Assembly: GCA_029851835.1 (NCBI GenBank)
Contig: JARKVD010000012.1
Location: 32,830-96,829, forward strand
DNA: 64,000 bases
From: Clostridium sp.
GTDB lineage: Bacteria > Bacillota > Clostridia > Clostridiales > Clostridiaceae
Reading direction: 5' to 3'
Part shown: piece after piece, positions 1-64,000 of the stretch
How positions within the stretch are numbered: the first letter of the stretch is position 1
How the letters are laid out: every line of letters starts with the position of its first letter
Position numbers and translations under genes: made by a program
The notes under the pieces: model-generated
Told to the model about the DNA's origin: nothing
The model's input: the letters and a program-made list of their open reading frames with translations, nothing else
The model's database searches: none

Positions 1-1055
1 ACTACTATGCTAAATACCGGTTGAAGAATACTTCCGTCAAAGTATCCATATACGTCTTTACCTAATTCAGCATCAAGAAGGGCCTGTTTTAAAGGTGCGC
101 CTTGAGTCTCTAATAATAGATATTCTAAGGTACTTAAAGCTAAGTATAATTCATCATCAGTAGACCTTCCAGTTACAAAATTCATGGCCATAAATGTCTT
201 TTCTTCTGAATTATCTTCAGCAGAAATAGAATACTCTTTAACTACTTCCTTCATCTTTTCAAATGGTTCTTCCGGAGCAATTTTAGCATCAACTTCTCTT
301 CTCTCAAAGTTAACTAAGTAATTGTCATTTATAAAAGCTAACATTTTCTCAAGATTACCATCTCCATATAAGAAAATAAAGCTGTTTGATGGGTGATAAT
401 ATTTTGCATGGAAGTCTAAAAAATCTTCCTGGGTCAAATCTGGAATAAAATCTGGATCTCCACCTGATTCACACCCATAAGTATTGTTTTCAAATAAGGA
501 GCCTTGAATATTTCTCATTAAAACACCATCTGGAGAAGAAAAAGCTCCCTTCATTTCATTATAAACAACTCCTTTATATGTTAATTCATCTTCGATATTC
601 TCTAGCTCATAATGCCATCCTTCTTGCATTAATATTTCTTTAGTAGAATAAATATTGGGATAAAAAACTGCATCTAAATATACATCCATTAAGTTAAAAA
701 AGTCTTTCTCATTCTTACTTGCTAACGGATATATTGTTTTATCACTAAAAGTCATTGCATTTAAAAATGTGTTTAAAGATCCCTTAATTAACTCAACAAA
801 TGGTTCCTTAGTAGGAAATTTTTTAGAACCACATAAAACACTATGCTCTAATATATGTGCTACTCCAGTATCATCACTTGGAGGAGTTTTAAATCCAATA
901 GAAAAAACTTTATTAGAATCATCATTCTCTAAATGTAAAAGTTTCGCTCCTGTTTTTTCATGCTCAAATATTCTAGCTATGGAATTTAACTCTTCTACCT
1001 TTTCTTGTCTTTCTAATTTAAATCCATGATATACTTTACCAACTTTATATTCCAT
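1..1055 (-). CDS. M16C family zinc peptidase (presequence-protease/insulinase-like), 3' end outside window
   Basis: I translated the minus strand from the ATG at 1055, which follows a good AGGAGG. About 351 residues are visible and the frame is still open at base 1, so the C-terminal part is missing. The inverted zinc-binding motif HILEH (HxxEH) sits near residue 67, followed by KGSLNTFLNAMTFSDKT and MKGAFSSPDG, typical of the M16C/PreP-Cym1 subfamily of pitrilysin metalloproteases. Family members are about 970 residues and degrade peptides inside a closed two-bowl chamber. No signal peptide is visible, so it is probably cytosolic. The ORF track lists only a shadow ORF on the opposite strand (769-1029). 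The family call is secure; the physiological substrate is unknown. Confidence 0.88.
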   Translation of the reverse strand, partial: MEYKVGKVYHGFKLERQEKVEELNSIARIFEHEKTGAKLLHLENDDSNKVFSIGFKTPPSDDTGVAHILEHSVLCGSKKFPTKEPFVELIKGSLNTFLNAMTFSDKTIYPLASKNEKDFFNLMDVYLDAVFYPNIYSTKEILMQEGWHYELENIEDELTYKGVVYNEMKGAFSSPDGVLMRNIQGSLFENNTYGCESGGDPDFIPDLTQEDFLDFHAKYYHPSNSFIFLYGDGNLEKMLAFINDNYLVNFERREVDAKIAPEEPFEKMKEVVKEYSISAEDNSEEKTFMAMNFVTGRSTDDELYLALSTLEYLLLETQGAPLKQALLDAELGKDVYGYFDGSILQPVFSIV

Positions 1056-1384
1056 ACTAATCCTCCTAATTAAACGTATGTAATTTTATTATGTGTACTA
1101 TAAACATTAGTTTAAGATTTTACATCAACCACTCAAGCTTTATCCGCTCAATTTATTTTGCAGTGAGCCTTATAATATTATTTATCCTCATAATATTAAT
1201 ATTCCCTAATTATATTTAATTAAAAGAAACTCCTTCTCATATTTATTCGAAGGAGTACTCCACTTAGTAAGTTCTAGCTATCCAAATCAAAGATTTGGAC
1301 TCTTACTTATAGAGAGTTAATACTAAGTACACATAGTATTATCCCTCTAATATGTTCTCTAATTTAATTATTCTACTCTACCTT
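1056..1384. other. Intergenic region holding repeat element copy A
   Basis: This 329-bp AT-rich gap lies between two minus-strand genes. I see no ORF of note. It contains copy A of a dispersed element (1227-1311) and, around it, a second pairing (ACTTAGTA near 1262 with TACTAAGT near 1321). The 5' end should carry the promoter of the M16C gene, but I could not pick a convincing -35/-10 pair. Confidence 0.6.
1227..1311 (+). repeat. Dispersed intergenic repeat, copy A
   Basis: First of four related copies in the window (others near 7870, 22964 and 24340, which lie on the opposite strand). It has two hairpins: ACTCCTTC paired with GAAGGAGT around a 12-nt loop, then TCCAAATC-AAA-GATTTGGA, a perfect 8-bp stem, ending in CTCTTACTTATA. 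The copies share sequence order and structure but differ at many positions, including changes that keep the first stem paired. No coding potential is seen. Confidence 0.7.
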
Positions 1385-4300
1385 TCAAATCTCCTCTAAC
1401 ATTGGAACCATTATTTTAGCTAAAGTATTAATATAATTTAATTGATCATAATTAAATTCCTTATGATTTATGGATGAAGAAAGATGTATAGCACCAATAA
1501 TCTTTTTCTTATTCTTTAATAAAACAACCATGTTAGATTTAATATCTGGAATTACCATTGATTTGTTATACTGTTTAATACAACTCCAATCAATTCCACA
1601 TATATTTTCATTTGACTCTATTGCTGAATTTACAACATGCATACTATATTCTGTATCAATAACTTCATATTTATTAATACTTTTGCAATATTGATTTGCT
1701 ATCTGATTTTCTTTAATCCTATAAAGAGTACATATATCTGCTTCTGTTATCTCTGCTATACGATTCATTGTATTAACTATTTTTTCATTGATTGAAATAT
1801 CTTCATTTATTAAGTCTATAAACTCAATTACCGTGGACACATTCTTATAATCCTGATCTCCACTTCCTACAAATATACCGCTTAATCTATTAGTAGTACT
1901 TATCTTGAATCCAAAAGATTCACTCCATACTTTGGTTCTATTACGTCCTCCACTTTTCGCCTCATATAAGGCTTGATCTGATTTTTCAATTAGTTCGTCA
2001 TAGGTAGTTGCATGTGTCGGATAACTTGCGACACCCATACTTACCGTAACTTCCCGTTTATCCCCCATAAGTTTTTCTTCTCTTATTTTATTTCTAATTC
2101 TCTCTGCAATAACTTCAGCCTCGTTTACCCCAATATCAGGAAGAACAATAATAAACTCTTCACCACCATATCTTCCAATAATATCATTCTTACGAATATT
2201 ATTTAATATGGTCTTACATAATCTACTTAGTACACTGTCTCCCATCCTATGTCCATAGTTATCATTTATTTCTTTAAACTTATCAATATCAAGCATTATT
2301 ATAGAAAATTCTGTACCATAGGTATAAGATTTCTCTATTTGCTCTTGAACAAAGACTTCTAAATGCTTTCTCATCAGTGCACTAGTTAAATTATCTATAC
2401 TTGAGCTCTTTCTAATATTATCTCTATCAATAATCATATATAGTATTCTTGAAATATTAAAACACTTTTTCATAGTATTGATATTAATATTATTTATTCT
2501 TTTAGTGCTTTCTACATAAATATATCCAACTAAATCATTTGTATATTCGTGGCTATTAGCTACTCTCCCACCTTTTAGAATTTGTATAATAGGGATGCAC
2601 ATAATAGTTTTATTATTATCTACATCATAGCTAAAAACTTCACCACTAATACTAATAGTTCTTTTTTCCTTTGAGATTAATGGTATTTTCTTACTTCTAA
2701 CTATATTGATTAAAGACAAATCATCTGGTATATTCTTCTCTTGATCTGTTGAGGCTGCAACCTTTACCTTTCCTTCATTTTCAACTAAAATCGTAGTCTT
2801 ACATGAAACAGACAATAGATTAATATATTTGCATATAATGTTCAAATTTTCATTGATATTCCCATTCAGTTTACCAAGCATATTATCAACGGTATTTAAA
2901 TCCTCAAAATAACTTCTATTCTGCATTTTAAGCTCTTTTAGAAATATGGAATTAACTATATTTTGTTTCATTAACCCATTTAAATATTCAACTATGTTTT
3001 TAACATTAGAAACATTAACTTCTATATTCGAATTTGCTTTAATTACTCCATAATGCTGTCTTACTTTCATTAATAGTTCAAAAGCTTCGATTATATTTGG
3101 ATTGATGTTTATAAATTTTTCTACGTAATTGTTTGGCATTCCTTCAAGTGTATCTATAATTAAACCACAGCATTCATATATATATCCAGCTGTGCAAGTA
3201 TAATTTTCTTCTTTATAATAACCCTTAGCTAACTGAAAGTTTATTTTCCAAGAAAGCACTAGGTTTTTATCTTTTATCACTTCTAGTCTATCAGCAAGTT
3301 TTCTATAATTACTATCTTGATTTAAAACTACACCTAAATATTCAATCTCAACCTTATTTACACCTGACTTAATTGATTCTTTATTTTTTAAAATATATTT
3401 GTAAACCTCAATTGCATCATCTTCAAATCCTAAATATATAAGCTTATTTATGCAATAACATAACATTGAGACCCTAAAATCCATATATAGAATTTTTTCA
3501 GATGATTTGATAATTAAATCTATATTGACATTACTTCTGTCATAACATAAGCAATAAATATTATGAAGAAGAGCAATTTCGTATCCTACTAAAGACTTAG
3601 AATTTCCTAGAATTTCAAGCCCCTGCTCTAAGTATTTCTTACCTTCCTCTTTACTTCCAGTTATCTCTGAAATAAAATACATGAAAATACAATAAGGTCC
3701 AGCTTCCTGCCAATATTTCATATAATCTTTATCAATATAATGACTACATAGCTTTGCATATCTGTAGCTTTCATTGTATTTACCTTTTTTATATAATATT
3801 GTTCCTATATATGAAAAGTTATAAAAATTAGATGATAAAACTTCACTCTCCATTGCTTTATTAGATGAAACATTAAAATACTCATAAGCTTTACTATAGT
3901 TCATCATCACATAATGCACAAAGCCTAAATTAGATAAACAATTAACCTTGTAGGAGTCATCATCTACTAATGCAACTAAACTATTAGATTTTTCGAACCA
4001 CTTTAATGCCTCTTCTTCACATTGTAAATAATCACTATATAAGACTCCCATACTATTAGTTATTCTACATAACCTTTTAGTAAAATTAAGCTTTTCACAT
4101 CTTTCAACCATTTGTTTCAAAAGTTCTAAACTCTCAATTTCTTTACCTTGAACAACTAAAGAATCAATATAGTAATTCATAAAAGCTAGTCTATATTCCT
4201 CATCCTCTTCCTCACATAAACTTATTCCATAATTACATAATTCTTTTACGCTGTCATACTCCTGTTTATTGTACTTTCTCCAAATAATCATTGATAAATA

Positions 4301-6769
4301 CTTAATTTTACCAAGTCTATAATCAGATTTATTTACAGCGGCCCTCATTTTTTTTAAATACTTAGTAACGTTTTTGTCATACCCAAGATCTATTGATAAA
4401 AATAGAATTTCTCTTAAAATATCTATATATTCATTTAGATACTTTTCTTCATTACAAAGGTTTTGGGCAGATAAATAATAATCCATACTTGTCTTTTTTT
4501 CTGATAGTTTATTATATAACTCACCTAGACTCATATTAGCTGCAATCTCTTCTTTTCTAAGATCTTCAAACTCTCTATTTTCATCTATAAAATTTAATAT
4601 TTTAAAATTAAACTTTATAGCCTCTTCAATCTTATTTAGCTTTTCTAATTCCTTTTTCCTTGCTTTATAAAATTCTAAAATTCTCTTATCCTTAACCTTT
4701 TCTAAATGATATATTATCTCATCAATATACTCACCTTGGTTCTCATCATCAAATGACATTAAGATTTTAGCAATTTCATTATGTTTTTTAATACTTAAAT
4801 TCTCATCTATACTTCTATATAAATAATTTTTTAAAAACTTATTATAAAAAGTATATTTAGTAGATTTATTATTTGTGGTCTTAGATAAAATTCCTTTTGA
4901 AATTAAATATGTTAAACTCTCTCTTAGCTTTTCCTTAGATAAGTTCAAAAACTCTACTATTATTGATAAATTTATAGGCATATAAAAATATGACATTTCA
5001 TGAAGTATATCTAAATATTCTTCCTCTAACCCTGAAAGTTGATTTCTGCATACTTCTTCCATATCAGTAGACATGTATATTTCATGATTAGAAATTTTCT
5101 TCCACATTCCATCAGACTCATCTATATATATTACCTTCTTATCTCTAAGATATTTAATTCCCTCTTCTACTAACAGTGGATTACCCATGGAATGCCTATA
5201 TAATATATCCGTAAAGCCTTCTGAAATTTTATCTACGTTAAGTATATTCTTTAAAACTCTCGATGTCATTTCTTCACTTAAAGGTGTAAGATGGATTTCT
5301 AAATCTACTTTGTTTTTTATTTTACTTAACATTTCTGTAAAATCAGAATTTCCAAGACAATCTCCATCTCGATAAGAAATAATAACAAGAAGATTTCTAG
5401 AACATCTCGATCTACTTAAAATATATTGGATAATACCTAGCGTAAAGGTATCATACATATGAATATTATCCAAAATAATTATTCCTTGCTTATCAGCATA
5501 GTACTCTAACAAAAACAAGGATATTTTAATCATTAAAGCCACATTATTTTTTATCTTGAACTCTACACTTCCATAGTTATCTGTTGTATCTTCTCCATAC
5601 ATTTCTGGAATTACCATAGATAACTCTTTTTTATATTTATTTAAAAGACTTTTATCTGCATTTGTAACTACCTGCTTTAATAAATTACTGATAGCAATGC
5701 TACTTCCATAATCAGTAACATAAAAACAGCTTAAATAATTTTTATAATCAGTCTGAATCAAATGCTTTATATGTGTAATTAATCTAGTTTTTCCGATTCC
5801 AATTTCTCCGTGAATTAGAATAACACTTTGATTACTTTTTTCATTTATACCTTCACTTATTGATTTAATTATATTAGAAACTTCTTCATTTCTTCCTATC
5901 AATGGGGTATTAAAATTTAATTTCTCCTTTTTATTACTTACAAATGAATATGTTGTGTCAAACACCTTATTTACTTCATCTATAATATCAAGAATTTTAT
6001 AATCTTTACTTTTAACATTCTTGTACAAATTATAAATAAGGGTGCTCATTTTTTCACCAATTAACTGTAAATATTGATGCTTCTTTTCACTACTAAGAGT
6101 TTCGTCTATATCCTGCTGAATCCTTCCATATAATCTTACTCCTTTATTTTGAAGAACAATACTAATGAGTATTTCTTTCAGTTTTTCAACATAATATGGT
6201 TCATGAGGAGCTTTACTACTGGTAAAAATGGTATCCTTGTAATTATCACTAGACTCATAATGTATAGGTATGCCCAGCTCTCTACAATCTAACAAGGCAG
6301 TTATCTTATCCTTTAATTTAACTCTATTATCTTTTGAAACATATATACTCTCTACACTAAAAGGCATTATTTTTATATAACTATAACATTGCTCTTGAGC
6401 TAATCTACATATGTCTACAAATATATCTAATAATACAGACTCCTCAATTTCATCAAATATATCCATTAATAATTTATAGTCGCTAATTGAATCTGTAACG
6501 TAGAAATACTCAATCTTTTTATCTTTACTACTTAAATTCATAGTAGAACCAAACTCAAGTATATTTACACATGTATCTTTTAAAATGCTAATCTTTTCAA
6601 ACTCATTAATGCATATTTCTAAAAGTGTTTTTTCAACATGAATAGAATTTAATATATACACATTTACCTTTTTCTTATTTTTTGTAATATCTACAGCCTC
6701 ATACATAGAATAGGATCTACTATTGCTAAGCAGCTTGTCTATCCTATATTTCCCATTAATTAATCTCAT
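1385..6769 (-). CDS. Giant sensor: pseudokinase - STAND ATPase - TPR - GAF - GGDEF - GAF
   Basis: A 1794-residue multidomain protein. Residues about 1-270 resemble a Ser/Thr kinase fold (INGKYRIDKLL start), but the glycine loop, the VAIK lysine, HRDxKPxN and DFG are all degraded, so it is probably a pseudokinase. Residues about 290-600 are a STAND/AAA-type ATPase with Walker A GEIGIGKT near 320 and a Walker B-like IIILDNIH. A long helical TPR region follows (about 600-1230), then a GAF-like domain (about 1290-1450). The GGDEF domain (about 1460-1610) has an intact GGEEF near 1532 and an RKND inhibitory I-site five residues before it, so c-di-GMP synthesis with product inhibition is likely. 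A second GAF-like domain ends the protein. No membrane segment is seen. The ligands and activating signal are unknown. Confidence 0.85.
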   Translation of the reverse strand: MRLINGKYRIDKLLSNSRSYSMYEAVDITKNKKKVNVYILNSIHVEKTLLEICINEFEKISILKDTCVNILEFGSTMNLSSKDKKIEYFYVTDSISDYKLLMDIFDEIEESVLLDIFVDICRLAQEQCYSYIKIMPFSVESIYVSKDNRVKLKDKITALLDCRELGIPIHYESSDNYKDTIFTSSKAPHEPYYVEKLKEILISIVLQNKGVRLYGRIQQDIDETLSSEKKHQYLQLIGEKMSTLIYNLYKNVKSKDYKILDIIDEVNKVFDTTYSFVSNKKEKLNFNTPLIGRNEEVSNIIKSISEGINEKSNQSVILIHGEIGIGKTRLITHIKHLIQTDYKNYLSCFYVTDYGSSIAISNLLKQVVTNADKSLLNKYKKELSMVIPEMYGEDTTDNYGSVEFKIKNNVALMIKISLFLLEYYADKQGIIILDNIHMYDTFTLGIIQYILSRSRCSRNLLVIISYRDGDCLGNSDFTEMLSKIKNKVDLEIHLTPLSEEMTSRVLKNILNVDKISEGFTDILYRHSMGNPLLVEEGIKYLRDKKVIYIDESDGMWKKISNHEIYMSTDMEEVCRNQLSGLEEEYLDILHEMSYFYMPINLSIIVEFLNLSKEKLRESLTYLISKGILSKTTNNKSTKYTFYNKFLKNYLYRSIDENLSIKKHNEIAKILMSFDDENQGEYIDEIIYHLEKVKDKRILEFYKARKKELEKLNKIEEAIKFNFKILNFIDENREFEDLRKEEIAANMSLGELYNKLSEKKTSMDYYLSAQNLCNEEKYLNEYIDILREILFLSIDLGYDKNVTKYLKKMRAAVNKSDYRLGKIKYLSMIIWRKYNKQEYDSVKELCNYGISLCEEEDEEYRLAFMNYYIDSLVVQGKEIESLELLKQMVERCEKLNFTKRLCRITNSMGVLYSDYLQCEEEALKWFEKSNSLVALVDDDSYKVNCLSNLGFVHYVMMNYSKAYEYFNVSSNKAMESEVLSSNFYNFSYIGTILYKKGKYNESYRYAKLCSHYIDKDYMKYWQEAGPYCIFMYFISEITGSKEEGKKYLEQGLEILGNSKSLVGYEIALLHNIYCLCYDRSNVNIDLIIKSSEKILYMDFRVSMLCYCINKLIYLGFEDDAIEVYKYILKNKESIKSGVNKVEIEYLGVVLNQDSNYRKLADRLEVIKDKNLVLSWKINFQLAKGYYKEENYTCTAGYIYECCGLIIDTLEGMPNNYVEKFININPNIIEAFELLMKVRQHYGVIKANSNIEVNVSNVKNIVEYLNGLMKQNIVNSIFLKELKMQNRSYFEDLNTVDNMLGKLNGNINENLNIICKYINLLSVSCKTTILVENEGKVKVAASTDQEKNIPDDLSLINIVRSKKIPLISKEKRTISISGEVFSYDVDNNKTIMCIPIIQILKGGRVANSHEYTNDLVGYIYVESTKRINNININTMKKCFNISRILYMIIDRDNIRKSSSIDNLTSALMRKHLEVFVQEQIEKSYTYGTEFSIIMLDIDKFKEINDNYGHRMGDSVLSRLCKTILNNIRKNDIIGRYGGEEFIIVLPDIGVNEAEVIAERIRNKIREEKLMGDKREVTVSMGVASYPTHATTYDELIEKSDQALYEAKSGGRNRTKVWSESFGFKISTTNRLSGIFVGSGDQDYKNVSTVIEFIDLINEDISINEKIVNTMNRIAEITEADICTLYRIKENQIANQYCKSINKYEVIDTEYSMHVVNSAIESNENICGIDWSCIKQYNKSMVIPDIKSNMVVLLKNKKKIIGAIHLSSSINHKEFNYDQLNYINTLAKIMVPMLEEI

Positions 6770-6906
6770 AGTAATACCACCTATACAAATAATAAATAAT
6801 AAAAATTAACCCCATTAATTTTTATATACTTAGATATAATATTATATCACACCTTGTAATTTTATGGTATATAATACATATTTTTAGCATTATTTCCCTT
6901 AATCTC

Positions 6907-6940
6907 AAAAAAATAATATCTCCTAAGAGATATTATTTTT
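6907..6940 (-). terminator. Intrinsic terminator of map
   Basis: AATAATATCTC-CTAA-GAGATATTATT followed on the minus strand by a T-rich tail, directly at the stop codon of map. Confidence 0.8.
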
Positions 6941-7806
6941 TATGTCAAAATTTCATATCCATTTTCAGTTACCAAAATTGTATGCTCCCACTGAGCTGAT
7001 AATTTTCCATCCGCTGTAACTGCAGTCCATTCATCTTCCAATATTTCAACTTCTGCAACTCCCTCATTTATCATAGGTTCAATTGTGAAAGTCATGCCTG
7101 GAAGTAAAATCATGCCTTCCCCTCTTTCACCTATATGAGGTACAAATGGATCCTCATGGAACTCATTTCCTATTCCATGTCCACCAAAATCATATACTAC
7201 TGAATATCCTTTACTTGTGGCATATTCATTAATAACAAAACCTATGTCTCCTAAAGTATTAAAAGGCTTAACTTCCTCAATTCCTCTTCTTAAGCATTCC
7301 TTAGTAGTCTCAACTAAGTCCTTTGCCTTATCACTTACATTTCCTATCATAAATGTTCTGTTAGCGTCACCATAATATCCGTCTAAAATACATGTAACAT
7401 CAACATTTACAATATCTCCATCCTTGATAATAGTATTTTCATCTGGTATTCCATGGCATACAACCTCATTTATTGAAATGCAAGTACTCTTTGGATATCC
7501 ATGATATCCTAGTGGTGCTGGATATGCCCCTTTAGCTACAGTATATTCATGCACCCACTTGTTTACTTCTTCAGTAGATATTCCAACACATATTTTTTCC
7601 TCTACCATATCTAAAATTTCTTTTGTTAAAGCCGATGCTTTTCTTATACCCTCAATATCCTTAGATGATTTAATAATATCTCTTGGTATCTCATAACCTA
7701 CTTGTTGACTTAGTTTTTCTAAATACATATCTTGATCCATATGACACTTTTTATATTTAATACCGCTTCCACACCAGCAAGCATCATTTCTGTTTATTTT
7801 ATTCAT
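6940..7806 (-). CDS. map: Methionine aminopeptidase type I with N-terminal SEC-C zinc motif
   Basis: Removes the initiator methionine from nascent proteins in the cytosol. The 288-residue protein begins with a SEC-C motif (C10, C12, C21, H22 in CWCGSGIKYKKCH), which in other proteins helps ribosome or SecB contact. The remainder is the pita-bread M24 fold: metal-ligand aspartates in VNVDVTCILDGYYGD, the conserved His in GHGIGNEFHEDP, and glutamates in TIEPMI and QWEHTI. E. coli MetAP is 264 residues, so the extra length is the zinc motif. The start ATG follows GGAGG. It stands alone between two terminator-like regions, with repeat copy B upstream. This is not the copy usually found in the adk-map-infA ribosomal cluster, so it may be a second paralogue. 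Confidence 0.95.
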   Translation of the reverse strand: MNKINRNDACWCGSGIKYKKCHMDQDMYLEKLSQQVGYEIPRDIIKSSKDIEGIRKASALTKEILDMVEEKICVGISTEEVNKWVHEYTVAKGAYPAPLGYHGYPKSTCISINEVVCHGIPDENTIIKDGDIVNVDVTCILDGYYGDANRTFMIGNVSDKAKDLVETTKECLRRGIEEVKPFNTLGDIGFVINEYATSKGYSVVYDFGGHGIGNEFHEDPFVPHIGERGEGMILLPGMTFTIEPMINEGVAEVEILEDEWTAVTADGKLSAQWEHTILVTENGYEILT

Positions 7807-7869
7807 AACTTACCTCCGATTAAAGTATATAAATCCACGACTTATAAACACCTTATAAATTTATCTTTT

Positions 7870-7939
7870 TAAGTGAGACTCCAAATCTTTGATTTTATCA
7901 GTGGAACTTACTTCCCTGAATCAACCTGAAGTGGGTTTA
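7870..7939 (-). repeat. Dispersed intergenic repeat, copy B
   Basis: Read on the minus strand this matches copy A: AAACCCACTTC...GAAGTAAGTTCCACTGAT...ATCAAAGATTTGGAGTCTCACTTA. The first stem is shortened to ACTTC/GAAGT, with both arms changed relative to copy A. It lies 64 bp upstream of the map start codon, in the map leader or promoter region. Confidence 0.7.
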
Positions 7940-8018
7940 CATATATTATATCACTTATTCTAATTTATTAAATTTATTTTATGTCTATATTTTCATTATA
8001 AATTTATATGTTGACTCT

Positions 8019-8666
8019 TTAAAAGTGATAAGTATAAATATATCTTCCTTTACCATTCCTCAACAATCTCCAATACTCATTAAGAGAAACATGCTTCCTA
8101 TTTGCACTATGCTGTGCAGCAAAAATATCATGTTTATCAATTGTAATATTAAACTCCTTTGACGTTATAATTTGTGTATGATATGGCTTTCTTCTTTCAT
8201 CTGCATACTGCACAACATCCCCAACCATTAAGTGCTCATACAATTCATCAAATCTATCTATCGCTTCTTCAACCGTATACTCCTTATATCCTTTAGCCAT
8301 ACCGTTCCCTATATCTCCATTATAGCCCCAGTATAACCTAAAGTATTCCGAACTTCTCCATGTTAAAGAGCATTTTCTAAGGTTCATTGGGTCTCTTGTA
8401 TAACAAAACCAGGCTGTTTCCTTTTCATAATCATATCCAACCATCTTCATTCCACCAGCAACTAATGCCTGGCAAATAAAATTAGTGCAATCATTATCCT
8501 TGTAAAGAGGATACTCCTTTGTATTTGGCGCCTCAGCATAAGTTTGTGCATATGCTATGGCAGCTTCTCTATTATAAGAGTATTTTACTTCACGTACTCT
8601 TTTACTTTTAAGTAGGGTTTTTCTTAAGCTTTTTTGGAATTTACGAAATATATTTCTATTCTTCAT
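8019..8666 (-). CDS. Amidase_6-family protein (putative cysteine amidase)
   Basis: A protein of about 215 residues matching the putative amidase domain (PF12671 type): AAIAYAQTYA near residue 35, then the DCTNFICQALVAGG segment carrying the likely catalytic Cys near residue 60, and a His in PYHTQII near residue 160. Family members are often cell-wall-related or spore-associated amidases. The N-terminus is strongly basic (RKFQKSLRKTLLKSKRVREVKYS) with no hydrophobic stretch, so no standard signal peptide is visible. I chose the second of two consecutive ATGs (8666), because its spacing from GGGAGG is 5 nt against 2 nt for 8669. Its own unit; substrate unknown. Confidence 0.8.
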   Translation of the reverse strand: MKNRNIFRKFQKSLRKTLLKSKRVREVKYSYNREAAIAYAQTYAEAPNTKEYPLYKDNDCTNFICQALVAGGMKMVGYDYEKETAWFCYTRDPMNLRKCSLTWRSSEYFRLYWGYNGDIGNGMAKGYKEYTVEEAIDRFDELYEHLMVGDVVQYADERRKPYHTQIITSKEFNITIDKHDIFAAQHSANRKHVSLNEYWRLLRNGKGRYIYTYHF

Positions 8667-8794
8667 CATAACCTCCCTGCTTAAACATTTTAAGTTGTAT
8701 TAATCAGCATTCATCTGATTATTAATAATACATCTTGTTCCATATACTTATTATACTAATGCACTAATTATATGGTGTCTAAAACCTTTTAACA

Positions 8795-9664
8795 TTATCT
8801 CTTATCACTTTCAAAGAATAAAGCTAAAACTCCAGCACCCGTATGACTACCAATTGTAGGTCCTAGTATATTTATTACACAGTCTTTCACATTCCCTTTT
8901 TTACGGCATAGCTTCTCTAAATACTTAGCTTCCTCATAACAATCCCCATGAGAAATAGTTATCAGTTGCATTTCATCTGAAGACTTTTCTGTAAAAATTT
9001 TAGCAAGCTCATGAATGGACTTCTTCCTTCCCCTAGCTTTATATAATGGAATTAACTTTCCATAATTGTCAACATGAAGTATTGGTTTAATATCTAGGAG
9101 AGTTCCTACAGTAGCTGCTGTACTTGAAACACGACCTCCTTTTTTTAGATGATGCAAATCATCTACAGTAAAATAGTGATTTACTTTTAACTTCACATCT
9201 TCAATATAATCTACTATTTCACCCTTACTTTTATCTGCCTTCATCATCTCATAAACCTTTATAGCTATAAATCCAATTCCCATGCTGGCTGATAAGGTAT
9301 CTATTACGTTAATATCACAATCTGTATACTTCTCCTTAAGATTATTTACAGCAACAACAGCATTATTAGCGGTACCTGAAAGTCCTGATGATAGAGCTAA
9401 GTATATAACTGACTTTCCTTCTAAAATTAACTTTTCAAAAGCCTCCTCAAATTTATAAGTATTTACCTGAGATGTTGTATATATTTCTCCTTTTCTCATA
9501 TTATCGTAAAACCGCTTTAAATCAAGAGTCTGGCCAAAGTAATCCTCTAAGGTTTTTTCTTCTATGTTACAACTTAAAGCTAAGCCCATTACGTTAGGCT
9601 GCTGAATAAAACCTATAGGTAAATCACTCCCTGAATCTACCATAAGTATTAAATTTTCTCTCAT
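8795..9664 (-). CDS. DegV family fatty-acid-binding protein
   Basis: A 289-residue DegV/FakB-type protein: MVDSGSDLP at the N-terminus, TTSQVNTYKFEEAF, the SSGLSGTANNA loop and the HHLKKGGRVSS motif, then IKPILH and a C-terminal GPTIGSHTGAGVLALFF. This family binds long-chain fatty acids; the FakB members present exogenous fatty acids to the kinase FakA. The gene lies next to the fatty-acid synthesis operon, which fits a lipid role, but clostridia carry several DegV paralogues and no fakA is in the window, so partner and ligand are open. Confidence 0.9.
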   Translation of the reverse strand: MRENLILMVDSGSDLPIGFIQQPNVMGLALSCNIEEKTLEDYFGQTLDLKRFYDNMRKGEIYTTSQVNTYKFEEAFEKLILEGKSVIYLALSSGLSGTANNAVVAVNNLKEKYTDCDINVIDTLSASMGIGFIAIKVYEMMKADKSKGEIVDYIEDVKLKVNHYFTVDDLHHLKKGGRVSSTAATVGTLLDIKPILHVDNYGKLIPLYKARGRKKSIHELAKIFTEKSSDEMQLITISHGDCYEEAKYLEKLCRKKGNVKDCVINILGPTIGSHTGAGVLALFFESDKR

Positions 9665-9739
9665 ATCTCATACCCCCTTCAGTTATAATTCTTATCATGT
9701 TACTAAAATAAAATACAATAAGTTCACGAAAATAAAATA

Positions 9740-9817
9740 AGACTAATTAATTATGATACATACTATAATTTTACTATATTTTAAGTAATTTTCCAGTATA
9801 ATCAAGTTAATTAGTCT
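9740..9817 (-). other. Long inverted repeat downstream of accA
   Basis: AGACTAATTAA (9740-9750) and its exact complement TTAATTAGTCT (9807-9817) flank about 56 bp of AT-rich DNA, just past the accA stop codon. This could be the 3' structure that ends the fab/acc transcript, but the span is long and a canonical U-tract is missing. Confidence 0.4.
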
Positions 9818-9836
9818 AATATTATAAAATTTTATT

Positions 9837-10646
9837 TTAATTTTCAATAAATCTTCCTAGTTTTCTGAACTTATAATAACGCTTTATAAGCAGTGAATCT
9901 ATTGATTCTTTTTCAAATCTTTCAATTGCCTCATTTAAGTTAACAGATATACGGTGTATCATGGCATCAAAATCTTCTTGAGCACCACCTGCTGGTTCTT
10001 TAATGGTTCTATCTATAATTCCAAATTGTAATAAATGTTCTGCAGTAATCTTCATTCTTTCTGCAGCTTCCTTTGACTTAGAGGCATCTCTGTATAATAT
10101 AGATGCAAATCCTTCAGGTGATAAGACAGAGTAAATAGAGTTTTCTAGCATCCAAACTTCATCTGCTACTGCTAAAGCTAAAGCTCCACCACTTCCACCT
10201 TCACCAATAAGCATGGATATAATTGGTGTCTTTAAGTTACTCATAGCCATTAGATTTTTAGCTATTGCTTCTCCAATACCTCGCTCTTCGGACTCCATGC
10301 CACAGAAAGCTCCTGGAGTATCCACAAATATAACAACCGGTCTTTTAAACTTTTCAGCCTGCTTCATTAACCTTAAAGCTTTTCTATAGCCCTCCGGCTT
10401 TGGCATTCCAAAGTTTCTATCAACATTTTCCTTTGTTGACTTTCCCTTTTGAATTCCTATAACAGTTACACTTCTGTTATTAAACTTAGCAATCCCACCA
10501 ACTATTGCTCCATCTTCTCCAAAATATCTATCACCCTTAAGTTCTATAAAATCTTCAAAGATGCTGTTTATATAATCTAATGCCCTAGGTCTCTTAGTAT
10601 TTCTAGATATAGTTACCTTATCCCATGCAGCATTTCTTTCATCCAT
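9837..10646 (-). CDS. accA: Acetyl-CoA carboxylase carboxyltransferase subunit alpha
   Basis: With AccD it transfers CO2 from carboxybiotin to acetyl-CoA, giving malonyl-CoA for fatty-acid synthesis. The 269-residue protein has the crotonase-like fold signatures RPRALDYI, FIELKGDRYFGEDGAIVGG, VDTPGAFCG and the oxyanion segment GEGGSGGALALAVAD. It is shorter than E. coli AccA (319) because it lacks the longer N-terminal helix region, as in other clostridia. Start ATG follows GGGAGG. It is the last gene of the minus-strand fab/acc operon, 24 bp after accD, matching the usual accD-accA order. Confidence 0.97.
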   Translation of the reverse strand: MDERNAAWDKVTISRNTKRPRALDYINSIFEDFIELKGDRYFGEDGAIVGGIAKFNNRSVTVIGIQKGKSTKENVDRNFGMPKPEGYRKALRLMKQAEKFKRPVVIFVDTPGAFCGMESEERGIGEAIAKNLMAMSNLKTPIISMLIGEGGSGGALALAVADEVWMLENSIYSVLSPEGFASILYRDASKSKEAAERMKITAEHLLQFGIIDRTIKEPAGGAQEDFDAMIHRISVNLNEAIERFEKESIDSLLIKRYYKFRKLGRFIEN

Positions 10647-10670
10647 TTACTACACCTCCCTGCTTTGCTC

Positions 10671-11531
10671 CTAAATATTATGAAGGTCTAATAGTTTTCC
10701 TAAGGTCTTTTTCATTTCTTTTCTATGAACTATTTTATCAACAAAGCCCTTCTCCAATAAAAACTCTGCCCTTTGAAAATCTTCTGGGAGCTCCTCTCCT
10801 ATGGTTTGTTGAATAACCCTTCTTCCCGCAAATCCAATAAGCGTCTTAGGTTCTGCAAGAATTATATCACCAAGCATTCCAAAGCTTGCCGTAACTCCAC
10901 CAGTTGTAGGGTCTGTTAAAACAGTAATATATAAAAGTCCTTGTTCATTATGATAAGCTAAAGCTGATGAGGTTTTTGCCATCTGCATTAATGAAAATAT
11001 TCCTTCATGCATCCTTGCTCCACCTGAACAGGTAAAAATTATTATTGGAAGCCTCTTCTTTGTTGAGTATTCAATAGCTCTTGTAAGCTTCTCGCCAACA
11101 GCGCTTCCCATGCTCCCCATCATAAAATTACTGTCCATAACACATATAACAGTTCTATAGCCTTCAATTTTCCCTTCCCCTGTTACTACAGCTTCATTTA
11201 TATTCAGCTTCTGCTTAGAAATCTGAAGTTTTTCTTCATATCCCGGGAAATCTAATGGATTTGTAGAGGTAATATTTGAAAATAACTCCTTGAAGGTTCC
11301 TTCATCAACAACCTGTTTAATTCTCTCTTTTGCTGATATTCTAAAATGGCATTCACAAGAAAAACAAACCTTTAAATTATTTTCTAAGTCCCCTCTATAA
11401 AGTATCTTCCCACAACTAGGACATTTAACCCACATACCATCTGGTATTTGAGGTTTATTGGTCTGCTCCATTCTTTCAGGTTTTACTTCTATATAAACAT
11501 TCTTTTTAAATAACGCCTTTAACTCTTTCAT
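10671..11531 (-). CDS. accD: Acetyl-CoA carboxylase carboxyltransferase subunit beta
   Basis: Partner of AccA in the carboxyltransferase half-reaction. The 286-residue protein has the expected N-terminal Cys4 zinc finger (CPSC...CFSC, about residues 38-60), followed by the crotonase-like core with SGGARMHEG and a [12 protein letters not shown] segment. The zinc finger is known in E. coli to bind its own mRNA and DNA. It lies 30 bp downstream of accC in the operon. An unusual feature at the DNA level is a CCCGGG-centred near-match to a Noc-binding site inside the gene (11238-11251). Confidence 0.97.
11238..11251. promoter_or_regulatory. Possible Noc-binding site inside accD
   Basis: ATATCCCGGGAAAT differs at one position from the B. 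subtilis Noc-binding consensus ATTTCCCGGGAAAT. It is the only CCCGGG I found in the window. It encodes Phe-Pro-Gly using TTC CCG GGA, including an uncommon CCG proline codon for such AT-rich DNA. A Noc homologue is encoded 35 kb away. A single site inside a gene may be chance. Confidence 0.35.
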
Positions 11532-11561
11532 TTTTATCCCTCATTTAGGTTAGCTAAATAC

Positions 11562-12905
11562 TTAGTATCCAAGCTCACTTGCTAAGAAACTTGTATCAAA
11601 ATCCCCACTTGCAAACTTTTGGTTAGATAAAATCTCTAGTTGAAGATCAATATTAGTCTCTACACCTTCTATAATAAATTCACTTAAAGCACTCTTCATT
11701 TTATTTATGGCTTCTTCTCTAGTTTTTCCATGAACGATAAGTTTACCAACCATTGAGTCATAGCTATGGGGAATTACATAATTTTGATAAACCGCTGAAT
11801 CTAGCCTAATGCCATTTCCCCCTGGAATGTGTAATCTTGTTATTTCACCAGGACAAGGCATGAAGTTCTTCATTGGATTCTCAGCATTAATTCTGCACTC
11901 TATTGAATGTCCTTTTAGTTCAATATCTTCCTGTAAAAAAGATAATGTCTTACCTGCTGCAACTTTAATCTGTTCTTTAATTAGATCTATTCCTGTAACC
12001 ATTTCAGTAACTGGATGCTCAACCTGTATTCTTGTATTCATCTCCATAAAGTAGAAATTTAAATTCTTATCAACTAAAAATTCAATGGTTCCTACACCTA
12101 CATAGCCTATAGATTTTGCTGCTTCAACTGCAATTTTACCCATACGTTCTCTTAACTTTTCATCAACTACAACAGAAGGTGCTTCTTCAAGAAGCTTCTG
12201 ATTTTTTCTTTGAACTGAGCACTCACGCTCTCCAAGATAAACTGTATTTCCATGTTCATCAGCTAAAAGCTGAACTTCAATATGCCTTGGCTTTTCAATA
12301 AATTTCTCCATATACATATCGTCATTTTTAAAGGAAATCATAGCTTCTTTTTTCGCTGCTACAAAATCTTTTATTAAGCTGGTTTCATCATGTACAATTC
12401 TTATTCCTTTACCACCGCCTCCAGCTGATGCTTTTATAATCACTGGGTAGCCTATTTCCTTGGCAATTTTCACTGCTTCATCCTCATTCTTAACTAACCC
12501 CTTAGAACCTGGAACAACTGGTACACCAGCAGCCTCCATTAACTGCTTAGCTCTCGATTTATCACCCATCGCTTTTATATTTTCAGAGGTTGGTCCAATA
12601 AATTTTATATTGCACTCTTCACACATCTTAGCAAAACGGCTATTTTCAGAAAGAAAACCAAACCCAGGATGTATAGCTTCTGCTTCTTTTAAAATTGTTG
12701 CACTAAGAATACTATTTTCATTTAAATAACTATCCTTAGAGGCTTTAGGTCCTATACATATACTTTCATCTGCAAGCTGAACATGTAGTCCTTCTTCATC
12801 TCCCTCTGCATACACTGCCACAGTTTTGATTCCTATTTCCCTACACGCTCTGATTATTCTAACTGCTATTTCTCCCCTATTTGCAATTAATATTTTCTTA
12901 AACAT
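11562..12905 (-). CDS. accC: Acetyl-CoA carboxylase biotin carboxylase subunit
   Basis: ATP-dependent carboxylation of the biotin on AccB using bicarbonate. The 447-residue length matches the family (about 450). Visible landmarks: IANRGEIAVRIIRACRE at the N-terminus, IHPGFGFLSEN, the ATP-grasp glycine-rich loop KASAGGGGKGIRIV near residue 160, the LGERECSVQRRxQK-type motif (LGERECSVQRKNQK), and EMNTRIQVEHPVTE containing the catalytic Glu/Arg. Fourth gene from the end of the operon, 19 bp after fabZ. Confidence 0.97.
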   Translation of the reverse strand: MFKKILIANRGEIAVRIIRACREIGIKTVAVYAEGDEEGLHVQLADESICIGPKASKDSYLNENSILSATILKEAEAIHPGFGFLSENSRFAKMCEECNIKFIGPTSENIKAMGDKSRAKQLMEAAGVPVVPGSKGLVKNEDEAVKIAKEIGYPVIIKASAGGGGKGIRIVHDETSLIKDFVAAKKEAMISFKNDDMYMEKFIEKPRHIEVQLLADEHGNTVYLGERECSVQRKNQKLLEEAPSVVVDEKLRERMGKIAVEAAKSIGYVGVGTIEFLVDKNLNFYFMEMNTRIQVEHPVTEMVTGIDLIKEQIKVAAGKTLSFLQEDIELKGHSIECRINAENPMKNFMPCPGEITRLHIPGGNGIRLDSAVYQNYVIPHSYDSMVGKLIVHGKTREEAINKMKSALSEFIIEGVETNIDLQLEILSNQKFASGDFDTSFLASELGY

Positions 12906-12924
12906 ATAGTTACCTTCCTTACCC

Positions 12925-13383
12925 TTATACTCCTACAGCAAAAGTTAACTCAGCTTGGCAAACAACCTTGTCACCAACTTTAGCAGTTGCTTGACCAATT
13001 CCCATTGGTCCCTTCATTTTGATAATTTCTACTTCTAATCTTAATCTATCGCCTGGTACAACTTTTTCTCTAAACCTAGCATTTTTAATTCCACCAAAGT
13101 AAGCAATTTTACCTCTAAATTTCTCATCATATAATAATGCTATTGCTCCAACCTGTGCTAATGCCTCAATTATTATTACCCCTGGAAGCACTGGCTCTTG
13201 TGGAAAATGTCCTTGGAAAAAGTACTCATTCACAGTTACACTTTTATATCCTACTGCTCTCTTTAATGGTTCTAAACTCTCTATTGAATCCACAAATAAA
13301 AATGGATATCTATGAGGTATTATTTCTTGAATTTCTTTTATATTTAAAGATATTGTGTTCTCTAATCTTAATCTATCCTCCAT
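12925..13383 (-). CDS. fabZ: 3-hydroxyacyl-ACP dehydratase FabZ
   Basis: Dehydrates 3-hydroxyacyl-ACP to trans-2-enoyl-ACP in the elongation cycle. The 152-residue hot-dog-fold protein has the catalytic His in HRYPFLFVD and the catalytic Glu in [16 protein letters not shown]. It sits between accB and accC, a common clostridial arrangement. No fabA or fabM is visible in the window, so the source of unsaturated fatty acids cannot be read from this locus alone. Confidence 0.97.
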
Positions 13384-13402
13384 AAATAACTCTCCTTAAT
13401 TA

Positions 13403-13906
13403 TTACTTATTTCTTATAGCTATTAATGGCTGACCATATTCAACAACTTCACCATTTGAAACTAATATTTCTGCTATAACACCATCATTTTCACATTCAA
13501 TTTCATTCATTAGCTTCATGGCCTCAACTATACAAAGGATATCACCCTTAGAAACCTTATCGCCAACCTTTACAAAAGGCTCTGCACCTTCACTTGGTGC
13601 TGCATAAAATGTTCCTACCATAGGCGACTTAACCATAATACAGTCCTCTAATGAATTCTTTTCTATTGTAACTGCATCTTCTTTTTTATCTACTATGTTA
13701 ACTTGATTTTTTACTTCACTTGTAACTACACTCTCATTTGCAACAACAGGTACATTAATTGTATTAACCTCTTTAGCCTTCTCACTTCTATCGCTATAAA
13801 CGTTTTTGCTCATCCTTATTTTAAGTCCTGGCTCCTCTAGTTCAAGTTCTCTAAGATTAGATTCATTAACTATTTTTATTAATTTTTCTATAGCTGTATA
13901 ATCCAT
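13403..13906 (-). CDS. accB: Biotin carboxyl carrier protein of acetyl-CoA carboxylase
   Basis: Carries the biotin that shuttles CO2 between AccC and the AccA-AccD carboxyltransferase. In the 167-residue protein an N-terminal segment (LIKIVNESNLRELELEEPGLKIRMSK) is followed by a linker of about 50 residues and a C-terminal biotinyl domain with EAMKLMNE, where the biotinylated lysine is K131. The start codon lies 3 bp past the fabF stop, so translation is probably coupled. Confidence 0.97.
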   Translation of the reverse strand: MDYTAIEKLIKIVNESNLRELELEEPGLKIRMSKNVYSDRSEKAKEVNTINVPVVANESVVTSEVKNQVNIVDKKEDAVTIEKNSLEDCIMVKSPMVGTFYAAPSEGAEPFVKVGDKVSKGDILCIVEAMKLMNEIECENDGVIAEILVSNGEVVEYGQPLIAIRNK

Positions 13907-13909
13907 GGA

Positions 13910-15148
13910 TTATTCCTCCCATCTCTTAAATAAAAGTGTAGCATTATGTCCTCCGAAGCCTAGTGAATTTGTTAAAGCATACTTAAGTTTAGCTTCTCTT
14001 CCAACGTTAGGAACATAATCTAAGTCACACTCCTCATCCTTTTCTTCATAGCCAATTGTTGCTGGAATGAAGCCCTCTTGAAGTGCTTTTATACAAACTA
14101 TGGACTCAACTGCTCCTGATGCTCCAAGCAAGTGCCCTATCATAGATTTAGTAGAACTTACTGGTATGTTATATGCTCCCTCACCGAATACATCTTTAAT
14201 TGCTATTGTTTCAAATTTATCATTATAAGGTGTACTTGTTCCATGAGCATTGATGTAAGATACTTCATTTAATTCTATTCCTGCTTCATCAATAGCCTGC
14301 TTCATAGCCCTTGCTGCCCCTTCTCCCTCTGGGCTTGGTGATGTAATATGGTATGCATCACAAGTAGCTCCATATCCAACCACCTCTGCATATATTTTTG
14401 CACCTCTTGCTATTGCATGGTCTAATTCTTCTAATATAACAACTCCCGCTCCTTCACCCATAACAAATCCACTTCTATTCTTATCAAAAGGAGTTGAAGC
14501 TTTTTTAGGGTCCAGGCTATTGCTTAACGCTGTTAAAGCAGTGAATCCAGCCATTCCTATTCCTGTTATAGATGCTTCTGTTCCACCAGCTATTATTACA
14601 TCTGCTCTATTAGCCTTTATCATTTCGAAGGCTTCTCCAATACTGTTTGTTCCAGTAGCACAAGCTGTTACAACAGATATACATGGTCCTTTAGCTCCAT
14701 ACTTTATTGCAATGTTTCCTGCAGCTATATTCTCAATCATCATAGGTATTAAGAATGGTGAAACCTTTGTTGTGTCCTTTGTTATCATTCTTTTATGCTC
14801 ATTCTCCATAGTCCCAAGACCACCAATACCTGAACTTACTAATACTCCAAGTCTGTATTTATCCATTGTCTCTAAATCTATTTTAGAATCCTTTATAGCT
14901 TCTTCAGTTGCCACCATAGCATATTGGCAGTATTTATCCATTCTTCTAGCTTCTCTTTTATCTATAGCTACCTCTGGATTAAAATCTTTAACTTCTGCTG
15001 CAACCTTTACTTTAAAATTTTCTGTATCCATTGATTTTATAAAATCTATCCCACACTGGCTTGCTTTAACTCCATTCCAAAATCTCTCTACATCATTTCC
15101 TATTGGAGTTACTGCTCCCATGCCTGTTATTACAACTCTCTTACTCAC
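13910..15148 (-). CDS. fabF: Beta-ketoacyl-ACP synthase II
   Basis: Condenses malonyl-ACP with a growing acyl chain. The 412 residues match the family length (about 413). The Cys-His-His triad is visible: Cys in VVTACATGTNSIG near 164, His in NAHGTSTPYND near 302 and His in KSMIGHLLGASG near 340. N-terminal RVVITGMGAVTPIG and C-terminal NSLGFGGHNATLLFKR are typical. It lies 19 bp downstream of fabG in the operon. The 236-residue plus-strand ORF opposite it (14520-15230) is a shadow. Confidence 0.97.
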   Translation of the reverse strand: MSKRVVITGMGAVTPIGNDVERFWNGVKASQCGIDFIKSMDTENFKVKVAAEVKDFNPEVAIDKREARRMDKYCQYAMVATEEAIKDSKIDLETMDKYRLGVLVSSGIGGLGTMENEHKRMITKDTTKVSPFLIPMMIENIAAGNIAIKYGAKGPCISVVTACATGTNSIGEAFEMIKANRADVIIAGGTEASITGIGMAGFTALTALSNSLDPKKASTPFDKNRSGFVMGEGAGVVILEELDHAIARGAKIYAEVVGYGATCDAYHITSPSPEGEGAARAMKQAIDEAGIELNEVSYINAHGTSTPYNDKFETIAIKDVFGEGAYNIPVSSTKSMIGHLLGASGAVESIVCIKALQEGFIPATIGYEEKDEECDLDYVPNVGREAKLKYALTNSLGFGGHNATLLFKRWEE

Positions 15149-15167
15149 TAGTTACTTCCTCCTATTA

Positions 15168-15908
15168 CTACATAACCATTCCGCCATCAACGTTTATAAC
15201 TTGCCCTGTAATATATGCACCATCTTCTGATGCAAGAAATGCTACCACCTTTGCAATATCCTCTGCAGCTCCAAATCTCTGAAGTGGAATTACATCTAAC
15301 ATTGCCTTTTTTACATTATCATTTAACACATCTGTCATATCACTTTGAATAAATCCAGGTGCAATTGCATTTACCGTTATTCCTCTGCTAGCTACTTCTT
15401 TAGCTATAGATTTAGTAAACCCTATAACTCCAGCTTTTGATGCGGCATAATTTGATTGTCCAGCATTTCCTATGACTCCTACAACTGATGAAATGTTTAT
15501 TATCTTTCCACCACGTTGTTTAATCATATGTGATATTACATTTTTACAAGTGTTGTACACACCCTTAAGATTTATATCTAAAACTCTATCAAAGCTATCT
15601 TCTTTCATTCTCATTAGTAAGCCATCTTTAGTTATTCCTGCATTATTTACAAGTATATCTACAGACCCAAACTCTTTTATACTTTCATCAATTAATCTTT
15701 TTCCATCCTCAAAGCAGCTCACATCACCTTTTACTAGCAAAGCATCTCCACCTAAAGCTTTAATCTCATCTGCTACTGCCTGTGCTTCACCTTCACTGCT
15801 CACATAATTTATTGTTACATTAGCTCCACGCTTTCCAAATTCCAAAGCAATTGCTCTGCCTATGCCTCGGCTTCCCCCTGTAACAACAACATTTTTACCC
15901 TTAAACAT
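15168..15908 (-). CDS. fabG: 3-oxoacyl-ACP reductase
   Basis: NADPH-dependent reduction of 3-oxoacyl-ACP. The 246-residue short-chain dehydrogenase has the nucleotide-binding TGGSRGIGRAIA at residue 11, NNAGI near 87, catalytic Ser in ISSVVG near 138, and YAASKAG with the Tyr/Lys pair near 151-155. The C-terminal GQVINVDGGM is the classic family ending. It lies 14 bp after fabD. Confidence 0.97.
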   Translation of the reverse strand: MFKGKNVVVTGGSRGIGRAIALEFGKRGANVTINYVSSEGEAQAVADEIKALGGDALLVKGDVSCFEDGKRLIDESIKEFGSVDILVNNAGITKDGLLMRMKEDSFDRVLDINLKGVYNTCKNVISHMIKQRGGKIINISSVVGVIGNAGQSNYAASKAGVIGFTKSIAKEVASRGITVNAIAPGFIQSDMTDVLNDNVKKAMLDVIPLQRFGAAEDIAKVVAFLASEDGAYITGQVINVDGGMVM

Positions 15909-15922
15909 ATATTAATTCACTC

Positions 15923-16864
15923 CTATGCACCTTCACTTAAATTCTTTATGGTATTTTCTAAAGAGGCTATGTCCTCCACATTAAATACCTTAGCGTCCTT
16001 ATTAATTTTCTTTATAAATCCACTTAAGGATTTTCCTGGTCCTACCTCTATAAAAGTATCAATCCCCATATACAGCATAGACTCTATAGTTTTTTGCCAT
16101 TGAACAGAAGATTTAACCTGATTTTCTAAAAGCTCTGCTAAATTACTAAAGTCACTTAGAACTTCCCCTGTAACATTTGGGAGTATAACAACATCTGTTT
16201 TTTCTATTTTTATTTCATCTAACTCTTTTCTTAACTTCTTTGATGCCTCTCCCATAAGCTTAGTATGAAATGCACCGCTTACTGTAAGCTTAAGGCATCT
16301 TTTCACCTTTTTACTCTTTAACACTTCTATAGCTTCATCTATTAAAGGCTCTTCACCTGAAATTACAATTTGATTAGGACAATTATAATTTGCAACTGCA
16401 ATAATCCCTCTTTCTCTTAACTCTTCACAAACAGCTTCAATATCCTCCATGTTTCCACCTATTACTGCGGCCATTGCACCCTTGCTTTTATCACTGTCCT
16501 CCTTCATGAAAAATCCCCTTTTTCTAACTAAACTCAATCCATCCCCAAAACTTAAAGCGCCACTTCCAATTAAAGCTGAGTACTCTCCAAGACTTAATCC
16601 AGCCATAGCTGACGGATTTATTCCCTTAGACTTTAAGATTTCTAAAACGGCCATTGATACAGTAACTATTGCCACCTGATTATTTTCAGTAGAAGTTAGA
16701 TCTTCAAGAGGACCGTTAAAACAAAGATCTGCAATATCTTTCTTTAAGATTGAACTTGCCTTATCAAAAATTATCCTTGCTTCTTCAAAGTTCTCATATA
16801 ACTCTCTTCCCATTCCAACATACTGGCATCCTTGACCTGGGAAAATAAATCCTAGTTTTTTCAT
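15923..16864 (-). CDS. fabD: Malonyl-CoA:ACP transacylase
   Basis: Loads malonyl groups from CoA onto ACP. The 313-residue protein has FIFPGQGCQYVGMG at the N-terminus, the nucleophile Ser in GLSLGEYSAL near residue 93 and the catalytic His in SGAFHTKLM near 202, with the substrate Arg region KRGFFM. Length is usual for the family (about 310). It lies 14 bp downstream of fabK in the same operon. Confidence 0.97.
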   Translation of the reverse strand: MKKLGFIFPGQGCQYVGMGRELYENFEEARIIFDKASSILKKDIADLCFNGPLEDLTSTENNQVAIVTVSMAVLEILKSKGINPSAMAGLSLGEYSALIGSGALSFGDGLSLVRKRGFFMKEDSDKSKGAMAAVIGGNMEDIEAVCEELRERGIIAVANYNCPNQIVISGEEPLIDEAIEVLKSKKVKRCLKLTVSGAFHTKLMGEASKKLRKELDEIKIEKTDVVILPNVTGEVLSDFSNLAELLENQVKSSVQWQKTIESMLYMGIDTFIEVGPGKSLSGFIKKINKDAKVFNVEDIASLENTIKNLSEGA

Positions 16865-16878
16865 TATTAAACCACTCC

Positions 16879-17820
16879 CTAAAAATACTCTCCAACAGCT
16901 TTGACTAACTTTTCCGTCTTTTCAACAAAGTCTTTAATTATCTCTTCACAGCTTTCTTGCTTTTTAACTAAAGCTGCAACTTGACCAGCCATAACACTTC
17001 CGTTATTTATATCTCCATCTACAACAGCTTTTCTAAGAGCTCCAATTCCCATTGCCTCTAAATCCTCTGGTGAATTTCCTCCCTTTTCAAGCTTTATATA
17101 CTCTCTTGTTAATCTATTTCTTAAAACTCTTACAGGATGCCCAGTGCTTCTGCCTGTTACAACAGAATCCATATCCTTTGCATCTATAACCTTTTGCTTA
17201 TAGTTTTCATGAACTGTACATTCCTTAGCAACTAAAAATCTAGTTCCAACCTGGAAACCTTTTGCTCCTAAAGCTAATGCTGCCATCATTCCTCTTTCAT
17301 CAGCAATTCCACCCGCTGCTATAACAGGAATATTTACTGCATCAACCACCTGAGGTACAAGAGCCATTGTTGTAAGCTCTCCTATATGTCCACCTGCTTC
17401 ACACCCCTCTGCTATTATCATATCTGCTCCGCTTCTTTCCATTCTTTTTGCTAAAGCAACGGACGCTACTACTGGAATTACTTTTATTCCATGTGACTTC
17501 CACATATCCATGTATTTACCTGGACTTCCTGCTCCAGTTGTAACAACTTTAACGCCTTCTTCACATACAATCTTTGCAACCTCATCTGCATTACTGTTTA
17601 AAAGCATTATATTTACTGCAAAAGGCTTATCTGTAAGCTCCTTTGCTCTTCTTATTTCAGCCCTTACATTCTCTGGTGTGTTTCCACCTGTTGCAATAAT
17701 CCCAAGCCCACCAGCATTAGAAACTGCACTGGCTAATGTACTATCTGCTATCCATGCCATAGCCCCTTGAATAATTGGATATTTAATTCCTAAAGCTTCA
17801 CATATATCCGATTTAAACAT
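16879..17820 (-). CDS. fabK: Enoyl-ACP reductase II (FMN-dependent FabK)
   Basis: Final reductive step of elongation. The 313-residue TIM-barrel flavoprotein has IQGAMAWIADSTLASAVSNAGG, GCEAGGHIGE, PVIAAGGIAD and ALGAKGFQVGTRF, typical of FabK and the related nitronate monooxygenases. Placement inside the fab operon, with no fabI or fabL in the window, makes FabK the right call. FabK enzymes are naturally insensitive to triclosan (family knowledge). A 70-bp gap containing an RNA hairpin separates it from acpP upstream. Confidence 0.95.
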   Translation of the reverse strand: MFKSDICEALGIKYPIIQGAMAWIADSTLASAVSNAGGLGIIATGGNTPENVRAEIRRAKELTDKPFAVNIMLLNSNADEVAKIVCEEGVKVVTTGAGSPGKYMDMWKSHGIKVIPVVASVALAKRMERSGADMIIAEGCEAGGHIGELTTMALVPQVVDAVNIPVIAAGGIADERGMMAALALGAKGFQVGTRFLVAKECTVHENYKQKVIDAKDMDSVVTGRSTGHPVRVLRNRLTREYIKLEKGGNSPEDLEAMGIGALRKAVVDGDINNGSVMAGQVAALVKKQESCEEIIKDFVEKTEKLVKAVGEYF

Positions 17821-17839
17821 ATATACCTCCTATGGTTAA

Positions 17840-17863
17840 GGTCAGATAGTTAACTACCTGACC
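17840..17863 (-). other. Intercistronic RNA hairpin between acpP and fabK
   Basis: On the minus-strand transcript GGUCAGGUAG pairs with CUAUCUGACC around a UUAA loop: ten continuous pairs including one G-U wobble. On the plus strand the same position would be an A-C mismatch, so the structure fits RNA of the operon better than a protein operator. No U-tract follows, so it is not a normal terminator. It may protect or process the acpP mRNA. Confidence 0.65.
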
Positions 17864-17890
17864 CCGTAAAACCTGAACTCTTATATTTCC

Positions 17891-18121
17891 TTAGTTTATT
17901 TTGCTTTCGATATATTTTGATATATCTTCTACACTCTTGATATCTTCAATATCTTCATTTGGAATTTCTATATCAAGTTCTTCTTCTAAACTCATAACTA
18001 TTTCAAATATTTCTAATGAGTCTATACCTAAATCATCTGTAAATGAAGCTGTTATATTTACTTCATTTGCCTCTATACCTAACTGCTTTGCCACTACATT
18101 TTTAACTCTTTCTAATACCAT
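17891..18121 (-). CDS. acpP: Acyl carrier protein
   Basis: Carries acyl intermediates on a 4'-phosphopantetheine arm. The 76-residue acidic helical protein contains the DDLGIDSLEIFE motif, with the modified serine at S35. It is the third gene of the fab operon, between fabH and fabK. ACP is needed in large excess over the enzymes, which may explain the hairpin in the following gap. Start ATG follows AGGAGG. Confidence 0.97.
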   Translation of the reverse strand: MVLERVKNVVAKQLGIEANEVNITASFTDDLGIDSLEIFEIVMSLEEELDIEIPNEDIEDIKSVEDISKYIESKIN

Positions 18122-18152
18122 TCTACTTTCCTCCTAAATATATATAATTTTA

Positions 18153-19130
18153 TTATTTGTTCCACTTTAATAGAGCACTTCCGTAAGTTAACCCCCCGCC
18201 AAATCCAATGATTACAATATTGCTCCCATTAGCCAGAACTCCAGCCTTATTTGCTTCATCTAACGCTACTGGAATACTTGCTCCAGATGTATTACCTACA
18301 TGCTGTAAGTTAATAATAAATCTATCTAAAGGCATCTCTACCTTTTTAGAAAAACTCTCTATCATCCTCATATTCGCTTGATGAGGAAGGATAAAAGTTA
18401 TATTTTCCTTTTCCAATTTGCTTTCATTTAATATTCTAGTGAATTCTTCATCCATAGTTTTAACTGCAAATTTATAGATGTCTTTGCCATTCATTTTTAA
18501 TTTGCCTTCAGCCTTTTCTTTTAAATGTGTATATGGATTATTAACTGGTGAACCTTCACAAGTTAATGACTCCCATTTTTCACCTACACTTTTACAACTA
18601 ATGTAATTTATGTGGCTCTCTTCATCAACACTTAAAACAACAGCTCCAGCCCCATCTCCAAATAGCACACAAGTATTTCTATCTTTCCAGTCTGTTATCT
18701 TTGATAGGACCTCTGCACCAATAACTAAAGCCTTTGTTGCTCTTCCAGTAGCAATATAGTTGTTAGCCATATCTAAAGCAAATATAAATCCACTACAAGC
18801 TGCATTAATATCAAAAGCCATTGCATTATCTGCTCCAATATTCTTTTGCACCTTACAAGCTGCTGAAGGTACTATACTATCAGCACTTACGGTAGCAACT
18901 ATAATTAGGTCTATATCTTGAGCAGCTATATTACTGTCTTTTAATGCACCTATAGCCGCCTCTGCAGCTAAGTCTGAAGTTGTTTCACCCTGTGATATTC
19001 TTCTTTCTACTATGCCAGTTCTTTCCTTAATCCATTCATCTGATGTATCAACAAGAGCTTCAATTGCTGTGTTAGACATCACATTGCTTGGCATATATGA
19101 TCCAGTACCTAGTATTCTTGAACCCTTCAC
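18153..19130 (-). CDS. fabH: Beta-ketoacyl-ACP synthase III
   Basis: Starts fatty-acid synthesis by condensing an acyl-CoA primer with malonyl-ACP. The 325-residue protein has the Cys-His-Asn triad: Cys in INAACSGFIFAL near 112, His in LPHQANMRM near 250 and Asn in HVGNTSGAS near 280. The start codon is GTG (19128-19130), spaced 8 nt from AAGGAG. It follows fabT by 12 bp and is the first biosynthetic gene of the operon. Confidence 0.96.
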   Translation of the reverse strand: MKGSRILGTGSYMPSNVMSNTAIEALVDTSDEWIKERTGIVERRISQGETTSDLAAEAAIGALKDSNIAAQDIDLIIVATVSADSIVPSAACKVQKNIGADNAMAFDINAACSGFIFALDMANNYIATGRATKALVIGAEVLSKITDWKDRNTCVLFGDGAGAVVLSVDEESHINYISCKSVGEKWESLTCEGSPVNNPYTHLKEKAEGKLKMNGKDIYKFAVKTMDEEFTRILNESKLEKENITFILPHQANMRMIESFSKKVEMPLDRFIINLQHVGNTSGASIPVALDEANKAGVLANGSNIVIIGFGGGLTYGSALLKWNK

Positions 19131-19142
19131 TCTTTTAACTCC

Positions 19143-19607
19143 TTATCTACTTTTCAAATTATACTTTTCCATAAAGAATTTATTTATTTTATCTAAAGAC
19201 TTAATTAGCACTTCTTCTTCCACCTCTGATAATCCACCTACAGTTTCATTAATCATCTCCTGATGGAATTTTTCATGAATTCTATATGCAAGTTTACCTT
19301 TTCTAGTTAAAGCTATCATTACAGCCCTTCTATCTTCTTCTCCTCTAGTTCTTTCTACATATCCTTTTTTCACTAGCTTAGTTATAGCAGTAGTTAATGT
19401 ACCAACTGTAATACCTAAATCATTAGCTACTTCTGTCATTGTTCTTGGTTTATACATTCCTATAGCTTCAATAGTATGTATCTCCGTAACTGATAAATCA
19501 TTAAGCTCACCTTGTTTTAAGGCTTTCTCCTCGATTTCCAAAATATCATTAAATAATGTTACTAATAGTTCATTTATAACTTTCCTGTTAGGATTTAAGG
19601 TTTTCAT
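19143..19607 (-). CDS. fabT: FabT-type MarR family regulator of the fab operon
   Basis: A MarR winged-helix protein (MTEVANDLGITVGTLTTAITKLVKKGYVERTRGEEDRRAVMIALT) at the head of the fatty-acid operon, as FabT is in streptococci. There FabT binds TTTGATTATCAAA-like palindromes and represses with acyl-ACP as corepressor. The ORF track starts at 19637 with a TTG, but that codon lies inside one of the operator-like palindromes and upstream of the real RBS. I choose the ATG at 19607, preceded by AGGGG, giving 154 residues. Autoregulation is expected from the two operator-like sites at its promoter. Confidence 0.92.
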   Translation of the reverse strand: MKTLNPNRKVINELLVTLFNDILEIEEKALKQGELNDLSVTEIHTIEAIGMYKPRTMTEVANDLGITVGTLTTAITKLVKKGYVERTRGEEDRRAVMIALTRKGKLAYRIHEKFHQEMINETVGGLSEVEEEVLIKSLDKINKFFMEKYNLKSR

Positions 19608-19625
19608 CGCGATTTTCCCCTTTTG

Positions 19626-19638
19626 TTTGATTTTCAAA
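19626..19638. promoter_or_regulatory. FabT-like operator 1
   Basis: TTTGATTTTCAAA, close to the streptococcal FabT palindrome TTTGATTATCAAA, lies in the 5' leader between the fabT promoter and its RBS. It is 16 bp (centre to centre) from operator 2. Confidence 0.7.
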
Positions 19639-19641
19639 TAA

Positions 19642-19654
19642 TTTGATAGTCAAA
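19642..19654. promoter_or_regulatory. FabT-like operator 2
   Basis: TTTGATAGTCAAA, a second FabT-like palindrome. It touches the -10 hexamer and would cover the transcription start, a position suited to repression by blocking polymerase. Confidence 0.75.
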
Positions 19655-19682
19655 GTATATTACTAAAAAAAAGTAAAGTCAA
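19654..19682 (-). promoter_or_regulatory. Sigma-A promoter of the fabT-fab-acc operon
   Basis: On the minus strand: -35 TTGACT (19677-19682), 17-bp spacer, -10 TATACT (19654-19659). It is the only strong promoter I see in front of the twelve-gene operon. Confidence 0.8.
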
Positions 19683-19741
19683 TAAATAAATTTGATTTTA
19701 ACATTTTGTTTTTATTTATCTGACTTTCTTAATATTTTGAG

Positions 19742-19774
19742 ATTGGGCTTAGTGAACCTTATCACAAGCCCAAT
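19742..19774 (-). terminator. Hairpin downstream of the M23 peptidase gene
   Basis: ATTGGGCTT...AAGCCCAAT, extended by an inner GTGA/TCAC pairing, immediately after the M23 stop codon. The U-tract is poor, so termination strength is uncertain. Confidence 0.55.
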
Positions 19775-19779
19775 TCACT

Positions 19780-20661
19780 TTAATATTCTCTTGAACCGGT
19801 ATACTGTAATGGGTCTACTGGAACTCCATTAACCCTTATTTCAAAATGTAGATGAGGCCCCGTACTGTCACCTGTACTTCCAACTTCAGCTACAATTTGA
19901 CCCTTCATTACTTTTTCACCAGTAGATACTTTTAATGTGCTGCAGTGTGCATATACTGTTTCTGTACCATCACCATGATCAATCATTACAACATTACCAT
20001 AACCGCTTGCAACTCCTGAAAAATATACAGTTCCGTCTAAGGCAGCTTCAATAGGCGTTCCTGAATTAGCAGCTAAATCAATGCCCTTATGGTTATATCC
20101 ACTTCTTTGTTCTCCAAAAGTAGATGTTAATATTCCCTTAATAGGTGTATTCAAAGAATTATGAAGAAAAACTTCTTTATAAAGTTCTGAACTACCACTA
20201 CTTAGAGTATTAAATGCTACCTTTTCATTAGTTTTTAAACTTTCAGGTACAGCTTTTATATCAGCTTCTTTTTTTACTGTAAAGCTCACTAACCCTTCCT
20301 TATTTTTATCATTATACTCTATTATCCTATTTGAAATTTCCTCCTCATTTAAAATATCCTTTTCATCACATTTAATCTCCTGGTAGGATATTTTATTATT
20401 TACTTCTACATCCTTGATTTTGTCGATTCCCGAACTTCCAATATAGATATGTTTAACAATTTCGATAGCATCACTACCAACTTCCTCATTTGCAACAATC
20501 CCTATATTTACTCCGTCAGACTTCATGACTAAAGCATTTACTGCATCCTCTTCAAGGGCTCCCCTCTTGCTTTCTGGTAATCCGTTCATGGTAACCATTG
20601 TAATAATGCATAAGGTTGATACGCACACTATGACTATTTCTTTCCATAGTTTAATTTTCAT
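19780..20661 (-). CDS. Membrane-anchored M23 (LytM) peptidase
   Basis: A 293-residue protein with one N-terminal membrane segment (about residues 8-26, IVIVCVSTLCIITMVTMNG), a middle region of about 140 residues without a recognised fold, and a C-terminal LytM/M23 zinc peptidase domain. The zinc ligands are intact: HKGID (HxxxD) and HLHFE (HxH), with GYGNVVMIDHGDG between. It should cleave peptidoglycan cross-bridges outside the membrane. The arrangement resembles sporulation proteins such as SpoIIQ, but the middle region is not diagnostic. It is a separate unit, upstream of and divergent from the helicase-loader pair. Confidence 0.85.
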   Translation of the reverse strand: MKIKLWKEIVIVCVSTLCIITMVTMNGLPESKRGALEEDAVNALVMKSDGVNIGIVANEEVGSDAIEIVKHIYIGSSGIDKIKDVEVNNKISYQEIKCDEKDILNEEEISNRIIEYNDKNKEGLVSFTVKKEADIKAVPESLKTNEKVAFNTLSSGSSELYKEVFLHNSLNTPIKGILTSTFGEQRSGYNHKGIDLAANSGTPIEAALDGTVYFSGVASGYGNVVMIDHGDGTETVYAHCSTLKVSTGEKVMKGQIVAEVGSTGDSTGPHLHFEIRVNGVPVDPLQYTGSREY

Positions 20662-20970
20662 AGTATTTCCTCCTTACTACAGTGATAATATACCCCATTC
20701 CTCTTTTTTTAATCACTTCTCTAAATTTATATTATAAACATCAAGTCCATTTTAATTTTACTTTTAGTTTATTTAATTTTACTTTTAATAGGTTTACTAT
20801 GTGATATACTAAAGGTATAATAAAATTTTGCTTAAAGTTATTATTTAAAACTAAACTATTAAATAATGATTTTTAACAGTATATTATGTATACATCTAAT
20901 GTAATCACATTGTATACTTTTTCTTCGATTAATATCATTATTTGTCGATAAAATAGAAAGGTGCGATAAA
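20662..20970. other. Divergent promoter region, M23 gene / dnaD-like gene
   Basis: A 309-bp gap. It holds a tandem duplication of TTTAATTTTACTTTTA (about 20750-20790) and a plus-strand promoter (20793-20821). The M23 side has a good AGGAGG but no clear -35/-10 pair that I can defend. Confidence 0.55.
20793..20821 (+). promoter_or_regulatory. Probable sigma-A promoter for the dnaD-like/dnaC-like pair
   Basis: TTTACT (20793-20798), a 17-bp spacer and a perfect TATAAT (20816-20821), 149 bp before the start codon of the DnaD-like gene. The -35 element is weak. Confidence 0.5.
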
Positions 20971-21960
20971 ATGAGTACTTTTATGTTTAAAACAAAAACT
21001 TTAGATTATACACCAGTCAGCAATGTATTTATAGATAGCTATATGGCAAATGCAAGAGGCGAATATGTAAAAGTTTATTTACTAGGCCTTAAATATTGCA
21101 TGAGTGGTGAAATAGGAGTTAACTCTTCTCTAATAGCTTCAGCTCTTTCACTTCTAGAAACAGACGTAATAAATGCCTGGAACTATTGGAATGACGAAGG
21201 AGTCATAAAACTTACACCTATTGATAATTTAGGTAACTTTAATATTGAATTTATAGATTTAATTAAAGCTCCTAATAACAATAAATCCATAAATCTCCTC
21301 AAAGAATTAGGTAATTCTTTAGTTAAAGATATGCTTCAGGACATTGAACGTCTTTTAGCAAGACCTCTTTCATCAAAAGAAATGGAAACTTATTTAGGCT
21401 GGCAGCAAGACTTTAGCTTTTCCCCTGAGCTTATACTTCTTCTCATAGAATATTGTGTATCTAAAGGTAAATCCGATTACAGGTACATCGAAAAAATTGC
21501 ATTATCATGGCACGATAATGGAATTACTAACATTGATCAGGCCCAGGATTATATCAAAAAACATGAAGATAAATGGATAAACATACGAAAAATACTGACT
21601 TACTTGGGAATAAAAAATGGCGAGGTAATGAAACCTCAGGAGGATATGCTCGAAAAATGGTTAAATGTATACAAATTCTCCCTAGAAATTATCTACAAGG
21701 CATGTGATATCTGTTTCGAAAGGCTAAATAGAGCAGATTTCAAGTATATTGATGGTATACTAAACAGCTGGTTCAAAGACAATATAAAAACTCTTCAAGA
21801 TATAGAATTAAAAGATAGAAAAAAAATTAATGCCAAGACAATTTCCACAGAAGCCTCCTCAATGAAAAAAAGCAAGGGCAAATTTAATAACTATGAACAA
21901 AGAAGCTATGACTTCGACGATTTAGAAAGAAAACTTTTAGGATGGGATAACAATGATTAA
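20971..21960 (+). CDS. DnaD/DnaB-domain replication protein
   Basis: A 329-residue primosomal protein related to B. subtilis DnaD and DnaB, which remodel DNA and help load the replicative helicase. The N-terminal winged-helix region (YTPVSNVFIDSYMANARGEYVKVYLLGLKYC) is followed by two DnaB_2/DnaD-type helical repeats, one around MLQDIERLLARPLSSKEME (near 115-200) and one around WLNVYKFSLEIIYKAC (near 230-290). Each ends in a W-x-D/N-type segment (LSWHDNGI, NSWFKDNI). It overlaps the next gene by 8 bp, so the pair is translationally coupled. It is transcribed toward the origin, against most of its neighbours. Confidence 0.9.
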   Translation: MSTFMFKTKTLDYTPVSNVFIDSYMANARGEYVKVYLLGLKYCMSGEIGVNSSLIASALSLLETDVINAWNYWNDEGVIKLTPIDNLGNFNIEFIDLIKAPNNNKSINLLKELGNSLVKDMLQDIERLLARPLSSKEMETYLGWQQDFSFSPELILLLIEYCVSKGKSDYRYIEKIALSWHDNGITNIDQAQDYIKKHEDKWINIRKILTYLGIKNGEVMKPQEDMLEKWLNVYKFSLEIIYKACDICFERLNRADFKYIDGILNSWFKDNIKTLQDIELKDRKKINAKTISTEASSMKKSKGKFNNYEQRSYDFDDLERKLLGWDNND

Positions 21961-22927
21961 TAATCATCATTTACAAGTTATGAAAATCTATGACGATATA
22001 AAAGAAAGTCAAAAAAGATCTCTTGAGGGACGAAAGGAAGAAGTGCGAAAAAAAATACCTGAAGTAGAATCCATAGAGCGTGAAATAGGCAAACTCTGCA
22101 TAAAGGTTTCTATCAATGCACTACAGGACATTCCAAATAGAGAAGAACACCTTAAAACTTTAAGAGAAGACATAACAACCTTAAGAATAAAAAAAACAGA
22201 GCTTTTAGTTTCTAATGGCTATCCAGTAGACTACCTTGATTTACATTATTCCTGCAATAAGTGTAAGGATACAGGATACATTGGTTTGGAAAAGTGCAGC
22301 TGTTACAAACAGAAGTTAAATAAACTATATTATAGAAATAGCGACCTATTTAATGTCTCAGATAAAAATAATTTTGCAAACTTTAGTATGGATTTTTACA
22401 GCACCCAAAATGAAGGTCCTGAAAAATATAGTCCTAGAGAAAATATGAAAAAGATAGTAAACGGCTGTTTAAAATTTTTATCCAACTTTGAAAATACCGA
22501 TGAAAACATTTTGTTTTATGGAAATTCGGGAACAGGTAAAACTTTTTTATCTCACTGCATGGCAAAAGAATTAGTTGATAGTGGACACTTTGTAGTTTAT
22601 AAAACTGCTGAAGAATTAATAAAAAATCTTAGAGATGTTAGATTTAATAATAACTCAACCTTAGAAGACCACTTAATAAACTGCGACCTTCTAATTATAG
22701 ACGATTTAGGGACTGAAATATCCTCTGAATTTTCAAAATCTGAATTATTTAACTTACTAAACACCAAGCTTCTAAGAAATAAAAAGATGCTTATTTCAAC
22801 AAATTACTCTTTAGATGAACTTCTTTCTCTTTATTCTGAAAGAATTACCTCTAGATTGTTTGGCAACTTTACTTTATATAAGTTCTACGGAAAAGATATC
22901 AGACTCCAGAAAAAACTATCAAATTAA
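21953..22927 (+). CDS. DnaC/DnaI-type helicase loader ATPase
   Basis: A 324-residue loader of the DnaB helicase. The N-terminal helical half carries a Cys cluster (CNKC...KCSC, about residues 99-115) like the zinc-binding N-domain of B. subtilis DnaI. The C-terminal AAA+ domain has Walker A YGNSGTGKTFLSH near 190 and Walker B LLIIDDLGTE near 250, with a sensor region STNYSLDEL. It is coupled to the upstream DnaD-like gene and followed by a strong terminator. Together the two genes form a compact helicase-loading operon; the helicase gene dnaB is 10 kb away. Confidence 0.92.
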   Translation: MINNHHLQVMKIYDDIKESQKRSLEGRKEEVRKKIPEVESIEREIGKLCIKVSINALQDIPNREEHLKTLREDITTLRIKKTELLVSNGYPVDYLDLHYSCNKCKDTGYIGLEKCSCYKQKLNKLYYRNSDLFNVSDKNNFANFSMDFYSTQNEGPEKYSPRENMKKIVNGCLKFLSNFENTDENILFYGNSGTGKTFLSHCMAKELVDSGHFVVYKTAEELIKNLRDVRFNNNSTLEDHLINCDLLIIDDLGTEISSEFSKSELFNLLNTKLLRNKKMLISTNYSLDELLSLYSERITSRLFGNFTLYKFYGKDIRLQKKLSN

Positions 22928-22929
22928 TG

Positions 22930-22961
22930 AAAAACCACAGTTATCTTTAACTGTGGTTTTT
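22930..22961 (+). terminator. Intrinsic terminator of the dnaD-like/dnaC-like operon
   Basis: AAAACCACAGTTA/TAACTGTGGTTTTT hairpin directly after the stop codon, with a T-run on the plus strand. Confidence 0.9.
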
Positions 22962-22963
22962 CA

Positions 22964-23039
22964 TTAAGCAAATTTACAATTCTATGATTTGAAAATATGA
23001 ACTTACTCCTCTGAATGAATGTGAAAAGGGGCTTCTTTA
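22964..23039 (-). repeat. Dispersed intergenic repeat, copy D (degenerate)
   Basis: Read on the minus strand: CCCCTTTTCACATTCATTC, then AGAGGAGTAAGTTCATAT, then ATCATAGAATTGTAAATTTGCTTAA. Order and spacing match copies A-C, but with more substitutions. It fills the gap between the two converging genes. Confidence 0.6.
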
Positions 23040-23054
23040 TATTAAATGTTTAAA

Positions 23055-24326
23055 CTAAAATTCATAAAGTCCGCCCATAAACAAATAATCATCATTATTC
23101 TCTTTTACAGTATTTCTTAAATCTTCCTTTTCTTTATCAATTAAAGCTGATGACCTAACTATTACCTTATCTCCATACTGAGCTCTAAGTTTATCAATAG
23201 CATTATCCAATACCCTCTGCTTTTCATTTTTATCAGTATCAAATATAGAACTTTGATAAACCTCATTGCTAGTGAGCTTTGTTAATCTAACCCCTAGCAG
23301 CCTAATAGGTTCACCTTTCCACATCTCCTTAAATATTTTACTTACATTCTTATATATTTCTTCAGTGGAATCTGTAGTAGTTAACAATGTTTTCTGGTGA
23401 GAATATGAATTAAAAGAGCTTGATTTAATCGATACTACAACTACACCACATAACATATTACTAGCCCTTAACCGCTTAGCCACGCTCTCTGTAAGAGATA
23501 GTAACACATTTAAAGCATCTCTTCCTGAATATATATCCTCCCTTGTGGTTGTAGAGTTTCCTATTCCCTTTGTGTCATCATATCTATTTTCATTCACAGG
23601 CGAATCATCAATTCCATTGGCATAATTGTAAATTACATCTGCAAAAGATTTAAATAAGTTTCTAAGAATATCTAAATTGTACTTAGCCAAATCTCCAATG
23701 GTGCATATATTCAGGTTTAAAAGTTTTTTCTCTGCGGCTTTTCCAACCATAAATAATTCTCCAACAGGCATTGGCCACATCTTTTTTTCTATTTCATATT
23801 TAAATAAAGTATGCACGGAATTCTTCTTTGGAAAATCACTTGCCATTTTAGCTAATAACTTATTATCTCCTATTCCAACATTTACAGTGAAACCTAACTC
23901 TCTTTCAATCCTAGATTTTATTTCATAGGCCTTTTCCATATAATCATTTCTAAAATGGCTGACATCCATAAACACTTCATCTATAGAATACCTTTCAATT
24001 GATGAAGAATACTCTTGCAATAATTTATACATGGCATTACTGCATTTTATATATATTTTTCTATCAGGAGAATATATTTTTAATTTAGGACACTTTTTAA
24101 TAGCAGCTACAATAGGTTCTCCAGTAATAATGTTATACCTTTTAGCGGGAATAGATTTTGCTAAAACAACTCCTCTTCGCTCCTCCAGGCTCCCACCTAT
24201 TACAGATGGTATTGTTCTAATATCTATAGAGTTCTTATCCCTTTTCAACTCTTCTATAGCCGTCCATGAAAGGAAGGCTGAATTAACATCTATATGAAAT
24301 ATAATTCTCCTTGGTATTTCATTCAT
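23055..24326 (-). CDS. dinB: DNA polymerase IV (Y family)
   Basis: Error-prone translesion polymerase. In the 423-residue protein the catalytic palm motifs are IFHIDVNSAFLSW (residues 9-21) and YSIDEVFMDVS (near 113-123). A helix-hairpin-helix segment (MVGKAAEKKLLNLNICTIGDLAKYN) and a little-finger domain follow. It is longer than E. coli Pol IV (351). The C-terminal tail is not an obvious QLxLF clamp-binding motif, although LFMGGLYEF ends the protein. I see no LexA/DinR box. Repeat copy C begins 13 bp upstream of the start codon. Confidence 0.93.
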   Translation of the reverse strand: MNEIPRRIIFHIDVNSAFLSWTAIEELKRDKNSIDIRTIPSVIGGSLEERRGVVLAKSIPAKRYNIITGEPIVAAIKKCPKLKIYSPDRKIYIKCSNAMYKLLQEYSSSIERYSIDEVFMDVSHFRNDYMEKAYEIKSRIERELGFTVNVGIGDNKLLAKMASDFPKKNSVHTLFKYEIEKKMWPMPVGELFMVGKAAEKKLLNLNICTIGDLAKYNLDILRNLFKSFADVIYNYANGIDDSPVNENRYDDTKGIGNSTTTREDIYSGRDALNVLLSLTESVAKRLRASNMLCGVVVVSIKSSSFNSYSHQKTLLTTTDSTEEIYKNVSKIFKEMWKGEPIRLLGVRLTKLTSNEVYQSSIFDTDKNEKQRVLDNAIDKLRAQYGDKVIVRSSALIDKEKEDLRNTVKENNDDYLFMGGLYEF

Positions 24327-24339
24327 TTTTTCAACCTCC

Positions 24340-24414
24340 TTAAGTGAACATCCAAATCTATGATCTATCTAATGTTAACTTCCTCCTTCAAAATCATGTG
24401 AGAAGGAGTTTCCT
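24340..24414 (-). repeat. Dispersed intergenic repeat, copy C
   Basis: Read on the minus strand: AAACTCCTTCTCACATGA, GAAGGAGGAAGTTAACAT, then GATAGATCATAGATTTGGAT and GTTCACTTAA. The first stem matches copy A. It occupies the dinB leader and ends next to the dinB RBS, so it is probably transcribed. Confidence 0.7.
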
Positions 24415-24506
24415 TAATACCCATTTAAGCCTTTTCCTTTGTAAATAGACTTAAAATTATATTTATTATATATAATCCTAACGAACATACGTTTAATTGT
24501 AAACAT

Positions 24507-24539
24507 AAAAAAAGATCCTGAATAAATTCAGAATCTTTA
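24507..24539 (-). terminator. Terminator of the tRNA operon
   Basis: AAAGAT(T)CTGAA/TTCAGGATCTTT hairpin on the minus strand, followed by a run of Ts, starting at the 3' end of tRNA-Thr. Confidence 0.85.
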
Positions 24540-24614
24540 TGGAGCTTCCAGTCGGAATCGAACCAACAACCTGCTGATTACAAATCAGCTGCTCTACCGT
24601 TGAGCCATGGAAGC
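24540..24614 (-). tRNA. tRNA-Thr (anticodon TGT)
   Basis: A 75-nt cloverleaf with encoded CCA. The acceptor GCTTCCA pairs with TGGAAGC, the anticodon stem GCTGA/TCAGC frames loop TTTGTAA, and the T-loop is GGTTCGATTCC-like. Last of four co-transcribed tRNAs. Confidence 0.96.
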
Positions 24615-24619
24615 AAACA

Positions 24620-24696
24620 TGGCGACCCAGAAGGGACTCGAACCCTCGACCTCCGGCGTGACAGGCCGGCACTCTAACCAACTGAGCCACTGGGCC
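24620..24696 (-). tRNA. tRNA-Asp (anticodon GTC)
   Basis: A 77-nt cloverleaf with encoded CCA. Acceptor GGCCCAG/CTGGGTC, anticodon stem CCGGC/GCCGG around loop CTGTCAC. The 65-residue ORF in the track across 24493-24690 is an artefact of this tRNA and its neighbour. Confidence 0.96.
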
Positions 24697-24712
24697 ACAT
24701 TATAAGTTTAAA

Positions 24713-24788
24713 TGGTGGTCGCAACAGGGATCGAACCTGTGACCCCCTGCTTGTAAGGCAGGTGCTCTCCCAGCTGAGCTATGCGACC
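24713..24788 (-). tRNA. tRNA-Val (anticodon TAC)
   Basis: A 76-nt cloverleaf with encoded CCA. Acceptor GGTCGCA/TGCGACC, anticodon stem CCTGC/GCAGG around loop CTTACAA. Confidence 0.96.
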
Positions 24789-24793
24789 TTATA

Positions 24794-24868
24794 TGGTGAC
24801 TCCTAGGGGAATCGAACCCCTGTTACCACCGTGAAAGGGTGGTGTCTTAACCGCTTGACCAAGGAGCC
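24794..24868 (-). tRNA. tRNA-Glu (anticodon TTC)
   Basis: A 75-nt cloverleaf with encoded CCA. Acceptor GGCTCCT/AGGAGTC, anticodon stem CCACC/GGTGG around loop CTTTCAC. First tRNA after the promoter. Confidence 0.96.
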
Positions 24869-25247
24869 ATATGTCATTTAACATCAGTTTCTTGTCTTTG
24901 TTTCTCGTCTTCGTTTCTCTTTCGTTTGTTTCGTTCGAGCCACTCGACATGTATTATAATACAAAATAATTAACCCTTTGTCAACAACTTTTATTAAATT
25001 TATTTTTATTTTTTTATTTTACTTTTTATGTTAATTTATTTTCCTTTTTATTAATTGCATTTAAACCTTGAAATCCATTGGTATTACTAATGTCTATCAT
25101 ATTTCCCCAGATATTATATTCCCCTATATACTATATGATATTTTGGTATATAATATTAGATAAATACTAAAAAATATAAAAAACAAAAAACTTTTTTTAA
25201 AAAAGTTTTTTAGTTTTTTTTTAAAAATTTATTATGAGGTGAATAAT
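24869..25247. other. Intergenic region between the tRNA operon and baiN
   Basis: A 379-bp gap holding the tRNA promoter on the minus strand and a very AT-rich stretch on the plus strand. At 25185-25211 there is an odd perfect palindrome, AAAAAACTTTTTT-T-AAAAAAGTTTTTT, shortly before the baiN RBS. A small TCGAG-TGG-CTCGA hairpin lies in the tRNA leader near 24940. Confidence 0.55.
24956..24984 (-). promoter_or_regulatory. Sigma-A promoter of the Glu-Val-Asp-Thr tRNA operon
   Basis: On the minus strand: perfect -35 TTGACA (24979-24984), 17-bp spacer and -10 TATTAT (24956-24961), about 88 bp before tRNA-Glu. Confidence 0.85.
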
Positions 25248-26486
25248 TTGTATCATGATTTAATAATAATTGGTGCTGGATCTTGTGGAGTTGTATCTGC
25301 AATTAAGGCAAAAGATTTAAATATAGATGTGGCTGTTATTGATGGTAACGATAGAATATGCAAAAAATTATTAACTACAGGAAATGGTCGCTGCAATATT
25401 ACTAATGAAAATTTATCATTAAGTAGGTTTCATAGTGAAAATACAACCTTTTTTAATGAAATACTTACAAAATATAATTTAGATTATACCTTAGATTTCT
25501 TTAAGTCCATTGGAATTTATACCTGTACCTTAGAATCAGGGAAAATGTATCCAATATCTCTTCAAGCATCATCTGTAATAGATATACTAAGATTAAATTT
25601 ATCTGAAAGAGAAATTCCACTGTATATGGAAAATAAAGTTTCTAATATATTTAAGAACAAGAAAGGCTTATTTGAAATAAAAACAAATGATACTACTTAT
25701 ACTTGTAAAAAAGTTCTACTTTGTACTGGTGGAAAGAGTTATACCAAACTTGGTTCAGATGGCTCTGGTTACAAACTAGCAAAATCCTTAGGTCATAGCA
25801 TTATTCAACCTACTCCTGGAATTGTCCAACTTAAATTAAAGTACGACAGGCTTAAGGCTCTATCTGGAGTAAAATTTACAAGCCATTGCAGTATACTCAT
25901 TAACGATGAAGTAAAACGAACTGAATTTGGTGAAATACTATTTACTGATTACGGCATTTCCGGTCCTCCAATTCTTCAATTAAGCCGTGTTGCATCTAGA
26001 GGTGTTTTAAACAATGATAATGTAATTATAGATGTAAATCTAACAAACTCTGAATATGATCAGGTTGTGGAGTCTTTAGAAACCCACTTTGCTACCTTCT
26101 CTCACAGAAGTATTCATGATAATCTTGTAGGCTTAATAAATAAAAAATTTATTCCTATAGTTTTAAAAGAAGTCGGGATTATGGATATCCATATGCCGAC
26201 CTATGACGTGGATTATGAAAACAGATTTAAGCTCTATAGACTACTTACATCTTGGAAGTTTAAGGTTACCAATACTAACACCTTTGAGAATGCTCAAGTA
26301 ACAATTGGTGGAATTAATACCAAAGAAGTTAATCCTTCAACCCTGGAATCATATGTAGAGCCAGGATTGTACTTTGGAGGCGAAATTCTTGATGTAGATG
26401 GTGATTGTGGTGGATTCAACCTTCAATGGTGCTGGAGCTCATCTAGTGCCGCCATAAATGGTATTTATGAATCTCTTAATAAATAA
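25248..26486 (+). CDS. BaiN/HI0933-family FAD-dependent oxidoreductase
   Basis: A flavoprotein of about 412 residues with an N-terminal dinucleotide-binding motif (IIGAGSCGVVSAIKA), the family signature LLTTGNGRCNITN near residue 45, CTGGKSYTKLGSDGSGYKLA near 160 and the C-terminal GGEILDVDGDCGGFNLQWCWSSS FAD-binding segment. Members of this family (HI0933, YhiN, BaiN) are proposed flavin reductases; BaiN reduces bile-acid intermediates, but here the substrate is unknown. The track starts at a GTG that lies inside the GAGGTG Shine-Dalgarno; the TTG at 25248, 6 nt after it, is the better start. Confidence 0.88.
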   Translation: MYHDLIIIGAGSCGVVSAIKAKDLNIDVAVIDGNDRICKKLLTTGNGRCNITNENLSLSRFHSENTTFFNEILTKYNLDYTLDFFKSIGIYTCTLESGKMYPISLQASSVIDILRLNLSEREIPLYMENKVSNIFKNKKGLFEIKTNDTTYTCKKVLLCTGGKSYTKLGSDGSGYKLAKSLGHSIIQPTPGIVQLKLKYDRLKALSGVKFTSHCSILINDEVKRTEFGEILFTDYGISGPPILQLSRVASRGVLNNDNVIIDVNLTNSEYDQVVESLETHFATFSHRSIHDNLVGLINKKFIPIVLKEVGIMDIHMPTYDVDYENRFKLYRLLTSWKFKVTNTNTFENAQVTIGGINTKEVNPSTLESYVEPGLYFGGEILDVDGDCGGFNLQWCWSSSSAAINGIYESLNK

Positions 26487-26495
26487 CTTAAAATG

Positions 26496-26539
26496 TTTCA
26501 AAGGCTGATAAAATTTATTACTTTTATCAGCCTTTGAAA
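26496..26539. terminator. Bidirectional terminator between baiN and the XRE-TPR gene
   Basis: An 18-bp perfect stem, TTTCAAAGGCTGATAAAA and its complement, around an 8-nt loop, between converging genes. Confidence 0.85.
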
Positions 26540-26561
26540 TACTTTATACCTTATTATATTT

Positions 26562-27635
26562 TTATAACTTGATCTTTCCTGCTCTTTTTTTTAACTCTAT
26601 GAACTTAGAATCTTCCTTTAAAAAGCTATACTCATCCATATCTAATAAATTAACAACCGCTTTGCTCATTTTTATCATTGTAGAGTATTCTCCATTAATT
26701 TTTAACTCATTAAAATACCATGGATTCTCTATATCCTCTACACTTATCTCAAGCCCCTCAATAGCTTTCTCTATAGATTCTAAGCACCTATTTTCATCTT
26801 TATAATATGCATAAAAACCTGCAAGCTGAATAAAATGATTGAACACATTATTAAACTTGTTATGCTTTGCTAATTGATTTATATTGTATGAAATATCCAT
26901 ATACTGCTCTGCTTTATTTAAGTCTTCTTTGTAGTATGATGCAGCTAATCCATGAAGGATTGCCTGTGCTTCTGTTATAGAATGTAAAAACTCCCACTGA
27001 TATAGCTTTCTTCCCTCTTGAACTTCATTTTTTCTGATATACATGCTAGCCTTCATTATATTTGTATTACCAATAGGCCTTTTTAGTTTATCAAGTACAT
27101 CTAAAGCCTTATCATAATCCTCAAAGGATGCATAATACATACTAAGCTGAAGCCTTGAAGCTTCTAGTATTTCATCATCCGTAGAATTATTTACTATATC
27201 CTCGTATATACTAATAGCTTTTCCATAAATATTTTTTATTTTTTCTTCATCTCTAATTAATGCACAACTCATAGTCATTAAGGTTGCTAATTTAAACTTT
27301 AATTTATAATTTCTATTATATTTATTTATATATTCCTTGCATAATTCTAAGCTTTCGTCAATATTTTCTTCATTAATTATCTTTTTTACTTCTTCATATA
27401 TTTCATTTTCTCTTTCCTCTGAAAGCTCCGCATCATAGTTTAAAAGCTCGTCTATAGAAATATTAAAGAATCTAGCCAGAACAGGCAGCATTTCTATGTC
27501 TGGATAGGATACACCGCTCTCCCACTTTGATATGGCCCCTTTGGATACCCCTATGTACTCACCTAACTGCTCCTGAGTTATCTTCTTTGATTTTCTTAAG
27601 TTATAAATACTTTCTCCAATTTTTATCTTATCCAT
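26562..27635 (-). CDS. XRE-family regulator with TPR-like C-terminal domain
   Basis: A 357-residue protein. Residues about 5-60 form a Cro/CI-type helix-turn-helix (ITQEQLGEYIGVSKGAISKWESGVSYPDIEMLPVLARFF). The rest is all-helical with repeated motifs spaced about 35-40 residues, which looks like tetratricopeptide repeats. The layout resembles peptide-sensing RRNPP regulators, but I see no small peptide ORF beside it, and many clostridial XRE-TPR proteins have no known peptide. It is a single gene ending at a bidirectional terminator; targets unknown. Confidence 0.8.
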   Translation of the reverse strand: MDKIKIGESIYNLRKSKKITQEQLGEYIGVSKGAISKWESGVSYPDIEMLPVLARFFNISIDELLNYDAELSEERENEIYEEVKKIINEENIDESLELCKEYINKYNRNYKLKFKLATLMTMSCALIRDEEKIKNIYGKAISIYEDIVNNSTDDEILEASRLQLSMYYASFEDYDKALDVLDKLKRPIGNTNIMKASMYIRKNEVQEGRKLYQWEFLHSITEAQAILHGLAASYYKEDLNKAEQYMDISYNINQLAKHNKFNNVFNHFIQLAGFYAYYKDENRCLESIEKAIEGLEISVEDIENPWYFNELKINGEYSTMIKMSKAVVNLLDMDEYSFLKEDSKFIELKKRAGKIKL

Positions 27636-27832
27636 ATAAACATCTCCTAAAATTTATTAGGTACCCTAGTTAAATTATAGAAGTTAATAATACCGAAAAC
27701 AATGGATAGTCTTTCTTATTTTATCTCTTATTAGTTTCCTTTTAGTAAACTAATCTAATTAATCTTCATTTGATAAAATTATTTGCGAATTATATTATTA
27801 ATGGCTTATTCTTCACTTTAAATTTTTATATA

Positions 27833-27861
27833 AAAATAAGCCCAGCACTTCTGCTAGGCTT
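27833..27861 (-). terminator. Intrinsic terminator of purA
   Basis: On the minus strand AAGCCTAGCA/TGCTGGGCTT hairpin followed by TTTTTA, 15 bp past the purA stop codon. Confidence 0.85.
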
Positions 27862-27875
27862 AAACTTACTTTACA

Positions 27876-29162
27876 TTAAAGTTCTCCAACTCTCATAGTT
27901 TGGTCTCTCTTTGGACCTACTGAAATTATAGATATCTTAACTCCAGTAAACTCCTCTATCTTCTTAAGGTATATTTTAGCGTTCTCTGGAAGCTCTTCAT
28001 AGCTTCTAGCATCATTTATGCTGTCATCCCATCCATCGAACTCTTCATATACTGGTTCACATTCTGCTAAGTCTTCTAAGCTTGCTGGGAAGTAATCAAT
28101 AACTTTTCCATCTAACTTATAACCTACACATACTTTTAACTTTTCAAGACCAGCGAGAGTATCTATTTTAGTTACTCCAAAGCTTGTTAAACCAGAAACT
28201 CTAGCTGCAGTTTTTAAGATAACAAGGTCTAACCATCCACACCTTCTACTTCTTCCAGTTGTAACTCCATACTCATGGCCTTTCTCTCTTATCCACTCAC
28301 CGATTTCATCATCAAGCTCTGTTGGGAATGGTCCTTTACCAACCCTTGTAGTATACCCCTTAACGATACCTACAGCGCTATCTATCATAGTTGGTCCAAT
28401 TCCAACTCCAGTACAAATTCCACCAGATATAGTATTTGATGAAGTTACATATGGGTATGTTCCAAAGTCTATATCCAGTAAAGTACCTTGAGCTCCCTCA
28501 AACAGAACATTTTTGTCAGCCTTAATGCTATCAAACACTCTAACCGATGCATCAGCTACATAAGGCTTCATTCTCTCACCATAAGCCTTATACGCATTAT
28601 AAACCGTTTCTAAATCTAAAGCTTCTCCACCATATAGTTTAACTATTTGATCATTCTTTCCTGGTAAATACTCTTCAAGCTTTTTTCTTAAAACTTCAGG
28701 CTTTATAAGGTCACAAACTCTTATTCCACATCTTTCAACCTTATCTGTGTAACAAGGTCCTATCCCCTTTTTAGTTGTTCCTATATCATTTTTTCCTCTA
28801 GCTTCTTCCTTTAAAGAATCTAGTATTCTATGATATGGCATTATAACCTGAGCCCTGTCACTTATAAGTAATCTTTCTGGCGTTATATTTTCCCCAAGAC
28901 CACTTAAGTAGTCCATTTCTTTAAATAAAGCCTCTGGATCTACTACAACTCCATTACCTATAACGTTAAGCTTATCACTGTAAAGTATTCCTGATGGAAT
29001 TAGGTGCAACTTATACTCTTTTTCTCCTACAACTACAGTGTGACCTGCGTTATTTCCACCTTGGAATCTAACTACTACATCTGCTTCTTCAGCAAGATAG
29101 TCAGTCATCTTTCCCTTTCCTTCATCTCCCCATTGTGCTCCTAGTACTACAAATGATGGCAT
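27876..29162 (-). CDS. purA: Adenylosuccinate synthetase
   Basis: Converts IMP, aspartate and GTP to adenylosuccinate, the first committed step to AMP. The 428 residues match the family (about 430). Landmarks: [38 protein letters not shown] at the N-terminus with catalytic Asp and His, [14 protein letters not shown] near 130, the [13 protein letters not shown] region near 300 and TKIDTL (TKLD-like guanine-binding). It is 46 bp downstream of the COG2509 flavoprotein gene, so the two may be co-transcribed. Confidence 0.97.
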
Positions 29163-29208
29163 ACTTTTCCTCGCTTTCTTTCACTTAATATAAATTAAAA
29201 ATTCTATT

Positions 29209-30597
29209 CTATCTTATCTTGTTTAATTTTTCATTTAATATTCTAGCAACATGAACTCCACTAGCAGATGCTTGTGATAAAGAGTGAGTAACTCCTGATC
29301 CATCTCCTAATACATAAAGATTTTTAACCTTAGTTTCTAAGTTGCTATCTACACTTATAATTGAGTTATAGAATTTAACCTCAACACCATATAAAAGTGT
29401 ATCTTCATTAGCTGTTCCTGGTGCTATCTTGTCTAGAGCATAAATCATCTCTATTATAGCATCTAATTGACGCTTAGGTATAACAAGACTTAAATCTCCA
29501 GGTGTAGCCTTTAATGTTGGAACTGTAAAGCTCTTATCCATTCTGTGTTCATTAGTCCTTCTTCCCTTAACTAAATCACCGAATCTTTGAACTAGAACTC
29601 CTCCACCAAGCATATTGCTTAGTTTAGCTATTGATTCACCATATTCATTACTGTTTTTGAATGGCTCTGTAAAGTTATTAGTAACAAGTAGTGCAAAGTT
29701 TGTATTATCTGTATGAAGCTCTGGATTAGAATAACTGTGTCCATTAACAGTAACTATACCATTAGTGTTTTCTTCTACTACCTCTCCATGTGGATTCATA
29801 CAGAAAGTTCTAACTAAATCTCCATATTGTTTAGTTCTATAAACAACTTTACTTTCATATACTTTTTCAGTTATATGTTCAAATACCGCTGCTGGAAGTT
29901 CTACTCTAACTCCAATATCAACTCTATTGCTTTGATTTTCTATTCCTAGTTTACTACATACATTTGATATCCACTTAGATCCTGATCTTCCTGTTGCAAC
30001 AACTAAATTTTCACACTTATATTCACCTTTATCAGTTGTTAAAACAAACTCATCATTTTCTTTTTCTATATTTATAACCTCAGTGTTAAATTTCATTTCA
30101 ACTTTATCTTTAAGATAATCGTACATGTTTCCTAGTATCTTAACATTTCTATCAGTACCAAGATGTCTAACCTTTGCATCTAATAAATGAAGGTCATGCT
30201 TTAATGCTTCTGTTTTTAAAGTACTTTCAATTGTAGAATATAATCTAGCATCACTTCCACCATTATCACAAAGTACTTTATCAACGTAATACATTAAATC
30301 TAAAGCTTCTTTTTTCCCTACGTACTTATATAAATCCCCGCCAAAGTTATTAGTGATGTTATATTTACCATCTGAAAGACTTCCCGCACCACCATAACCA
30401 TTCATAATATTACAGTATTTACAGTGAACACAAGATTTTATCTTCACTCCATCGATAGGACATTTACGTTTTTCTAAACTGTTTCCCTTTTCGATTATTA
30501 ATACTTTAGCTTTTGATTGAAGAACTGATAATTCATAAGCAGTAAAAATACCACTAGCTCCAGCCCCTACTATTATAATGTCATAATTATTATTCAT
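29209..30597 (-). CDS. FAD-dependent dehydrogenase (COG2509 family)
   Basis: A 462-residue flavoprotein with N-terminal DIIIVGAGASGIFTAYEL, a Cys-rich segment (KRKCPIDGVKIKSCVHCKYC, about residues 44-65) and NGYGGAGSLSDGKYN, which together mark the COG2509 uncharacterised FAD-dependent dehydrogenases. The C-terminus has VLGDGSGVTHSLSQASASGV for FAD contact. The cysteines could bind a metal cluster or form disulphides. Substrate unknown. It precedes purA by 46 bp and carries the nearest recognisable promoter. Confidence 0.88.
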   Translation of the reverse strand: MNNNYDIIIVGAGASGIFTAYELSVLQSKAKVLIIEKGNSLEKRKCPIDGVKIKSCVHCKYCNIMNGYGGAGSLSDGKYNITNNFGGDLYKYVGKKEALDLMYYVDKVLCDNGGSDARLYSTIESTLKTEALKHDLHLLDAKVRHLGTDRNVKILGNMYDYLKDKVEMKFNTEVINIEKENDEFVLTTDKGEYKCENLVVATGRSGSKWISNVCSKLGIENQSNRVDIGVRVELPAAVFEHITEKVYESKVVYRTKQYGDLVRTFCMNPHGEVVEENTNGIVTVNGHSYSNPELHTDNTNFALLVTNNFTEPFKNSNEYGESIAKLSNMLGGGVLVQRFGDLVKGRRTNEHRMDKSFTVPTLKATPGDLSLVIPKRQLDAIIEMIYALDKIAPGTANEDTLLYGVEVKFYNSIISVDSNLETKVKNLYVLGDGSGVTHSLSQASASGVHVARILNEKLNKIR

Positions 30598-30616
30598 GTT
30601 TAATCACCCCATAGAT

Positions 30617-30645
30617 ATCTTATCAAAGTGATTCATGTTTTTCAA
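30617..30645 (-). promoter_or_regulatory. Candidate promoter for the COG2509-purA unit
   Basis: On the minus strand: TTGAAA (30640-30645), 17-bp spacer, TAAGAT (30617-30622), just before a GGGGTG ribosome binding site. Confidence 0.55.
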
Positions 30646-30648
30646 CGA

Positions 30649-30744
30649 AAATACGAATATTTTTATTGACTCTTAAAAAAACATTCATATTTAACCTGTA
30701 TAATTCAAAAATTAAAAGTTTACTTCTTTTAGACGTTCGTATTT
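30649..30744. promoter_or_regulatory. PurBox-like inverted pair upstream of the COG2509-purA unit
   Basis: AAATACGAA at 30649-30657 and its exact complement TTCGTATTT at 30736-30744. Both resemble the core of the Bacillus PurR box (AWWWCCGAACWWT) and face each other upstream of the candidate promoter. Bacillus PurBox pairs are much closer together, so this assignment is tentative. Confidence 0.35.
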
Positions 30745-30774
30745 GTGCCTTAATAAAATCTATTCTATATAAAT

Positions 30775-30807
30775 AAAAGAGATATCATTAAAAATGATAT
30801 CTCTTTT
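30775..30807 (-). terminator. Intrinsic terminator of yhaM
   Basis: AAAAGAGATATCATT/AATGATATCTCTTTT, a 15-bp perfect stem with a 3-nt loop and T-rich tails in both directions, just past the yhaM stop. Confidence 0.85.
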
Positions 30808-30822
30808 ATTTATTACATCAAT

Positions 30823-31779
30823 TTATAAAATAGATTTATAAATACTTATTCCATCTAAACTATATATTTTATCTGAAAACTCACCTTGCTTAACATCTTT
30901 TATTGCTTTTTGCATATCATACATTCTTGCATCAATAACATCTAAGTGATGCAATAGCTCAGCTTCTGGAATCATAGGCTTTTTAGGACTTCCATACTCT
31001 GGTTCATAGTGATGGGTTAAAATCATATGTTGTAAAAGCATTATTACTTCTTTATCAGCTCCAATGCTCTTACCTGCCTCATCAATCATGTTAATTCCTT
31101 GTATTATATGTCCCAACAACTGACCTTCTACACTATACCTTGATACAATGCCTAATTCACTTGATTCCATTTCTTTAATCTTTGCTATATCGTGTAAAAT
31201 TACTCCAGCATAAACTAGATCCTTATTGAGGTAAGTATATATCTCCATTAACTTTTCTGCAACTTTAAGCATAGTAGTAACATGATATAAAAGCCCTCCC
31301 TTAATAGCATGGTGGTTAGACTTCGCTGCGGGATAATGCATAAGCTTATCACTTACCTTGCTTACAATAGATTCAGTTATACCTTTTATATATTGATTTT
31401 CAATTTTTTCAATATAATCTAATATAACCTCAAACATATCTTCTGACTTATAGGGTGCAGCCATGATGAATTCATCTATATCTATATTATCTTCTTCAAC
31501 AACACATCTAATTTTATCTATCTTTAACTGTAATTTGCCTCTATATTCTGTAACAACAGCTCTTACTTTTACAAGAATATTTTCCTTTATAATTGTTTCT
31601 ATACCATTATTACACTCCCATAACTTTGCATTGATTTCTCCAGTAGAATCTATAAGCATTAAGTCTAGATATTTATTTGTGGTGCTGTTATTAGTAATTT
31701 TACAATCTGAGCTTTTTACTAAATAAAAGCCTTCAATTCTATCACCTTTAATAAATTCACCGATCTTCTTATTCTCCAT
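30823..31779 (-). CDS. yhaM: YhaM-type 3'-5' exoribonuclease (OB fold + HD domain)
   Basis: A 318-residue protein. The N-terminal half is an OB-fold nucleic-acid-binding domain (DLMLIDSTGEINAKLWEC, VLVKVRAVVTEYRGKLQLKIDKIR); the C-terminal half is an HD phosphohydrolase domain with HHAIKGGLLYHVTTMLKVAE and ILHDIAKIKEM, plus LTHHYEPEYGSPKKP. This is the B. subtilis YhaM/S. aureus CbfI architecture, which trims single-stranded RNA 3' ends and acts in RNA turnover. It lies 29 bp after the TM2-domain gene. Confidence 0.92.
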   Translation of the reverse strand: MENKKIGEFIKGDRIEGFYLVKSSDCKITNNSTTNKYLDLMLIDSTGEINAKLWECNNGIETIIKENILVKVRAVVTEYRGKLQLKIDKIRCVVEEDNIDIDEFIMAAPYKSEDMFEVILDYIEKIENQYIKGITESIVSKVSDKLMHYPAAKSNHHAIKGGLLYHVTTMLKVAEKLMEIYTYLNKDLVYAGVILHDIAKIKEMESSELGIVSRYSVEGQLLGHIIQGINMIDEAGKSIGADKEVIMLLQHMILTHHYEPEYGSPKKPMIPEAELLHHLDVIDARMYDMQKAIKDVKQGEFSDKIYSLDGISIYKSIL

Positions 31780-31808
31780 AAGTAGCGCTCTCCTTAACCA
31801 TTTCTTCC

Positions 31809-32288
31809 TTAATTGGCTAAGCTAATCCTTTTAACTATCTTTCCTTCTTCATCAGTAAAATTATTTATTATAATTCTAATCAAGTCAACTAGAATCCATA
31901 TACCAAATCCACCAAAGGTTAATAGCATAAGTATAGCCGTACCAGCCTTACCTACATAAAATCTATGAAATCCAATAAAGCCAAGAAGAATACATAAAAC
32001 TAAAGTAATACCCCAAGCCTTACTGCTGTAATCACCATCTTCAATATATTCTACAGCTTTCTTGTCTTTTTTCATCCTTGGATTTTTAATAATTACTTTA
32101 TTTTTTACATCTTCTTTAACTTCATCTTTTATCATGTTTTGTTCATTACTTGAAGCTATAACTTCTTTATTAAAACCATAGTTTATTTCAACATCTTCTG
32201 ATAAGTTATCCGATGCTGAATTTTCTTCTAATAAATTTTCATCTAATAACTTATTATTAAGTTTACCATCGTCTTCATAAATGCTCAT
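31809..32288 (-). CDS. TM2 domain-containing membrane protein
   Basis: A 159-residue protein. The first 90 residues are acidic and low in complexity, probably a cytoplasmic tail. The C-terminal TM2 domain has two membrane helices joined by the family motif GFIGFHRFYVGKAGTAIL, then FGGFGIWILVDLIRI. TM2 proteins are widespread and of unclear function. It lies just upstream of yhaM. Confidence 0.88.
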   Translation of the reverse strand: MSIYEDDGKLNNKLLDENLLEENSASDNLSEDVEINYGFNKEVIASSNEQNMIKDEVKEDVKNKVIIKNPRMKKDKKAVEYIEDGDYSSKAWGITLVLCILLGFIGFHRFYVGKAGTAILMLLTFGGFGIWILVDLIRIIINNFTDEEGKIVKRISLAN

Positions 32289-32419
32289 TCTACTTTCACC
32301 TCACATAAAATATACCTAGTATATCTTTATGTAAAGAGTTTATAGTCTATGCACCAAATACGATTCTTGTTCTTGTTGTTGTCTTTATTGCAACACCCCT
32401 AATTTATGAGGGGCTTACT

Positions 32420-33751
32420 TTATTCTTGATGAACAAGGTCTAAATCACCAAATTTACTATACCTACCTATCCATGCAAGATTAACTGTACCTACTTCACC
32501 ATTTCTGTGTTTAGCTAATATACATTCTGCTAAACTTTCATCTTCTTTATCTTTACTATAATAGTACTCTCTATAAAGGAACATAACAATATCTGCGTCC
32601 TGTTCTATAGATCCAGACTCTCTAAGATCCGAAAGCATTGGTCTATGGTCTGCTCTTTGCTCTGGAGCACGAGATAACTGTGATAGAGCAATTATAGGGC
32701 ACTTCATTTCCTTTGCTAGTGCCTTTATACTTCTTGATATCTCTGAAACCTCTTGCTGTCTATTATCTGAATTACTTCCTGTCATTAACTGAAGGTAGTC
32801 AATTATGATCATATCTATACCGTGCTCAATTTTAAGCCTTCTACACTTAGATCTCATTTCCATTATAGATATACCAGCAGTATCATCAATATATATACCG
32901 GCCGCTGCTAATGGTCCAGACGCCCTTGCAATGTTTTCCCAATCACTGTCACTAAGATCTCCATTTCTAAGCTTACCCATATCAACATTAGCCTCTGCAC
33001 AAAGAAGCTTATATGCAAGCTGCTCCTTACTCATTTCCAAAGAAAATATAGCAACCTTTTTACCGCTTCTTATTGCAACGTTCTGAGCTATATTAAGACA
33101 GAATGTTGTTTTTCCCATGGAAGGTCTCGCAGCTAGAAGAATCATATCTCCTGGCTGAAAACCTGAGGTTTTAGCATCTAAATCCTTAAAACCACTTGCA
33201 ACACCATTAATTTGACCTTTATTATTAAATATTTTTTCTATCTCTAAAAATCCTCTTTCAAGGACCGTACTCATAGCTTCAAAATCACTTGAGCTTCTTT
33301 TTTCTGAAATATTGAATACCTTTTTTTCTGCTGCATCTATAACAGACTCAACATCATCTTGCTTATCATAACACTCCTCTATAATCTCTGTAGAACTTCT
33401 TATTAATCTTCTTAACGTAGATTTATCCTCTACAATTTTTATATATGAAGATAAGTTGGCAGTAGATGGTACTGATGTACTTATCTCAGTAATGTAAGTA
33501 ATTCCCCCTACTTGATCAAGCATATTATTTGACTTTAAGTAATCAACTAAAGTTATCATATCTATGGGTATATCCTTATTATATAAATCCCTTATAGCCT
33601 TAAACATAGTCTTATGTGCATCCCTATAAAAATCATCCGCCTCAAGGACTTCTGCCGCTTGGGCAATTGCATTCTTATCTATAAGCATAGAACCTATTAC
33701 TGACTGCTCTGCTTCTATGTTTTGTGGCATTGTTCTAAGCGACTCACTCAC
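32420..33751 (-). CDS. dnaB: Replicative DNA helicase
   Basis: Hexameric helicase that unwinds DNA ahead of the fork. The 443-residue protein has the N-terminal domain PQNIEAEQSVIGSML, a linker, and a RecA-like C-terminal domain with Walker A LLAARPSMGKTTF near 205, DIIIIDYLQLM near 310 and the arginine-rich LSQLSRAPEQRADHRP segment. The start is GTG (33751), preceded by GAGGTGAGG. It follows lonC by 79 bp, with the lonC terminator in between. The helicase-loader pair at 21-23 kb is its expected partner. A short GC-rich hairpin (CCCCT...AGGGG, about 32396-32413) follows its stop, without a clear U-tract. Confidence 0.97.
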   Translation of the reverse strand: MSESLRTMPQNIEAEQSVIGSMLIDKNAIAQAAEVLEADDFYRDAHKTMFKAIRDLYNKDIPIDMITLVDYLKSNNMLDQVGGITYITEISTSVPSTANLSSYIKIVEDKSTLRRLIRSSTEIIEECYDKQDDVESVIDAAEKKVFNISEKRSSSDFEAMSTVLERGFLEIEKIFNNKGQINGVASGFKDLDAKTSGFQPGDMILLAARPSMGKTTFCLNIAQNVAIRSGKKVAIFSLEMSKEQLAYKLLCAEANVDMGKLRNGDLSDSDWENIARASGPLAAAGIYIDDTAGISIMEMRSKCRRLKIEHGIDMIIIDYLQLMTGSNSDNRQQEVSEISRSIKALAKEMKCPIIALSQLSRAPEQRADHRPMLSDLRESGSIEQDADIVMFLYREYYYSKDKEDESLAECILAKHRNGEVGTVNLAWIGRYSKFGDLDLVHQE

Positions 33752-33787
33752 ATCCTCACCTCTTTTGTGCTATATTTAATAAAAATT

Positions 33788-33818
33788 AAAACCCTGTAAT
33801 GTTGCGCCACAAGGTTTT
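33788..33818 (-). terminator. Probable terminator of lonC
   Basis: On the minus strand AAAACCTTGT/ACAGGGTTTT hairpin with a GC-containing loop and a TTTTTAT tail, 12 bp after the lonC stop codon. Confidence 0.7.
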
Positions 33819-33830
33819 AATTTAATAATT

Positions 33831-35720
33831 TTAAAATACTATTGCTAATAACTCTTCTATGTTTGATACTGGTACAACTTCTATATCCACTAGATTATTA
33901 GGTATATCTTTTTTGTTATCAATTGGAACTAGTACCTTTCTTATGCCTTTTCTTCTTGCTCCATAGATCTTTTCCCTGACTCCTCCAACTGGTTTAATAC
34001 TTCCTCTTAATGAAATTTCACCAGTAACTGCTATATCTTGTCTTATAGGCTTATCTAAAATAGCACTTATTATACATGCTGTAATAGCGCCCCCCGCTGA
34101 AGGACCATCAATCTTTCCTCCACCAATTACATTGACATGAATATCATAATCTTTAATATCCTTATCAGTTATTTTTCTAATAACTGATGCAGCATTAAAT
34201 ACTGAATCCTTTGCCATGGAGCCTGCAGTATCATTGAATCTAATAGTTCCTTTTCCTTTTTCCCTAGCCTCAAAAGCAGCACACTCAATCTCTATAGTTG
34301 AACCTAAGAAGCCAGATACTCCTAAACCATATATTTGTCCAACTTCCTTACTATCTAAATTACTGCCATCCTCATAGGGTGTTAACCTATTATTAGATAC
34401 TACTTCATTAAAATCCTTTAATGTTATTGTAATGTCAGTTTCATCTGGGTTATTAAGCAACACATAACCATAGACATCAGCAAGAATATTAACAGCTTTT
34501 CTTCCTTCTATAGTATAACTGCTTATTTCTTTTGCTAAACCATCTTCTAATTTTATATTTAACTTTTTGGCTGAATTTAATACAACATCCTCTATATCCT
34601 TAGCAGATAAAGGCTCAAAATATACTTCTGTACACCTTGATCTCAATGCAGGATTAATTTCTCCTGGCTCCCTTGTTGTAGCTCCAATAAGAACGAAATC
34701 TGCTGGTGCTCCATTATCAAATAAGTATTTGATATATTTAGGTGTCTGTTCGTCATCAGGATCATAGTATGATGATGAAAATTCTACTCTTTTATCTTCT
34801 AAAACCTTTAAAAGTTTATTCTGAAGTGTAAAGTCAAGTTCTCCAATTTCATCTATAAAGAGAACTCCTCCATGAGCATCTGTAACTAAACCTGTCTTCG
34901 GCTCTGGAATTCCACCTTCTGCTAAGTCTCTTTTACTCCCTTGATATATTGGATCATGTACTGAACCTAACAATGGGTTAGAAATTTCTCTTGGATCCCA
35001 TCTTAAGGTAGTTCCATCCACTTCAACAAAGTTAGCACCCTCTTCATATGGAGTATGTTTTAATTTTTTAACTTCTTCTAAAGCAATCCTTGCTGCTGTT
35101 GTTTTACCAACCCCAGGAGGTCCATATAAAATTATATGTTGTGGGTATGGTGATGCCATTTTTGATATTAAGGATTTTATTGCTCTCTCTTGACCAACTA
35201 TTTCTGAAAAGCTTTCTGGTCTTAAAAGACTCATTATATTTTGAGTAAGACGCTTTGAGTCAAGCTTTTCAAGTTGCTCATACTTCTTTAAAGTTTTACT
35301 GTTTTCAGCACCTCTTTGCTTTTTTACGATTCCAAGTCTAATATCATCAATATATTTATCTTGCTTTTCCATTATAAGCTTTTCGACTTCAGAATCTATC
35401 CTGTTTTGAATATATCTTTTAGCCATAAGTTCGCTTACTTCCTTGCTTGTGGCTTCTAACACATTCCCAATAGTATTATCATCAGGAATTATTTCAATTC
35501 CCTTTCCGTTAGTTATTATCTTATTTATAGCATATAATTTTTTATATTTATCCTTGCTGTTAAGATGTTTCTGTACTTTAAATTTAACTGCTCTGCCTCT
35601 TATAGTTCCCTCATCTAAAAGCTTGTACATAACATCATATAGAATATCTATTTCAACTTCGATTGACATTTCTTCTTCAATTCCTAGTTCTTTTAATTTA
35701 TCTAATGAATTTATCTCCAA
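33831..35720 (-). CDS. lonC: Lon-family ATP-dependent protease, sporulation LonB/LonC type
   Basis: A 629-residue Lon-like protease without the LonA N-terminal substrate domain and with no membrane segment. A coiled-coil-rich N-terminus of about 190 residues precedes the AAA+ domain: Walker A LYGPPGVGKTTAARIA near 204 and Walker B VLFIDEIGEL near 285. The C-terminal peptidase has the catalytic Ser in GPSAGGA near 540 and Lys in RGSIKPVGGV near 585. Length and lack of a TM segment fit the proposed LonC subfamily (about 615 residues) of spore formers better than B. subtilis LonB (552, membrane-anchored). The predicted start is TTG with a hairpin just upstream; the next in-frame ATG is residue 18, with a poor RBS, so the start is uncertain. 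Confidence 0.88.
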   Translation of the reverse strand: MEINSLDKLKELGIEEEMSIEVEIDILYDVMYKLLDEGTIRGRAVKFKVQKHLNSKDKYKKLYAINKIITNGKGIEIIPDDNTIGNVLEATSKEVSELMAKRYIQNRIDSEVEKLIMEKQDKYIDDIRLGIVKKQRGAENSKTLKKYEQLEKLDSKRLTQNIMSLLRPESFSEIVGQERAIKSLISKMASPYPQHIILYGPPGVGKTTAARIALEEVKKLKHTPYEEGANFVEVDGTTLRWDPREISNPLLGSVHDPIYQGSKRDLAEGGIPEPKTGLVTDAHGGVLFIDEIGELDFTLQNKLLKVLEDKRVEFSSSYYDPDDEQTPKYIKYLFDNGAPADFVLIGATTREPGEINPALRSRCTEVYFEPLSAKDIEDVVLNSAKKLNIKLEDGLAKEISSYTIEGRKAVNILADVYGYVLLNNPDETDITITLKDFNEVVSNNRLTPYEDGSNLDSKEVGQIYGLGVSGFLGSTIEIECAAFEAREKGKGTIRFNDTAGSMAKDSVFNAASVIRKITDKDIKDYDIHVNVIGGGKIDGPSAGGAITACIISAILDKPIRQDIAVTGEISLRGSIKPVGGVREKIYGARRKGIRKVLVPIDNKKDIPNNLVDIEVVPVSNIEELLAIVF

Positions 35721-35729
35721 AATTATTTA

Positions 35730-35755
35730 GCATAGAAGAAGAGCTTCTTCTATGC
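35730..35755 (-). other. Perfect hairpin between a strong RBS and the lonC start
   Basis: GCATAGAAGAAG/CTTCTTCTATGC with a 2-nt centre. On the minus strand a strong GGGGAGG lies 3 nt before it and the TTG start 9 nt after it. It may fold to bring the RBS near the start, or be a weak terminator after rplI (tail TAAATAATTTT). Confidence 0.6.
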
Positions 35756-35779
35756 TTTCCTCCCCTCGGTTATTAAATT

Positions 35780-36226
35780 TTATTGCTTTTCTTTTATAAC
35801 AACTTTAATCTTAGTAGATATTTCTGGGTAAAGCTTAACTTCCGCAGTATATATTCCTAAAGTTTTAATTGTGTTCATAACGATTTTCTTTTTATCTATA
35901 GAAACATTTAATTGTTTCTCCATTTCCTGAGAAATATCTTTAGATGTAATTGCTCCAAATAACTTTCCAGCTTCTCCTGCTTTTGTATATATCGCAACTT
36001 CTTTATCCTTTAACTCGTTAGCAAGCTTTTGCGCTGCTTCTATCTCTGCTGTTTTCTTTTTTCTGTCAGCCTCATTCTTTTTATTTAATATATGCATATT
36101 AACATCATTAGCTTCTTGAGCTAATTTCTTCGGAAATAATAAGTTTCTAGCATACCCATCTGATACGTTAACAACTTCTCCTTTTTTTCCAACTGATTTA
36201 ACATCTTGTAATAAAATAACTTTCAT
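35780..36226 (-). CDS. rplI: 50S ribosomal protein L9
   Basis: Binds 23S rRNA at the base of the L1 stalk. The 148 residues match the family. The N-terminal domain [36 protein letters not shown] carries the L9 signature; a long connecting helix (about residues 40-75) and a C-terminal domain follow. It starts 2 bp after the gdpP stop, the conserved gdpP-rplI order of Firmicutes. Confidence 0.98.
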
Positions 36227-36228
36227 TA

Positions 36229-38226
36229 TTAGTCACCCTTCCTTAAGTATTTTTCTATTGCTTTGTTTAATAATTCTTCCGCCTCTTCCTGTGAGGTTTC
36301 TTTTAATTTAGCTGCTGCCATTGTTAAATGACCGCCACCACCTAAATCTTCTAAAATAACTTGAACATTTATATCACCTAAGGATCTTCCACTTATATAT
36401 GTTTCCCCTTCTATTTTAGCAATAACAAAGGATGCCTGAATACCTGTAATATTTAGCAATTCATCAGCAGCCTGTGCTGCTAAAACTGAATTTGATAAAT
36501 TGGGTGGACATTTTGCTATGGCGATTCCTTCTTTTAATTTTGCTGTTCTTATTATTTCAGATCTAGTTATATATACGTCTAATGCTTCGCTAAAAATTCG
36601 CTTTACATCAACGGTATCTGCACCCTGTCTTCTTAGAAATGCTGCTGCCTCAAAGGTTCTTACCCCTGTCTTAAAACAGAAGTTTTTTGTATCTAAACAT
36701 ATTCCTGCTAAAAGTGCTACAGCTTCAATTTCTTTTAATGTAGGCTTTTCTACCATATACTGAATTAATTCAGTAATTAACTCAGATGTAGAAGAAGCAT
36801 AAGTTTCAACATAATTAATTATGGATCCTTGAATAAAATCCTTAGCCTTTCTATGATGATCTATAATTACAAGCCTACTAATACTTTTTACTACATCCTT
36901 AGATAGAACATAACTTTCATTATGAACATCTACTAATATTAATAAACTTTTATCATCCTTAAGATTATTTATTTCAGACGGTTTAACAAAAGTATTACTA
37001 TATTCCTCTTTCTCTTTTAACCTGTCAACCATATAATCAACAGCATCATGTTGGTCACCTAGAATGATATAACATTCCTTGTTTAAGGACTTTATAGTGC
37101 TGTACATTCCAATTGCAGCTCCTAAACAATCCATATCAGGATTATGGTGACCCATAATAAAGATTCTACTACTCTCATTTACTAAGTCTAATAGAGCATG
37201 CCCTATTACTCTCGCCCTAACCTTAGTTCTTTTTTCAACTTCTTTTGTCTTTCCACCATAGAAAGAAATTTTTTCAAAGCTTTTAATTACACATTGGTCT
37301 CCACCTCTGCCAAGAGCAAGTTCCTGTGCAGTCGATGCAAATTCATAGTTCTCTGCTGGGGTATTACCACCTCTTCCTATACCAATGCTTAAAGTAACTG
37401 CAAGTTTGTTACCTGTGCTAATTTCCCTCATTATATCAAGTATATCAAATTTTTTATTAATTTCATTATCTAAGTTTATATCTTTTGTAACTAATATATA
37501 TTTGTTAGATGAATATTTCGTTATCATTGCCTCTAAGCCATTTGCATAATTATTTATAGCTCTATCTATGTCTGCTATAAGCTGTGGCCTTAAGCCTTCT
37601 TCTGTGGTCTTGATAACATCATCTAAATTATCTACTTCAATTAAAACTACACTTTCTTTAGTTTCACCAATTTGCTTCTCTAACTCAATACTATCAGTAA
37701 TATCGTAGAAATACATCATTACTAAATTGTTGTACTTATCCGAAGTTCCATCACTAACTACATTAGTATATATATTATACATCCTATTATTAAAAGAAAC
37801 CTTCTTATATTCAGATTTTCTTCCATCTAGTATAAGCTTTACATTTATTTCTTTTATAAACTCCTTAATATTTTTTCTTACAATAGTTTTATTATCTGTT
37901 ATTCTTCTTAATTCTTCGTTATACCAAATAATATTACCATTTTCCATTAAAAATAATATAGGGAATGGTACTCGTGAAAATACCGTTGTTTTTACGGAGT
38001 TAATTCTCGAGGTAATCAGTTCATCATCATTAATTTCAGCTTCATTTTTTAACTTTATATTTAAATTGTTATAAATCATTAAAGCTAGCCAAACCATAAG
38101 AAGTAAACTAAGAATAAAAAATGTCTTTGCCATAAATAGAATAATACTTATTATGGAAAATAAGATTAAAGCTATCTTGCTATTCATAAGCTTATCTATC
38201 TTATCACTAACGTATCTCTTTTTCAT
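36229..38226 (-). CDS. gdpP: Cyclic-di-AMP phosphodiesterase GdpP
   Basis: Membrane-bound enzyme that degrades c-di-AMP, controlling potassium and osmotic balance. The 665 residues match the family (about 655). Two N-terminal membrane helices (about residues 14-52), a PAS-like domain (about 75-160), a degenerate GGDEF ([10 protein letters not shown] near 300) and a C-terminal DHH/DHHA1 domain. DHH motifs are intact: [29 protein letters not shown] and [10 protein letters not shown]. It lies between yybS (3 bp) and rplI (2 bp), so it is tightly coupled with both. Confidence 0.96.
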
Positions 38227-38229
38227 ATG

Positions 38230-39225
38230 CTACACCTTTCTTAGTCTATGTGGGTCAAGCCTTCTAAAATCTAATAGCATCTCCACAAATCCAATAATTC
38301 CAAATATAAAAAACATACCCATCATAAATACGGCTATAATTATTAATACTCTAGCTGCTTTGGGCAACATCAGTCTCTTTGTAAAAAAATACTGAGTAGC
38401 TGCAATACCATTTATTCCTAATATAACTAAAGTTATCATGTATACAGAATTATATACTGTAATACCCCATTGAAATCCACGTCCATATAATATAAGCGCT
38501 ATACACATAATACCAATTAAAGCTGCTCCAACTAAATTAGTAACATAAAAATCGCTAAACTTTATAACTTCTAGTTTTGCATATCTTAACTTACTTAATA
38601 TTACTGAAAACAGTAAATAACATACATAACCCTGTAAAAATGAAGCTATTACAATTACTGAAGGGAAAATCATTAATATAAGTTCTGGTGTTATTACAGA
38701 CTTCATCTGATTCATCATTTCTATCTGCTTACCGGTAACTCCAATAGACTCATACATTTTTACACTTTGATCTATAGAAACAGCAAAAATATCTGAAAGC
38801 TCTACCGCTTGACTTTTCACAAATTCAAATATATTTTGCCCGCTAATAAGTATACCCGTTAGTGTAAAATCAAGTGTAATTGCTATACCACTAGCTAAAA
38901 TTGTATAAATCAATATTCTGTATGGCTTATATTGCTTTCTTACTGCATATCCTAGGGCCATCCCAACAATTCCATAGCTTACCCCCATTGTAACTCCTGT
39001 AATAGGATTAAACATTATTGAAGTTATAACCATACTTACAATTACACAGCCTGCAGAATATTTAAAATCATGACAATAATGAACTACTGCTACTATTATA
39101 GGAAGTATCATCATAGCTATTCCATACAAAAATGAAAAATATGATGATAGTATTACTATTACAGATATAAGTGCAGCCATTATTGCAGACTCTGTTAATC
39201 CTCTAGTACTAATCTTTTGTTCCAT
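38230..39225 (-). CDS. yybS: YybS family membrane protein (DUF2232)
   Basis: A 331-residue polytopic membrane protein with about eight hydrophobic helices (for example AIMAALISVIVILSSYFSFLY and ALIGIMCIALILYG). It matches DUF2232/YybS in its N-terminal RGLTESAIMAAL and its position immediately before gdpP-rplI, as in Bacillus. The fold resembles ECF-transporter S components, but the function is not established. Confidence 0.88.
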   Translation of the reverse strand: MEQKISTRGLTESAIMAALISVIVILSSYFSFLYGIAMMILPIIVAVVHYCHDFKYSAGCVIVSMVITSIMFNPITGVTMGVSYGIVGMALGYAVRKQYKPYRILIYTILASGIAITLDFTLTGILISGQNIFEFVKSQAVELSDIFAVSIDQSVKMYESIGVTGKQIEMMNQMKSVITPELILMIFPSVIVIASFLQGYVCYLLFSVILSKLRYAKLEVIKFSDFYVTNLVGAALIGIMCIALILYGRGFQWGITVYNSVYMITLVILGINGIAATQYFFTKRLMLPKAARVLIIIAVFMMGMFFIFGIIGFVEMLLDFRRLDPHRLRKV

Positions 39226-39234
39226 AAAATCCTC

Positions 39235-39555
39235 CTACTGATTTCGCTCTCTAATATGATCATGTAATTTAGATAACTCCTTTCCATTTTTCTCCAACGG
39301 ATCTCCTTCCATGATACCTAGTTTGAGCTTCTTCTTCATAGTTTCATCCACTGCCAAATGAGAATATCCAAGTTTTTCTGATAGTATATATAGTATTATT
39401 ATAGCCCCAGAAATACAATCTAAAATCGCATCATGTGCTATATTGCTTCCTTTGCTTAAAACTTTGAAAAAATCCCCTATAATACATAATAAATCTGCCT
39501 TAAGACTTTCAATGATTTTTATGTTAGACATAATATTGAAATCTTCACGCTTCAT
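39235..39555 (-). CDS. MazG-like family protein
   Basis: A short 106-residue helical protein (FNIMSNIKIIESLKADLLCIIGDFFKVLS) that matches the clostridial MazG-like family found upstream of yybS. True MazG enzymes hydrolyse NTPs using an ExxE12-28ExxD metal site; I do not see a full set of those acidic residues, so catalytic activity is doubtful. Start ATG follows AGGGGGAG. It is 9 bp before yybS, so likely the first gene of that operon. Confidence 0.7.
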   Translation of the reverse strand: MKREDFNIMSNIKIIESLKADLLCIIGDFFKVLSKGSNIAHDAILDCISGAIIILYILSEKLGYSHLAVDETMKKKLKLGIMEGDPLEKNGKELSKLHDHIRERNQ

Positions 39556-39696
39556 CGAACTCCCCCTTCCATTTGGCTATAAATCTATTGTAAATTTTTT
39601 TTAGTTTTAATGCAACAATCTAGTGGTTATATTTGGATTTATTTCACATATGAGTAATTTTTTTTGCATATATTTGATAATTATCACTCTAATAAT

Positions 39697-39734
39697 AAAA
39701 AGACTAGCAAATAATTTATTTGCTAGTCTTTTTT
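39697..39734. terminator. Terminator of the rpsF-ssb-rpsR operon
   Basis: AAAAAGACTAGCAAATAA and its complement form a long stem with T-runs on both sides, about 35 bp after the rpsR stop. It could act in both directions. Confidence 0.88.
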
Positions 39735-39768
39735 AACCATAAGTTATTAACTAAAACTTAGTATTATA

Positions 39769-40023
39769 TTATTCAGTTGTGAATGGTAATAATGCTATGT
39801 TTCTAGCTCTCTTAATAGCTACTGTTAACATTCTTTGGTGTTTAGCACAGTTTCCAGAAATTCTTCTTGGTAATATTTTACCTTTTTCTGTAACATACTT
39901 TCTTAATTTATTGATATCTTTGTAATCTATAGAAGTGGCTTTATCCATACAGAAAGAACAAACTTTTCTCTTCATTCTTTTTCTGTTTCCGCCTTTTCTC
40001 TTATCATTTCTATCATAAGCCAT
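39769..40023 (-). CDS. rpsR: 30S ribosomal protein S18
   Basis: An 84-residue protein that forms a dimer with S6 on the 30S platform. Signature: [45 protein letters not shown]. The N-terminal CxxC and the later Cys/His suggest the zinc-binding (C+) form. It is the last gene of rpsF-ssb-rpsR, 30 bp after ssb. Start ATG follows AGGAGG. Confidence 0.98.
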
Positions 40024-40053
40024 TGTGCACTTACCTCCTTTTACCTAAATTTA

Positions 40054-40491
40054 TTAAAATGGCATATCCTCACCGTCATCAATTGGAGTCATATCTCCGC
40101 CACCAAAATAATCTGATGGAATTGATGGTTCCATGTGAGATCCCATACCTGTATTCATTCCTGATGATTTATTGCCTCCCCATTCAAGGAAACTTACTTC
40201 ATCAGCCACTACTTCAGTTACATATCTTCTTCCGCCGTCTTTAGCCTCATAAGAACGAGTTTCAATTCTACCAGCTACACTCATAAGTTTACCCTTACTC
40301 ATGTAATTTGCTGTATTTTCCGCAGTTTTTCCCCATACTACTATAGGAATAAAATCTGCACTTTGTTGACCTTCTTTCTTAAATCTTCTATCAACTGCAA
40401 GTGTGAACGTTGCTACAGCTGTACCTGTACCTGGAGTAAATTTTAACTCTGGGTCTTTGGTTAATCTTCCGATTAAAACAACTTTATTCAT
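40054..40491 (-). CDS. ssb: Single-stranded DNA-binding protein
   Basis: Coats ssDNA at forks and recruits repair proteins. [16 protein letters not shown] begins an OB fold of about 110 residues; a glycine/Met/Ser-rich linker leads to the acidic tip DDGEDMPF that binds partner proteins. The track begins at a GTG inside the AGGTG Shine-Dalgarno; the ATG at 40491 gives 145 residues and proper spacing. Between rpsF and rpsR, the standard Firmicute arrangement. Confidence 0.97.
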
Positions 40492-40500
40492 AAATAACAC

Positions 40501-40791
40501 CTACTTGCTTTCTGGATTGATTATGATATGTCTTATAACACCATCAGTAATTCTGAATACTCTGTCTAACTCTTTAGGTAACTCAGTGCTAGCTTTGAAG
40601 TTGATTAGAGTGTAAGTACCTTCGTTAACTTTAGCGATTTCGTAAGCAAGCTTTCTTCTACCCCAAACGTCAACATTCTCAACTTCTCCACCATTGTTCT
40701 CTATTACACCTTTAAACTTTTCTATGTTAGCTTTAACAGCTTCCTCGTCTAATGATGGGTGTAATACGAATATAGTTTCATATGATCTCAT
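40501..40791 (-). CDS. rpsF: 30S ribosomal protein S6
   Basis: The 96-residue protein starts with MRSYETIFVLHPSLDEEAV and contains NVDVWGRRKLAYEIAKVNEGTY, typical of bS6. The track start (40800, GTG) lies in the GGAGGTG ribosome binding site; the ATG at 40791 is spaced correctly. First gene of the operon, preceded by the S6:S18-binding leader. Confidence 0.97.
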   Translation of the reverse strand: MRSYETIFVLHPSLDEEAVKANIEKFKGVIENNGGEVENVDVWGRRKLAYEIAKVNEGTYTLINFKASTELPKELDRVFRITDGVIRHIIINPESK

Positions 40792-40810
40792 TAGTTTCAC
40801 CTCCTCCCCC

Positions 40811-40845
40811 CGGACTAACGGCTGTGATTTTCACAGCAGGGATTA
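40811..40845 (-). promoter_or_regulatory. S6:S18-binding leader of rpsF
   Basis: On the minus strand the leader reads CUGCUGUGAAAAUCACAGCCGUUAG: a GCUGUGA/UCACAGC hairpin flanked by a CCG, shortly before the rpsF RBS. This matches the described rpsF leader in which the S6:S18 complex recognises the CCG-containing hairpin and represses its own operon. Confidence 0.8.
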
Positions 40846-40854
40846 CATCAATAA

Positions 40855-40883
40855 ATTTTATCACACCACAAATTTTAAGTCAA
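40855..40883 (-). promoter_or_regulatory. Promoter of rpsF-ssb-rpsR
   Basis: On the minus strand: TTGACT (40878-40883), 17-bp spacer, TAAAAT (40855-40860). The leader hairpin starts about 15 nt further on. Confidence 0.8.
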
Positions 40884-40900
40884 GTAACTAATTCATGATT

Positions 40901-41098
40901 TTAGTTATTCTCTTCAGTTACCTTAATTACCTTTTTTATGCTTTTCTCAAATTTGCTTCTAGGAATCATAACAATTCTGTCACATCCAAGGCATCTAATT
41001 TTTATATCTGCACCAACTCTTATAACTTCCCACTTATTACTTCCACAGGGGTGTGTCTTTTTGGTTTCTACTATATCATTTAAATCAAACTCTTTCAT
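40901..41098 (-). CDS. DUF951 family protein (YyzM-like)
   Basis: A 65-residue protein with the DUF951 pattern: LNDIVETKKTHPCGSNKWEVIRVGADIKIRCLGC, containing Cys residues in HPCG and CLGC that could bind zinc, and RSKFEKSIKKV. Found next to the rpsF operon or parB region in many Firmicutes; function unknown. Its stop is 18 bp upstream of the rpsF -35. Confidence 0.88.
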   Translation of the reverse strand: MKEFDLNDIVETKKTHPCGSNKWEVIRVGADIKIRCLGCDRIVMIPRSKFEKSIKKVIKVTEENN

Positions 41099-41144
41099 AG
41101 TCTCTCCTATATAACATTATTGACATTAATATTTAATTGTAATC

Positions 41145-41405
41145 TTAATTGTTATTAAAGGTTACTTCCTTAATTTTATTATCCTTTAATTCATATATTG
41201 CTTTATGAGCCATTTTCTCTTGATTAATTATGCCCCTTAACCCATTCGAGTCTTTTAACTCCACCTTTAAGCTTATACCACAACTTTTGGTTATATATGT
41301 TGGTGTAGGCATCATTGTTACCTTTAACCTCTTTTCTAAGCAAAGTGACTCAGCTGACATGGCCTCATGGGTATTATTAAAGGTCACTATATAAAATTCT
41401 TTCAT
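41145..41405 (-). CDS. DUF3343 putative Se/S carrier-like protein
   Basis: An 86-residue protein with the DUF3343 pattern YIVTFNNTHEAMSAESLCLEKRLKVTMMPTPTYITKSCGISLKV, including the conserved Cys in the ITKSCGIS segment. This family is found beside SelD and YedF in genomes that use selenium without selenocysteine, and a selenium- or sulphur-carrier role has been proposed. Here it lies 23 bp downstream of yedF, so the two form an operon. Confidence 0.85.
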   Translation of the reverse strand: MKEFYIVTFNNTHEAMSAESLCLEKRLKVTMMPTPTYITKSCGISLKVELKDSNGLRGIINQEKMAHKAIYELKDNKIKEVTFNNN

Positions 41406-41428
41406 TGCAATTATCTCCTAAACATATT

Positions 41429-42034
41429 TTAAAGTTTTATTGTATTGCTTCTGTTCATTATTTCAACAATAGCATACATATTTGTTATTTCCCCAACCGC
41501 AATTTTATCTTTTAACTTATAAAAGTCTAGACATAGACCACAACTTTGAACATTCGTTCCCATTTCTTTTAGTTTTTTTATACTTTCTAATACCAGTGAA
41601 TCCTCTACAACTAATTTAACCCCACCATTTATGAATATCAAATTCTCTGGTATAACCTCAGCTTCTGATAAAGCAAATAAATAACTCTTCATAAGGGCTG
41701 TACCTAATTCACTAGATCCACTACCTAATTCTTCTGAAGATATAATGATAGTAAGTGGTTGCTTTTCATTTATAGGGTATTCATTTTCTTTCTCAATCCC
41801 TTTAGCTTCACCCTTAGTAATTTTTATTTCAAACAAATTAATATCTTTATTCTCACTTTCAAAACTATAACCATTAGAACCTGCAAATTTTTCAACATTA
41901 TTTTTTGCAACTTCATTATCAACTATTACTATTGCTGTACCACTTTCAATACCATCAAAGTACTTTTTTGTATTTATAACTGGTATAGGGCAATTAAGAC
42001 CTTTACAATCAATTATATTTTTAATATTTTTCAT
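41429..42034 (-). CDS. yedF: Selenium-metabolism sulfurtransferase-like protein YedF
   Basis: A 201-residue two-domain protein. The N-terminal TusA-like domain (DCKGLNCPIPVINTKKYF) has the CPxP cysteine; the C-terminal DsrE-like domain has LGTALMKSYLFALSE and VQSCGLCLDFY. This is the YedF family that co-occurs with selD in selenium-using bacteria. The start is ATG at 42034, 7 nt after GGGGG; the track used the GTG just before it. Divergent from the class V aminotransferase gene. Confidence 0.9.
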   Translation of the reverse strand: MKNIKNIIDCKGLNCPIPVINTKKYFDGIESGTAIVIVDNEVAKNNVEKFAGSNGYSFESENKDINLFEIKITKGEAKGIEKENEYPINEKQPLTIIISSEELGSGSSELGTALMKSYLFALSEAEVIPENLIFINGGVKLVVEDSLVLESIKKLKEMGTNVQSCGLCLDFYKLKDKIAVGEITNMYAIVEIMNRSNTIKL

Positions 42035-42331
42035 CACTATTCCCCCTTTTAAGCCACCATAATTATTTTCTTGTTAGTAAATTTGTTTAACTAATTATAT
42101 TTTTGTATATTTATATCATTATGATGTATTATTAAATTGTTATGGGCCATTAATATAAATAAATTAATTCCATATAAAAAATAAATCCAAAACATGATTT
42201 GAACCTATATTTTATTATAACAAATTACCCTAAAGTAATTATATCAAAATAGAAACTTATATTAAATTTAATTTTTAAATACATTTCATAAATCTATTAT
42301 GTATTTCAATATGAATTAGGAGGTATATTTA
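42035..42331. other. Divergent intergenic region, yedF / aminotransferase
   Basis: About 297 bp of very AT-rich DNA between two diverging selenium-associated units. Both promoters must lie here, but several AT-rich hexamers compete and I cannot choose. No riboswitch-like structure is evident. Confidence 0.5.
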
Positions 42332-43489
42332 ATGCAAATATATGTGGATAATGCAGCAACAACTTTCCCGAAACCAAATAGTGTCTATAATGAAATGATG
42401 AATTATATGACCACTATAGGTGGTAATCCTGGAAGGGGTGCATCTACTTCATCTCTAAAAGGTAATAAACTTATATTTCAATGTAGACACGCTCTTTGTA
42501 AATTATTTAATTATGAAGATACAAAAAATGTTGTTTTTACATCTAATATAACTATGTCTTTAAATATGCTTATTAAAGGTTCAGTTAAACCTGGCTGGCA
42601 TGTAATTACATCATCTATGGATCATAATAGCACTCTACGAACATTAAAAGAACTTGAACTTCAAGGAATTATAGAACTTGATATTTTACAATGTAATTCT
42701 TTAGGATTAATTGATATCACCCAATTTAAAAATACTATTAAAGAAAATACTAAGCTAGTTGTCCTATCCCATGCTTCAAATATTATTGGAACTATTCAAC
42801 CTTTAGAATTGATTGGTTCCATATGCAATGAAAAAGATATATTTTTCATTGTAGATTCTGCTCAGACTGCTGGAGTTTTGAATGTTGATTTTAAATCTTT
42901 AAATTGTAGTGCTCTAGCATTTACTGGACATAAGAGTTTACTAGGTCCTCAAGGTATTGGCGGCTTTATAATTGACGATGCCCTTAATGATATTTGCTCT
43001 TCGCTGATTGTAGGGGGCACAGGCAGTTCTTCTTCTGATATTATGCAACCAAAATTTTTACCTGATAAATTTGAAAGCGGAACTTTAAATACTCCAGGAA
43101 TTGTCGGTTTATTAGCAGGTATTAAGTTTTTACAAAAAGAAGGTATTAGTACTATTAAAGAACATGAAGAATACCTTACCCAAAGATTTATCGACGGAAT
43201 ACTAAATATAAAATCTATGAAGGTTTATGGAGATTTTTCGGCATTAAACAGAACTTCAACTGTATCTGTAAATTCATCAATTTTAGATAATAGTGAGTTA
43301 GGTTATATTCTTGATTCCGAATACAACATAATTACACGTACAGGACTTCATTGTGCACCTTTAGCTCACAAAACTATTGGAACTTATCCTTCTGGTACAC
43401 TAAGACTTAGCTTTGGTTATTTTAACGATGAAAAGGACGTTGATTATATTTTAAAATCAATAGATGAAATTGTAAAAAGAAGTTTATAA
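42332..43489 (+). CDS. Class V aminotransferase, cysteine desulfurase/selenocysteine lyase-like
   Basis: A 385-residue PLP enzyme: YVDNAATTFPKP at the N-terminus, HNSTLRTL near residue 92, the cofactor pocket FIVDSAQTAG near 180 and the PLP lysine in FTGHKSLLGPQGIGG near 208, then GLHCAPLAHKTIG, which places a cysteine in the active-site loop near 345. It resembles the cysteine desulfurase subfamily seen in selenium-linked gene clusters (EF2568 type). Next to yedF and DUF3343 it may mobilise selenium or sulphur for a labile selenium cofactor. Start ATG follows AGGAGG. Confidence 0.88.
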   Translation: MQIYVDNAATTFPKPNSVYNEMMNYMTTIGGNPGRGASTSSLKGNKLIFQCRHALCKLFNYEDTKNVVFTSNITMSLNMLIKGSVKPGWHVITSSMDHNSTLRTLKELELQGIIELDILQCNSLGLIDITQFKNTIKENTKLVVLSHASNIIGTIQPLELIGSICNEKDIFFIVDSAQTAGVLNVDFKSLNCSALAFTGHKSLLGPQGIGGFIIDDALNDICSSLIVGGTGSSSSDIMQPKFLPDKFESGTLNTPGIVGLLAGIKFLQKEGISTIKEHEEYLTQRFIDGILNIKSMKVYGDFSALNRTSTVSVNSSILDNSELGYILDSEYNIITRTGLHCAPLAHKTIGTYPSGTLRLSFGYFNDEKDVDYILKSIDEIVKRSL

Positions 43490-43515
43490 TTTAATATATA
43501 TTCATGTATTAAATC

Positions 43516-43549
43516 CACCTCTTTGGTAATACTTACTACTAAGGAGGTG
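43516..43549 (+). other. Hairpin sequestering the yyaC ribosome binding site
   Basis: CACCUCUUUGGUA (43516-43528) pairs with UACUAAGGAGGUG (43537-43549) around an 8-nt loop: 13 continuous pairs with two G-U wobbles. The right arm contains the whole AAGGAGGTG Shine-Dalgarno of yyaC. Confidence 0.75.
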
Positions 43550-43550
43550 T

Positions 43551-44168
43551 ATGTTTTTTATGGTTAAAAAAGTCATCTTTGATGCATTGTCAGAAAACTG
43601 CATCTATAACATTAGGGAAGTAGTATCTCAAGAACTTGTTCAGGCTATAAAAGAAAATAAAGAAATTATAATTTTATGTATAGGCACTGACAGATCAACT
43701 GGTGATAGCCTTGGTCCAATTGTAGGAGATAAACTTAATTTTTTAATAAGAGATAATGTTTATCTTTACGGAAATCTTGAAAATCCAGTCCATGCTAAAA
43801 ACATAACCGAAATTAATGAATTAATTCTTAAAACCTACTCAAACCCTTATATAATTGCAATTGATGCATCTCTAGGAGATCTTCAGGATGTAGGAAAAGT
43901 TATAATTGAGTCTAAACCTTTAAGCCCTGGTTTAGCTTTAAACAAAAAACTTCCTCCTGTAGGTAATCTTAGTATAACGGGAGTAGTTAACATTTCTGGT
44001 TCACTTGAGTTTATGGTACTTCAAAATACAAGGCTTTATATAGTAATGAAGCTGGCGGAAACAATTTCATCTGGATTATATCATGCAATTTTAAAAACAA
44101 TTGGTGGTAGAAAGTCATCATCCATAACTAAAGAGGATTTTTTATTAGATATATCAAAGATTTTATAA
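43551..44168 (+). CDS. yyaC: Spore protease-like protein YyaC
   Basis: A protein of about 205 residues related to the Gpr spore protease fold: IIILCIGTDRSTGDSLGPIVGDKL near residue 38, NPYIIAIDASLGDLQDVGKVI near 98 and KKLPPVGNLSITGVVNISG near 130. YyaC is conserved in endospore formers beside the parA/parB region and is expressed during sporulation in Bacillus. Two starts are possible: the ATG at 43551 (3 nt from GGAGG) and the in-frame ATG at 43560 (12 nt); neither spacing is ideal. The RBS is inside a stable hairpin. Confidence 0.9.
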   Translation: MFFMVKKVIFDALSENCIYNIREVVSQELVQAIKENKEIIILCIGTDRSTGDSLGPIVGDKLNFLIRDNVYLYGNLENPVHAKNITEINELILKTYSNPYIIAIDASLGDLQDVGKVIIESKPLSPGLALNKKLPPVGNLSITGVVNISGSLEFMVLQNTRLYIVMKLAETISSGLYHAILKTIGGRKSSSITKEDFLLDISKIL

Positions 44169-44170
44169 AA

Positions 44171-44217
44171 GGTATAAATAATAAATGTTTCACGTGAAAC
44201 ACTTATTATTTATACTT
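44171..44217. terminator. Bidirectional terminator containing parS site 1
   Basis: GTATAAATAATAA and its complement flank the 16-bp parS palindrome with a single mismatch on each side, giving one long stem. A T7 run follows on the plus strand (end of yyaC); on the minus strand (end of DUF4446) the mismatch becomes a G-U pair. Confidence 0.85.
44186..44201. promoter_or_regulatory. parS: parS site 1 (ParB-binding centromere site)
   Basis: TGTTTCACGTGAAACA, a perfect 16-bp palindrome matching the Bacillus parS consensus TGTTNCACGTGAAACA. It lies in the terminator between yyaC and the DUF4446 gene, 0.6 kb from parB. Confidence 0.95.
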
Positions 44218-44271
44218 TTTTTATATGAAAAGAAGATAAGATTAAATTAGTTTAACCTTATCTTCAAAATT

Positions 44272-44775
44272 TTAATTATTTGTATGTATTGCTTGATGCA
44301 ATACACTACTTTCTTCTTCTGATAAATCATATCTAGAAATTCCATTGTCTATAGGTTTAGCGTAAGTAATGCTTTCATTTCTTGAATATATACTTGTTAT
44401 AATAACTCCGTTGTTATTTCCATCTAGCATTGCAATTGAATAGCTTAAATCACTTCCTACATCCTCAAATGCTTTATATCTCTTCATTGCTACCTTCTGA
44501 ACACATGAATTGATTAACTTTGAAGTGTTTTCACATATCTCTTTTACATTATCTGTTGTATCTTGCATGCTATCAATTTTATCTAATGATTTCACTATTA
44601 ATTCCTCAAGATTTTTGCTGTTAGTGCCTCTCATCATTTTTCTATATTTATTCTTCATTTTACTTGTAGATGCAATACATGATATTACAACTATAATAAG
44701 TATAAATACTAAAACTATTAATGCTAAAGTTATATATGTACCATAATTATTTATTAAATTTATTATCTCTTGCAT
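44272..44775 (-). CDS. DUF4446 family membrane protein
   Basis: A 167-residue protein with one N-terminal membrane helix (about residues 15-37, ITLALIVLVFILIIVVISCI), a coiled-coil stretch (about 40-95) and a C-terminal domain with FEDVGSDLSYSIAMLDGNNNGVIITSIYSRNES, diagnostic of DUF4446. Function unknown; the gene is regularly found next to parB in clostridia, which suggests a link to chromosome segregation. It is separated from parB by parS site 2. Confidence 0.88.
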   Translation of the reverse strand: MQEIINLINNYGTYITLALIVLVFILIIVVISCIASTSKMKNKYRKMMRGTNSKNLEELIVKSLDKIDSMQDTTDNVKEICENTSKLINSCVQKVAMKRYKAFEDVGSDLSYSIAMLDGNNNGVIITSIYSRNESITYAKPIDNGISRYDLSEEESSVLHQAIHTNN

Positions 44776-44792
44776 ACTTATCCTCCTAAATT

Positions 44793-44808
44793 TGTTTCAC
44801 GTGAAACA
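44793..44808. promoter_or_regulatory. parS: parS site 2
   Basis: TGTTTCACGTGAAACA, identical to site 1, in the gap between the parB stop codon and the RBS of the DUF4446 gene. It is not part of a larger hairpin. Confidence 0.95.
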
Positions 44809-45666
44809 TTAAGCTTCTAGGATTTCTATTATTCTTTGTAAATCTTCTGGAGAATAATATTCTATCTCTATTTTTCCTTTGTTTTTAGAATTGTTATTTA
44901 TATTTACTTTAGTATTAAAGTGATTCTCTAATCTTACCTTAATATCTTTATAATATATATCTTCTACTGGTTTTCTAATTGGCTCTTTATCCTCTTGATG
45001 CTTGCCGTAATTCTTTACTAAACTTTCAGTTTGTCTTACATTTAGATTTTCATCAATTACTTTCTGTGCAACAATATATTGACTCTCTTTATTATCCAAA
45101 CCAAGAATTGCTCTTCCATGACCTTCAGAAATAACTCCCTCAATTAGATATCCTTGAATTCTTTCATCAAGATTTAAAAGTCTTAACGCATTTGCTATTG
45201 TACTTCTTGATTTCGAAACTTGTTTGCTTATTTCTTCTTGTGTTAAATCAAATTCCTTTAATAATCTTTTGTAAGCCATTGCTTCTTCTATTGGATTAAG
45301 ATTTTCTCTAATTATGTTTTCAATTAAAGAAATTTCTACTACCTCTTTTTCAGTTAAATCCTTTACTATTACAGGGACCTCTTTTAGATTTAACTGCTTT
45401 GCAGCTCTCCAACGACGTTCACCTGCAATAATTGTATATATATTATTTTCTTCTTTTACAATAATAGGTTGTATAATACCATGCTCTTTAATAGAATTAG
45501 CTAATTCCATAAGTTTTTCATCATCGAAGTTTTTCCTTGGTTGATCCTTATTAGGTTTAATTAAATTAATATCAATAGTTAATACTTGTTCCCTATCATT
45601 AAATTTCAAATCGCTTTCAGGTATAAGTGATGCTAATCCCTTGCCTAACGCACTTGTCTTTTTCAT
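44809..45666 (-). CDS. parB: Chromosome-partitioning protein ParB (Spo0J)
   Basis: CTP-dependent clamp that loads at parS and spreads along DNA. In the 285-residue protein the N-terminal domain has the C-motif IIAGERRWRAA near 80 and the ENIIRENLNPIEEA motif near 110, which form the CTP pocket. A helix-turn-helix (LTQEEISKQVSKSRSTIANALRLL) reads parS, and a C-terminal dimerisation domain ends with EDLQRIIEILEA. The extreme N-terminus (KTSALGKGLASLIPES) includes the basic ParA-stimulating segment. It lies 1 bp after parA, with parS sites on both sides. Confidence 0.97.
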   Translation of the reverse strand: MKKTSALGKGLASLIPESDLKFNDREQVLTIDINLIKPNKDQPRKNFDDEKLMELANSIKEHGIIQPIIVKEENNIYTIIAGERRWRAAKQLNLKEVPVIVKDLTEKEVVEISLIENIIRENLNPIEEAMAYKRLLKEFDLTQEEISKQVSKSRSTIANALRLLNLDERIQGYLIEGVISEGHGRAILGLDNKESQYIVAQKVIDENLNVRQTESLVKNYGKHQEDKEPIRKPVEDIYYKDIKVRLENHFNTKVNINNNSKNKGKIEIEYYSPEDLQRIIEILEA

Positions 45667-45667
45667 C

Positions 45668-46438
45668 CTAGTTTCCTCCTTGTCTACGAATAAATTCTTC
45701 AGTTAAAGCCTCGAAGGCTTCTGCCCCTCTACATTTATCATCATAGAGCATAATAGGTAATCCAAAACTAGGAGATTCCGCCAACTTAACGTTCCTAGGT
45801 ATAAATGTATCATATACTTTATCTTTGAAGTGATTTCTAATTTCATCTACAACTTCATTACATAATCTTGTTCTGCTATCATACATACTCATGATAACAC
45901 CTTCTATTTCTAAAGCAGTATTTAAATACCTCTTTATAAGTTGAATTGTACTCATTAATTGTCCAACCCCTTCAAGTGCATAGAATTCACATTGAATTGG
46001 AATTAAAACAGAATTAGATGCTGTTAATGCATTCAAAGTTAAAACTCCTAATGATGGTGGGCAATCGATAAATATAAAATCATATTGATCTTTAATTTCA
46101 TCTATTTTATTTTTTAATACCTTTTCTCTCTCTTCATGACCAACAATTTCAACTTCAGCTGCTGCTAAGTTCATATTTGATGGTGCAATATAAAAGTTAT
46201 CTATTATTTCACTTTTCTTAATAACTTCACCCAATGATACATTACTAGTTAGAACATCATACATTGAATAATTAATTTTTCTTTTATCGAGTCCTAATCC
46301 GCTAGTTGTATTTCCTTGTGGATCTATATCAATGGCTAAAACTTTATATCCGTTCATAGCTAGATATGAACATAGATTAATGTTTGTAGTTGTTTTTCCT
46401 ACTCCGCCTTTTTGATTAAATATACATATTACCTTCAT
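45668..46438 (-). CDS. parA: Chromosome-partitioning ATPase ParA (Soj)
   Basis: A 256-residue deviant Walker ATPase (FNQKGGVGKTTTNINL at residue 8, with the signature lysine), plus AIDIDPQGNTTSGLG and FIDCPPSLGVLTLNAL. ATP-bound dimers bind DNA and are displaced by ParB; Soj also regulates DnaA in Bacillus. The start ATG follows GGGGGG. First gene of parA-parB. Confidence 0.97.
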   Translation of the reverse strand: MKVICIFNQKGGVGKTTTNINLCSYLAMNGYKVLAIDIDPQGNTTSGLGLDKRKINYSMYDVLTSNVSLGEVIKKSEIIDNFYIAPSNMNLAAAEVEIVGHEEREKVLKNKIDEIKDQYDFIFIDCPPSLGVLTLNALTASNSVLIPIQCEFYALEGVGQLMSTIQLIKRYLNTALEIEGVIMSMYDSRTRLCNEVVDEIRNHFKDKVYDTFIPRNVKLAESPSFGLPIMLYDDKCRGAEAFEALTEEFIRRQGGN

Positions 46439-46638
46439 TTTATTCCCCCCCTTTATGAAAAATTTGTAATATATTTATTTTGTTCAATTAATCTTAATTT
46501 AAACATATTTATGTTATTTTTCTACTGCAAATCTTGTAAATTCAACTATGTATTTATATTATATATTGATATAGATTTTATTTAAAGTAATTATTAGTAT
46601 AAAATGAGCACATATTTAAATTTTTCATTGTAAAATAA

Positions 46639-46676
46639 AAAAGTCTAAATGTTTCACGTGAAACATTTAGACTTTT
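46639..46676 (-). terminator. noc terminator containing parS site 3, a 38-bp perfect palindrome
   Basis: The parS core is extended symmetrically by AAAAGTCTAAA/TTTAGACTTTT, so all 38 bp are a perfect palindrome with no loop. On the minus strand TTTTTTATTTT follows. It is 3 bp past the noc stop codon. Confidence 0.88.
46650..46665. promoter_or_regulatory. parS: parS site 3
   Basis: TGTTTCACGTGAAACA, identical to sites 1 and 2, at the centre of the noc terminator between parA and noc. Confidence 0.95.
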
Positions 46677-46679
46677 ACC

Positions 46680-47456
46680 TTACTTCTTCTTTATAGTAAT
46701 CGTAACTTGAATAGAATCATCTAACTCTTTAGAACGATACTTTGCATCTATTCCAAATTTATCAAATACTTGTTTTACAGTATTAACATATATGGCCGGA
46801 CTAAAAGAACCTTTAATTCTTTTCTTGCCATCTGCTGCAACTTCACTATGTTGTAACTTTAATAACTCTCTATCTATAGCTTCTTCAGTTTTTTTAACAT
46901 TTAAGCCTTCTTTAATTATCTTATCTAAAATTTTATACTGTAACTCACTATCCGGTAATTTTAACAGAGCTCTTGCATGTCTCTCTGTAAGCTTATTTTC
47001 AACTAAAGTATCAATTATATCTTGATTTAACTTTAAAATTCTAAGTTTGTTTGCAATAGTTGATTGCTTCTTACCTATTACTTCTGATAGCTGATCTTGA
47101 GTATATGAATGTACTTTTATAAGATTGTTATATGCTAATGCTTCCTCATAAAAGTTTAAATCTTCTCTCTGCAAATTTTCTAATAGTGCAATAGCTGCTG
47201 AATCAGTATCATTAATATTAGTTATAATAGCTGGAACTTCAGTTAAACCTGCTTCCTTGGCCGCTCTTAACCTACGTTCACCTGCAATTAATTCATAACC
47301 ATTTTCCGTTTCTCTAACAGATAATGGTTGAATTATCCCATATACTCTTATAGACTGAGCTAATTCTTGTATAGCTTCCTCATTAAACACTATTCTTGGT
47401 TGATAAATATTAGGTTGTATTGAGTCAACCGCTATATAATTAATATTATTTCCCAT
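46680..47456 (-). CDS. noc: Nucleoid occlusion protein Noc (ParB paralogue)
   Basis: A 258-residue ParB-like protein that in Bacillus binds its own sites and the membrane to keep the division ring off the nucleoid. The CTP-binding motifs are intact (LIAGERRLRAAKEA near 57, ENLQREDLNFYEEA near 92), and the HTH is YTQDQLSEVIGKKQSTIANKLRIL. It differs from the ParB here in the recognition-helix neighbourhood (GKKQST against SKSRST), which is where ParB and Noc specificity differ. I do not see the strongly amphipathic N-terminal membrane helix known from Bacillus Noc, so membrane binding is uncertain. Position beside rsmG supports Noc. Confidence 0.88.
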   Translation of the reverse strand: MGNNINYIAVDSIQPNIYQPRIVFNEEAIQELAQSIRVYGIIQPLSVRETENGYELIAGERRLRAAKEAGLTEVPAIITNINDTDSAAIALLENLQREDLNFYEEALAYNNLIKVHSYTQDQLSEVIGKKQSTIANKLRILKLNQDIIDTLVENKLTERHARALLKLPDSELQYKILDKIIKEGLNVKKTEEAIDRELLKLQHSEVAADGKKRIKGSFSPAIYVNTVKQVFDKFGIDAKYRSKELDDSIQVTITIKKK

Positions 47457-47556
47457 TTTTTACCATCCTTTTATGAAATTCCTCTATATACTATTCTATA
47501 TACAATGTTAAAATCCTCTTTATATATCAAAATTTCACCTAAATATTTTATGTGTC

Positions 47557-48276
47557 TTACTTTATTGGGTTTTTAGTTACCATTCCTGCTTTTCTAGGAT
47601 ATTTTTTAGGCGTATCCTTTACCTTTTTAACTACCAACAAATTATGTTTTAAATCGCTATCTTCAATATCTACTTCTATTATTTCTTCTATTTTACCTCC
47701 TAGAACTTTTAATGCTACTTCTGCAGCCTTAATTTCATCTTCTATAGCTGGCCCTTTTAATGCAACAAAGTATCCTCCAACTTTTACATATGGTAAACAG
47801 AACTCTAATAATACAGTTAGATTTGCTACTGCCCTTGATACAGCAAGATCAAATCTTTGCCTATACTCAACCGTTTGTGCAAAATCCTCTGCTCTTCCAT
47901 GAATTGTTTTTATATTAGATAGGTTTAAGTCATTTATTACCTCATTTAAAAAATTTATTCTTTTATTTAAAGAGTCTAATAAGACCATTTTACTATCTTC
48001 TTTTACAATTTTCATTGGAATTCCAGGAAATCCTCCTCCTGTTCCAATATCAATTATAGACTTTGCATTTTTTACATAATCACAATTAAAAACCTTTATT
48101 GAGTCAATAAAATGCTTTTTTATTATTTCTTCGTCATCAGTAATGGCAGTTAAATTTATTTTTTGATTCCATTCTTGTATAAGCTCTTTATATTTAATAA
48201 ATTTATTATACTTCTCTTCCTCAAAGCTCAACCCCATACTTTGGCAAGCTTCGTTTAACATATCGAAATATTCCAT
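47557..48276 (-). CDS. rsmG: 16S rRNA (guanine527-N7) methyltransferase
   Basis: Methylates G527 of 16S rRNA using SAM. The 239-residue Rossmann-fold protein has [18 protein letters not shown] near 73 (SAM binding), [11 protein letters not shown] near 100 and [14 protein letters not shown] near 145. The track start (48288) is a TTG in the GGAGG ribosome binding site; the ATG at 48276 is correct by spacing. It follows mnmG by 36 bp, the conserved mnmE-mnmG-rsmG order. Confidence 0.97.
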
Positions 48277-48312
48277 GTTAACCTCCAAATTAAACTAATA
48301 AACTAACTTAGT

Positions 48313-50202
48313 TTAGTTTTCTTCACTATTATTTCTTTTTTGCTGCTCTAAGAAAATTAATAAAACTGTAATATCCGCTGGTGAAACACCTGATATCCTT
48401 GATGCCTGACCTATATTAGTAGGCCTAATGTTATTCAACTTTTGTATTGCCTCCGTTCTAAGACCTTTTACTGTTGAATAATCAAGCCCTTCAGGTATCA
48501 TCTTTGTCTCATATTTCTTAAATTGATTTATCTGTTCTAGCTGTTTAGTAATATACCCTTCATATTTAGAAATTATATTAACCTGCTCTGTTACTTGATC
48601 GCTTAGTGGCTGTCTTTCAGTATCTATTTCAGCAACATTATAATAATCTAATTCTGATCTTTTAATTAGCTCATATAAAGAAGTCGGTTTCTTTAATGGC
48701 GCTGATCCCTTGCTCTCTAAAAACTCATTTATTTCTTTTTTATTTGTAACTTGAACATTTTTTAATCTTTCAACCTCAGCTTCAATTTCCGCTCTTTTCT
48801 TCGTAAATGCAGCATATCTTTCCTCAGTAACAAGACCAACTTCATATCCAATATCCGTAAGTCTTAAATCAGCATTATCTTGTCTTAAAAGCAGTCTATA
48901 TTCTGATCTTGAGGTCATCATTCTATAAGGCTCATTAGTTCCCTTTGTAACTAAATCATCAACTAGAACTCCTATATAGGCATCAGATCGCTTCAATATT
49001 AGAGGATCTTTACCCTTAATTTTTAAAGCTGCATTTATCCCTGCTAAAATACCTTGACCCGCGGCTTCTTCATATCCAGAGCTTCCGTTTACCTGGCCTG
49101 CTGAGAATAATCCATCTATGTGCTTAAATTCTAAAGATAACTTTAATTGCGTAGGATCTATACAATCATACTCTATAGCATATCCTGTTCTCATAACCTC
49201 AACATTCTCAAGTCCATCTATAGTTCTTAAAAATGCTATTTGTACATCTTCAGGAAGTGAACTACTCATACCTTGAACATACATTTCTTCTGTTCCTTCA
49301 CCCTCTGGCTCTATAAATAACTGGTGTCTGTCTTTATCTCTAAATCTCATAACCTTATCTTCTATAGACGGACAGTATCTTGGACCTGTGCTCTTTATAG
49401 ACCCATTATATAACGGTGATCTATCTATATTAGCAAGTATAACTTCATGAGTTCTCTCATTAGTATAAGTTAAATAGCAGCTTACTTGGTCTCTAGTAAT
49501 ATCTCCACTCATAAAAGAGAACGGAACTACTTTTTCATCACCATTTTGAATTTCCATCTTTGAGAAGTCAACTGATCTAGCATTAATCCTAGCAGGTGTA
49601 CCAGTTTTAAATCTTCTTAACGAAATTCCTAAATCTATTAGTGAATTAGATAACTCATTTGCTGGGAATAAACCTGCCGGACCTTCATTTACTACTATTT
49701 CTCCAATGATTACATTAGACTTTAAATATGTTCCCGAAGTTAAAATTATAGCTTTGCAAGTGAAGTAAGCGCCGTACTTAGTCATTACTCCTTTAACCAC
49801 GTTATCTTCAACATCAATACTTGTAACCTCTAATTGTCTTAAATCTAAGTTAGGTTCTGTTTCAATAACATGTTTCATGCTTTCTGAATATCTTCTTTTA
49901 TCGGCTTGAGCTCTTAATGAGTGCACAGCTGGTCCTTTTGATAAATTCAGCATCCTTGACTGAATATACGTCTTATCTATATTTCTACCCATTTCTCCAC
50001 CTAAAGCGTCAATTTCTCTAACTAAATGACCCTTAGCTGTTCCCCCTATATTAGGGTTGCATGGCATAAATCCAACACTATCTAAGTTTAAAGTACACAT
50101 AAGTGTCTTTAACCCCATTCTCGCAGTTGCTAATGCAGCTTCACATCCTGCATGTCCTGCACCTATAACAACTACATCATAATCTCCTGCAAAATATTTC
50201 AT
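48313..50202 (-). CDS. mnmG: tRNA uridine 5-carboxymethylaminomethyl modification enzyme MnmG
   Basis: FAD enzyme that with MnmE modifies the wobble uridine (position 34) of certain tRNAs. The 629 residues match the family. N-terminal [20 protein letters not shown] binds [27 protein letters not shown] and [14 protein letters not shown] are family signatures. C-terminal [19 protein letters not shown] contacts MnmE/tRNA. It lies 10 bp after mnmE. Confidence 0.97.
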
Positions 50203-50212
50203 ATTTTCACCT

Positions 50213-51589
50213 CTATTTACCTAGACAGAAATCCTTAAATATCTTGTCTATTATATTTTCTTCTAGGGAATCTCCCGTAATCTCACCTAGAAATGTCCAT
50301 GCATTTCTTATATCAATAGATGCTAAGTCTATTGCAAATGTATTTTTTAGAATATCTATTGCACTAACAATACTCTCATAGGCTCTAAATAATGATTCCT
50401 TATGTCTTGTATTAGTTATTATAACATTATTTGATGCTATCTCGCCCTTAAAGAAAAGCTCCTTAATGGCATTTCTAACTTCATCAATTCCTTCACCTGT
50501 CTTAGCTGATATTCTAAAAATATTTTCACTGCTTAAACTAGCTAAATCATCTTTATTTATTTTGCTGTTTAAATCACTCTTGTTCAATAATACCATATAT
50601 TTTTTATCTCTTATATGATTAATAATTTCCTTGTCTTCCTCGCTTAACCCTCTGCTGGAATCTAATATAAGTATAATTAAGTCAGCTTCCTTTATTTTTT
50701 CTCTCGATCTTTCAACGCCAATCTTCTCCACTACATCTTCAGTTTCTCTTATTCCTGCAGTATCCACTATTTTTATAGGTACACCTGAAATATTTATATA
50801 TTCTTCTATAACGTCTCTTGTAGTTCCTGGTATATCCGTAACTATAGCTCTATTTTCCCTTGTTAATGCATTAAGTAATGACGATTTACCTACGTTAGGC
50901 TTACCTACAATTACTGTGCTTAAACCCTCACGTAATATCTTACCTTCTTCTGCAGTATCTATTAGTCTTTTTAGTTCTCCCTTAACAACTTCTAAATCTT
51001 TAATTCCCATCTCAGCTGTAACTTCCTCTAAATCATCTTCTGGATAATCTACAGTAGCTTCAATATGAGCTATAGTTGAAATAAGACTTTCTCTTAAAGC
51101 TCCTATTTCCTTGGAAATAATACCCTCACTTTGCATTAAAGCAGACTTCATGCTTAAATCAGTTTTTGCATTTATTATATCGATAACCGCTTCTGCCTGT
51201 GATAAATCTATTCTTCCATTTAAAAACGCTCTTTTAGTAAATTCACCAGGCTCTGCAAGCCTAACCCCTTGCTTTATTACCTGTTCTAAAACTCTTTTAG
51301 TTGCAATAACTCCACCATGGCAGTTAATTTCTATGGTATCTTCAGCTGTAAAGCTTCTTGGACCTTTCATAAATGAAACTATAACTTCATCAACATGATT
51401 TCCATCCTCATCTACAATGTGTCCATATCTCATAGTATAACTCTTCATGTCCATAAGAGACTTTCCGTTTTTAGCTTTAAATATTTTATCTATAAACTCT
51501 CTAGCTTTATCGCCAGAAACTCTTATTACAGCTAATCCACCTTCTCCAATACTGGTTGATATAGCTCCTATTGTATCAAAATCCTTCAT
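50213..51589 (-). CDS. mnmE: tRNA modification GTPase MnmE
   Basis: K+-stimulated GTPase, partner of MnmG. In the 458-residue protein the N-terminal folate-binding domain ([22 protein letters not shown]) is followed by helical domain segments and an inserted G domain with [14 protein letters not shown] (G1, near 225), DIPGTTRD (G2), DTAGIRE (G3) and NKSDL (G4), then the C-terminal FCLGK motif with the catalytic Cys. The track start at 51604 lies inside GGGAGG; the ATG at 51589 is the real start. Confidence 0.97.
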
Positions 51590-51720
51590 CTCATTACCTC
51601 CCATTAAAGAATAATATACCCTATCGATCTCATTTGTTTTATATAATTAAACATATTATAATACTTTTAATATAAATTGTACCCACAAATATTCATTGTA
51701 TCACATAGTGCATAAAATAA

Positions 51721-51745
51721 AAAGAAAGCCATTTAGGCTTTCTTT
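51721..51745 (-). terminator. Terminator of the rpmH-jag operon
   Basis: On the minus strand AAAGAAAGCC-TAAAT-GGCTTTCTTT followed by TTATTTT. The hairpin overlaps the last codons and stop of jag. Confidence 0.85.
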
Positions 51746-52359
51746 AACTCAATAACAACTCTTCTGTATGGTTCATCACCTTCACTGTGAGTCGTTACAT
51801 ATTCATTGTTTTGAAGTGTAGAATGAATAACTCTTCTCTCGTATGGGTTCATCGGCTCAAGCTTAAGTGTTTTTCCACTTACCCTAACCTTATCCCCCAT
51901 TTTATTTGCTAACCTCTTAAGTGTGTCTTGTCTAGTCTGTCTATAGTTAGCAGTATCAAGAATTACCCTCTTATAAGTTTCATCATGATTTTTATTTACA
52001 ACTAAGCTTACTAAATATTGAAGTGAATCTAATGTTTCGCCCCTATAACCAATTAAAACACCCATATTAGGTCCTACTAAATCGATTTTTATTTCGTCAT
52101 TCTCTTCCTTAGCATGAATTTCAGCCTTTATTTTCATAGCGTTTAATACACTTCTAAGGAATTTAATTGAATCACCAACACTATCTCTCTTTAAAGTCAC
52201 TCTTACCTTCGCCGGCTTAACCCCTATTATGTTTAAAAAACCTTTGCTACCCTCTTCTAAGATTTCAACCTCAACCTTATCTAAGGTAACATTTAATTCC
52301 TTCAAAGCGTTTTGTATAGCTTCTTCAGTGGTTTTCCCCATGGTTTCTATATTTTTCAT
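51733..52359 (-). CDS. jag: RNA-binding protein Jag/KhpB
   Basis: A 208-residue protein with an N-terminal Jag-N domain (TMGKTTEEAIQNALKELNV), a KH domain with GVLIGYRGETLDSLQYLVSLVVN near 115, and a C-terminal R3H domain (RQTRQDTLKRLANKMGDKV; MNPYERRVIHSTLQ). With KhpA it binds many RNAs, including sRNAs, in Gram-positives. It follows yidC by 36 bp. Confidence 0.95.
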   Translation of the reverse strand: MKNIETMGKTTEEAIQNALKELNVTLDKVEVEILEEGSKGFLNIIGVKPAKVRVTLKRDSVGDSIKFLRSVLNAMKIKAEIHAKEENDEIKIDLVGPNMGVLIGYRGETLDSLQYLVSLVVNKNHDETYKRVILDTANYRQTRQDTLKRLANKMGDKVRVSGKTLKLEPMNPYERRVIHSTLQNNEYVTTHSEGDEPYRRVVIELKKA

Positions 52360-52395
52360 GATTTAGATACCGCCTTTCAATAATAAAATCTTTTA

Positions 52396-53058
52396 TTATG
52401 CAGCTTTAGAATTAGGCTTTGCGTAAATTTTATTTAAAACATATGACTGTATCATTTGGAATATGTTTGAAACTGTCCAGTAAAGAACTAAAGCTCCTGG
52501 GAACTTAATAGACATAAATCCAAAGAAAATAGCCATACCAGTAGTCATCATGCTTGTAGAGCTAGCAGCATCTCCTGTTGAAGGTGCCATTATCTTACTT
52601 GAGAAGTAAGTAGTTAGACCTGATAATATTGGTAATATATATGTTGGGTCTGGTGCCATTAAGTCCTTCATCCATAAGAATCCTGCACCTTGATAATCAA
52701 ATTGCTGGAATACATAGAATAGCGCGATTATTAATGGGAATTGTATAAGCATTGGTAGACATCCACCTAGTGGCGAAATATCATTATCCTTATATAATTT
52801 CATCATTTCAGTCTGCTGTCTTTGTGGATCATTCTTGTACCTGTCTTGTAGTTTTTTAAGTTCCGGTTGAATGACACTCATCTTAGCAGTAGTTTTGCTT
52901 TGTTTTAAAGATAATGGTAATAAACATATTCTCGCAATTATCGTAAATAATATTATTGCAATACCAAATGATATGTTTGGGTTAGAAGTAAACATCTCTA
53001 CAAACTGATGTACAGCTACAAACCCCTGCTTAAATATGCCGGATAAAAAGTCAGTCAA
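52396..53058 (-). CDS. yidC: Membrane protein insertase YidC (SpoIIIJ/OxaI family)
   Basis: Inserts proteins into the cytoplasmic membrane; in Bacillus the SpoIIIJ paralogue is also needed for sporulation. The 220-residue protein has about five hydrophobic helices, the cytosolic loop LKQSKTTAKMSVIQPELKKLQDRYKNDP, and GGCLPMLIQFPLIIALFYVF. The start is TTG (53058) behind AGGAGGGG. It lacks the lipobox Cys seen in some Bacillus members. It is 20 bp after yidD. Confidence 0.95.
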   Translation of the reverse strand: MTDFLSGIFKQGFVAVHQFVEMFTSNPNISFGIAIILFTIIARICLLPLSLKQSKTTAKMSVIQPELKKLQDRYKNDPQRQQTEMMKLYKDNDISPLGGCLPMLIQFPLIIALFYVFQQFDYQGAGFLWMKDLMAPDPTYILPILSGLTTYFSSKIMAPSTGDAASSTSMMTTGMAIFFGFMSIKFPGALVLYWTVSNIFQMIQSYVLNKIYAKPNSKAA

Positions 53059-53078
53059 ATTAACCCCTCCTAAATTTT

Positions 53079-53291
53079 CTATTTAACGGGATCATGGCCA
53101 CCTTTATGATATGGATGACACCGTAAAATTCTCTTAATAGCCATAAAACCTCCTTTGAAAGCCCCATATTTTTCAATCGCTTGCACAGCATACTCAGAAC
53201 AAGTCGGAGTATATATACAGCACGGTGCCTTCATAGGAGATATATTTTCTCTATAAAATTTAATTACTATTAGTAATAATTTTTTCAACAT
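53079..53291 (-). CDS. yidD: Membrane protein insertion efficiency factor YidD
   Basis: A 70-residue protein with the family pattern [59 protein letters not shown], including the conserved Cys residues. The N-terminal [11 protein letters not shown] is amphipathic and probably membrane-associated. Its start overlaps the rnpA 3' end by 32 bp in another frame, a conserved coupling. Confidence 0.96.
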
Positions 53292-53619
53292 TATTAAGCC
53301 CTGATTTCTTGAATAGATACTTCACCGAATTTTCAATATCTTTATAAGATTTGTCCCTTGAAGCACTTCTTGCAACAAAAACTAAATCGTATCCCTGCTT
53401 CAAATCTTGTTTATTAAGTCTAGCACTTTCACTAATAAGTCTTTTGACCCTACTTCTAACTACACTTTTTCCGACCTTCTTGCTTACAGATATACCAATT
53501 CTATTTATGCCTTTATTATTTTTAAATACATATAATACAAGTGTGGCTGTAGCAAAAGATCTTCCTCTTCTATATACTAATCTAAATTCAGGATTCTTTC
53601 TTAGCCTTTCTTCTTTCAT
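53260..53619 (-). CDS. rnpA: Ribonuclease P protein component
   Basis: Basic protein cofactor of the RNase P ribozyme, which matures tRNA 5' ends. The 119-residue protein from the ATG at 53619 starts [22 protein letters not shown] and contains the RNR motif region ([15 protein letters not shown]). The track start at 53661 (GTG) would overlap the stop of rpmH and add an atypical N-terminus; the RBS of the ATG start is weak, which is common where translation is coupled to rpmH. Confidence 0.94.
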
Positions 53620-53672
53620 CGGTTCCGTTGCTCTCTTTCTTAGATTACAGAAAAAGGCCACAAAAGCGGCCC

Positions 53673-53807
53673 TTATGCTGTCAATTTCTTTCTTCCTTTA
53701 AGTCTTCTTCTTCTAAGAACGTTTCTTCCAGAAGCGGTACTCATTCTCTTTCTGAATCCGTGTTCTTTCTTTCTTTGTCTTTTCTTAGGTTGGTAAGTCA
53801 TGAACAT
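53673..53807 (-). CDS. rpmH: 50S ribosomal protein L34
   Basis: A 44-residue, very basic protein, too short for the ORF track. I read [20 protein letters not shown]..., then [19 protein letters not shown] and a TAA stop, a full match to bL34. The ATG at 53807 follows GGGGGTG. It heads the rpmH-rnpA-yidD-yidC-jag operon and faces away from oriC. Confidence 0.97.
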
Positions 53808-53884
53808 ATGCTGCACCCCCTTCTTTATATCCTAAGTTATTTATAGTAATTAACTTATAACTACCTTGTAAGTTTCACTATTAG

Positions 53885-53913
53885 ATTATAAATGTTCGTA
53901 AGTTCAATGTCAA
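53885..53913 (-). promoter_or_regulatory. Promoter of the rpmH operon
   Basis: On the minus strand: perfect -35 TTGACA (53908-53913), 17-bp spacer, perfect -10 TATAAT (53885-53890), about 75 bp before rpmH. Confidence 0.9.
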
Positions 53914-54398
53914 GATAGCTAATTTAAACAATTTATTACATTAGTAATATGTCATTTTTTTTATTTTTTAAACCACATTGTTATTAAAATTTCCACAAAA
54001 CTCATTTTTTTGTGGATAACTTATTGAACCTCTCTCTATCTTTTGATATCATAAAGAGAGTATTGTTGATAATTTATTTTTCGTACAAGTTATTCACAGC
54101 CTGTTGATTAAATTGTGCATAACCCAAATAAAATGTTCTTTTTTTGATATTTTTAACGTATTTATGCCATTTTAAAGCTGATTTGTCTGTGTATAACTTT
54201 ATTTTGTCTGCTGTGAATATATATATTTACTAATCAATTGCCCAGTAAATTATAAACATGTGAATAAAAGTTTTAACAATAGTAAACAACTCTAATGTAT
54301 ATATCTAGTGTTGTTGATACTCTTGTGAATTTTTATATGTTTTTGCGACAAATTATATGCGATATATCATATATAAATATTTAATAGGAGGATACAGA
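53914..54398. other. oriC: oriC, upstream DnaA-box cluster (between rpmH and dnaA)
   Basis: AT-rich gap with a perfect DnaA box TGTGGATAA (54011-54019) and close variants: TTATTCACA (54090-54098), TGTGCATAA (54114-54122), TGTGTATAA (54188-54196) and TGTGAATAA (54259-54267). This matches the incA/incB part of the bipartite B. subtilis origin. The dnaA promoter must lie here, but I cannot choose between several AT-rich candidates. DnaA binding here would also autoregulate dnaA. Confidence 0.88.
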
Positions 54399-55742
54399 AT
54401 GAACACCTTTGTAAAGGAAATATGGGAAAAGGCCTTAGAAATACTTAAAGCTGAATTAACTGAAGTAAGTTTTAATACTTGGATAAAAAGCATTGACCCA
54501 CTTAATATAACAGATTCATCTATCACTCTTGGTGTTCGTAACGACTTCACTAAGGACATATTAGAAAATAGATATAAAGATCTAATAAAAAATTCAATTC
54601 AAGCAGCATGCAATAAGTCTTATGCTATAAATTTTGTAATTATATCAGAAGAGGCCACTGATGAACTGCCAAAAGTAAACCCTAGAAAACAAAATTTGGT
54701 TGTAAATGATGAGATGTCTGCAACTTTAAACCCTAAATATACCTTTGACTCCTTTGTCATTGGCAATAGCAATAGATTTGCCCATGCAGCTTCTTTAGCT
54801 GTAGCTGAATCTCCAGCCAAAGCTTATAACCCATTATTTATATATGGTGGTGTTGGACTTGGTAAAACACATTTAATGCACGCTATTGGAAGCTATATAA
54901 AGCAAGCAAATTCTAAGTCAAAAGTAGTTTATGTGTCCTCAGAAAAATTTACTAATGAGCTAATTAACTCAATTAAGGATGATAAGAATGTAGAGTTTAG
55001 GAATAAATATAGAAATGTAGACGTTCTTTTAATAGATGATATTCAATTTATTGCCGGTAAGGAATCAACTCAAGAGGAGTTCTTCCATACCTTTAATGCT
55101 CTTCACGATGCAAATAAACAAATCATTCTTTCAAGTGATAGACCTCCAAAAGAAATACCTACATTAGAAGATAGACTTAGATCTAGATTTGAATGGGGTC
55201 TTATTGCTGATATACAGCCACCTGATTTTGAAACAAGAATAGCCATATTAAAGAAAAAGGCTGATGTCGAAAATCTTAACATTCCTAATGAGGTTATGGT
55301 ATATATAGCTACTCAAATCAAATCAAACATTAGGGAGCTTGAGGGTGCTCTAATAAGAATAGTCGCTTATTCCTCATTGACTAATAAAGAAATAAGCGTC
55401 GACCTAGCTTCTGAAGCATTAAAAGATATAATTTCAAATAAAAATTCTAGACAAATAACTATCGGGTTGATTCAAGATATAGTTTCTAGTTACTATAACT
55501 TAAAAGTTGAAGATTTCAAATCAGCAAGAAGAACAAGGAATGTTGCCTTTCCAAGACAAATTGCAATGTATCTTTCAAGAAAACTTACTGATACCTCTCT
55601 TCCTAAAATCGGTGAAGAGTTTGGTGGCAGGGATCATACAACAGTTATCCACGCCTACGAAAAAATATCTCAAAACTTAAAGAAGGATGAAAGCCTTCAA
55701 ACAGCTATAGCTGAGCTTACAAAAAGGATTAATCAAAAATAG
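54399..55742 (+). CDS. dnaA: Chromosomal replication initiator DnaA
   Basis: AAA+ initiator that binds DnaA boxes and opens the origin. In the 447-residue protein the N-terminal domain I ([25 protein letters not shown]) is followed by a linker and an AAA+ domain with Walker [19 protein letters not shown] near 155 and Walker [14 protein letters not shown] near 215. C-terminal domain IV has the HTH signature [15 protein letters not shown] near 425. The track extends 14 codons upstream to 54357; the ATG at 54399 follows AGGAGG at the right distance and matches the family N-terminus. Confidence 0.98.
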
Positions 55743-56002
55743 TTAACCACAACTGTTATTACTTTTTGATAAATTTCTGTGGATTATTAACAAAAAACAT
55801 ATATGATACTTGATATTGTGGATAACTGATAACATCATTGCATCTTTTATCCACAATATTTTTACCTCAAAAAACGTTGAATTAGTAAGGGTTGAGGCAC
55901 TTATTAACAAACTAACAGCCCCTACTACTACTACTACTAAATAATATTAATATATCTTAGCTATTAGACGCTATTTTTCATGTGTATAAAGGAGGACTTA
56001 AA
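55743..56002. other. oriC: oriC, downstream part with DnaA boxes and unwinding element
   Basis: Between dnaA and dnaN: DnaA boxes TGTGGATTA (55778-55786), TGTGGATAA (55817-55825) and TTATCCACA (55847-55855), then a CTA-repeat tract (55922-55939) followed directly by AATAATATTAATATAT. The order of boxes, trinucleotide tract and AT-rich segment matches the B. subtilis duplex-unwinding region. Confidence 0.9.
55922..55939 (+). repeat. DnaA-trio tract (six CTA repeats)
   Basis: CTACTACTACTACTACTA, six uninterrupted copies. On the opposite strand this is TAG repeated, the DnaA-trio motif on which DnaA assembles on single strands to open the origin in B. subtilis. It is preceded by CAGCCC, a short GC-rich step. 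Confidence 0.8.
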
Positions 56003-57109
56003 ATGAAATTTTTAATAGAAAAAAATGTACTTCAAGAAGCAATATCAGATGTTCAAAAAGCTATCACGGGTAAATCCACTTTACCGATACTTCAAGGTAT
56101 ATATATTTCTGCAAAAAATGGAATGGTTACTTTAATCGGTTCTGATATCGAAGTTAGTATAGAAACAAAGGTTATTGCTAATATCGTTGAGGAGGGAGAA
56201 GTGGTTCTTGATTCTAGGTTATTTGGTGAAATTGTAAGGAAACTTCCAAATGATACAGTTGAATTAGCTACTATTAATGATTCTGAACTTGAGTTAAAAT
56301 GCCAAAAATCAAATGTTCAACTAGTATACTTAAATCCGAGTGAATATCCAAGCTTACCTAGTATAGACGAAGATGTTGTGCTTACTGTCGCTCAAAAAAC
56401 CTTGAAAAACATGATAAAATCAACAATCTTTGCAATTGCTCAGGATGACACAAGACCAATATTAACAGGTGTTCTTCTTCAAGTTAAAGAAGGCAAATTA
56501 AATATGGTAGCCTTAGATGGATTTAGGGTTGCTCTTAAGAGTGAGAATATGGATTGTTCATTTAATAAAGAATCTGTAGTTCCAGGGAAGACTCTTAATG
56601 AAGTATCTAAAATACTTAAAGATAATGATGATAATGTTCAAATTACGTTTACTAAAAATCAAATCTTATTTAACTTTGGAAATACAAAGGTTATATCAAG
56701 GTTATTAGAAGGTGACTTCATTAAATACGAAGCTATCATACCTAAAGAACATAATTTAAAGGTCACTGTTAAAAGAGATGAAATTTTAGGTTGTATTGAA
56801 AGAGCCTCATTAATGGCTAAGGATGGAAATACTAACCTGGTAAAACTAGATATAGCTGATGACACTTTAGTCGTTACATCTAATTCTCAATTGGGAAAGG
56901 CTAGGGAAGAAATGCAAATAATTTTGCAAGGTGAAGGGCTTAAAATTGCATTTAACTCTAAATATTTAATCGACGTATTTAAAATAATGGATGAGGAAAC
57001 TATAATAATGGAGTTTACTTCACCAGTTACACCTTGCGTTATAAAAAATTTAGAAAGTAATAATAGTGTATACTTATTACTTCCTGTTAGAGTTGCAAAT
57101 CACAATTAA
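56003..57109 (+). CDS. dnaN: DNA polymerase III beta subunit (sliding clamp)
   Basis: Ring-shaped processivity factor. The 368-residue protein has three clamp domains: MKFLIEKNVLQEAISDVQKAI, then the central domain with IFAIAQDDTRPILTGVLLQV near 145, and the C-terminal MEFTSPVTPCVIKN...YLLLPVR. The track start (55982) adds seven residues; the ATG at 56003 follows AAGGAGG. It is 12 bp before yaaA. Confidence 0.98.
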   Translation: MKFLIEKNVLQEAISDVQKAITGKSTLPILQGIYISAKNGMVTLIGSDIEVSIETKVIANIVEEGEVVLDSRLFGEIVRKLPNDTVELATINDSELELKCQKSNVQLVYLNPSEYPSLPSIDEDVVLTVAQKTLKNMIKSTIFAIAQDDTRPILTGVLLQVKEGKLNMVALDGFRVALKSENMDCSFNKESVVPGKTLNEVSKILKDNDDNVQITFTKNQILFNFGNTKVISRLLEGDFIKYEAIIPKEHNLKVTVKRDEILGCIERASLMAKDGNTNLVKLDIADDTLVVTSNSQLGKAREEMQIILQGEGLKIAFNSKYLIDVFKIMDEETIIMEFTSPVTPCVIKNLESNNSVYLLLPVRVANHN

Positions 57110-57121
57110 GGTGGGAAAATT

Positions 57122-57328
57122 ATGATAGAGATAAAAATCGACACAGAGTTTATTAAGCTAGACTCGTTTTTAAAGTTTGCTGGAGCTACAACTTTAGGAT
57201 CAGAATCTAAATTCTTTATTCAAAATGGAGATGTTAAAGTTAATGGTGAAGTAGAACTTAGAAGAGGAAAAAAACTTTACCCAGGAGACAATATTGAGTT
57301 CCAAGGGGAAATTTATACTGTTTTATAG
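57122..57328 (+). CDS. yaaA: S4-domain RNA-binding protein YaaA
   Basis: A 68-residue S4-like protein (YaaA/RlbA type): IKLDSFLKFAGATTLGSESKFFIQNGDVKVNGEVELRRGKKLYPGDNI. The short S4 fold binds structured RNA and is linked to ribosome assembly in Bacillus. It lies in the conserved dnaN-yaaA-recF order, followed by a hairpin. Confidence 0.93.
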   Translation: MIEIKIDTEFIKLDSFLKFAGATTLGSESKFFIQNGDVKVNGEVELRRGKKLYPGDNIEFQGEIYTVL

Positions 57329-57332
57329 ATTA

Positions 57333-57360
57333 AAAAGGCTGAGAAATAAATCAGCCTTTG
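57333..57360 (+). terminator. Hairpin after yaaA
   Basis: AAAGGCTGA/TCAGCCTTT stem with an 8-nt loop. The following sequence (GAGTCTTTATA) is only moderately T-rich, so this may be a partial terminator between dnaN-yaaA and recF. Confidence 0.55.
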
Positions 57361-57471
57361 AGTCTTTATATAGACTTAACACACTTTAGGGGTAAGTGGT
57401 CGAATTATATTTTTAAGGTAATATTCACACTTAGAATATATATTATGATATAATTTTAGGTGGGTGTTTTT

Positions 57472-58566
57472 ATGTACGTTAAATATTTAAACTTAATAAA
57501 TTTTAGAAATTATAAAAATATGACTATCGAATTATGTAGTGGGACTAATGTCTTTCAAGGAGATAATGCTCAAGGAAAGACAAATATTCTTGAATCACTA
57601 TATTATTCCAGTATAGGAAAATCACATAGAACGAATAAGGATAAGGAACTTATAGAGTGGAACAGTGAAGAAGCTTATATTGGCGCCTATATAGTTAAGG
57701 AACGCCTAGATAAAAAAATTAATATAAAACTTTTTAAAAATGGTAAGAAAGCTATAAACATAAATTCCATAAAAATATCTAAACTTCAAGATCTTATGGG
57801 AGTTCTTAATGTAGTTATGTTCTCACCAGAGGATTTAGATATAGTTAAGGATTCACCGTCCTATAGAAGAAGATTTTTGGATATTGAATTATGTAAGCTT
57901 GATAAAAAGTATTATTACTGCCTGTCATCTTATAAAAAAGTGCTAAATGAGCGTAATGTAATTTTAAAAAAATTTAGTGGCAATGAAGATATGATCGATA
58001 TCTATGATATAAGATTAGCTGAGTTTGGAAGTTATATAATTTCAAAGAGATTGAAATATATTAAAAAATTAAATGATTTTTCTAAAGATATTCATAGAGA
58101 TATAACTCAAGGTAAAGAGGAAATAAAATTTGAATATTTAATGCAGCTTAAAAGTGAAGAAAACTTAAAAGAGTCACTTTATGAGCTAATTAAATTAAAT
58201 AGAAAAAAAGATATAGAAAAAAGAGTTACGTCAATAGGACCACATAGAGATGATTTTTCAATTTTTATAAATAATATAGATGTAAAAACTTATGGTTCAC
58301 AAGGACAACAAAGAACTTCAGTGTTAACTATAAAGTTTGCATCATTACGAATTATAAAAGATTTAATAGGCGAATACCCTTTGTTATTACTTGATGATGT
58401 ATTGTCTGAACTAGATTCAAAAAGGCAAGAATATATATTAAAGTCTATAAATGGTATACAAACCTTAATTACGTGTACCGGAATTGCAGATATTAAACGA
58501 CATTTAAAAAATAACAATATGAAAATATTTAATGTGGATCAAGGAAGTTTAGGAGAAATTAAATAA
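57472..58566 (+). CDS. recF: DNA replication and repair protein RecF
   Basis: SMC-like ATPase that loads RecA at gaps through RecOR. In the 364-residue protein, MYVKYLNLINFRNYKN opens the head domain, with Walker A GDNAQGKTNILESL near 30, the signature TYGSQGQQRTSVLTIKFA near 272 and Walker B PLLLLDDVLSELDSKRQ near 300. The track start at 57460 (GTG) lies in the AGGTGGG ribosome binding site; ATG 57472 is preferred. Confidence 0.97.
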   Translation: MYVKYLNLINFRNYKNMTIELCSGTNVFQGDNAQGKTNILESLYYSSIGKSHRTNKDKELIEWNSEEAYIGAYIVKERLDKKINIKLFKNGKKAININSIKISKLQDLMGVLNVVMFSPEDLDIVKDSPSYRRRFLDIELCKLDKKYYYCLSSYKKVLNERNVILKKFSGNEDMIDIYDIRLAEFGSYIISKRLKYIKKLNDFSKDIHRDITQGKEEIKFEYLMQLKSEENLKESLYELIKLNRKKDIEKRVTSIGPHRDDFSIFINNIDVKTYGSQGQQRTSVLTIKFASLRIIKDLIGEYPLLLLDDVLSELDSKRQEYILKSINGIQTLITCTGIADIKRHLKNNNMKIFNVDQGSLGEIK

Positions 58567-58585
58567 GGTAGTTAGGGGGGAAACC

Positions 58586-58849
58586 ATGTTTTTACATCTA
58601 GGAGAGAATATAGTTGTGCCAGTAAAGGACATAATAGGTATTTTTGATTATGAATCTTCAAGATATGGATCAGATACTAATCAATTTATAAGATTAGCAG
58701 AAGAAGATGGATTTGTAGAGAGAGTAACTAACGAAAATCCTAAATCATTTATTATAGCTGAAGTTGATAAGATGAGTAAGATTTATATGTCCCCAATATC
58801 ATCAACAACTCTATGTAAAAGGGCAAATTTATCATACTGTGAACTTTAG
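58586..58849 (+). CDS. remB: Extracellular matrix regulator RemB (YaaB, DUF370)
   Basis: An 87-residue RemA/RemB family protein: MFLHLGENIVVPVKDIIGIFDYES, then NPKSFIIAEVDKMSKIYMSPISSTTLCKR. RemB in B. subtilis affects biofilm matrix genes; its relative RemA is a DNA-binding activator with a wrapped LytTR-like fold. Located between recF and gyrB, the conserved position of yaaB. Confidence 0.92.
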   Translation: MFLHLGENIVVPVKDIIGIFDYESSRYGSDTNQFIRLAEEDGFVERVTNENPKSFIIAEVDKMSKIYMSPISSTTLCKRANLSYCEL

Positions 58850-58854
58850 GGTAA

Positions 58855-60777
<1,923 letters not shown>

Positions 60778-60807
60778 TATTGAGCTAGTATTAAGGTAGG
60801 TGGAAAA

Positions 60808-63357
60808 ATGGATACTATAGATAAAATAATACCCGTTGATATACAGCATGAAATGAAAAAATCCTATATAGATTATGCCATGAGTGTTATTGTTGGTAGA
60901 GCTTTGCCAGATGTTAGAGATGGACTTAAGCCTGTTCACAGAAGAATACTATACTCTATGAGTGAACTTGGTATTACTTATGAAAAAGGATATAGAAAAT
61001 GTGCTAGAATAGTCGGAGACGTACTAGGTAAATATCACCCACATGGTGATAGTTCAGTGTATGACGCTTTAGTTAGAATGGCTCAGGACTTTTCTATAAG
61101 ATATATGCTTGTAGATGGGCACGGAAACTTTGGTTCAGTTGATGGTGACGGGGCAGCGGCAATGAGATATACAGAGGCTAAGATGAGTAAAATCACTAGC
61201 CAGATGCTTCGTGATATAAATAAAAATACAGTAGACTTTATTCCAAACTTTGATGGTGAGGAGTTAGAGCCTGTAGTTTTACCAGCTAGATTCCCAGCAT
61301 TACTTGTTAATGGTTCTTCAGGTATAGCTGTTGGTATGGCAACCAATATACCTCCTCATAACCTTGTGGAAGTTATAAATGCTGTAATAATGTTAATTGA
61401 TGATCCAGAAGCTACTGTTTCTGATTTTATGACTCATATTAAAGGACCAGATTTCCCAACTGGGGGAATAATCCTTGGTAAAAGTGGGTTTAGAAGTGCA
61501 TATGAAACTGGTAGAGGGAGAGTATTAGTTAGATCAAAAGCTGAAATTGAAGAGCATAATGGTAGAAATAGAATAATAGTTTCTGAAATACCATATATGG
61601 TTAATAAGGCTAATCTAATAGAAAATATAGCAAACCTTGTAAAGGATAAAAAGATTGATGGCATATCTGATCTAAGAGATGAATCAGATAGAGATGGTAT
61701 GAGAATTGTTATAGAACTTAAGAGAGATGCTAATGCAAACGTAGTTCTAAACAGACTATACAAACACACTAAGATGCAAGATACCTTTGGTATTATAATG
61801 ATTGCTTTAGTTAATAATGAGCCTAAGGTTCTTAACTTAAAAGAAATATTAGTTAATTACTTAAATCATCAGAAGGATGTTGTAACTAGAAGGACTATAT
61901 TTGAGTTAGATAAGGCTAATGCTAGAGCTCATATTCTAGAAGGTTTAAGAATAGCTCTTGATCATATTGATGAGGTAATAACTTTAATAAGAGGATCTAA
62001 GACTACGCAAGAAGCTAAAGATGGATTAATGAGTAAGTTTAATTTAACTGAAAAACAGGCTCAGGCAATTCTTGATTTAAGACTTCAAAGATTAACTGGT
62101 TTAGAAAGGGATAAGATTGAAGACGAGTATAATGAATTAATGAAAACTATAACTTACTTACAGTCAATTCTAAACAGTGAAGAAATCCTTCTTGGAATAA
62201 TAAAGGATGAATTAATTGAGATAAAGACTAAGTATGGTGATGAAAGAAGAACTCAAATTGAAAAGAATCCATATAGCTTTGAAGATGAGGATTTAATTGA
62301 TGATGAGGAAATTGTAATAACATTAACCCATGGTGGTTATATAAAGAGATTACCAGCAGATACTTATAATGCTCAAAGAAGAGGGGGAAGAGGTATACAA
62401 GGTGTAGCAGCTAAGGAAGATGACTTTGTAGAACATATCTTAGTAACCAAGACTCTTCAGAACATTATATTCTTCTCTAACAAAGGTAAGGCATATAAGC
62501 TTAAGGCTTATGAAATTCCTGAAGCAGGAAGAACTGCAAAAGGAATGAACATAGTAAACCTACTTCCATTAGAAGCTGGAGAGAATATACAAGCAGTTAT
62601 GGCTATAAAGACCTTTGACAGTGATAACTATCTTATGATGGGAACTAAGTCTGGTATGGTTAAGAAAACATCACTAGACAAGTTTGAAAACATAAGAAAG
62701 AATGGATTAAATGCCATAAATCTTAAAGAGGATGATGAAATAGTTGGAGTTAGAATAACTAAGGGTAACGATGAAGTTCTATTTGTAACTAAGGATGGAT
62801 ACTCAATAAGATTTAGAGAAGAAGAAGTTAGAAATATGGGAAGAACCACAACTGGGGTTAAAGCTATAACTCTTAGAGATGGTGACGTAGCTGTATCTAT
62901 GGTTATTGCCAAAGAAGAAGAGGAACTTCTAATAGTTAGTGAAAAAGGTTTTGGTAAGAGAACAGCAATATCTAACTATACTCTTCAAAGAAGAGGTGGA
63001 AAAGGACTTAAAACTTATAAAATAACAGATAAGACTGGAAATGTTGTAAGTGGAAGAGTTGTTAAAGACCTTGACGAGATGATGTTAATAAACAGCGATG
63101 GTATAGTTATAAGAATAAATGTAAGTGATATATCTACAACTGGAAGAAACGCCATGGGTGTTACTTTAATGAAAACTGGTGAAGATGTAAATATAGTTGC
63201 AGTAGCTAAAATTAATTACAATAGTGAAAAACCTCAAGATGAGCAGCTTAGTATAGATGAAATTAATAGCAAAAATAAGGGATTAGAATCTGATGTAGAA
63301 GCTGTAGAGGATGTAGAGGATGTAGATAACACTTACGAGGAAAATGATGATATGTAA
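60808..63357 (+). CDS. gyrA: DNA gyrase subunit A
   Basis: DNA breakage-reunion subunit. In the 849-residue protein the quinolone-target region ([21 protein letters not shown] near 77-97) has the usual susceptible-type Ser and Asp. The catalytic Tyr is in [10 protein letters not shown] near 122. Six-bladed C-terminal propeller repeats contain the GyrA box QRRGGRGIQ near 530. The C-terminus is an acidic tail ([21 protein letters not shown]). It lies 30 bp after gyrB and is followed by a terminator. Confidence 0.98.
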
Positions 63358-63389
63358 ATATTAAATAGACTAATTATATTTAATTAAAG

Positions 63390-63437
63390 AAAAAGAAGTT
63401 TAGCTTAATCCATTATTATTAGGTTAAACTTCTTTTT
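63390..63437 (+). terminator. Intrinsic terminator after gyrA
   Basis: AAAAAGAAGTTTA...TAAACTTCTTTTT stem-loop with a T-rich end, separating gyrA from the rRNA operon. Confidence 0.85.
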
Positions 63438-63759
63438 ACATTTATAGATTTAAGTTAATAGTTTTTTATTAACTAGCTAACTTTACAATTGATTAAATGT
63501 GAAATAAATAAGGTGAAAAAACATATATCATTCATTATAAAAGATAATAGAGTATAAACATATCCAAGTGTATCTTTATATGAATTTATAAGAAAATAAA
63601 AGAATATAATAGATATGAAAAGATAATCTTATCAGAATAAATAATTATAAAAAATGAGTGATTAAGTTATCATGATAAGATATGTCTTGTCGCTGAGAGA
63701 TACATCAGCAAAACAACAAAACAACTAATAAATTTTAAATAAAAAAATAAAAAAAGTTG

Positions 63760-63788
63760 TTGACAGATGCGAAAGCCTCTGATAAAAT
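63760..63788 (+). promoter_or_regulatory. rRNA operon promoter
   Basis: Perfect -35 TTGACA (63760-63765), 17-bp spacer and -10 TAAAAT (63783-63788), preceded by A-tracts, about 160 bp upstream of the 16S gene. Confidence 0.9.
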
Positions 63789-63825
63789 AATAAAAGTAGT
63801 CAGCCGAACAGCTGAAAGCAAGAAT

Positions 63826-63838
63826 TGGTCTTTGAAAA
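63826..63838 (+). promoter_or_regulatory. boxA-like antitermination sequence in the rrn leader
   Basis: TGGTCTTTGAAAA in the leader matches the boxA-type TGNTCTTTGAAAA element of Firmicute rRNA operons, bound by NusB-NusE during antitermination. Confidence 0.7.
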
Positions 63839-63945
63839 TTAAACAGAGAAATAAAGGTAAAACCAGTTAATTCCGATAGAAATTAATCTATCAAATAAAT
63901 GACTTAACAAGTCAGCGAAACAAATTAGAGCGCAGCTCAAACTTT

Positions 63946-64000
63946 TAAATTGAGAGTTTGATCCTGGCTCAGGACGAACGCTGGCGGCGTGCCTAACACA
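63946..64000 (+). rRNA. rrs: 16S ribosomal RNA, 5' end (truncated by window)
   Basis: AGAGTTTGATCCTGGCTCAG at 63953, the universal 16S 5' sequence (E. coli position 8 onward), followed by GACGAACGCTGGCGGCGTGC. I place position 1 near 63946. Only about 55 nt are in the window. Confidence 0.97.

Follow-up and report, generated by a model that had tools for sequence, protein, structure and literature searches.

The 64-kb window (the whole stretch of DNA that was analysed) carries on its minus strand a reading frame, open over exactly positions 1385-6769, that encodes a protein of 1794 residues; the first-pass annotation of this DNA had described the protein but given no strand for it. From the N-terminus the order is a degenerate Hanks-kinase fold (residues 1 to ~275), a STAND ATPase with a winged helix (~285-655), a TPR region (~690-1240), a GAF-like domain, a GGDEF domain and a C-terminal GAF domain, and Pfam, family profiles and predicted structures together show that all of the domains named in that annotation are real (coordinates of the parts are given below as window positions, all on the minus strand). 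The gene lies between map (upstream) and a gene for an M16C peptidase (downstream), an order that is common to related species. Read by eye, the sequence has a ribosome site (AGGTGG, 6782-6777) 7 nt 5′ of the ATG and, directly 3′ of map, an AT-rich hairpin with a run of T, so that transcription probably starts from a promoter of the gene's own; scans for promoters and terminators scored no better than shuffled sequences.

The 1794-residue protein used as a single query gave no matches when scanned against genome contigs, and matches were obtained by closer alignment of relatives. The N-terminal 590 residues are matched in 77 of 227 genomes of the same order, mostly within open frames of ~1,700-1,860 codons. 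Among the named species and genera of the family are Clostridium tagluense, C. bowmanii, C. tunisiense, C. thermopalmarium, Hathewaya, Oceanirhabdus, Alkaliphilus and Acetoanaerobium, together with Paucisalibacillus and Ornithinibacillus from the Bacillaceae. Matches at the level of the class are not a family count, since many of them are shorter frames matched in the kinase part alone. The family alignment used throughout comprises 63 relatives of 1,702-1,847 residues from Clostridiaceae, other Clostridia and some Bacillaceae, so that the similar large clostridial proteins whose existence had been suspected do exist, and the family is widespread in Clostridium. Four loci (L039, L047, L048, and L050) carry the family gene as two separate ORFs, for which decay and sequencing error are both possible.

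The kinase-like domain (residues 1-275; 5945-6769) was missed by Pfam and PDB searches with the single sequence of 1794 residues. Pkinase was matched in 18 of 28 family N-termini (best Pfam E value 1.4e-20), a family profile of residues 1-720 matched Ser/Thr kinases in the PDB over positions 2-287 (best E value 5.5e-26), and an AlphaFold model of residues 1-720 of the window protein (pLDDT 77.5, pTM 0.71) gave target-normalised TM scores of ~0.6 with PknB and other kinases. Structure prediction and profile search thus both place the N-terminus with the kinases, where an unrelated fold would have spoken against the first-pass annotation. The catalytic motifs are lost, as had also been claimed: in the window protein the G-loop positions are S/S/Y, the VAIK Lys is Y, the HRD Asp is P, the K and the N that should follow are both S, and only the DFG Asp is left. 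Across the family the VAIK Lys is found in 3 members, the HRD Asp in 11, the HRDxK Lys in none and the DFG Asp in 50, and the complete Lys, Asp and Asp set (Y, P, and D in the window protein) occurs in 0 of the 63. The residues that replace the lost motifs differ from member to member.

The features that define a STAND protein are present in the next region, in agreement with the P-loop STAND-type NTPase originally proposed. The nucleotide-binding domain (AAA_16, residues 290-463; 5381-5902) is matched by Pfam in the window protein (E value 5.7e-9) and in all 28 family N-termini, as well as by the family profile. It contains the P-loop GEIGIGKT (residues 321-328; 5786-5809), whose Lys 327 is found in 63/63 members, a preceding GR motif (54/63) and the Walker B Asp (D434; 59/63). 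A helical domain with the GxP motif (GNP, 529-531; Gly and Pro in 63/63) and a winged helix follow (residues 464-655; 4805-5380), and in this part the model of residues 1-720 has an H-H-H-E-E topology. Fold searches with this model return Apaf-1, MalT and a STAND-TPR protein, and the ZAR1 resistosome is also among the matches. Walker B is degenerate in 4 of the 63 members and the edge of the P-loop is changed in a few, with GGEE still kept. The second acid of Walker B is N435 (~5465-5467) in the window protein, and Asn (36/63) is commoner here than Asp (23/63), so that DN outnumbers DD; an Asn at this position might slow ATP hydrolysis. The TPR array (residues 690-1240, limits approximate; 3050-4702) corresponds to the long TPR scaffold noted earlier; its repeats are weak in the window protein, yet TPR_12 is found in 20/20 relatives and TPR_MalT in 16/20.

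The C-terminal part was modelled as residues 1240-1794 (pLDDT 80, pTM 0.45, at which domain packing is not predicted) and consists of a GAF-like domain, a long helix, the GGDEF domain and then a second GAF domain. The GGDEF domain (residues 1457-1611; 1937-2401) has a Pfam E value of 1.1e-42, and its model superposes on 3ign with an rmsd of 1.8 and 42% identity. Residues D1494, F1498, K1499, N1502, H1507, D1511 and K1605 together with GGEE are found in 63/63 members, and the full catalytic motif GGEEF (residues 1535-1539; 2153-2167) in 59, the other four having GGEEL or GGEEI; judged by sequence, the diguanylate cyclase signature and the active-site residues are intact. The RxxD inhibitory site named in the first-pass annotation was found as R1526-K-N-D1529 (2183-2194), five residues N-terminal (5′) of GGEEF, and occurs in 48/63 members, those of the Bacillaceae being without it. 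In five Bacillaceae loci (L093, L094, L096, L098, and L104), where this I-site is lost, a second family gene lies directly downstream as a tandem paralogue. The GAF domains that had been claimed differ in standing. The C-terminal one (residues 1660-1794; 1388-1792) is weak in a single-sequence Pfam search and is supported by a GAF match in 30 of 35 members and by the model, while the first (residues 1305-1425, limits approximate; 2495-2857) has no significant Pfam match, is poorly conserved across the family and is a fold-level assignment from the predicted topology. The helix that leads from this GAF-like domain into the GGDEF domain spans residues 1430-1457 (2399-2482; helix 191-218 of the modelled construct).

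The product of such a cyclase would find targets in its own cell. The genome, a draft of 2.19 Mb at 82.7% completeness, contains six GGDEF genes, one EAL gene, one PilZ gene, three c-di-GMP-I riboswitches over the cut-off and one c-di-GMP-II riboswitch below it, and by this inventory the cell has receptors for c-di-GMP. Two strong c-di-GMP-I riboswitches lie in tandem, 204 bases apart (G000:C6:19552-19634 and 19838-19920), and no riboswitch was found inside the 64-kb window.

In a tree of the STAND domain the 63 members form one side of a single branch with 100/98 support, and on the other side are relatives whose kinase motifs are intact or almost so; one change separates the two sides in every bootstrap tree (100%), a figure to be read with the midpoint root, some long branches and the non-independence of the sequences. 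Outside the family, where outputs were read from motifs by eye and not HMM-scanned, the same kinase-STAND-TPR front end is found with intact kinase motifs in Zixibacteria (L109/L123), with sigma54-type ends in Acidobacteria and a myxobacterium (L113, L122, and L119), and with a histidine kinase (L188 and L189, the latter without the HRD Asp), a HATPase (L181 and L184) or a LuxR-type HTH (L190). Since relatives with an intact kinase pair this front end with other outputs, the family is, as read from the sequences, one monophyletic pseudokinase-diguanylate cyclase branch of a modular kinase-STAND superfamily that includes PknK and Candida Chk1. On a separate branch (L180, L183, and L185) the front end again joins kinase and STAND domains, its kinase motifs are intact and the protein ends in GGDEF without a C-terminal GAF; GGDEF was therefore probably gained more than once as an output. 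Going by the pattern of retained and lost residues, selection has preserved the cyclase together with the nucleotide switch, and has released the kinase chemistry.

The architecture is not wholly new. The relative L175 (G559), which is 1826 residues long when counted from the start MNIINNRYK, is likewise a pseudokinase. Its front end can be aligned with that of the window protein, the tree puts the two in one clade, and they share domain order, size and descent; from its equal length of 1826 residues and the size of the chromosome, not from an accession match, we take L175 to be the Clostridium thermocellum protein gi|23020879. In C. thermocellum ATCC 27405 this protein was described as 1826 residues with a kinase domain, six TPRs and a GGDEF domain (Krupa & Srinivasan, 2005, PMC1262709), so that the pseudokinase-STAND-cyclase architecture was partly described in 2005, although the excerpted part of that account has no mention of the STAND ATPase, the GAF domains or the loss of the kinase motifs. 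The open-access literature yielded no described function or mechanism for the family, and none for this combination of domains, as the first-pass annotation had supposed.

Several known systems share parts of the arrangement, and the kinase-STAND proteins among them were compared by their published descriptions. PknK of M. tuberculosis joins a Hanks-kinase domain to a MalT-type STAND ATPase (PMC9045387, PMC4381067) and, as here, the kinase-like domain is followed directly by the STAND/AAA_16 ATPase, but the PknK kinase is active and autophosphorylates (PMC9045387) and no GGDEF output has been described for it. In Chk1 of Candida and Mak2/Mak3 of S. pombe an output enzyme is likewise preceded by a Ser/Thr kinase-like domain, AAA_16 and then GAF (PMC9069115), but the enzyme is a hybrid histidine kinase instead of GGDEF; the same paper notes S_Tkc domains paired elsewhere with ATPase and diguanylate cyclase domains (PMC9069115). 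The window protein belongs to a sister branch of this superfamily and is neither a PknK nor a Chk1. MalT of E. coli, a model of inducer-driven STAND assembly (PMC4381067), resembles it in the STAND switch, the arm and the TPR-type sensor (fold match 8bob_C; TPR_MalT in 16/20 members) and differs in having a DNA-binding output and no kinase-like domain. STAND proteins in general assemble upon binding an inducer and switch from an ADP-closed to an ATP-open form (PMC4381067). Two further systems are parallels in how they work. In E. coli an NTPase system, RdcA/RdcB, activates the diguanylate cyclase DgcE, probably via dimerisation (PMC6510439), a case of NTPase control of a diguanylate cyclase in which the dynamin-like GTPase RdcA is a separate partner, the input is a membrane MASE1 domain and there is no STAND or pseudokinase. 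In plants the pseudokinases RKS1/ZED1 are reported to serve as sensors for the STAND (NLR) protein ZAR1 (PMC6634424, PMC9539561), as separate proteins, in plant immunity and with another output, and we claim no common membership. The NCBIfam TOMM kinase/cyclase identity was rejected, as it scored 54 bits against a cut-off of 706 and matched only the shared ATPase/TPR parts.

From the domain order, the folds, the loss and retention of motifs across the family and the swapped outputs, all of which the analysis shows, we infer a closed/open cycle in which a trigger leads to assembly and assembly gates the cyclase. We propose, at what we judge to be even odds, a soluble diguanylate cyclase that is gated through assembly of its STAND domains, the pseudokinase having no catalytic part and acting as sensor or latch. 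At rest the STAND module would be closed with ADP and held by contacts of the TPR arm, probably together with the pseudokinase. Binding of a ligand, peptide or partner to the TPR/pseudokinase part would open it, ATP would displace ADP and the STAND domains would assemble. GGDEF domains act as dimers, and the assembly would join them, via the GAF-like domain and the linker helix, into the obligate dimer that forms c-di-GMP, with the I-site and the C-terminal GAF restricting or adjusting the output. The pseudokinase would act throughout as a binding or latch domain without catalysis.

The proposal is favoured by the dead kinase motifs, the P-loop Lys and the cyclase residues kept in 63/63 members, the interchangeable outputs of relatives, the MalT/Apaf-1-like fold with its TPR array, and the c-di-GMP riboswitches, EAL and PilZ of the same genome; with the P-loop and cyclase kept and the kinase chemistry lost, the pattern fits the oligomerisation-gated c-di-GMP synthesis suggested in the first-pass annotation. 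Against it stand the four members with a degenerate Walker B and the few with altered P-loop edges that keep GGEE, and the TPR arm, which puts ~800 residues between the STAND and GGDEF domains in a chain whose packing is not predicted (pTM 0.45). The wider claim, a single-chain, apoptosome-like STAND assembly with c-di-GMP as output and a kinase fold that is wholly sensor or latch throughout the Clostridia/Bacillaceae clade, we hold more tentatively, at somewhat under even odds. STAND switches drive transcription factors, kinases and cell-death pathways, and a STAND-gated cyclase, if true, would link such assembly to c-di-GMP and provide a single-chain system in which to study pseudokinase control of a STAND switch.

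The same members with a degenerate Walker B and intact GGEE would be accommodated by an ordinary GAF-controlled cyclase, in which a ligand or redox state is sensed by the GAF domains, which in turn set the geometry of the GGDEF dimer; the pseudokinase, STAND and TPR regions would then form a fixed scaffold or a platform for localisation, with structural ATP. GAF-GGDEF pairs are frequent, and here GAF domains flank the GGDEF domain on both sides, the C-terminal one well conserved; a P-loop Lys and GxP in 63/63 members go beyond what a passive scaffold needs, however, and the first GAF-like domain is poorly conserved, so that we consider this explanation rather unlikely. It is improbable that the kinase-like domain performs unusual chemistry, such as nucleotidyl transfer or non-canonical phosphotransfer, on the STAND module or a partner and so controls the cyclase. 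Some pseudokinases were later found to have other activities, and the DFG Asp, still there in 50/63 members amid the loss of the other residues, leaves metal or nucleotide binding possible, but the VAIK Lys (3/63), HRD Asp (11/63) and HRDxK Lys (0/63) are largely or entirely gone and their replacements vary, where a concealed active site would be expected to conserve the substituting residue. Finally, STAND and kinase domains are known in defence systems and PADLOC kinase models match the relatives, but an anti-phage STAND protein with c-di-GMP or GGDEF as an abortive output was rejected as very improbable, as PADLOC had no match for the window protein, the matches of the relatives are mostly PD-T4-6 and taken as generic kinase-domain matches, and the neighbourhood (map, M16 peptidase, cinA, acc/fab) is a housekeeping one repeated in related species, not a variable island.

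Around the gene some further observations can be recorded. The M16C peptidase (insulinase/PreP-like) occupies window positions 1-1055 on the minus strand, and its whole gene is seen in a related locus (L193:6958-9885). In 25 family loci the peptidase gene is a near neighbour of the cyclase gene: in 15 it follows directly downstream, and in six, which belong to a second paralogue group (L080, L082, L083, L084, L089, and L101), it stands directly upstream and its product has a signal-like N-terminus; the peptidase may be a functional partner, an arrangement that synteny or block duplication explains equally. Upstream of map, on the same (minus) strand, positions 9837-19130 hold a fatty-acid synthesis cluster (acc/fab). 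At 36229-38226, minus strand, an ORF of 665 residues resembles by eye a GdpP-type c-di-AMP phosphodiesterase with a degenerate GGDEF and a DHH domain, and on this ground a second cyclic-dinucleotide system is placed in the window.
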